DNA from: a virus
Reading direction: 5' to 3' (one strand)
Virus record (IMG/VR): IMGVR_UViG_3300030450_000645
Span: 1-26,990 of that record
Length of the DNA stretch: 26,990 bases
Below the pieces are notes generated by a model. That model saw nothing but the letters and a program-made list of their open reading frames with translations. It was not told where the DNA came from and did not search any database. This document shows positions 1 to 26,990 of this stretch, one piece after another; within the stretch, counting starts at the first letter, position 1; each line of letters begins with the position of its first letter. Position numbers and translations under genes: made by a program.

Positions 1-600
1 TGCTGGACTAGCCCTGAAAACTTTAGGAACAAAGTTGATCCTAGTTATAAGGGTAATAGACGAGCTACTAGACACCGTATCAAACCTGTAGGTTTTAAGG
101 AGTCTCGTAGACGCATTGAGAATCACTACTCTTCTGAGTGTTGGTGGAAACTAGAGGCCGATGATGTACTCGGAATTTTGGCGACCCGTCACGTTGACAA
201 AACTCCCATTATTTGGTCAGGTGATAAGGATCTGAATCAGATTCCTGGCTTCCATCTAAACGATGAAGGTGACATTGAATTAATTACGGAGGATCAGGCT
301 GATGCCTATTTTTTACAACAGTGTCTTAGTGGCGACTCCGTTGACGGCTATAGCGGTTGTCCTGGGGTTGGCCCGAAGACAGCGAAGAAACTCATACCGT
401 TGGAGCGCTTCTCACTTGCCTCCTCATGGAGAACTGTAGTTAAACAATATGAAAAGAAGGGTCTCAGTGAAGACCATGCCTTGAAACAGGCGCGGTTAGC
501 CCGTATATTACGGGACACTGAGTACACCTTTGATGATGTTGATTTATGGGAACCCCCGATCCTACCAACCCTCGTTACTACGGACACGACGAAGCCGTAA
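1..600 (+). CDS. T7 gp6-like 5'-3' exonuclease, C-terminal part (5' end outside window)
   Basis: The frame is open from base 1, so the gene begins upstream and 199 codons are visible. In T7, gp6 degrades host DNA to nucleotides and removes RNA primers. The visible part carries the marks of the FEN/5'-3' exonuclease family: a FRNKVDPSYKGNR segment near the start, like the FR...YPEYKANR helix of phage exonucleases; an acidic EADD metal-binding motif at nt 154-165; SGDKDLNQI at 217-243; and GDSVDGYSG...PGVGPKTA at 331-384, the helix-hairpin-helix region with metal-binding aspartates. The C-terminus is shorter and less conserved and overlaps the next gene by 55 nt. A TTG at 178 could be mistaken for a start, but the conserved upstream residues show it is internal. 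It leads a coupled nucleotide-metabolism cluster. Family identification is firm; exact activity is inferred. Confidence 0.9.
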   Translation, partial: CWTSPENFRNKVDPSYKGNRRATRHRIKPVGFKESRRRIENHYSSECWWKLEADDVLGILATRHVDKTPIIWSGDKDLNQIPGFHLNDEGDIELITEDQADAYFLQQCLSGDSVDGYSGCPGVGPKTAKKLIPLERFSLASSWRTVVKQYEKKGLSEDHALKQARLARILRDTEYTFDDVDLWEPPILPTLVTTDTTKP

Positions 601-872
601 TCGAGTGTATTGAGTATATTGAAAGCCACGCTTTCGATTTCCTCGAAGGGAACGTAATCAAGTACGTTACCCGTTATCAGAACAAGAATGGTTCTGAAGA
701 TTTAATGAAAGCTAGGTGGTATCTTGACCGCCTAATTAAACGTGAAGAGAGTAAGGCTAAGCCTTATGATTCTTCCTTATACCAATCCATTCTTAAAGCC
801 AAACATGAGGACATCGAACTCCCAACTAGTGAAAGCGTGGATGCAGAACGCTGGTCAACTTGTGACACGTGA
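546..872 (+). CDS. DUF3310 family protein (often annotated as a nucleotide kinase)
   Basis: This 108-residue protein matches the DUF3310 pattern of phages. It has an N-terminal NPRYYGHDEAVIECIEYIE helix followed by FLEGNVIKYVTRY (residues 32-44) and an acidic-basic EDLMKARWYLDRLI helix (51-64). The family is related to part of T7 gp1.7, a nucleotide kinase, and many databases carry over that name; whether this short version phosphorylates nucleotides is unproven. The ATG at 546 lies inside the exonuclease gene, giving a 55-nt overlap in another frame. The overlap looks real because the conserved NPRYY motif is encoded inside it. No good Shine-Dalgarno sequence is visible. The tail after residue 65 overlaps the next gene. 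Its place between exonuclease and MazG fits a role in the nucleotide pool. Confidence 0.8.
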   Translation: MGTPDPTNPRYYGHDEAVIECIEYIESHAFDFLEGNVIKYVTRYQNKNGSEDLMKARWYLDRLIKREESKAKPYDSSLYQSILKAKHEDIELPTSESVDAERWSTCDT

Positions 873-1164
873 GCAGGATTCAGATGCTTACGTTGAGTTG
901 CAAGATAATCAGATGTCCTACATTGAAGAAGAGTTTTATGAACTTCTTCACGCTTATAACAACCTTGATCGTAGTGACGTAATTAAGGAGGCCACAGATG
1001 TATTGTGGGTTACCTATGGTTTACTACACACTATGGGAGTAGATGTAGAACAAGCTTTTGTTAGGGTCTATGACTCTAATTTTTCTAAACTACCTTTCAC
1101 CTACAAGGATGGAAAAGTCCAGAAGGGTCCAAATTACAAGAAGCCTTACCTCAACGACCTATGA
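805..1164 (+). CDS. MazG-like nucleoside triphosphate pyrophosphohydrolase
   Basis: From the ATG at 805 the product has 119 residues and matches the all-alpha NTP-PPase (MazG/PRA-PH) superfamily found in many phages. These Mg-dependent enzymes hydrolyse NTPs or dNTPs to NMP and pyrophosphate; in phage they have been linked to nucleotide balance and to lowering ppGpp. The family start motif LVKAWMQNAGQ is at residues 8-18. The metal-binding EExxE helix is at 42-46, then KEATDVLW with ExxD at 62-65, then the phage-type ending SNFSKL..., DGKVQKGPNYKKP at 91-114. In-frame starts at 742 and 766 are possible but add sequence with no family resemblance. It overlaps the DUF3310 gene by 68 nt and its TGA forms an ATGA with the reductase start. 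Catalytic residues appear intact; substrate is unknown. Confidence 0.85.
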   Translation: MRTSNSQLVKAWMQNAGQLVTREQDSDAYVELQDNQMSYIEEEFYELLHAYNNLDRSDVIKEATDVLWVTYGLLHTMGVDVEQAFVRVYDSNFSKLPFTYKDGKVQKGPNYKKPYLNDL

Positions 1165-2564
1165 AACTTAGAGAACCAGAAACAAACCCAGCTCTAGCTA
1201 TGACTGGTAGGGTTGAGAGTTGGCTTGAGGATCCAACTAGACGCTATCCCGTGTCGTGTACGGTAATGAAAATTGACGACACAATGGACGAGTCTGAGGA
1301 CTCTATTGAACAATCTTTCTTATTCGCATCTAAAGCACTTCGTTATGGCGCAGGAGTCTCTCTTCACCTCTCAGACCTCAGACCATCAGGAACTGAAAAC
1401 GAACACGGGATGGTCGCCTCTGGTCCTTGCGGCTTTATGGAGATCTACTCCAAATTCAACGAAATTCTCAGAAGAGGTGGTCAGTACCGTAATGGGGCGA
1501 TTGTTTGTCACTTGGATTGGGATCATCGCGACATTATTGAGTTCATTAATTATGATCGGGCTCGTATCCCGTGGGCTAAACGCTGCGTCAATGTTGATCC
1601 AGAGGTAATCAATAAGCCTTCTGTTCTAAACGCAATCATGGAGGGAGCCCGTAAGGGTGATATCTGGATTGTTAAGAAGCAGTACGATTCAGAAGGAGAA
1701 AGGATCTATCATAATGTGTGCCAAGAAATCTTAATTAAGTCAAGAGATACGTGCCTTTTAAGTCACGTGAACTTGGGAATTGTTAATAGTGTTAGTGATA
1801 TTCCTGGTGCTTTTGTTGAATCTATGGAGTTCCTTTGTGAACTTTACAAAAGAACAGGGGTAAATAGATCTGGCATCTATCGTAAGAAAGATAATCAGGT
1901 AGGACTAGGTGTACTTGGTTTATCTAATCTTTTAGCTATTGAGGATGTAACTTATAGTTCTTTTGTTGCTGCTTTAAGGCGTAGAAATCTTGGTGTACAA
2001 CCAGCAGAAATTACTATGGCTGATGCTATAGCTTCTGCTATTTATTCAGGTATGCAGCAAGCAGCAGAAGTAGCTGAAAAGTATAAGATGACTAGAGCTT
2101 TTACTGTTGCCCCTACTGCTACTTGCTCTTACCGCTATGTAGATAGGGAAGGTTATACTACTACACCTGAAATAGCTCCTCCTATAAGTAGAGAAGTTGA
2201 CAGAGACAGCTCAACTCTTGGTGTTCATTCTTATAAGTATCATCCAAAATGTGAGATTGCTCAAGAAGTAGGTTGGGATACTTTCTTTGAGTTGAATTGT
2301 GAATGGCAAGTCATGATGGATAAAACTAAGAAGGCACACGCTATTTCAATGAACTGGTGGAGTGACCTCGTAAAATTTGACAGACAATTTATGTCTAGAT
2401 GGTTAAATTCTCCTCTAAAGAGCTTATATTATTCTTTACAGGTTATGCCATCCACCCAAGATAAATCTGACGTTTACGCGGCGATTAGCGAAACAGACGT
2501 TGATGAGTATCTGAGTGAAATCCTGACAGAAGATAACCAAATCACTTGCGATTGTGCAGAATGA
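1161..2564 (+). CDS. nrdA: Ribonucleotide reductase class I alpha subunit (short, marine cyanophage type)
   Basis: The catalytic subunit reduces ribonucleotides to deoxyribonucleotides. At 467 residues it is far shorter than E. coli NrdA (about 760), with no ATP-cone and almost nothing before the first redox cysteine. Visible key residues: C33 in PVSCTV (E. coli C225); N185-x-C187-x-E189 (N437/C439/E441 active-site triad); C198 in DTCLLSHVNLG (C462); the phosphate loop APTATCS at 317-323; tandem tyrosines Y423-Y424 in SLYYSL (Y730-Y731, the class I radical path); and a C-terminal CxC at C463/C465 for re-reduction. The YY pair and the adjacent beta gene argue for class I and against the class II (B12) label often put on this clade; a published reannotation of P-SSP7 reached the same conclusion. 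Translation starts at an ATGA shared with mazG. The segment from about 1740 to 2450 is visibly more AT-rich than both ends. Confidence 0.93.
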   Translation: MKLREPETNPALAMTGRVESWLEDPTRRYPVSCTVMKIDDTMDESEDSIEQSFLFASKALRYGAGVSLHLSDLRPSGTENEHGMVASGPCGFMEIYSKFNEILRRGGQYRNGAIVCHLDWDHRDIIEFINYDRARIPWAKRCVNVDPEVINKPSVLNAIMEGARKGDIWIVKKQYDSEGERIYHNVCQEILIKSRDTCLLSHVNLGIVNSVSDIPGAFVESMEFLCELYKRTGVNRSGIYRKKDNQVGLGVLGLSNLLAIEDVTYSSFVAALRRRNLGVQPAEITMADAIASAIYSGMQQAAEVAEKYKMTRAFTVAPTATCSYRYVDREGYTTTPEIAPPISREVDRDSSTLGVHSYKYHPKCEIAQEVGWDTFFELNCEWQVMMDKTKKAHAISMNWWSDLVKFDRQFMSRWLNSPLKSLYYSLQVMPSTQDKSDVYAAISETDVDEYLSEILTEDNQITCDCAE

Positions 2565-3280
2565 GAAAGCATCCATACCAACAGCTTCTAGAAAAGAAGC
2601 GCGTCTGGACCCCAGTTAAAACTAGTAAAGGAAAGCTTAAAGATGGAGCAGAAGAAACCATCTACCGTGCTTTATCAGTACGTGTTATGGAGCTTCCAGT
2701 GGGGGATTTTATCCGAGAAGCAGTATCTGAACTTCCAGAAGCATCTAGAGAACTTCTACAGTCAAATGTAAAAGACGAGGAACGACATGACCTTGCTCTT
2801 CATTATGTCACTGAAGCTCATGGTGTTGATGAAAAAGCTGAGGCCGAGGCGCTCCGCTTACGTGATGCGTGGGTGGGACACCCCGATCACACTGTCCTTA
2901 AAGCATTGGTAGCTGAACGTGCAATATTTTTCGTTATTCTTCCCTTCTTTCGTTATTGTGGGGATTCTGGTCTTAGGACTGTCAGCGCCGACATTTCGAG
3001 AGACGAAACCATTCACGTATCCGCTAATAGCCTTGTATGTCGTGAGTTGGGCCTACGCCCTAGTCAATCTTTGGATAAACTTAGGAAGGCCACCATTAAC
3101 TGGATTTTTCAGCCCTTACGGAACAACACTACAGATCGTTATCTAAATAAGCAGTTCTGGTTGGATCAGTCTGATAACCTGATGTATGCTGGAAAGACGG
3201 AGGGTTTAGTTGACACTAAGAGGGCTAGAGTCCCTGCCTTCTTTGAGACTAGTAATTCTGACCTACCAAGCTATGCCTAA
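2561..3280 (+). CDS. nrdB: Ribonucleotide reductase class I beta (radical-generating) subunit, divergent
   Basis: The 239-residue product starts at the ATG that overlaps the alpha stop as ATGA; a TTG at 2546 would add five residues but is unlikely. It has the four-helix ferritin-like metal ligand pattern: E73-x-x-H76 (DEERHDL), E119 (AERAIFF), E149-x-x-H152 (DETIH), with E44 the best candidate for the first carboxylate. The residue seven after the first metal-binding Glu, tyrosine Y122 in E. coli NrdB, is L80 here, so a classical tyrosyl radical at that site is not possible. A penultimate Y238 could play the role of E. coli Y356, which relays the radical to alpha. It is much shorter than E. 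coli NrdB (about 375). This type was overlooked in P-SSP7 until reannotation, and is often labelled hypothetical. Metal identity (Fe, Mn or mixed) cannot be read from sequence. Confidence 0.85.
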   Translation: MRKHPYQQLLEKKRVWTPVKTSKGKLKDGAEETIYRALSVRVMELPVGDFIREAVSELPEASRELLQSNVKDEERHDLALHYVTEAHGVDEKAEAEALRLRDAWVGHPDHTVLKALVAERAIFFVILPFFRYCGDSGLRTVSADISRDETIHVSANSLVCRELGLRPSQSLDKLRKATINWIFQPLRNNTTDRYLNKQFWLDQSDNLMYAGKTEGLVDTKRARVPAFFETSNSDLPSYA

Positions 3281-3971
3281 TTTTAACAACTGGAGAAACT
3301 GGAGAACTAACTTATTAATAAGACTTGGTTTCCACGATTTAGCTCAAAACTATGCCTATGACTTTGTAGGTAACGATATTAAAGAGGAGAAAAAGGAGGA
3401 AGAAGTAGACCTACTCCCCACAGTTATGGCTTGGGGATTCTTTAAAAAAGCTTGGAGAGCAGCTACTAATGTTCTAACCTTTGGTGCTTCTGAAAGAGCT
3501 AGAAGAAAAGCTAAGAAGGCTCATGAAGAAGAAACAAAGAGGGCTCAACAAGCTGCTAAAGATTATGAAGCTACTAGATCAAGATTAGATAAAGAGATTG
3601 CAGGTAGTAAGGCAGCTTATGAAAAACAAAGAGGAATTGAGAGGGAAACTTTAGCTGCATCTAGGAATAAAACAGAAGAAGCAAAGGCACGACAAGCTCA
3701 GACTGAATTAGAAAGTAAAAGAGCTGTTGGTTATTCTAAACAACTAGCAAAGAGAGACGAAAGAGCTGCACAACAAGCAACTTTAGCTGAACAAGAGAAA
3801 GCAGCTAGAGCTAAGAGAGAAGGTAAAGCTATTGGTGGTCCTGGGGTAGCTTCTACAAAAGTTACTGGACCTACTGGTACAGGTGCTAGTGGTAAGGCTG
3901 GTTCTGTTAGTGGTAGTGCTAAAAAATTGAGGAAAAGATTAAAGGATCAAGAAACTAGTTTAAATATATGA
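3273..3971 (+). CDS. Alanine-rich coiled-coil protein, candidate gp6.7/gp7.3-like ejected virion protein
   Basis: The chosen ATG at 3273 overlaps the beta-subunit stop by 8 nt and gives 232 residues. Residues 1-45 hold tryptophans and a moderately hydrophobic stretch, followed by a charged KEEKKEEE segment. After an internal methionine at 3426 (residue 52) comes MAWGFFKKAWRAATNVLTFGAS, which resembles the amphipathic starts of many small phage proteins, so translation from 3426 is a real alternative. Residues 72-180 are a long Ala/Lys/Glu helix, probably coiled coil. The tail is Gly/Ser/Thr-rich with a basic KKLRKRLK patch and ends in SLNI. T7 gp6.7 and gp7.3, encoded in this same interval between exonuclease and portal, are small basic virion proteins ejected into the cell, and gp7.3 has a similar ending. 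The assignment rests on position and general features, not clear homology. Confidence 0.7.
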   Translation: MPNFNNWRNWRTNLLIRLGFHDLAQNYAYDFVGNDIKEEKKEEEVDLLPTVMAWGFFKKAWRAATNVLTFGASERARRKAKKAHEEETKRAQQAAKDYEATRSRLDKEIAGSKAAYEKQRGIERETLAASRNKTEEAKARQAQTELESKRAVGYSKQLAKRDERAAQQATLAEQEKAARAKREGKAIGGPGVASTKVTGPTGTGASGKAGSVSGSAKKLRKRLKDQETSLNI

Positions 3972-4141
3972 TTCCTAATATTAGTGAGTCTCTTCTACAA
4001 TACTTAGAAGAACTCTATCCAGATAAGGCTCCTGATCTTAGTATGGAAGAGAAACAAATTTGGTTTAGTGCTGGTCAGGTGGCGGTAGTTCGTCATTTAA
4101 GGGATCAGTATAATCTCCAAGAGGAAACCAAATACAACTGA
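3968..4141 (+). CDS. Small conserved-looking phage protein (57 aa), function unknown
   Basis: This short gene starts on an ATGA that overlaps the stop of the preceding gene and ends 12 nt before the next ATG. The product begins MIPNISESLLQYLEELYP, has a loop with SMEEKQIWFSAGQ, and ends with a helix VAVVRHLRDQYNLQEE. The leucine/tyrosine-rich first helix and the IWFSAGQ...VVRHL second helix look like a folded two-helix protein and not random frame. Similar small proteins (helix, FPD/YPD, GQ...VVxxL) are, from memory, common just upstream of phage portals, but no function is known to me. The tight fit between two genes and the coupled start support translation. Confidence 0.72.
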   Translation: MIPNISESLLQYLEELYPDKAPDLSMEEKQIWFSAGQVAVVRHLRDQYNLQEETKYN

Positions 4142-4153
4142 GGTTAAATACTA

Positions 4154-4648
4154 ATGGGTTTTTGGTTACCGTTCACTATTGGACTAAGCGCAGCCGCCAC
4201 TGCTTATTCAGGTTACGCATCAGCTAAAGCTGCTAAAAGAGCAGCTGAAGAATCTCGTAGACGTACAGCTCAAGCAAGAGAAGCAGCTCAAGCGGAGCTT
4301 AAACAGATGCAGGCTGATGCTGCACAACGTCAGCAACAGTTCAATACACAAATAGCTGCTAGTAGAGAGGCTACAGCTGCCTCAGCCGCTGCTTCTGACA
4401 GAGCCGCTGCTCAAGCTGAAGCTCAGATGGCACAAACCCGTGCTTCATCTGCTTTATCTATTCACAATCAACAGCTACAAGCTTCTATAGCTCGAATGCA
4501 AAGTGCAGGGGCTCCTATTAAGAAAAAACGTAGAGCTAGATCTGGTACGCCTGAAAGTGAAAGAACTAAGTTGAGTATTGATTCAGGTCTTGGTATTGGT
4601 GGATCTGGTGATACTGCTTCAACATCGGGAGGATTAAATTTTGGCTAA
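4154..4648 (+). CDS. gp7.3-like tail/ejection protein candidate, Ala-rich with basic Gly-rich C-terminus
   Basis: The 164-residue product opens with a hydrophobic helix (MGFWLPFTIGLSAAATAYSG), then a long Ala/Gln/Arg helix (residues 25-125) of coiled-coil type. After that comes a basic IKKKRRARSG patch (about 121-130) and a Ser/Gly-rich end finishing TSGGLNFG. T7 gp7.3, encoded directly before the portal, ends in a basic patch, a short SL-x motif and GGGINI; the position and the layout of the end match (SG...KLSIDSG...GGLNFG). gp7.3 is a virion protein needed for adsorption or ejection. The internal virion protein gp14 also has an N-terminal membrane helix plus coiled coil, so that is an alternative, but a better gp14 candidate lies at 12192. 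It overlaps the portal start by 8 nt. Confidence 0.75.
   Translation: MGFWLPFTIGLSAAATAYSGYASAKAAKRAAEESRRRTAQAREAAQAELKQMQADAAQRQQQFNTQIAASREATAASAAASDRAAAQAEAQMAQTRASSALSIHNQQLQASIARMQSAGAPIKKKRRARSGTPESERTKLSIDSGLGIGGSGDTASTSGGLNFG
4628..4633 (+). promoter_or_regulatory. Shine-Dalgarno sequence deciding the TTG start of the portal gene
   Basis: GGGAGG(A) lies 7-8 nt before TTG at 4641, inside the end of the preceding gene. No ATG or GTG is available nearby that would keep the family's N-terminal residues (AEGRYLFLEPEK), so this strong ribosome binding site supports a TTG start. Confidence 0.65.
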
Positions 4649-6251
4649 AGAAGGTACTACTGCTGAGGGTAGGTATCTATTCCTTGAGCCAGAGAAAACT
4701 GTATATCTAGATCGAGGGGTTGAGTGTGCTAGATACACTCTACCTACCCTCATTACTGAGAATGATAAGAGTACAGGCAAGAATCTCTACACAAAAATTA
4801 ACACTACTTATCAAGGGCTGGGCGCTAGGGGTGTTAATAACTTAGCGAGTAAACTTTTGATCGCTTTGTTACCTCCTAACCAAGCGTTTTTTAGGCTTTC
4901 TGTAGATGATATGAAGCTCCAAAGGGAGCTAGAAGATTATAAAGAACTGCAATCAGAATTTGAACAACAGCTTTCTCTAATGGAGAGAGCAGTGATGAGA
5001 GATATAGAGGAGTCTGGAGATAGGACTGCTCTGTTTGAAGCTCTTAAGCACCTCATTATTAGTGGTAATGCTCTTCTTTATGTAACAGACCAAGGTACTA
5101 GAGTTTATCCACTTAAATCTTTTGTTCTTAGTAGAGATCCAGAAGGAAACATACTTGAAGTAGTAGTAAGAGAAGAAGTAAGTCCTGAAGTATTACCACC
5201 TGGAGTAGTACCTAAGAATGACTACGGTAAAAACACAGATAAAACTGTCTTTTTATACACCCGTATTACTTGGGATTACGACAAAGACAGATGTAACTGG
5301 CATCAAGAGGTATATGGAAAACCTTTAGGTCCAAGGGGTTCAGTACCTATTAATAAATCACCTTGGATTCCTCTCAGAATGTTCCGAGTGGCTCATGAAG
5401 CCTACGGAAGAAGTTATGTAGAAGAATTACTTGGGGATCTTAAATCTCTTGAGTATTTATCTAAAGCAATTGTTGAGGGTAGTGCAGCAGCAGCTAAGAT
5501 AATTTTCCTTTGTAACCCCAATGGAACTACTAGACCCGATTCTCTTGCCAGAGCTGCTAATGGTTCTATTGTGGCTGGCAATCCTAATGATGTAGCTCCG
5601 CTGCAAATGCAGAAACAGGCAGATCTGTCTGTAGCTCTACAAACCATAGCTCGTATAGAACAAAGACTTAGTTTTTCCTTCTTACTTAACAGTGCTATTC
5701 AGGCTGGTGCTTCTGGACGGGACCGAGTTACTGCGGAAGAGATCAGAATGGTTGCCCAGGAATTGGAGGCTGGATTGGGCGGGGTTTACTCCATACTTTC
5801 TGTAGAACTACAGCTCCCACTAGTCCATAGAAAGATGGCACTAATGGAGAAGAGGGGTAGCCTTCCTCGATTACCAAAGAATATTGTTACGCCTCGTATT
5901 ACTACTGGTCTTGATGCTTTAGGAAGAGGTAACGATAAAGCTAAGTTGATTGAGTTTATACAAACTCTTGCTCAGACTATGGGTCCAGAGTCTATGGCTA
6001 AGTACGTTAATAGTAGAGAACTAATCACCAGACTTGCTGCTTCTGATGGTTTAGAAACATACAAACTTATCAAATCAGATGAGCAATTAATGGAAGAAGA
6101 GCAGCAACAAGCTATGATGGCACAAGAACAAGCAGCGGCACAGGATCCTTCACAAGATCCAGCTAAACAAGCTGCTCTACTTAAAGCTGAAAATGACGCA
6201 GTCCGAACAGACCAAGAAATCAACCAGCAAGCCGAAGGTGGTGGTGACTGA
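4641..6251 (+). CDS. Portal (head-tail connector) protein, T7 gp8-like
   Basis: The 536-residue product has the same length as T7 gp8. Portals form the dodecameric ring at the capsid vertex through which DNA is packaged and ejected, and nucleate procapsid assembly with the scaffold. Family features: N-terminal AEGRYLFLEPEKTVYLDRGVECARYTLP, GARGVNNLASKLLIALLPPNQAFFRL (about residues 57-82), a central beta-rich region with YGRSYVEELLGDLKSLEYLSKAIVEGSAAAAK (254-285), and the helical RVTAEEIRMVAQELEAGLGGVYSILSVELQLPLV segment (362-395) typical of the T7 stem and wing. The C-terminal tail (after 470) is Gln/Ala-rich low complexity. It starts at TTG 4641 with an 8-nt overlap of the upstream gene. 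Its 3' end overlaps the next small gene by up to 59 nt. Confidence 0.94.
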   Translation: MAKEGTTAEGRYLFLEPEKTVYLDRGVECARYTLPTLITENDKSTGKNLYTKINTTYQGLGARGVNNLASKLLIALLPPNQAFFRLSVDDMKLQRELEDYKELQSEFEQQLSLMERAVMRDIEESGDRTALFEALKHLIISGNALLYVTDQGTRVYPLKSFVLSRDPEGNILEVVVREEVSPEVLPPGVVPKNDYGKNTDKTVFLYTRITWDYDKDRCNWHQEVYGKPLGPRGSVPINKSPWIPLRMFRVAHEAYGRSYVEELLGDLKSLEYLSKAIVEGSAAAAKIIFLCNPNGTTRPDSLARAANGSIVAGNPNDVAPLQMQKQADLSVALQTIARIEQRLSFSFLLNSAIQAGASGRDRVTAEEIRMVAQELEAGLGGVYSILSVELQLPLVHRKMALMEKRGSLPRLPKNIVTPRITTGLDALGRGNDKAKLIEFIQTLAQTMGPESMAKYVNSRELITRLAASDGLETYKLIKSDEQLMEEEQQQAMMAQEQAAAQDPSQDPAKQAALLKAENDAVRTDQEINQQAEGGGD

Positions 6252-6429
6252 ACCACTAGAGCCTGAGCTTAAGGAACCACCTGTAAGAGAAGAACCTAAG
6301 ACTGAGGTTGACATTCTTATTGAAAGGCTTAGAGATGAAAAGCCTCAAGTTTATGAAAGTTATGTAGCTGCACTTAAAGCACAAAAACGTGCTTTCATAT
6401 ATCCTGATTTAACAGTTCGTATTGGTTAA
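6193..6429 (+). CDS. Small hypothetical protein between portal and scaffold
   Basis: The ATG at 6193 gives 78 residues and a 59-nt overlap with the portal. GTG codons at 6238, 6241 and 6244 are alternative starts that would cut the overlap to about 8-14 nt, closer to the other overlaps here, with a GAAGG just upstream. The body is charged: a Glu/Pro-rich linker, then VDILIERLRDEKPQVYESYVAALKAQKRAF, a predicted amphipathic helix, and a short end IYPDLTVRIG. No family is recognised. It fills an otherwise non-coding gap between portal and scaffold and ends 3 nt before the scaffold ATG. The overlap segment is low complexity in both frames, so its first 17 residues are doubtful. Confidence 0.6.
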   Translation: MTQSEQTKKSTSKPKVVVTEPLEPELKEPPVREEPKTEVDILIERLRDEKPQVYESYVAALKAQKRAFIYPDLTVRIG

Positions 6430-6432
6430 GGA

Positions 6433-7074
6433 ATGGAACTCAACACTACAGGAGGAGCTTTTCCTGAAGAAACCCCTGCTTATAACGAGCAGGATCAAGC
6501 TATACTTGATGGTCAGGAAATACCAGAAGAGCAGGAAGAAGAACTTATTGGAGGTAAGTTCAGGTCTGCGGATGATCTTCTACAGGCTTATCAAGAGCTT
6601 GAAAGAAAACTTGGTCAACGGGAACAGCCTGAAGTAGAGGATTTCTACGAAGAAGATCCTGATATAGAGGGTGTTCAAGTACCTGATGACGCAGTAGAGC
6701 AGTCTCTCCCACCATCAGAAGAATCAACCATCTTAGAAACTATTGGTGGTGCTGAGAACCTAAGTACTATTAGGGAATGGGCTCAAGCTGAACTTGATCA
6801 GGATGAGATTGATGCTTATAACGAGGAGGTTAATAGCGGAGACTACACAAGAGCTAGGAACGCTGTTCAATCTATGTTCTTTGCTTATAACCAAGCTGTA
6901 GGACAAGAACCTTCTTTACTAGGTGGAAGAATTTCTAACGACGCCACTGATGTATATCGTTCAGTTCAAGAAGTAGAAGCTGCTATGAATGATCCTAGGT
7001 ATCTACACGACACTGCTTATACACGGGATGTAGAAGAGAAAGTTGGTAGATCAGATGTATTAACACCTAGATAG
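6433..7074 (+). CDS. Capsid assembly scaffolding protein, T7 gp9-like
   Basis: The 213-residue product is very acidic in its first half, as scaffolds usually are, and shorter than T7 gp9 (about 307). Two family signatures are present: KFRSADDLLQAYQELERKLG at residues 42-61, a helix conserved in T7-type scaffolds, and a C-terminal EVEAAMNDPRYLHDTAYTRDVEEKVGRSDVL segment (about 180-210) like the capsid-interacting end. Scaffolds direct coat assembly around the portal and leave before maturation. The ATG at 6433 abuts an AAGGA with no spacing, so initiation probably relies on ribosomes ending the upstream gene 3 nt earlier. Position between portal and major capsid gene confirms the assignment. 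Confidence 0.9.
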   Translation: MELNTTGGAFPEETPAYNEQDQAILDGQEIPEEQEEELIGGKFRSADDLLQAYQELERKLGQREQPEVEDFYEEDPDIEGVQVPDDAVEQSLPPSEESTILETIGGAENLSTIREWAQAELDQDEIDAYNEEVNSGDYTRARNAVQSMFFAYNQAVGQEPSLLGGRISNDATDVYRSVQEVEAAMNDPRYLHDTAYTRDVEEKVGRSDVLTPR

Positions 7075-7172
7075 GTTAATATTAAGAAAGCTTATGTAAG
7101 TATTGTTGCCTCTGAGGAGATAACAGCAGTCACAGCGTGAGCATTTAACATTTATTTAATCTTTCAAAAAAG
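7075..7172 (+). promoter_or_regulatory. 98-nt leader before the capsid gene, candidate phage promoter region
   Basis: This is the longest gap in the window and corresponds to the site of the phi10 promoter in T7. It contains TAACAGCAGTCACAG at 7121-7135, which shares TAAnAnnAnTCAC with the T7 promoter consensus in register but lacks the CTATAGGG part. A short CCTCTGAGG palindrome is at 7109-7117. The last 25 nt are A/T-rich, ending CAAAAAAG directly before the ATG, with no clear Shine-Dalgarno. No ORF of note lies here. The promoter reading is a guess from position and partial match. Confidence 0.3.
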
Positions 7173-8591
7173 ATGCCAGATTTTTCGAGCATCTCCAGGT
7201 TAGGTGGCATAAATGGTGTTCAGTATAACGCCAACTCTGCTGCTGGTAACTACGAAAAGGAGAATGCGAATTTTCTTAAAATCTTCTCTGGAGAAGTTCT
7301 AACAGTCTTCAATAGAGAAACAATTTTCAAAGACTTAACCCAGAAGAGAACTATCTCCTCAGGGAAATCAGCAAGCTTCCCAATTACGGGTCGCTTCTCA
7401 AGTCGATATCACCGCCCAGGCGATTGGATAACAGGCCAAGGAAACAAAGGGATGATCGGTGAGAAGATTATCACTATTGATGATCTACTTATCGCAGATG
7501 CCTCGATCTATGATTTAGATGAAGCCAAACTCCATTGGGACGTTAGGTCTATATACTCAAAAGAATTGGGTAGGGCTCTTTCAAGGGCTTATGACCAGCG
7601 TCTAGTCCGTACACTTCTAACAGCTTCCGAGTCTGATGGACGTGTTGATGACTGGGATAACAAGACTTATGCAACCGCTTCCGGTGGTGACGTAACGATT
7701 GCTTCTATTACAGGAAACAACGTTACTATGTCAGCTCAAATGACAGCAGCTTCTCAAGCTCTGTTTGCAGCTGGTGTGACAATGTACGGTGCAGATAGCG
7801 GAGCTTATGGTGTAATCACAACCACAGCTTCTAACGCTAACCCATCTGTTATTGTTATCAACCCAATCGGTGCTGTTGGTACTGGTACTGACGCAGCCTT
7901 CAAGGTTGGAGAGAAAGTATTCGTACTAGGTAAGCTTCCAGGTGGTACTTCATACACAGGTATTAACCTCAACGGTGCTGCTAACCGCAACGCTAGAGGT
8001 GAACTGATTGTTGAAAACCTCTACAAAGCTTGTCAAGCACTTGATGAGAAGGATGCACCTAAGGATGGACGTACCGTCGTCTTATCTCCAGGCGCCTATT
8101 ATGATTTACTCAATTCTGACCGTGCAATCAATACAGATTGGAACGGCGGAAGTGGTCAGAACGGTAGCTTCAAAGGTAACAACGTTCTAAGCGTTGCTGG
8201 CTTTACAGTTAGAACTTCTAACAACCTTGGTTCAGCTTCTTACGGTCAGACATACTCCGGTATTGCTAACCAATCAGCTACAAACCGTGGTGAGCGTCCT
8301 AACTACATCAATGGTAAGGATGGTTCTGACGGATCAGCTGCATCTGGTACTAACGACTACTACCAGGATGAGCAGGGTAACGCATCAAGCGTTGCTAATC
8401 TGTTTGGTATTTGCTTCACAAAAGAAGCAGTCGGAACAGTTGCTCTCAAGGATCTGAATATGCAGATGACTGGATCTGAGTACAAAGCAATGACTCAATC
8501 CACCATGATGGTCGCAAGCTACGCAGTTGGACACGGTATCCTCCGTCCCGATTGTGCAGTATCGCTACTCCATGACGGCAACCCTTGGTAA
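7173..8591 (+). CDS. Major capsid protein, T7 gp10-like
   Basis: This HK97-fold coat protein forms the icosahedral head. It aligns well by eye with T7 gp10A: KIFSGEVLTVFNRET (residues 36-50), RTISSGKSASFPITGR (59-74), EKIITIDDLLIADASIYDLDEAKLHWDVRSIYSKELG (97-133), GRTVVLSPGAYYDLL (299-313), EAVGTVALKDL (418-428) and a C-terminal VASYAVGHGILRPDCA (447-462). At 472 residues it is about 120 longer than gp10A. Most extra length is a Gly/Ala/Thr-rich insertion at about 165-265, and there is a second Gly/Ser/Asn-rich expansion at about 350-408. Codon choice leans to AAC, TTC, TAC and CGT more than in neighbouring genes, as expected for the most abundant virion protein. A terminator follows at 8616. 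No obvious slippery site for a gp10B-like frameshift was seen near the stop. Confidence 0.95.
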   Translation: MPDFSSISRLGGINGVQYNANSAAGNYEKENANFLKIFSGEVLTVFNRETIFKDLTQKRTISSGKSASFPITGRFSSRYHRPGDWITGQGNKGMIGEKIITIDDLLIADASIYDLDEAKLHWDVRSIYSKELGRALSRAYDQRLVRTLLTASESDGRVDDWDNKTYATASGGDVTIASITGNNVTMSAQMTAASQALFAAGVTMYGADSGAYGVITTTASNANPSVIVINPIGAVGTGTDAAFKVGEKVFVLGKLPGGTSYTGINLNGAANRNARGELIVENLYKACQALDEKDAPKDGRTVVLSPGAYYDLLNSDRAINTDWNGGSGQNGSFKGNNVLSVAGFTVRTSNNLGSASYGQTYSGIANQSATNRGERPNYINGKDGSDGSAASGTNDYYQDEQGNASSVANLFGICFTKEAVGTVALKDLNMQMTGSEYKAMTQSTMMVASYAVGHGILRPDCAVSLLHDGNPW

Positions 8592-8615
8592 ATACTTAGG
8601 AAAACCGAATACAAT

Positions 8616-8642
8616 AAGGGGAGGCGTATGTTTCCCCTTTTT
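8616..8642 (+). terminator. Rho-independent terminator after the major capsid gene
   Basis: AAGGGGA at 8616-8622 pairs perfectly with TCCCCTT at 8633-8639. Two further G-U pairs (8623-8624 with 8631-8632) close a 6-nt CGTATG loop, and the 3' arm runs into TTTTT (8638-8642). It lies 24 nt after the capsid stop and 11 nt before the next ATG. T7 has its single strong terminator, T-phi, at exactly this gene boundary (10/11), so a partial stop that raises capsid over tail transcripts is a reasonable inference. Confidence 0.8.
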
Positions 8643-8653
8643 GTTATCTATAT

Positions 8654-9289
8654 ATGGCAACTACAAAACTACAAGCAGTTAACACACTTCTTTCAATTAT
8701 TGGTGAGGCCCCTTTAAACCAGCTCACCCCTCCTCTTACTGGGGACGCAGCTTTAGCAGAAAGAGTATTAGATGAAATAAGTACTGAAGTCCAAGGTGCA
8801 GGTTGGTCTTGGAACACTATGGTATATAAAGAAATACCTTTAGACGCTAATGGGCATTCTACTCTTGCTTCTAATACTCTTGCTGTTCGTTTCAATCCCT
8901 TATCTTACCCTTCACAGCGGTTTGTTTTACGCGGTACTAAACTTTTTGACCGTGTAGAAAATAAGTATGATTTAAGAGGAAGTTTAGGTGTAGCTCTTAC
9001 TGGTGGTACGAGTGATCTTATTGCAGAAATAGTAGAAGAGTTAGCTTGGGATGATATACCTGAAACAGGTAAAAGATATATAACAATTAGAGCTGGTAGA
9101 GTATTTGCTAATAGGGCTGTTACTTCTCAGAGTATAGAAAGTTATACATCAGAAGATGAAGAGAAAGCTCTTCAAATTTTAAAGCGTACAGAAGATATGG
9201 CTCAAAATCATAACTTTATTAGTGGTCCTGATGATTTATATGGAGGACGCGTACAAACAACATTTGGTCCTGATATTATTAACCGCTAA
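8654..9289 (+). CDS. Tail tubular protein A, T7 gp11-like (adaptor/gatekeeper)
   Basis: The 211-residue product matches the gp11 family (T7 gp11 is 196). It has an N-terminal helix KLQAVNTLLSIIGEAPLNQL (residues 5-24), ALAERVLDEISTEVQGAGWSWNT (33-55; family pattern A.R.L....REVQ..GW.FNT), and a C-terminal half with YITIRAGRVFANRAVTS and EEKALQILKRTEDMA. Twelve copies form the ring under the portal that joins head to the tail nozzle and carries the fibres. The gene begins 11 nt after the terminator hairpin, and its stop forms TAATG with the next start, coupling it to the nozzle protein. Confidence 0.92.
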   Translation: MATTKLQAVNTLLSIIGEAPLNQLTPPLTGDAALAERVLDEISTEVQGAGWSWNTMVYKEIPLDANGHSTLASNTLAVRFNPLSYPSQRFVLRGTKLFDRVENKYDLRGSLGVALTGGTSDLIAEIVEELAWDDIPETGKRYITIRAGRVFANRAVTSQSIESYTSEDEEKALQILKRTEDMAQNHNFISGPDDLYGGRVQTTFGPDIINR

Positions 9290-12192
9290 TGTCTAGAGAA
9301 CTTTTTAACCAAGTCATTGGCCCACTAAATAAGGGGGTCAACCAACAAGCAACTAGTTTCGTTTTACCTGGGTTTTCTAAAACTCTTGAGAACGGTAACT
9401 GTGATTTGGTAGAGGGTCTTAAAAAAAGATTAGGATCAGTACCACTTATAAAAATAGGAGAGAACGCTAAAGCTAATGGTTTAACTTTATATGATGGTCA
9501 TGGTACTCCTGGTAATAATTTAACTGACCCCATTAAATGGGATGAAGCTTGGTATTACGTTTACAACAGGAGTGACACAGAAAGATTTGTTCTAGTAGTA
9601 GGGGACGATAGCTCTACAGTATCAAAAACTTGTACTACAACTAACGGTAGCCCAACAGTTACTATAACTTCAGGTGGTGTTTCTGATCTTTTTGTTGGAT
9701 CTACTGTAAGTGGTAGCAGTATTCCAACAGGAGCAAAGATCTTAGAGATTGGTACTAACCAGATGACTCTGGATATGAACGCAGACAGTAATGCTGGTAG
9801 TAGTAAAACTTTAACGGTTACATCTAGTAAAACTTTTGTAACTGGAGTAGCAGATATTGAACCTATTAGTGGAATACTCCCAACTGTTGTACCCATACAA
9901 CAAGTCTTTGCTGGTATAACTACTACTAATCTTGAATATTTAAGAGGATCTGGTAGAGCTAGAGATAGGTTTAGGGCTACATCATTTCAAGATAATGTAT
10001 TTGTAACTAATATACAGAAAAAGTGTGAGTTCGATAGCTCAGAAACTTTAACTAGGTACAACATAGGTTACATAAGTAATAACTATGTACCAATTAAAGC
10101 TCAGGTAAATGTCAAACTTATTGACTATTCAACCAAATATTCAATAGATATTGAGCTTGATGATGGTACAACAATTAACGGAACACATACTACACCTACT
10201 CTTGCATCAGGAACAGCAGTTAGTACACAGACTATTGCAACAGATTTAAGAACAGACCTCTTAGCTGACCCCAACGCTGCTCAAATAACTGTTACTGCTA
10301 AGGATTCTCAATTACTTATAAGCCTTACTAATGCTTCTAGATCCATCAAAAGTTTTGTAACTTCTGACGCTAGAGGTAATACTTTGATGGCTGGTTTCTC
10401 TAATCAGGTCACCAGTATTCTTGATCTACCTACTACATCTTGGGAGGGTTACTCAGTTATTGTTGCTCCTGATGGTGCTGCTGGTGAAAGTTCTTATTAC
10501 TTAAAATTTAACGCAGAGAACGTAACTGCTAACGGTACTTATGGTAGAGGTTCTTGGGAAGAGGCTGGAGCTTGGGGAGCACCAGGTAAGATCGATCCAG
10601 CTACTATGCCTCACGGTTTTCTTTACTATAAGAACGCAAGCGGTTTAACTAGATTTAGCTTTCTACCAAAAGATGGTAGTACTTATACAGATGGAACAGT
10701 TTCAACTGTACTTAAAAAATGGACTGAACGGTTAGCAGGTGATGCAGAGAAGATGGAACCTCCATCGTTTATGGATAGAAAGATTACAGATATTGTGTTC
10801 TTTAAAAACCGTCTTGGATTCATAAGTGGGGAGCACGTCATACTCAGTGAAGCTGGAGCTTATTACAATTTTTGGATTGAATCAGCTTTACAGGTTCTAG
10901 ATACAGACCCTATAGATCTAACAGCAGTTAGTAACGACGTAGCAGTACTGAACTATGCTTTGCAGCAGCAGGATGAGTTAGTTCTGTTCTCTAATGAGAA
11001 CCAGTTCAGACTCTATTCAGGTGACAACGTAACGTTCTCTCCAGAAACAGCTTCTGTAGGTCGTATAAGTTCCATTAGTATGGAATCAAAAGTTAAACCT
11101 CAACAAGTTGGACCTCAAGTTATATTCCCTGTTAAAGAAGGTGACTTCACAGGGCTACATACTTTTATTACTACTGACCGTACTGTTGGTATTAACCTCG
11201 GACAAACTGCTGTTATAACAGAAACAGTACCAAAGTATATACCAAAAAATATTGATTCATTAGCAGTTAGTAGAACAGATCAGTATCTAATAGCTCTTAG
11301 TCAAGACGATCCAGATGCTTTATATGTTTACCAATTCTTCTGGGAAGCTTCTGCTGGATCCTTAAGTAATAAACAAAACGCTTGGAGTAAGTGGACGTTC
11401 CCTAACAAGAGTATTTATTGGTGTGATTTTGTTGAAGGGACATTGTTGAATGTAGTTAAGTACACAGAGAACGGCACTGTTAAATACTACCTAGAAGGTA
11501 TCAACGCTTCTAGACCTCCTCAAATTGAGCAAGATCTATTTCTATTAGACAGGCAGTTATCTAGCTCTATTACTACTAATCTAGGTGCTGTCACTTTTAG
11601 TTATAGCGGTCTTACTAATAAGACTACCGTTACTCTGCCCTACCACACAGTAAATCTGAGTCAGTTCATTGTTATCAAAAAGGATAAAACTGATGCTAAC
11701 GAAGCTGAAAAACGTTGGGTCGTGGCTGCAACTGTTCCAGCTGGGGTTAATTCTTTTGTTTGCGATAGCTTGGGCGATTTTAGTGGAAGCTCATGGGTCT
11801 TTGGTGAGAAATACACGTTCAAGTTTGAACCGCCTCAGCTCATGCCCTATTCAAGAACTGCGACTGACAACACTTTTATCGGTACTCGTACTGGTCGCTT
11901 GCAGTTACGATATATGGATGTTTACTACAATGATGCAAGGTACTTCACCGTAGAAGTGACTCCAGATTTTAGAGATAAGAAGACTTACGAATTTGACAGA
12001 CGAGATCCTCTCAACGCTAATATTATTTTAAGTCAGGCTTCATCTTTTGATGAGTCTAAATTTCGTGCATATATCCAAAGTAAGAACGACCAAGTTAAAG
12101 TAGAAGTAGTAAACGACAGCATAGATCAAGCTAAGTTCGTCGCTTTAGAATGGACTGGCTTGTACTTTGATGTAGCGAGGAAGTACGGTTAA
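9289..12192 (+). CDS. Tail tubular protein B (nozzle), T7 gp12-like
   Basis: The 967-residue product begins SRELFNQVIGPLNKGVNQQATSFVLPGFSKTLENGNCD, the conserved opening of gp12 nozzle proteins (I..L..GVSQQ......Q...Q.N...). Further family segments are ITDIVFFKNRLGFISGEHVILSEAGAYYNFW (about residues 500-530), DEIVLFS-like QDELVLFSNENQFRL (563-577) and a C-terminal YMDVYYNDARYFTVEVTP. It forms the hexameric nozzle at the tail tip. It is about 170 residues longer than T7 gp12. Part of the extra length is a Thr/Ser/Gly-rich beta module at about 112-178, of a type seen widely as an add-on in phage structural proteins. The start is a TAATG overlap with gp11. Confidence 0.92.
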   Translation: MSRELFNQVIGPLNKGVNQQATSFVLPGFSKTLENGNCDLVEGLKKRLGSVPLIKIGENAKANGLTLYDGHGTPGNNLTDPIKWDEAWYYVYNRSDTERFVLVVGDDSSTVSKTCTTTNGSPTVTITSGGVSDLFVGSTVSGSSIPTGAKILEIGTNQMTLDMNADSNAGSSKTLTVTSSKTFVTGVADIEPISGILPTVVPIQQVFAGITTTNLEYLRGSGRARDRFRATSFQDNVFVTNIQKKCEFDSSETLTRYNIGYISNNYVPIKAQVNVKLIDYSTKYSIDIELDDGTTINGTHTTPTLASGTAVSTQTIATDLRTDLLADPNAAQITVTAKDSQLLISLTNASRSIKSFVTSDARGNTLMAGFSNQVTSILDLPTTSWEGYSVIVAPDGAAGESSYYLKFNAENVTANGTYGRGSWEEAGAWGAPGKIDPATMPHGFLYYKNASGLTRFSFLPKDGSTYTDGTVSTVLKKWTERLAGDAEKMEPPSFMDRKITDIVFFKNRLGFISGEHVILSEAGAYYNFWIESALQVLDTDPIDLTAVSNDVAVLNYALQQQDELVLFSNENQFRLYSGDNVTFSPETASVGRISSISMESKVKPQQVGPQVIFPVKEGDFTGLHTFITTDRTVGINLGQTAVITETVPKYIPKNIDSLAVSRTDQYLIALSQDDPDALYVYQFFWEASAGSLSNKQNAWSKWTFPNKSIYWCDFVEGTLLNVVKYTENGTVKYYLEGINASRPPQIEQDLFLLDRQLSSSITTNLGAVTFSYSGLTNKTTVTLPYHTVNLSQFIVIKKDKTDANEAEKRWVVAATVPAGVNSFVCDSLGDFSGSSWVFGEKYTFKFEPPQLMPYSRTATDNTFIGTRTGRLQLRYMDVYYNDARYFTVEVTPDFRDKKTYEFDRRDPLNANIILSQASSFDESKFRAYIQSKNDQVKVEVVNDSIDQAKFVALEWTGLYFDVARKYG

Positions 12193-13046
12193 TGGGTAAC
12201 AAACCTTCATCAGGAGCAGCTACAGAAGCTTCAACAACTAATTTCTTCGAAACTCCAGGCACTTTAAGCGCTATAAGCACAGCAGGTAATCTTGCTGCTA
12301 CTTATTTTGGACATCAAATTAGTAAGTATGAAACACAGCGTCAAAACGCTGAAGCTGAAAGACAGTACTGGGAACAGAAAGGAAACCTAGAAAGACAGAA
12401 CTATAGAGAATATGAGGTACAACAAAAACAATGGTTAAGGGATAGTCAATATGTTGAAAAACGTAAGCAGTATGAGCAAAAGCTAGCTACTCAGAGGTCT
12501 ACATATAAAGGTGAAGTAGCTGTTTCTGCTACTGAGAATTTAGGAAGACAGTTAGCTGATTTAGATGCTCGGTTCTATGAAGAAACAGCTAAAGACACTA
12601 TAGAACTTGAGACACAGAAATTGAATAGAGATGCTATTGCTGCTAAGAAGTCTGGAGTTGCCGCAGGAAAAGTAGGACGTTCTGTTAACGCTGCTAGAAA
12701 TCAATATAATCAGATTTATTTATCAACCCTCAGTAATAAGAACATTACTAAGAAGTGGAGAATCGCTGATAAGTTAGGAGCTGCTGAAGCTGAGGCTATT
12801 AGAGCTACTAACGCTGTTAAGGACATTCAGGACTACATACCAAATCCTGTTAATGATCCTCTTAAACCTATGGCTCCTCTACCAGTTAGAGGGATTATGC
12901 CAGCTAAAAAGGCTGGTCCTTCTAGCCTTGCTCTGGTTACTGGTCTAGTTTCTGATGTCATAGGTGGCAGAAGGTATTATGACTCTATGCAGCCAGATGT
13001 AAAAGGAGGCGATCCAAAAGAGATAGCCCCACCAGAGAGAAACTAG
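12192..13046 (+). CDS. Internal virion protein, T7 gp14-like position
   Basis: The 284-residue product follows the nozzle gene through a TAATG overlap and has a GAGGAAG ribosome binding site at 12177-12183. It begins with a Ser/Thr-rich stretch, then a mildly hydrophobic helix LSAISTAGNLAATYFGHQISK (about residues 25-45). A long charged helix rich in Gln, Arg and Tyr follows (about 48-110), and a second Ala-rich helical region (130-215). The end is a Pro-rich tail. This layout (N-terminal membrane-active helix, then coiled coil) matches T7 gp14, which goes into the host outer membrane during ejection, although T7 gp14 is shorter (196). Sequence similarity to gp14 is not obvious by eye; the call rests on order and architecture. 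Confidence 0.8.
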   Translation: MGNKPSSGAATEASTTNFFETPGTLSAISTAGNLAATYFGHQISKYETQRQNAEAERQYWEQKGNLERQNYREYEVQQKQWLRDSQYVEKRKQYEQKLATQRSTYKGEVAVSATENLGRQLADLDARFYEETAKDTIELETQKLNRDAIAAKKSGVAAGKVGRSVNAARNQYNQIYLSTLSNKNITKKWRIADKLGAAEAEAIRATNAVKDIQDYIPNPVNDPLKPMAPLPVRGIMPAKKAGPSSLALVTGLVSDVIGGRRYYDSMQPDVKGGDPKEIAPPERN

Positions 13047-13048
13047 TA

Positions 13049-15826
13049 ATGGCTTTAGATTTTAACAGCAGTTCTGTAAACCCTCAACGCGGAACAAGAG
13101 ATTACACTAAGAAGGCTCAGCAACCAGGTACAGGAGGAGTACCTGACGCTGCTCCTAGAGAACCACGTCCTATTGGTGGACAGCTTCTCGATATGCACAG
13201 ATATGAACCAGGTAACTGGGGAGAAGCTATTGAAGCTATAGAAGATTTTGTAGGTAAAGGCGGTGGATTAGAGTATCTTAGTAAGCGGGCTTTTGAAAAC
13301 CACGTTAAAGCTGCTGAAGAGGATGCTGATGCTTTAAGAAAGCAGAGAACAGAAGCGTTTGTAAGCTTTAAAAAGATAAGCGATGAGACTAAAAAACTTC
13401 AAAAGAAGAAGGAATATGATCAAGCTAAACAGAACCGTATTAGTGATCCTTGGACTAAGTTCTTCTACTACGACTCCTTAGCTCAAGATGCAAAGGTTGA
13501 ATCAGTTTTAAAGTATAACGACTGGGGTGGTAAGAACTTATATCGATTATCTAAAGAAAATGATGACTCAACTATAGCTGCTGAGTTAGCTAATAAAGCA
13601 GCGGAACTTACAGCAAAGTTTGATTATTTACCAAAAACATTTAAAACAAACGTTGTTGACTCAGCAATGGGTCAAATCACGGCTCAACTTAAAAAACAAA
13701 TAGTTGAGAAAAGGCTTGAGAATAATGATCTTATAGCTAATAAGACTGGTAAATCAAAGGTTCTTAATGGCCTTAGAAATATGGTTACAATCATTAAGAC
13801 TAGTAAGGGTGGCTTAACTCCACAAGCTCAAAAAGCTTTTGAAACTTCTGTTCAGGATGCTAGAGGTTTTCTTTTTCAGTACTACGGTGGGGATGAGAAA
13901 AAAGCTGATGAAGTATTAGGAGAGGCTTTTAACAAGCTATACATTGATGTAGATAAGCCTGGAGATATGCTTCAAGGTAAAAACGATGTTGTTGAATACG
14001 CTGCTGGACCTATAATCCAAAGAGCTTTAGGGGAAATAAGAACTAAAGATGGAATACTTTTATTAGATCTAGTAGGTAAAGAAGGTAAATCTTATAGACA
14101 AATTCTTGAAGAAGGTTATAAGAGTGCTTACAGCCTTATAGATATGGCTGATAAAGCTACTCTTGCTCAGATTAATAGAGCAAAAAAAGAGTGGACTAAT
14201 ACAGCAGACCTTACAGCAGCCCAAGCTTTAATTAAGTTTGAAGAAGATAACGATAGAAAACCTAATGCCGCTGAAAGGCAGCAAATGGCTACAGAACATA
14301 TAGAAGGTTTAGGAGTAGCAGGTTTTACTTATTCAGGTAAAACAGGAGCAGAAGGTCAGAAGTATATCTACGATCTCTATGCAGCTCCTGTAAAGGTTCC
14401 TACAGCTAGACAGTCTGCAAATTTTCAAAGAAGAGTAAACACGCTGAACCAAAGGGGTGAGTATTTAAGTCAAGAGGATATAGCAGAACTAAGGTCTTTT
14501 GGTTTAGAGACTTTAATTCTTAATAACCAAGAAGCAGTAACTAAGTGGAGAAGTGAAAAGTATCAATCTTTAAGATCTACCATTATTTCAGATTTACAAA
14601 CTGCTAATAAAGTTAGGATCTTAAACCATGAGTCTCTAGCTACAGCATCCAAAGAGGGAGCTGATGGTAAAGCAAAACTAGCTAACGCCGACTTAGCCGT
14701 TGAACAATCAAATATACGCTTAAGAGATGAAGTAGACGAGGTTATAGATGAGATAATTGATAACGCTCTTAAAGCTGATCCAAAAGCTTTAACTAGTTCT
14801 AAAGCTAGAAGAGAAATTTATGATGAGATTAATAGAAGACTAGAAGGACAAGCTCAATATAGTGATCCAAACTTCTATTACAACATCAACCTACAAGATG
14901 GAAGAGCTAGAGGTACCCAGTATAATAACGTCCCTGATTTCAGTAGAACTACTAAGAACAACGATGGTTCTTGGAACATAGAAATACTAAGTCTAGATAA
15001 CGGTAATACTTGGTCTAGCTCAGCTATTACAGGACTTAGAGGAGATAGGACTCAAACAGAACTATTCCTAAATAGACAGTTTATCTTTAATGAACCTCAG
15101 ATGAATGAGCTTATTAGAGCTTTAACTACTAACGATATGTATGGGATAAGTCAGGATACTAGAGATGTAATGAATAATTTTGAATATGCCACTGGTGGGG
15201 TTATGCCTATGAATGAGGTAGTACTACAACAAGTACAGAGATATACAGGTAATGAGCGTTTAGGTCCAATGTGGAAAGCTAACGCAAAACTACTTCAAGG
15301 AGCTTTCATTAGGTATGACGCTGCTCCTGCTGATTTCACACAGTATGATGTAGCTCTTAGTCATAACGAAGCAGCTGGTGATTATAAGTCTGGACTATCT
15401 ACAGGTGGTAAACAACTTAACAGAGTTAGATTTAAGTTAACCCGTCCTACAGGACAAGTAGGAAACGATCCTATGCCAGCTCCTGTTGGTGGGAACATCG
15501 TAGATAGTGGTACTCACGATACTTACGGTAACTATATAATTATTAAAGCTGAGGCTCATGGTCCTGGTTATCGCAAAGGAGATCGAATCATGATTTCCGG
15601 CGGTTCAAAAATACTTGTCACTAGTGGTCGTGTATCAATAGGTCAACAAGTAATGCTCACTGGCGGTTTAGGTACTGTAACTGGGGGCTTAAATCCTGGA
15701 CAACTTCAAATGACCATCTTTAATCCTGGTGAGGGTTTCCCAGCTCGATTAGACCAAAAGGTTCAATCACACCAAGTAGATTTCCTAAAAGAAAACGTTT
15801 ACCCACTCATACGGAGGATTAAATAA
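13049..15826 (+). CDS. Internal virion protein, T7 gp15-like, with degenerate M23-peptidase-like C-terminal domain
   Basis: The 925-residue product lies where T7 has gp15 (747), the periplasmic tunnel component of the ejection machine. It is mostly alpha-helical and charged (residues 80-800), with repeated Lys/Glu/Ala helices. The last 120 residues differ: Gly-rich beta sequence APVGGNIVDSGTHDTYGNYIIIKA (about 810-834), ISGGSKILVTSGRVSIGQQVMLTGGLGTVTGG (849-880) and QLQMTIF (885-891). This follows the order of LytM/M23 endopeptidases (YGNYVxI, YAHLSxxxV..G..V..GQ.I...G.TG..TG, HLHFEV). The zinc ligands are gone: Gly851 where H of YAHLS should be, and Q885-L-Q887 for HLH. A non-catalytic peptidoglycan-binding or structural role is inferred. 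No Shine-Dalgarno stands out; the ATG follows the previous TAG by 2 nt. Confidence 0.82.
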   Translation: MALDFNSSSVNPQRGTRDYTKKAQQPGTGGVPDAAPREPRPIGGQLLDMHRYEPGNWGEAIEAIEDFVGKGGGLEYLSKRAFENHVKAAEEDADALRKQRTEAFVSFKKISDETKKLQKKKEYDQAKQNRISDPWTKFFYYDSLAQDAKVESVLKYNDWGGKNLYRLSKENDDSTIAAELANKAAELTAKFDYLPKTFKTNVVDSAMGQITAQLKKQIVEKRLENNDLIANKTGKSKVLNGLRNMVTIIKTSKGGLTPQAQKAFETSVQDARGFLFQYYGGDEKKADEVLGEAFNKLYIDVDKPGDMLQGKNDVVEYAAGPIIQRALGEIRTKDGILLLDLVGKEGKSYRQILEEGYKSAYSLIDMADKATLAQINRAKKEWTNTADLTAAQALIKFEEDNDRKPNAAERQQMATEHIEGLGVAGFTYSGKTGAEGQKYIYDLYAAPVKVPTARQSANFQRRVNTLNQRGEYLSQEDIAELRSFGLETLILNNQEAVTKWRSEKYQSLRSTIISDLQTANKVRILNHESLATASKEGADGKAKLANADLAVEQSNIRLRDEVDEVIDEIIDNALKADPKALTSSKARREIYDEINRRLEGQAQYSDPNFYYNINLQDGRARGTQYNNVPDFSRTTKNNDGSWNIEILSLDNGNTWSSSAITGLRGDRTQTELFLNRQFIFNEPQMNELIRALTTNDMYGISQDTRDVMNNFEYATGGVMPMNEVVLQQVQRYTGNERLGPMWKANAKLLQGAFIRYDAAPADFTQYDVALSHNEAAGDYKSGLSTGGKQLNRVRFKLTRPTGQVGNDPMPAPVGGNIVDSGTHDTYGNYIIIKAEAHGPGYRKGDRIMISGGSKILVTSGRVSIGQQVMLTGGLGTVTGGLNPGQLQMTIFNPGEGFPARLDQKVQSHQVDFLKENVYPLIRRIK

Positions 15827-18800
15827 ATGGGCGCTTATTTTACAGACCGTCAAGGCAACACAAGATATGTAGCTGATGACGCTGAATATAAGAAATTAGA
15901 TGACGCTGAGTGGGGAGGTGGTGGCGATTCACCTAGTAGTGAGGAAAAGGGGTCTACTACTACTACTAAAGAAAAAGAAGAAAGTTCTTTAGATAAAACT
16001 ATTAGAGAAAACGATGAATATTTGAATCAGCCTTGGGCTCAGAAGGTAATGAAAGATGGTGCTTTAGGAAGGGTCCCTGATAAGTGGAGTGATGTAGGTA
16101 GTCAAATAAGACAAGGAGTTGCTAAAACTGTTCAAAAGGTTGCACCTTCTGATAAAAGAGCTGAAGCAATAGCTAAAAGAGAAGAACTAATAGAAGCTAA
16201 TAAAGCAGATGACCCGTTAGTTGAAGATGAAGTTCTTCCAGGTGCTTATAGAACAGTCCAGTCTGCTCTTGATGGTCTTGTCTCTTTACCTTTACAACTC
16301 TCAGAATCTGGTTATTTAGATTCTTCTTATGTAAATAGAAAGTTAGGTCTTGGTGGTTTTATTGATGCTCTTACTGGTGGACAACCTGATTGGGAGAAAC
16401 AGTTACACGAAAAGTATGAACTAAATCAGAAGGAGATAAAACAGTATGGTCGTGTAGATGGACAGCCTCTTGGTTGGAGAGAGGGTTGGTTAGGAGGTCA
16501 GTACCTCAGTAAAGACAGCGATTTCTATAAGAAGAACAAACCAAAATCTGAGATTACAGATTTAGGGGCTCAAATAGTAGGAGTTATAGGTACAGCAGGG
16601 GGTATAAGAAAAGGCCTTACTTGGTTAGGGATGGCTAGGACTGGTACAGCAGCGGGTGGAACCTTCAACGTTATGAAAGGTATCCCTACAACTGTTAACA
16701 AACCTGGATTCTGGACTAGTGCTGGCTTACTCTTAAGAGCCTCAGCTCCTGAAATGGCAGAGGAATTAGCTCTTTGGCCTCCTGAAATACCAGAACTGTC
16801 TTCAGGCTATGAAGAGCAATTAGAAATATGGAACAAAGCTGCTACGCCTAAAGATAAGTTAAATCTTAAGAGAGCCTTCTTAGCTGAAAATCCAACTGAG
16901 TACAACTACTACAAAGAGCAGACCCTACAGGCTCTTATGGGAGGAGCTATTGTTGGTGGTGGTAAGTGGGCTTATAACATTCTTTCTAATGTTTTAGACG
17001 TAAGTTGGACAGCTCTTAGAAATGTCAAACTTGGTGAAAAAGCTAGTAAGGCTTGGGATAATGCTTATAACAAATTCAAACCAGATATAGAGACTAACGT
17101 TAAAGGAGCTGTTGATGAAGGTATACAGCTAGAACTGAATCTAGGTATAGGGAAAACAACTACTGATTTTGATGTAACTGTAGGAAGGGATATACCTGAA
17201 ATAACAACTGGTGCCCGTGAAAATGCAGAAACTTTCCTAGTTAAAACAAAGAACGCTCTAGATGCTCAAGCTGATATATCTAAAAACGTAGAGATAGACT
17301 CTACTTCTATACCAGAACAAAGGGCTGCTCTTGTAGAGGAACTTAAAAGCGTTAAAAAGGATCTTAAAGTCAGTAGTGAAGCTTCCATTATTGCTAAGAC
17401 AAAACTTCTAGATAAAAGGGCTGCTGCTTATAAAGCTGCTCAAAAAGCAGATGAAGGCTGGCTTACAAAAGGTAAGGGTGCTAGAGGTGCTTCTAAAAAC
17501 GAAAGCAGAGTTAGAGAGCTTAATAAAGCTATAGCCAAAATGAAAAGGCTAGAAGAAATAGAAATTAAATTAGAAGAATTAGAAGCTAAAGAACTTGAGT
17601 TTATAGCTCAGAACTCTGCTTACCGTAACGCTCAGAGTCAGCAGTTAGAAGCCTCTAACGACTTCCAGAAGTTTATTACTGAAACACAGCAGCAGCTATC
17701 TAAAGAGGCTGATTTATTAGATGCTAGAAACGCAGCTGTCGATATGGATAACGTTAATAAAACACGTTTAGGAGAGGTAGTAGAACCAGACACTTATGGA
17801 ACTTCTAATACTGTTCTCCTTCATGGTGAGGTTAAAGCTCTACTAGATGAAGCTCAAGCTGCTATAGATAACAACCAAGTATCACCTGAGTTCTTAAGTG
17901 ATTGGATCAGAAGATTTGAAGAGGTTAACGTTACTGCTGTTGATGAGGGTGTATCAGCAGCTCCTATTAAAGCTGTAGGTTCACAACCAGCTCCAGATGA
18001 AGGACTCTTAGGACCAAAAACCTCTCCTACTGAGATACCTGTTCCTGTAGATAAGGATGGATTAGTAGATGATGCTTTGATTAATCAAGGTATAGATCTC
18101 TCTGATGAGATGCCTTTAAACGTTACTAGAAAAGCTGATAACGTTCTAGAGCAACTTCAAGAAGCTTTAGGAACTAATAAGCAAGCAAAAGGTATTGAAG
18201 CTCTTAATGAAATAGGAGATGACGTAGATCAACTTATTGAGAAACTAGACGCAGCTAAGAAGTTTGATGATGCTAACGGTACAAACACTTTTGAAGATGA
18301 ACTAGAGATATTCAGAGCTGCTAAAGCTTCAACATATACAGCAGATATGAGTGATCAAGCTTTACTTAAAGTAGTAAATGATCGAATAGTAAGAAATAAG
18401 AGTATAGATAGTATTTTATCTAAGGCTCTACTTGAGATGGGTCAATTTATTGATGATCCTCAAGGTGCTGCTCAATTATCCTACTTAGTTAAAGAGGGGA
18501 TGATTAATAGACAAAACGTTAGAAGACTCAGTTCTATACCACTTCAGTTGTCTCTTTTAGACGCTAACGTTAAGAACGCTATGTCTTCTTTACGTATTTA
18601 TCAGAACGTTAAAAGCGGTGCATCAAACGAAACTACTTTAGAAGCAGCAACAGCTCTAGCTTTAAACGATATTGATTTCTTAGTGAGATCTGTTAAAGCT
18701 GTTGATCCTCTTGCTCAATATTTAGGTACAGGTTTAGGACTATTCAGAAGAAAATTAAGACTTAAGTTTCCTACAAGAGCTGCAATTCTTGAAAGAATAG

Positions 18801-21688
18801 GTGAATTGAAACCTGATGAAAAATGGGGTGATGCTTATAAGAAAGCTAGATGGGAACTTATAGCTAATGAGTGGAACACAACAATAGCAAACCTACCTAA
18901 CCCTGAAGAGCTGCTAGATAAAATGTCTCACACAGCTAAAACAGCTAGTGAGCGTTTTGAAGCCACTATGGGTAACACTCTGAAGAAGCTGAAAAAAGGA
19001 GAAGCTCTCAATGGAGAAGAGATGGCTGATGCTATGTCTATTATGGACGCTGTCTACAAGTCAGGTGGTAACTGGAATAACTTAAACCAGATTGATAAGA
19101 CTTGGTCTGGAGTAGTGAATCAAATCATTACCAGTGGAACTATGAGTAACCCTCGTGGTCCTTTTGGTATTGTTGTTGCTGGTTTTTCTCAAGCTTTACC
19201 TACCCATATTTCTGGGTACGTTATGGGTAACATAACTAAGAAACTACTTAGATTTGCAGGTAGAGAGGAATTAGTAGAAGGAACAGCAAAGAGAGCTGAT
19301 CTTCAATATAAATGGCTTAAAGGCTACTTATATGGCTTTATGAACTCTTGGGATGGTTTCTCGAAGAGGATGCTATTCCCAGAAGCTCACCCAGACTACG
19401 TTAAGAACCCTATATCGTTACTAAACCAGCAAGCAAAGTTAGATGATTTAGCTGTAACTAAGTTCGATATTAAGACCCCCTTTGGTAAGTGGGCTGTTAA
19501 TAAGACTGACTTTGAAAAACCAGAGGTTTATAACCTGATTAACTATGGACGTGTGTGGATGAAATCTATGCACGATAACGCTATGAGTGGCTCTGACTGG
19601 GAAAAACTACCAGCAGCCATTAAAGGTTGGAGATTACCAGGAAGTAAAGAAGGCAGTAGAAGGGTTATTCCTGGTTTAGGTGCTCCTATTCAGTTAGGTA
19701 GAGAGCTTGGGTTTGGTAAAACTCCTTACTACGCAAAGGGTGAAGAACAGTCTATGACTGCTGTTTTGAAATCTCTTAGCTGGGGTGACTCCTTCTTTAC
19801 TGAAGTATCAGGTAACGCTTTTGCTAGTGCAACAGTAAGACAGCAAGTAGCAGAAGAAATAGCTGACGGTTTACTTAAACCTGAAAACGCTAAAGCAGAG
19901 ATAATCAAACGTCTTAATAAAAAGACTTCAGAACTATTTGAACCTATACACGCTGGTATAGATCAAAAGGTTGTTGGTTATCAAATAAGAGATAATCAAT
20001 TCCAAGCCTTTAAAGACTTCATCAACCTCACAGAAGAGATTACTGATGGTCCTATAGGTGATATGAAAAATGCTATAGATACTCTTAAAAAGAGCGATAA
20101 TCCAGCTTTATCGGGTTTTGCTACAACATTAATGCCTGTTACAACTTCAGCGTTTAACTGGCTTAAGAATGTAGTTCGTATTACCTCTGGTTATGAAGCC
20201 TTTAGGGGTGCTAAAGATTTAGCCCGTTTAGGAGCCAAAGTTACTAAAGATCAGGTTGGTAAGCACCTACCAGAAGAAGTAGTAGAGACTCTTAGAAAGA
20301 GTCCTATAGGTGTTAAGTGGTTAGAAGACGCTAAACAGTTTGAAAGTGTCTATCTACATTCAGATCCAATTATTAGGGAGAGAGCTCAGCAAGCTCTTGG
20401 TATGACTCTTGCTTTCCACTCAGCCGCTTTTGCGATTGTTTGGGGACTAGACGCTGCAGGTTGGGAGTCTACAGGTCCAATGACTCATACCTTTAGAGAA
20501 GCAAAAGGACTTAAGAAACCGTTCCATCTCAGGTTAGAAGTACCGTTTATGGACTTCCCTGGTATAGATGCTGTTGAAGTTCCATATATGTATTTAGGAG
20601 CTTTTGGAGGAACACTAGCTCTCCACACAACTGCTAGAGATCTTATGCAGTTTGGTAACGCAGATAGCGCTGGAGATATTGTGATGCTTGGTATAGCTGC
20701 TCAAGCTAGACAAGCTATGGAAATACCAACTCTTGCTGGTCCAGATAAAATTACTGATGCCCTTGCTAAAGCAGGTGACGGTAACCTTAAACCACTTCAA
20801 AGAATAATAGCTGAAGCTGTTTCTAAGGTAGGGTCACCTACTTTGGGTTATGAAAGAGATCTTGTAAGACTAATATTTAAAGGTAAAAAGGCGGGGGTAT
20901 TAGAGAACAAGTTTACACCTCAATACTATAAGAAAGGTAAGTGGCACGAAAACGTTGGTAACTTTGCTCACGGAGTAACAGGAACACTTATAGGTACTCT
21001 TGGTTATCGCTTTGAAGATACAGGAGTAGGACCACTAGTTGATTCTATAAGCAGTGTCATAGCTAACGACCCAACAATCTGGAAAGCTAGTCGTCAAGCT
21101 ATGCCTTTTGGTAAGCCTGGAGAAGTGATTGAGTGGAGTGATTTACCTCGATTTGCAATGCCTATAGAGTCCATTACTGGACGCATATTTCCAATTAATT
21201 CAAGGGTAGATGATGATAAAGTAAGGCAAGCTAGATTAGACAATTTAATCCCACCTATTGACCGTAACCTCTTCTCTAGTGAGAGTGATGGTCAGATTGG
21301 ACTCAGTGATACTGCTGTTAACGAACTAAATCATTTCTTGAATGAAGACGCTTTATTTATCAGCCCTTGGACAGGTAAAACTCACGTTGGTATCCACGCA
21401 TTTATCACAGAAATAGTGAATCGTCCAGAGTACAAACAATTAAGTGGTGCAGATGTAGTCAGTCCCTATAGAACTGGTAACTGGGATAGGAAAAACAGCA
21501 CCAGAGCAGATTGGATTAAGTCTCTAATTAGAAATCAGATTAATATAGTTAAATGGCAGTGGGTTGATGGTGAGGAATACAAACAACGTATTCCAGATCC
21601 AAAAGCTCCTGGTGGTTTTCGTGAACAACGTTGGTTTGCAGACCCAGAGCTGCGAGAACTCATTAACAGCCGCAAAAAGGACAACTAA
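15827..21688 (+). CDS. Giant internal virion/ejection protein, T7 gp16-like
   Basis: At 1953 residues this is the largest gene here, well above T7 gp16 (1318), which lines the ejection channel and enters the host. It has a GGAGG at 15813-15817 and the start follows the previous TAA directly. The N-terminus is a short acidic, Ser/Thr/Glu-rich segment, with no sign of the lytic transglycosylase domain that opens T7 gp16. Hydrophobic segments occur at about 246-262 (IVGVIGTAGG), around 370-385 and at about 1526-1545 (MTLAFHSAAFAIVWGLDAAG). A long Lys/Glu coiled coil spans about 500-640. An acidic, Pro-containing region follows, then a long helical C-terminal half. Position as the last and longest of the three internal protein genes, just before the tail fibre, is the main evidence. 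The stop forms TAATG with the fibre gene. Confidence 0.85.
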   Translation: MGAYFTDRQGNTRYVADDAEYKKLDDAEWGGGGDSPSSEEKGSTTTTKEKEESSLDKTIRENDEYLNQPWAQKVMKDGALGRVPDKWSDVGSQIRQGVAKTVQKVAPSDKRAEAIAKREELIEANKADDPLVEDEVLPGAYRTVQSALDGLVSLPLQLSESGYLDSSYVNRKLGLGGFIDALTGGQPDWEKQLHEKYELNQKEIKQYGRVDGQPLGWREGWLGGQYLSKDSDFYKKNKPKSEITDLGAQIVGVIGTAGGIRKGLTWLGMARTGTAAGGTFNVMKGIPTTVNKPGFWTSAGLLLRASAPEMAEELALWPPEIPELSSGYEEQLEIWNKAATPKDKLNLKRAFLAENPTEYNYYKEQTLQALMGGAIVGGGKWAYNILSNVLDVSWTALRNVKLGEKASKAWDNAYNKFKPDIETNVKGAVDEGIQLELNLGIGKTTTDFDVTVGRDIPEITTGARENAETFLVKTKNALDAQADISKNVEIDSTSIPEQRAALVEELKSVKKDLKVSSEASIIAKTKLLDKRAAAYKAAQKADEGWLTKGKGARGASKNESRVRELNKAIAKMKRLEEIEIKLEELEAKELEFIAQNSAYRNAQSQQLEASNDFQKFITETQQQLSKEADLLDARNAAVDMDNVNKTRLGEVVEPDTYGTSNTVLLHGEVKALLDEAQAAIDNNQVSPEFLSDWIRRFEEVNVTAVDEGVSAAPIKAVGSQPAPDEGLLGPKTSPTEIPVPVDKDGLVDDALINQGIDLSDEMPLNVTRKADNVLEQLQEALGTNKQAKGIEALNEIGDDVDQLIEKLDAAKKFDDANGTNTFEDELEIFRAAKASTYTADMSDQALLKVVNDRIVRNKSIDSILSKALLEMGQFIDDPQGAAQLSYLVKEGMINRQNVRRLSSIPLQLSLLDANVKNAMSSLRIYQNVKSGASNETTLEAATALALNDIDFLVRSVKAVDPLAQYLGTGLGLFRRKLRLKFPTRAAILERIGELKPDEKWGDAYKKARWELIANEWNTTIANLPNPEELLDKMSHTAKTASERFEATMGNTLKKLKKGEALNGEEMADAMSIMDAVYKSGGNWNNLNQIDKTWSGVVNQIITSGTMSNPRGPFGIVVAGFSQALPTHISGYVMGNITKKLLRFAGREELVEGTAKRADLQYKWLKGYLYGFMNSWDGFSKRMLFPEAHPDYVKNPISLLNQQAKLDDLAVTKFDIKTPFGKWAVNKTDFEKPEVYNLINYGRVWMKSMHDNAMSGSDWEKLPAAIKGWRLPGSKEGSRRVIPGLGAPIQLGRELGFGKTPYYAKGEEQSMTAVLKSLSWGDSFFTEVSGNAFASATVRQQVAEEIADGLLKPENAKAEIIKRLNKKTSELFEPIHAGIDQKVVGYQIRDNQFQAFKDFINLTEEITDGPIGDMKNAIDTLKKSDNPALSGFATTLMPVTTSAFNWLKNVVRITSGYEAFRGAKDLARLGAKVTKDQVGKHLPEEVVETLRKSPIGVKWLEDAKQFESVYLHSDPIIRERAQQALGMTLAFHSAAFAIVWGLDAAGWESTGPMTHTFREAKGLKKPFHLRLEVPFMDFPGIDAVEVPYMYLGAFGGTLALHTTARDLMQFGNADSAGDIVMLGIAAQARQAMEIPTLAGPDKITDALAKAGDGNLKPLQRIIAEAVSKVGSPTLGYERDLVRLIFKGKKAGVLENKFTPQYYKKGKWHENVGNFAHGVTGTLIGTLGYRFEDTGVGPLVDSISSVIANDPTIWKASRQAMPFGKPGEVIEWSDLPRFAMPIESITGRIFPINSRVDDDKVRQARLDNLIPPIDRNLFSSESDGQIGLSDTAVNELNHFLNEDALFISPWTGKTHVGIHAFITEIVNRPEYKQLSGADVVSPYRTGNWDRKNSTRADWIKSLIRNQINIVKWQWVDGEEYKQRIPDPKAPGGFREQRWFADPELRELINSRKKDN

Positions 21689-22011
21689 TGGCATACTCAA
21701 CCAGAACCTATACACCAGGTTCATCAACAACTACTTTTGCTTTAACTACCTCTGGTGGTGATCCTATTGGTTATATTAAAGAATCGGATATAAAAGTAAC
21801 AGTTAACGGAACTGAATATACCAACGCAGCTAGTGGTACTAATACATATCAAATATCAGGAACCAGTACAGTCGAACAGCCTAATGGAGGCAACAAAGCG
21901 CTACTGTTGTTTATACAGCTGGTTCTACTCTTACATCTACTGACCTTAACAACGCAGATAACCAGATTAGATTTGGTCTACAAGAGTTTTCTGATGATTA
22001 TGCAGCTTTAA
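21688..22011 (+). CDS. Tail fibre N-terminal virion-anchor fragment
   Basis: Residues 1-70 (MAYSTRTYTPGSSTTTFAL...DIKVTVNGTEYT...TYQISGTSTVEQPNGGN) form the N-terminal T7-tail-fibre domain that attaches gp17 to the gp11/gp12 ring. An AAGGA at 21677-21681 precedes the ATG with good spacing, and the start overlaps the gp16-like stop as TAATG, so this is a true gene start. After residue 70 the frame leaves the fibre sequence and encodes a leucine-rich run (ALLLFIQLVLLLHLLTL) before the stop. If translated as it stands, the 107-residue product would end in a chance hydrophobic helix. That tail is probably an artefact of the frame break. Confidence 0.6.
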   Translation: MAYSTRTYTPGSSTTTFALTTSGGDPIGYIKESDIKVTVNGTEYTNAASGTNTYQISGTSTVEQPNGGNKALLLFIQLVLLLHLLTLTTQITRLDLVYKSFLMIMQL

Positions 22012-22232
22012 CGTCTGGTACTGGAAATCTAGATGATATTGGCGGTTTTCTTGGTGGTTCAGATACTTGGGTAAGTAATAACTCTAAAGCCGCTACTACA
22101 GCAGCTATTGACGGTCAAATAGACGCTAAAGCAACAGCGAAAGTAAAAGACGACATAATCGCTACAGCTCCAGTCTCAATAGCAGATGACAGCCCTAGTG
22201 CTGGGAAGATTACTATTGCTGTCGATGCCAAG

Positions 22233-22879
22233 CTGACTGAACTCTCAACGATGGCTCAGAACACAGCTAACGCTTTAGCTGATCTGACACAAGCAGAAGT
22301 AGAAATATTAGATGGAGCCAGCGTTACTACAGCAGAATTAAACAGAGTAGATGCTACATCTAGTATTCAAACTCAGTTAGATTCTAAGCAAACTACTAAC
22401 GCTAAGCTCACTGAGCTAGGAACAATGGCTCAGGATACTGCTAATTCGTTAGCAGATTTAACGGCAACTGAAGTACAAATATTAGATGGTCTTACTCGTA
22501 CTACAAGTCAACTTAATTATGTAGATGCTACCTCAAGCATTCAGACACAAATAGATGCTAAGCAGCCTTTAGATGCTGAATTAACAGAGTTGGCAACTAT
22601 GTCAACTGCTACTTCTCAAGCGTTAGCTGATTTAACAGGACCAGAGGTAAACATTCTAGATGGTGCAACTCTTTCTACTACTGAATTAAATTACGTACAA
22701 AATGTATCGTCTGCAATACAAACGCAGTTAGATGCTAAACAACCTTTAGATGCAGATCTAACAGCTCTATCCAGTATGCAAACTGGGTCTGCAGCAGCTA
22801 TAGCTCTCCTTACATCAGGTGAAGTATCCATTCTTGATGGGGCTACAACCTCAACTAGTGAATTAAATACTCTTACTGG
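22233..22879 (+). repeat. In-frame tandem repeats of the tail fibre shaft
   Basis: Copies start at 22233, 22407, 22581 and 22758, spaced 174, 174 and 177 nt, the last one partial. Each encodes LTEL.TM...T..ALADLT..EV.ILDGA..TT.ELN.V...SS.IQTQLDAKQ.LDA. The protein is more conserved than the DNA, so these are old repeats under selection for a periodic shaft. After 22860 they give way to shorter units (STSELNTLTGL, STGELNKLDGV). Confidence 0.85.
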
Positions 22880-24524
22880 GCTCACTGCATCCACAGGAGA
22901 ACTAAATAAATTAGATGGAGTCAGTTCTACTAATACGAACTTAAACATAGTAAGTGGCATGACCAAAGCCACCTCTTTAACAGCAAATAGTAATAGTGAA
23001 TTTCCTACTTCCAAAGCGGTAGCAGATCACGTAACTGGGGCTGTAACAGCGGTTGGTGGTTTCGTTGCTATAGCAGGTCCAACTAACTTCAATGCTACTC
23101 AACCAGCTCAAGGTGTAGTTGTTAGTATCGGAGACGTAGGTTCAGGTTTTACTGTTTCCTCTCAAGAAATAACTATTACTAATGGAGCTGGTACTGGTAA
23201 TAACGTAAGAATAACTGGATTCCCCACATCATTAAATGGAACCATCGCTGATGATGTAGGTCTACAAGTAACGTCAGATAAGAATAATAGTACTAGCGGT
23301 TCTCCTAATGTTCATCGCTATGTATATCACAAAATATTAGCGAAAGAGACTGATGTTATTCAACTTTCAGATGATATAAACGACTTCAACGAAAGGTACA
23401 GAGTAAGTAACGGTGCTCCTTCTGGTACTGACCATGCTGGTGACCTTTACTATGACACTGGTTCTGACAAAATGCTTGTCAGGAACGCAGCTAATAATGC
23501 CTGGGAAGAAGTTCAATCTATTGGTGAGTTCTTTATATCTTCCTTTGGTGAAGCATTCGATGGAAGTCGTATTGACTTTACCTTATCTAATGCTCCTGCC
23601 AATGCTCAGCAGGTAATTCTGAGTATTAATGGTGTCATCCAAAAACCAAATTCAGGTAATAGTCGTCCATCAGAAGGCTTCAGTTTAAACGGTTCTACCT
23701 TACAACTACCAACAGGTTCTGGTCCTGCTGCTAATACTCCTTATTGGGTAATAGTTTTAGGTTCAACAGTAAATATAGGTGCTCCATCAGCAGGAACAGT
23801 AAACCTCTCCAAATTAGACACAAGCAATACAGGAAGTAATGGTCAGGTTCTATCCAAGAGTGGATCAACAGAAGGATTAACTTGGGTTGATGCCGCCTCT
23901 GAAGGAGAAGATGTTAAATCCACCACTAATGGTAACGAAGCAAATACTAAATTCCTACGAGCAGATGGAGATGGTACGTGTTCGTGGCAAGTACCTCCCA
24001 ACACTCAGGTAGGAGGAGCTACAGGTGTTGACTTTAACGATGATATAAAAGCACGTTGGGGTACGGGAAATGACTTAGAAATTTTCCACGACAATACAAA
24101 TCAAAAGAATGTAATTAAAAACATTAGTGGTTCTACTCTTCCGATAGAACTTGCAGCTCAGACTGTAAATATTCAAGGTGTAGCACAGTCAGCTTACTCA
24201 GCAAAATTCAGTGTTACAGGTGGCCAAGAACTTTACTTCGCAGGAAACAAAAAAGCGGAAACAGTAACGGGGGGATTCACGGTAACAGGAACTTGCACTG
24301 CAACCTCATTCGCAGGTGATGGTTCAGCCTTAACAGGAGTAAGCTCACCAGAAGTTTATGGATTTAATGCAAATGCTTCTGGTAACCTCATAGTCACGAC
24401 AACCAATGGTGGAAGTGATAATATTAGTAGTAGTGCTTACGCAGCATTTGAAGATGTATTCTTTGCGGCTAGTGGTTTTACCTTTAGCATTAACGCAAGT
24501 GGTAACCTAATCGCAACGATTTAA
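22251..24524 (+). CDS. Tail fibre shaft and distal part (fragment after frame break)
   Basis: The fibre sequence is open in this frame from 21885; the first usable start codon is the ATG at 22251, inside the first shaft repeat, so the start has no biological meaning if the gene was once whole. In order it has: a shaft of about three and a half 58-59-residue repeats (EVxILDGA..T..ELNxVxxxSSxIQTQLDAKQPLDA); TSKAVADHV...VGGFVAIAG; a beta-rich central part including RVSNGAPSGTDHAGDLYYDTGSDKMLVRN; SFGEAFDGSRIDFTLSNAP...LSINGVIQKPN; NTKFLRADGDGTCSWQV; VDFNDDIKARWGTGNDLEIFHDN, a motif of many marine phage fibres; and GDGSALTGV near the end. It ends with a beta-rich segment of paired ASGNL motifs. 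The fibre binds the host receptor. The downstream gene starts 3 nt after the stop. Confidence 0.75.
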   Translation: MAQNTANALADLTQAEVEILDGASVTTAELNRVDATSSIQTQLDSKQTTNAKLTELGTMAQDTANSLADLTATEVQILDGLTRTTSQLNYVDATSSIQTQIDAKQPLDAELTELATMSTATSQALADLTGPEVNILDGATLSTTELNYVQNVSSAIQTQLDAKQPLDADLTALSSMQTGSAAAIALLTSGEVSILDGATTSTSELNTLTGLTASTGELNKLDGVSSTNTNLNIVSGMTKATSLTANSNSEFPTSKAVADHVTGAVTAVGGFVAIAGPTNFNATQPAQGVVVSIGDVGSGFTVSSQEITITNGAGTGNNVRITGFPTSLNGTIADDVGLQVTSDKNNSTSGSPNVHRYVYHKILAKETDVIQLSDDINDFNERYRVSNGAPSGTDHAGDLYYDTGSDKMLVRNAANNAWEEVQSIGEFFISSFGEAFDGSRIDFTLSNAPANAQQVILSINGVIQKPNSGNSRPSEGFSLNGSTLQLPTGSGPAANTPYWVIVLGSTVNIGAPSAGTVNLSKLDTSNTGSNGQVLSKSGSTEGLTWVDAASEGEDVKSTTNGNEANTKFLRADGDGTCSWQVPPNTQVGGATGVDFNDDIKARWGTGNDLEIFHDNTNQKNVIKNISGSTLPIELAAQTVNIQGVAQSAYSAKFSVTGGQELYFAGNKKAETVTGGFTVTGTCTATSFAGDGSALTGVSSPEVYGFNANASGNLIVTTTNGGSDNISSSAYAAFEDVFFAASGFTFSINASGNLIATI

Positions 24525-24527
24525 AAA

Positions 24528-25376
24528 ATGGCAACTATTGACTTAGGTAAAATCAAACTAACGTGGAAAGGTACTTATGCAGGAGGAACCGCATATGTAC
24601 CAGATGACGTTGTTGAATATACCGACAGTGGTGTAACTTCGAGTTATATCTGTACTACTGCATCAACAGGAAACGCTCCTTCCTCTAGTGGAACAGTTCA
24701 TGGCTCATGGGCTTATATGGCAAAGGGTGGAGCGGGAACTCCTACAACTACAAGAGGAGATATAATTTATAGAGGAGCTAGTGCTGACCAAAGATTAGCT
24801 AAAGGAACCCAAGGACATTATCTCAAGATGGGTGCTAATGACCCTGAATGGGCTGCTGTCGCTGCTGATTGGGTAAAATTAGCAAGTGGTACAATTTCTG
24901 CTGGTGCTAGTACCGTCGATATTGACAATAAATTTGATAATACAACATACCGTGTTTATAAGTTATTTGTAAGTAACGTAACGCTTAGTGCTACTAATAA
25001 GGTGTATGTCAGATTTATAGGTACTGACGGTTCTGCTGACCAAAGTAGTAACTACAAATGGAACTCTTCTCACCCATATGGCACAAGCAGTCATAACGTT
25101 CACGGTAGCGGTTCTCAAACTTTTATACCTTGGGTTGGTGATAATAACCTAGATACTGGTTACTGCTTCCAGGGTGAAATGACGATCTTTGATCCCTATA
25201 CTGCTGTTGAGACTATCTGTAATTTTCACTCAAGCTTTTGGGGAGACAGTCAGTGGAATGGTCATATAGGAGGAGGTATGTATGATCAAAACGAAGCACA
25301 CAGAGGTATTCAGATACTTCCTAATTCAGGTACAATTAGTGGTGGTTACTACCAGCTGTACGGCTTAAAACACTAA
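24528..25376 (+). CDS. Tail fibre-associated protein with CBM-like N-terminal module
   Basis: The 282-residue product has three parts. Residues 10-65 (W13, GTYAGGTAYVPDDVVEY, YICT...GNAPSS...SWAYMAKGG) have the aromatic spacing of carbohydrate-binding modules of the CBM5/12 type and are common in marine phage fibre proteins. Residues 70-110 (TTRGDIIYRGASADQRLAKGTQGHYLKMGANDPEWA) are a linker module seen repeatedly in phage fibres. Residues 112-282 are a beta-rich domain with many aromatics, His and Asn, ending SGTISGGYYQLYGLKH, the ending typical of phage appendage proteins (IxGxxxLYGxK). It is probably an adhesin tip or a fibre subunit that binds cell-surface sugar; receptor and stoichiometry are unknown. 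It starts 3 nt after the fibre stop. Confidence 0.75.
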   Translation: MATIDLGKIKLTWKGTYAGGTAYVPDDVVEYTDSGVTSSYICTTASTGNAPSSSGTVHGSWAYMAKGGAGTPTTTRGDIIYRGASADQRLAKGTQGHYLKMGANDPEWAAVAADWVKLASGTISAGASTVDIDNKFDNTTYRVYKLFVSNVTLSATNKVYVRFIGTDGSADQSSNYKWNSSHPYGTSSHNVHGSGSQTFIPWVGDNNLDTGYCFQGEMTIFDPYTAVETICNFHSSFWGDSQWNGHIGGGMYDQNEAHRGIQILPNSGTISGGYYQLYGLKH

Positions 25377-25388
25377 GAGGTTTAACCA

Positions 25389-25610
25389 ATGGTTAAAAAA
25401 TTCGTTGACAACGCTAGTGGTCAGTCATTAGTAGATTGCACAGCAGAAGAAGAAGCTCAAATCACACAAGATGCTTCAGACTTTGCAGCCCTGGAAACAG
25501 CACTTTCTAATGCTGCAACTAAAAAAGCAACCGACACTGCTAGCGCAAAGACAAAACTAAAAGGTCTTGGTTTAACTGATGATGAATTAGAAGCCATCTT
25601 AGGAATCTAA
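25389..25610 (+). CDS. Small fibre-cluster protein (73 aa), function unknown
   Basis: An AAGAGG at 25375-25380 lies 8 nt before the ATG, so this gene has its own ribosome binding site. The product is acidic in the first half (CTAEEEAQITQDASDFAALETAL), then Ala/Lys/Thr-rich, and ends TKLKGLGLTDDELEAILGI. The ending (KLK.LGLT.DE..ALLG) is typical of short proteins sitting next to tail fibre genes in many phages, some annotated as fibre assembly helpers. It is helical throughout with no cysteine pair or signal peptide. A chaperone role is only a guess from context. Its stop forms TAATG with the next gene. Confidence 0.7.
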   Translation: MVKKFVDNASGQSLVDCTAEEEAQITQDASDFAALETALSNAATKKATDTASAKTKLKGLGLTDDELEAILGI

Positions 25611-26990
25611 TGGGATTAACTAAAGTAAATTCAGGCGGTATAGAAGACGGTTCTATCGTCAATGCTGATATCAAATCTGATGCGGCTATAGCCAAATCTA
25701 AACTTGCAAACTTAGATATCGGTAACGCAGATATAAACGCTTCAGCAGCTATAGCAACTTCAAAGATTTCTGGCCTTGCTGCTTCTGCTACTACAGATAC
25801 TACTAACGCTTCTAATATTTCGTCTGGAACATTAGCAGCAGCAAGAGTCGATAACTTAGCTGCAAGTAAAATTACATCTGGAACTATTGCGACTGCAAGA
25901 CTTGGGAGTGGAACAGCAGATAATACAAAATTCCTAAGAGGAGATGGGACTTGGCAAGTTGTTGCAGTTCCATCCTTAGACGCTCCAACAATTACAGGAA
26001 CTTTAATTATCGCATCATCTGAAGCTGTAACGCATACAGTTAGCAACTATTCCGATGATGTTACTTATACCTTTACTCCTACTAATTGCACAATTGGAAC
26101 AGTAAATACATCAGGAGAATTTACAGTAACAGCAGCAGGTAGTGGAGTTCCTTCATATATAGTTAAAGCAACAACTGCATCTCTAGGTTTAGATGATTCA
26201 GGCAATACAACTAAAACCTTTACTCTAAAATTATCAGCACCGAGCTTAAGCAGCCCTGCTGATGCTGCACCAAATACAAACGTAGCTTATACAGTTACAT
26301 CAAACGATGCTAATGACGATAAATTAGTTGTTGATTTTGGTTCTTCAAATTTCACTATTCAAAGCGTTTCTGTAGGTTCTAGTTCTAAAGTTGGAAACAC
26401 AGCAGAACTAACAGGATTTACTACTAATAACCCTGTTCTTACAGTTCAATTTACAGCAGTAGCAACTTATTCAGTAAAAGCTAAGGCTGTAAAAATTGAT
26501 AGTAGTATTCCTGAATCAAATTACTCAGCAACCGATAGTATAACAATTTTTGATACTCGTTATGCTGCTACAGGACCAGACGGAGCTGCTGGAGTAACTG
26601 ATGGAGATTATAAATACCATAAGTTCACAGCAACAAAAACAGGCTCTGCTGGATTTGTTGTATCTACAGTAGGTACAGGATCATACGCTAACCAACTTGA
26701 ATATTTAATTGTCGCTGGCGGCGGTGGTTGTTCAGGTGACCTTAGTGGTGGCGGTGGCGCTGGTGGCTATCGCTTACTTACTGGTAAAAGTATTACAGCA
26801 GGAAACCATACCGTAACTGTCGGTGGCGGAGGTGCTGGTACTACAGGTAACGATGTTCACGGTACCAAAGGATCAGATAGTACGTTCAATAGCGATTCCG
26901 CTACTGGAGGAGGTAGAGGTGTTGCTGAATGCGGAACTTCTGCTACTGATGGAGAAGGTGGTTCTGGAGGAGGAAGCTCCAACTGTCCCA
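25610..26990 (+). CDS. Second tail fibre-like adhesin with glycine-rich domain (3' end outside window)
   Basis: The frame is open from the ATG at 25610 (TAATG overlap) to the last base, giving 460 codons. Residues 1-100 are fibre-shaft-like repeats (NADIKSDAAIAKSKLANLDIGNADINASAAIATSKISGL, ISSGTLAAARV, ITSGTIATARL) ending NTKFLRGDGTWQVV. Residues about 115-330 form two or more Thr/Ser/Asn-rich beta sandwiches of cadherin- or Ig-like appearance. From about 340, HKFTATKTGSAGFVV...NQLEYLIVAGGGG starts a glycine-rich domain (GGGGCSGDLSGGGGAGGYRLLTG...NHTVTVGGGGAG) as found in marine phage and bacterial adhesins; such Gly-rich parts can fold as polyglycine sandwiches with variable loops for receptor binding. 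Cysteines at about 371, 442 and 458 are unusual for this window. The lack of a stop means the distal end is not seen. Confidence 0.8.
   Translation, partial: MGLTKVNSGGIEDGSIVNADIKSDAAIAKSKLANLDIGNADINASAAIATSKISGLAASATTDTTNASNISSGTLAAARVDNLAASKITSGTIATARLGSGTADNTKFLRGDGTWQVVAVPSLDAPTITGTLIIASSEAVTHTVSNYSDDVTYTFTPTNCTIGTVNTSGEFTVTAAGSGVPSYIVKATTASLGLDDSGNTTKTFTLKLSAPSLSSPADAAPNTNVAYTVTSNDANDDKLVVDFGSSNFTIQSVSVGSSSKVGNTAELTGFTTNNPVLTVQFTAVATYSVKAKAVKIDSSIPESNYSATDSITIFDTRYAATGPDGAAGVTDGDYKYHKFTATKTGSAGFVVSTVGTGSYANQLEYLIVAGGGGCSGDLSGGGGAGGYRLLTGKSITAGNHTVTVGGGGAGTTGNDVHGTKGSDSTFNSDSATGGGRGVAECGTSATDGEGGSGGGSSNCP

Follow-up and report, generated by a model that had tools for sequence, protein, structure and literature searches.

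The tail-fibre gene is written in two reading frames

Can a tail-fibre gene that is split over two reading frames still give rise to a complete fibre, or has the gene lost DNA? The question is raised by the window, a stretch of 26,990 nucleotides (positions 1 to 26,990 of IMG/VR record IMGVR_UViG_3300030450_000645) that represents a contig of a marine T7-like phage and in which open reading frame (ORF) analysis revealed such a split. The frame encoding the anchor is open from 21667 to 22011, with an ORF that begins at ATG 21688, and the second frame, offset by one base and open from 21885 to 24524, holds the remainder of the fibre. The two frames overlap only at 21885-22011, so that the switch must fall inside this interval, and conservation with relatives placed it at 21893/21894. 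Both the open-frame map and the alignment of relatives agree with a preliminary description of this DNA, which had assigned the anchor and the remaining fibre to different frames with a switch at 21885-21900. The same description had calculated that one added base would give a single open frame of 945 codons (plus the stop), and this is correct, since positions 21688-24524 comprise 2,837 nt, or 3 x 945 + 2, one base below a multiple of three. The gene as written consists of the following parts.

21688..21893, plus strand: 5' tail-fibre fragment with the T7-type anchor domain residues 1-69, read from ATG 21688 (identity to relatives)
21893..21894, plus strand: joint at which relatives hold 58 nt more (61 in L010), coding 19 residues (MAFFT alignment, edge analysis, pairwise alignments, tblastn)
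21894..22011, plus strand: out-of-frame extension of the anchor frame (ORF list; stop at 22009-22011)
21894..24524, plus strand: remaining fibre, carried by the second frame (VVYTAGSTLTSTDLNNADNQIRF..., with its stop ending at 24524; open frame 21885-24524, PHROG tail-fibre families)

The product of the ORF that begins at ATG 21688 (MAYSTRTYTPGSSTTTFALTTSGG...) is truncated to 107 residues and ends at 22011; past residue 69, it showed no convincing similarity to the relatives. In the distal frame, no start codon occurs before ATG 22251, which has no evident Shine-Dalgarno sequence, and a product begun there would be without the anchor. The distal frame is stop-free for 2.6 kb and has the usual codon-position composition, which indicates that the break is recent or artificial. 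Within the shaft, positions 22251-22900 contain a unit, 'ALADLT..EV.ILDGAT.TT.ELNYVD..SSIQTQLDAKQ', in several copies that have diverged too far to be reported by Tandem Repeats Finder.

Relatives carry an additional segment at the joint

A search of viral contigs with the first 71 residues retrieved 16 contigs, 15 of which are clear relatives, and the isolate Prochlorococcus phage P-RSP2 was added, giving a set of 16. Residues 1-69 of the window share 84-91% amino acid identity with the ten closest relatives and 70-75% with five others. The anchor and the shaft are encoded in one continuous open frame, and extra DNA is present at the joint, in every one of the 16 relatives whose sequence spans the site (P-RSP2 and 15 viral contigs). 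A MAFFT alignment of 16 sequences revealed a single gap in the window, between 21893 and 21894, which amounts to 58 nt with respect to 14 relatives and to 61 nt with respect to L010; its position is ambiguous by at most 2 nt. Independent pairwise alignments gave an insertion of length 1 mod 3 in 16 of 16 relatives, and when the fibres of the relatives were compared with the window by tblastn, the matches jumped from residue 69 to residue 89 with a change of frame (for example, residues 1-69 and then 89-862 for L001/G001). The lost protein segment resembles VVLNAGVTGTVILERTTAIQ in the relatives. It is still present in L001 and L004, the nearest sequences over the 1.5 kb just upstream (91-97% nucleotide identity), and is also carried by a 17th contig (L030), whose visible sequence starts a little upstream of the site.

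As 58 equals 3 x 19 + 1, one event accounts for both the missing residues and the change of frame. Every relative found, with 58 or 61 nt more, agrees with the initial proposal that a deletion of 3n + 1 nt trims the anchor domain and at the same time puts what follows out of frame. The size of that deletion had been underestimated at about nine residues or 28 nt, as the relatives show 58 nt (19 residues and one base). Similarly, the expectation that 25-35 nt are normally present was right in that all relatives have an extra segment, but its length is 58-61 nt.

Neither recoding nor a single-base error explains the break

Programmed ribosomal frameshifting could in principle link the two frames, which are both open and overlap across 21885-22011. 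None of the three marks of a programmed -1 frameshift, namely, a slippery heptamer, a downstream stimulatory RNA structure, and a conserved layout, was found. There is no X_XXY_YYZ heptamer within the frame overlap, the RNA downstream does not exceed its shuffles in stability (z of 0.50; 133 of the 200 had an equally good or better fold), and the two-frame layout occurs in 0 of 16 relatives. Furthermore, a ribosomal shift could not supply the 19 conserved residues that were lost. Taken together, these data make recoding extremely improbable. An equally improbable reading is a single-base (homopolymer) sequencing error within a naturally short linker. Such an error would account for the restoration of one open frame of 945 codons by a single base, but all relatives are 58-61 nt longer at this site, and a homopolymer of at least five bases is absent nearby, AAA being the nearest run of identical bases. 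The relatives and the lack of a homopolymer exclude a single missing base, in line with the earlier opinion that a plain homopolymer error was less likely than it first appeared. The deletion proposal would have been contradicted if relatives had shared the short linker in one continuous frame, with a single A missing here; a short linker was observed in none of them.

The lost segment belongs to a T7-type anchor domain

The Pfam family PF03906 (Phage_T7_tail) was matched by 15 of 15 relatives, with a best E value of 2.1e-9; this count includes matches with E up to 1, and L001 scored 20.4 bits, below the curated 25.2. The broken ORF of the window did not match PF03906. With 58 nt absent, the window does not encode a complete anchor and the distal fibre in one frame, and judged from its sequence the gene is a broken member of the T7-type tail-fibre family. 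A profile of the relatives matched 8i4m, the fibre anchor of cyanophage P-SCSP1u, with an E value of 5e-6, and matched the T7-type fibres 8e4g and 8dsp weakly. In this weak profile alignment, the lost VILERTT strand of the relatives aligns with the IELRRVT strand of T7-type fibres.

A jelly-roll anchor followed by a helix was predicted for the relative L001. Its AlphaFold anchor model, which is weak (mean pLDDT of 52), has strands at residues 69-72 and 80-86 and then a helix at 103-129. The top Foldseek match of this model was the 8i4m fibre chain (E value of 1.6e-4), and a second structure comparison (VIA) placed 8i4m, 8dsp, and T7 gp17 (7boz) among the better rows; T7-like fibre anchors, including 7boz and 8dsp, were found at Z scores of 5-7, mixed with other beta-sandwich proteins. 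According to this low-confidence model, the lost residues 70-88 would span two predicted beta-strands, including the IELRRVT equivalent. The preliminary claim that a strand of the anchor is missing is thus supported by the profile alignment for the IELRRVT-type strand, but the model suggests, with low confidence, that two strands are lost. The model of the truncated ORF of the window itself was of too poor a quality for interpretation (mean pLDDT of 56, pTM of 0.28). In P-SCSP1u, the jelly-roll and the helix dock the fibre trimer onto the adaptor and the nozzle (PMC10575957), and for T3, PMC5345008 cites temperature-sensitive gp17 mutants whose particles have no fibres and are not infectious. 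A protein made from the window allele would probably be unable to form a proper anchor, and it would have neither shaft nor tip.

The remainder of the contig is intact

All other genes of the window that are covered by relatives stay in one frame, which argues against a contig that is generally rich in errors. The virion genes of interest are the following.

8654..9289, plus strand: tail adaptor (tail tubular protein A type), intact (PF17212, E = 4.4e-34; single frame versus relatives)
9289..12192, plus strand: tail nozzle (tail tubular protein B type), intact (PF25675, E = 2.6e-142; single frame versus relatives)
15827..21688, plus strand: large internal virion protein, intact, 1,953 amino acids, directly upstream of the fibre gene (comparison with relatives)

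The adaptor and the nozzle, to both of which the fibre anchor docks in related tails, are thus encoded intact, and the last 1,381 residues of the large internal virion protein are 96% identical to those of the relative G001. Between 20200 and 23280, the nearest relatives change at the fibre gene, from L001 and L004, which are 95-97% identical in the virion gene upstream, to a mosaic of best matches from the fibre gene onward, as expected of fibre module exchange. Two more fibre-like ORFs follow the fibre gene, at 24528-25376 and 25610-26989; the latter has a match to PF21722, a glycine-rich domain, and is cut off by the end of the contig.

Two of the sequences used for comparison have irregularities of their own. 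P-RSP2 (L055, HQ332139.1) itself appears frame-broken when compared with positions 1161-3277 and 9289-12189 of the window: its ribonucleotide reductase large subunit is split in two, the small subunit changes frame, and the nozzle gene is split into PRRG_00029 and PRRG_00030. The nozzle and the reductase subunits are single ORFs in the window and the relatives. G003, a 57-kb viral contig from which L003 and L054 derive, contains two major capsid genes (4133-5533 and 47812-49218) that are 78% and 77% identical to that of the window, so that it probably consists of two joined phage genomes or of more than one genome length.

Origin of the joint

We propose that an ordinary T7-type fibre gene of a P-RSP2-like marine podovirus would have lost 58 bp inside its anchor domain. 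The loss at one illegitimate joint would remove 19 residues, corresponding to two predicted jelly-roll strands, and shift the frame, and the gene as written would then yield a 107-residue truncated anchor with no attached fibre. Whatever its origin, the change is very probably a disabling deletion of a T7-type fibre gene, and the broken arrangement would have no function. The break, its size, its absence from the relatives, and the homology of the anchor are shown by the data, whereas we infer that function is lost and how the joint arose.

At the cut, the sequences of the two deletion edges have 2 nt in common at most, and comparison of non-overlapping stretches near the edges revealed only unaligned shared words of at most 8 nt. 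Slippage between long direct repeats was rejected on these grounds. In the absence of a repeat of k-mer size at the edges, a simple assembler collapse is also unlikely, and the joint was probably present in some molecule or read. Slippage across a hairpin was likewise rejected: the segment showed no unusually stable DNA fold in four relatives, and Tandem Repeats Finder reported no tandem repeats. The joint was found in no other viral contig, in a search from which near-identical records, and hence further copies, may be hidden. Exact window words taken from elsewhere in the fibre had no match in the search set, which thus contains no near-identical genome, and no relative was found among the genome contigs searched.

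We consider it somewhat more probable that the joint stems from a chimeric molecule or read, formed during library preparation or assembly, than from a rare defective genome, because a fibreless genome should not reach high frequency and the contig is otherwise undamaged. The less likely of the two origins, although a real possibility, is that illegitimate recombination, acting where fibre modules are exchanged, truly deleted the segment from a phage genome that replicates, this minority defective genome perhaps being packaged with fibre proteins from a co-infecting intact phage. The edges have no assembler-size repeat in common, the region recombines, as reflected in the fall of relative identity at the fibre gene and the patchwork downstream, and the rest of the contig is clean, all of which would fit a true deletion; however, strong selection is expected against a fibre-null genome, and the joint was seen in no other contig, with the reservation on hidden near-identical records given above. 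We therefore lean towards a chimeric or minority molecule rather than a fixed allele. A circulating lineage that is kept with an anchor-deleted, fibre-null allele and adsorbs via co-infecting phages or the small downstream fibre-like ORFs appears very improbable.

We thus regard the break as a commonplace disabling deletion, or an artefact, that affects a T7-type fibre gene and involves no new mechanism. The significance of the case lies mainly in quality control, as a gene for host recognition is cut short by the loss of 58 nt although the contig is clean elsewhere. Because this loss hides the anchor from Pfam, an automatic pipeline would annotate the phage as fibreless or its fibre as two genes. 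This is also a clear case in which comparison with relatives tells a deletion from recoding.

Comparison with known tail fibres

The fibre of P-RSP2 (PRRG_00025, AGF91536.1, HQ332139.1) resembles that of the window in that its gene lies directly after that of the large internal virion protein and encodes the same anchor and shaft, with 74% nucleotide identity within the first 424 bases. Unlike the window gene, it is one continuous frame of 1,093 residues in which the segment is present. The fibre of P-SCSP1u, gp28 (8i4m), has an anchor that is homologous across profile positions 1-125, but gp28 is intact and its sequence covers the segment absent from the window. The N-terminal domain of T7-type gp17 (PF03906; 7boz, 8dsp) gave fold matches to the model of the relative, and its IELRRVT strand and helix entry align at profile positions 78-122, whereas the broken ORF of the window no longer matches this family.
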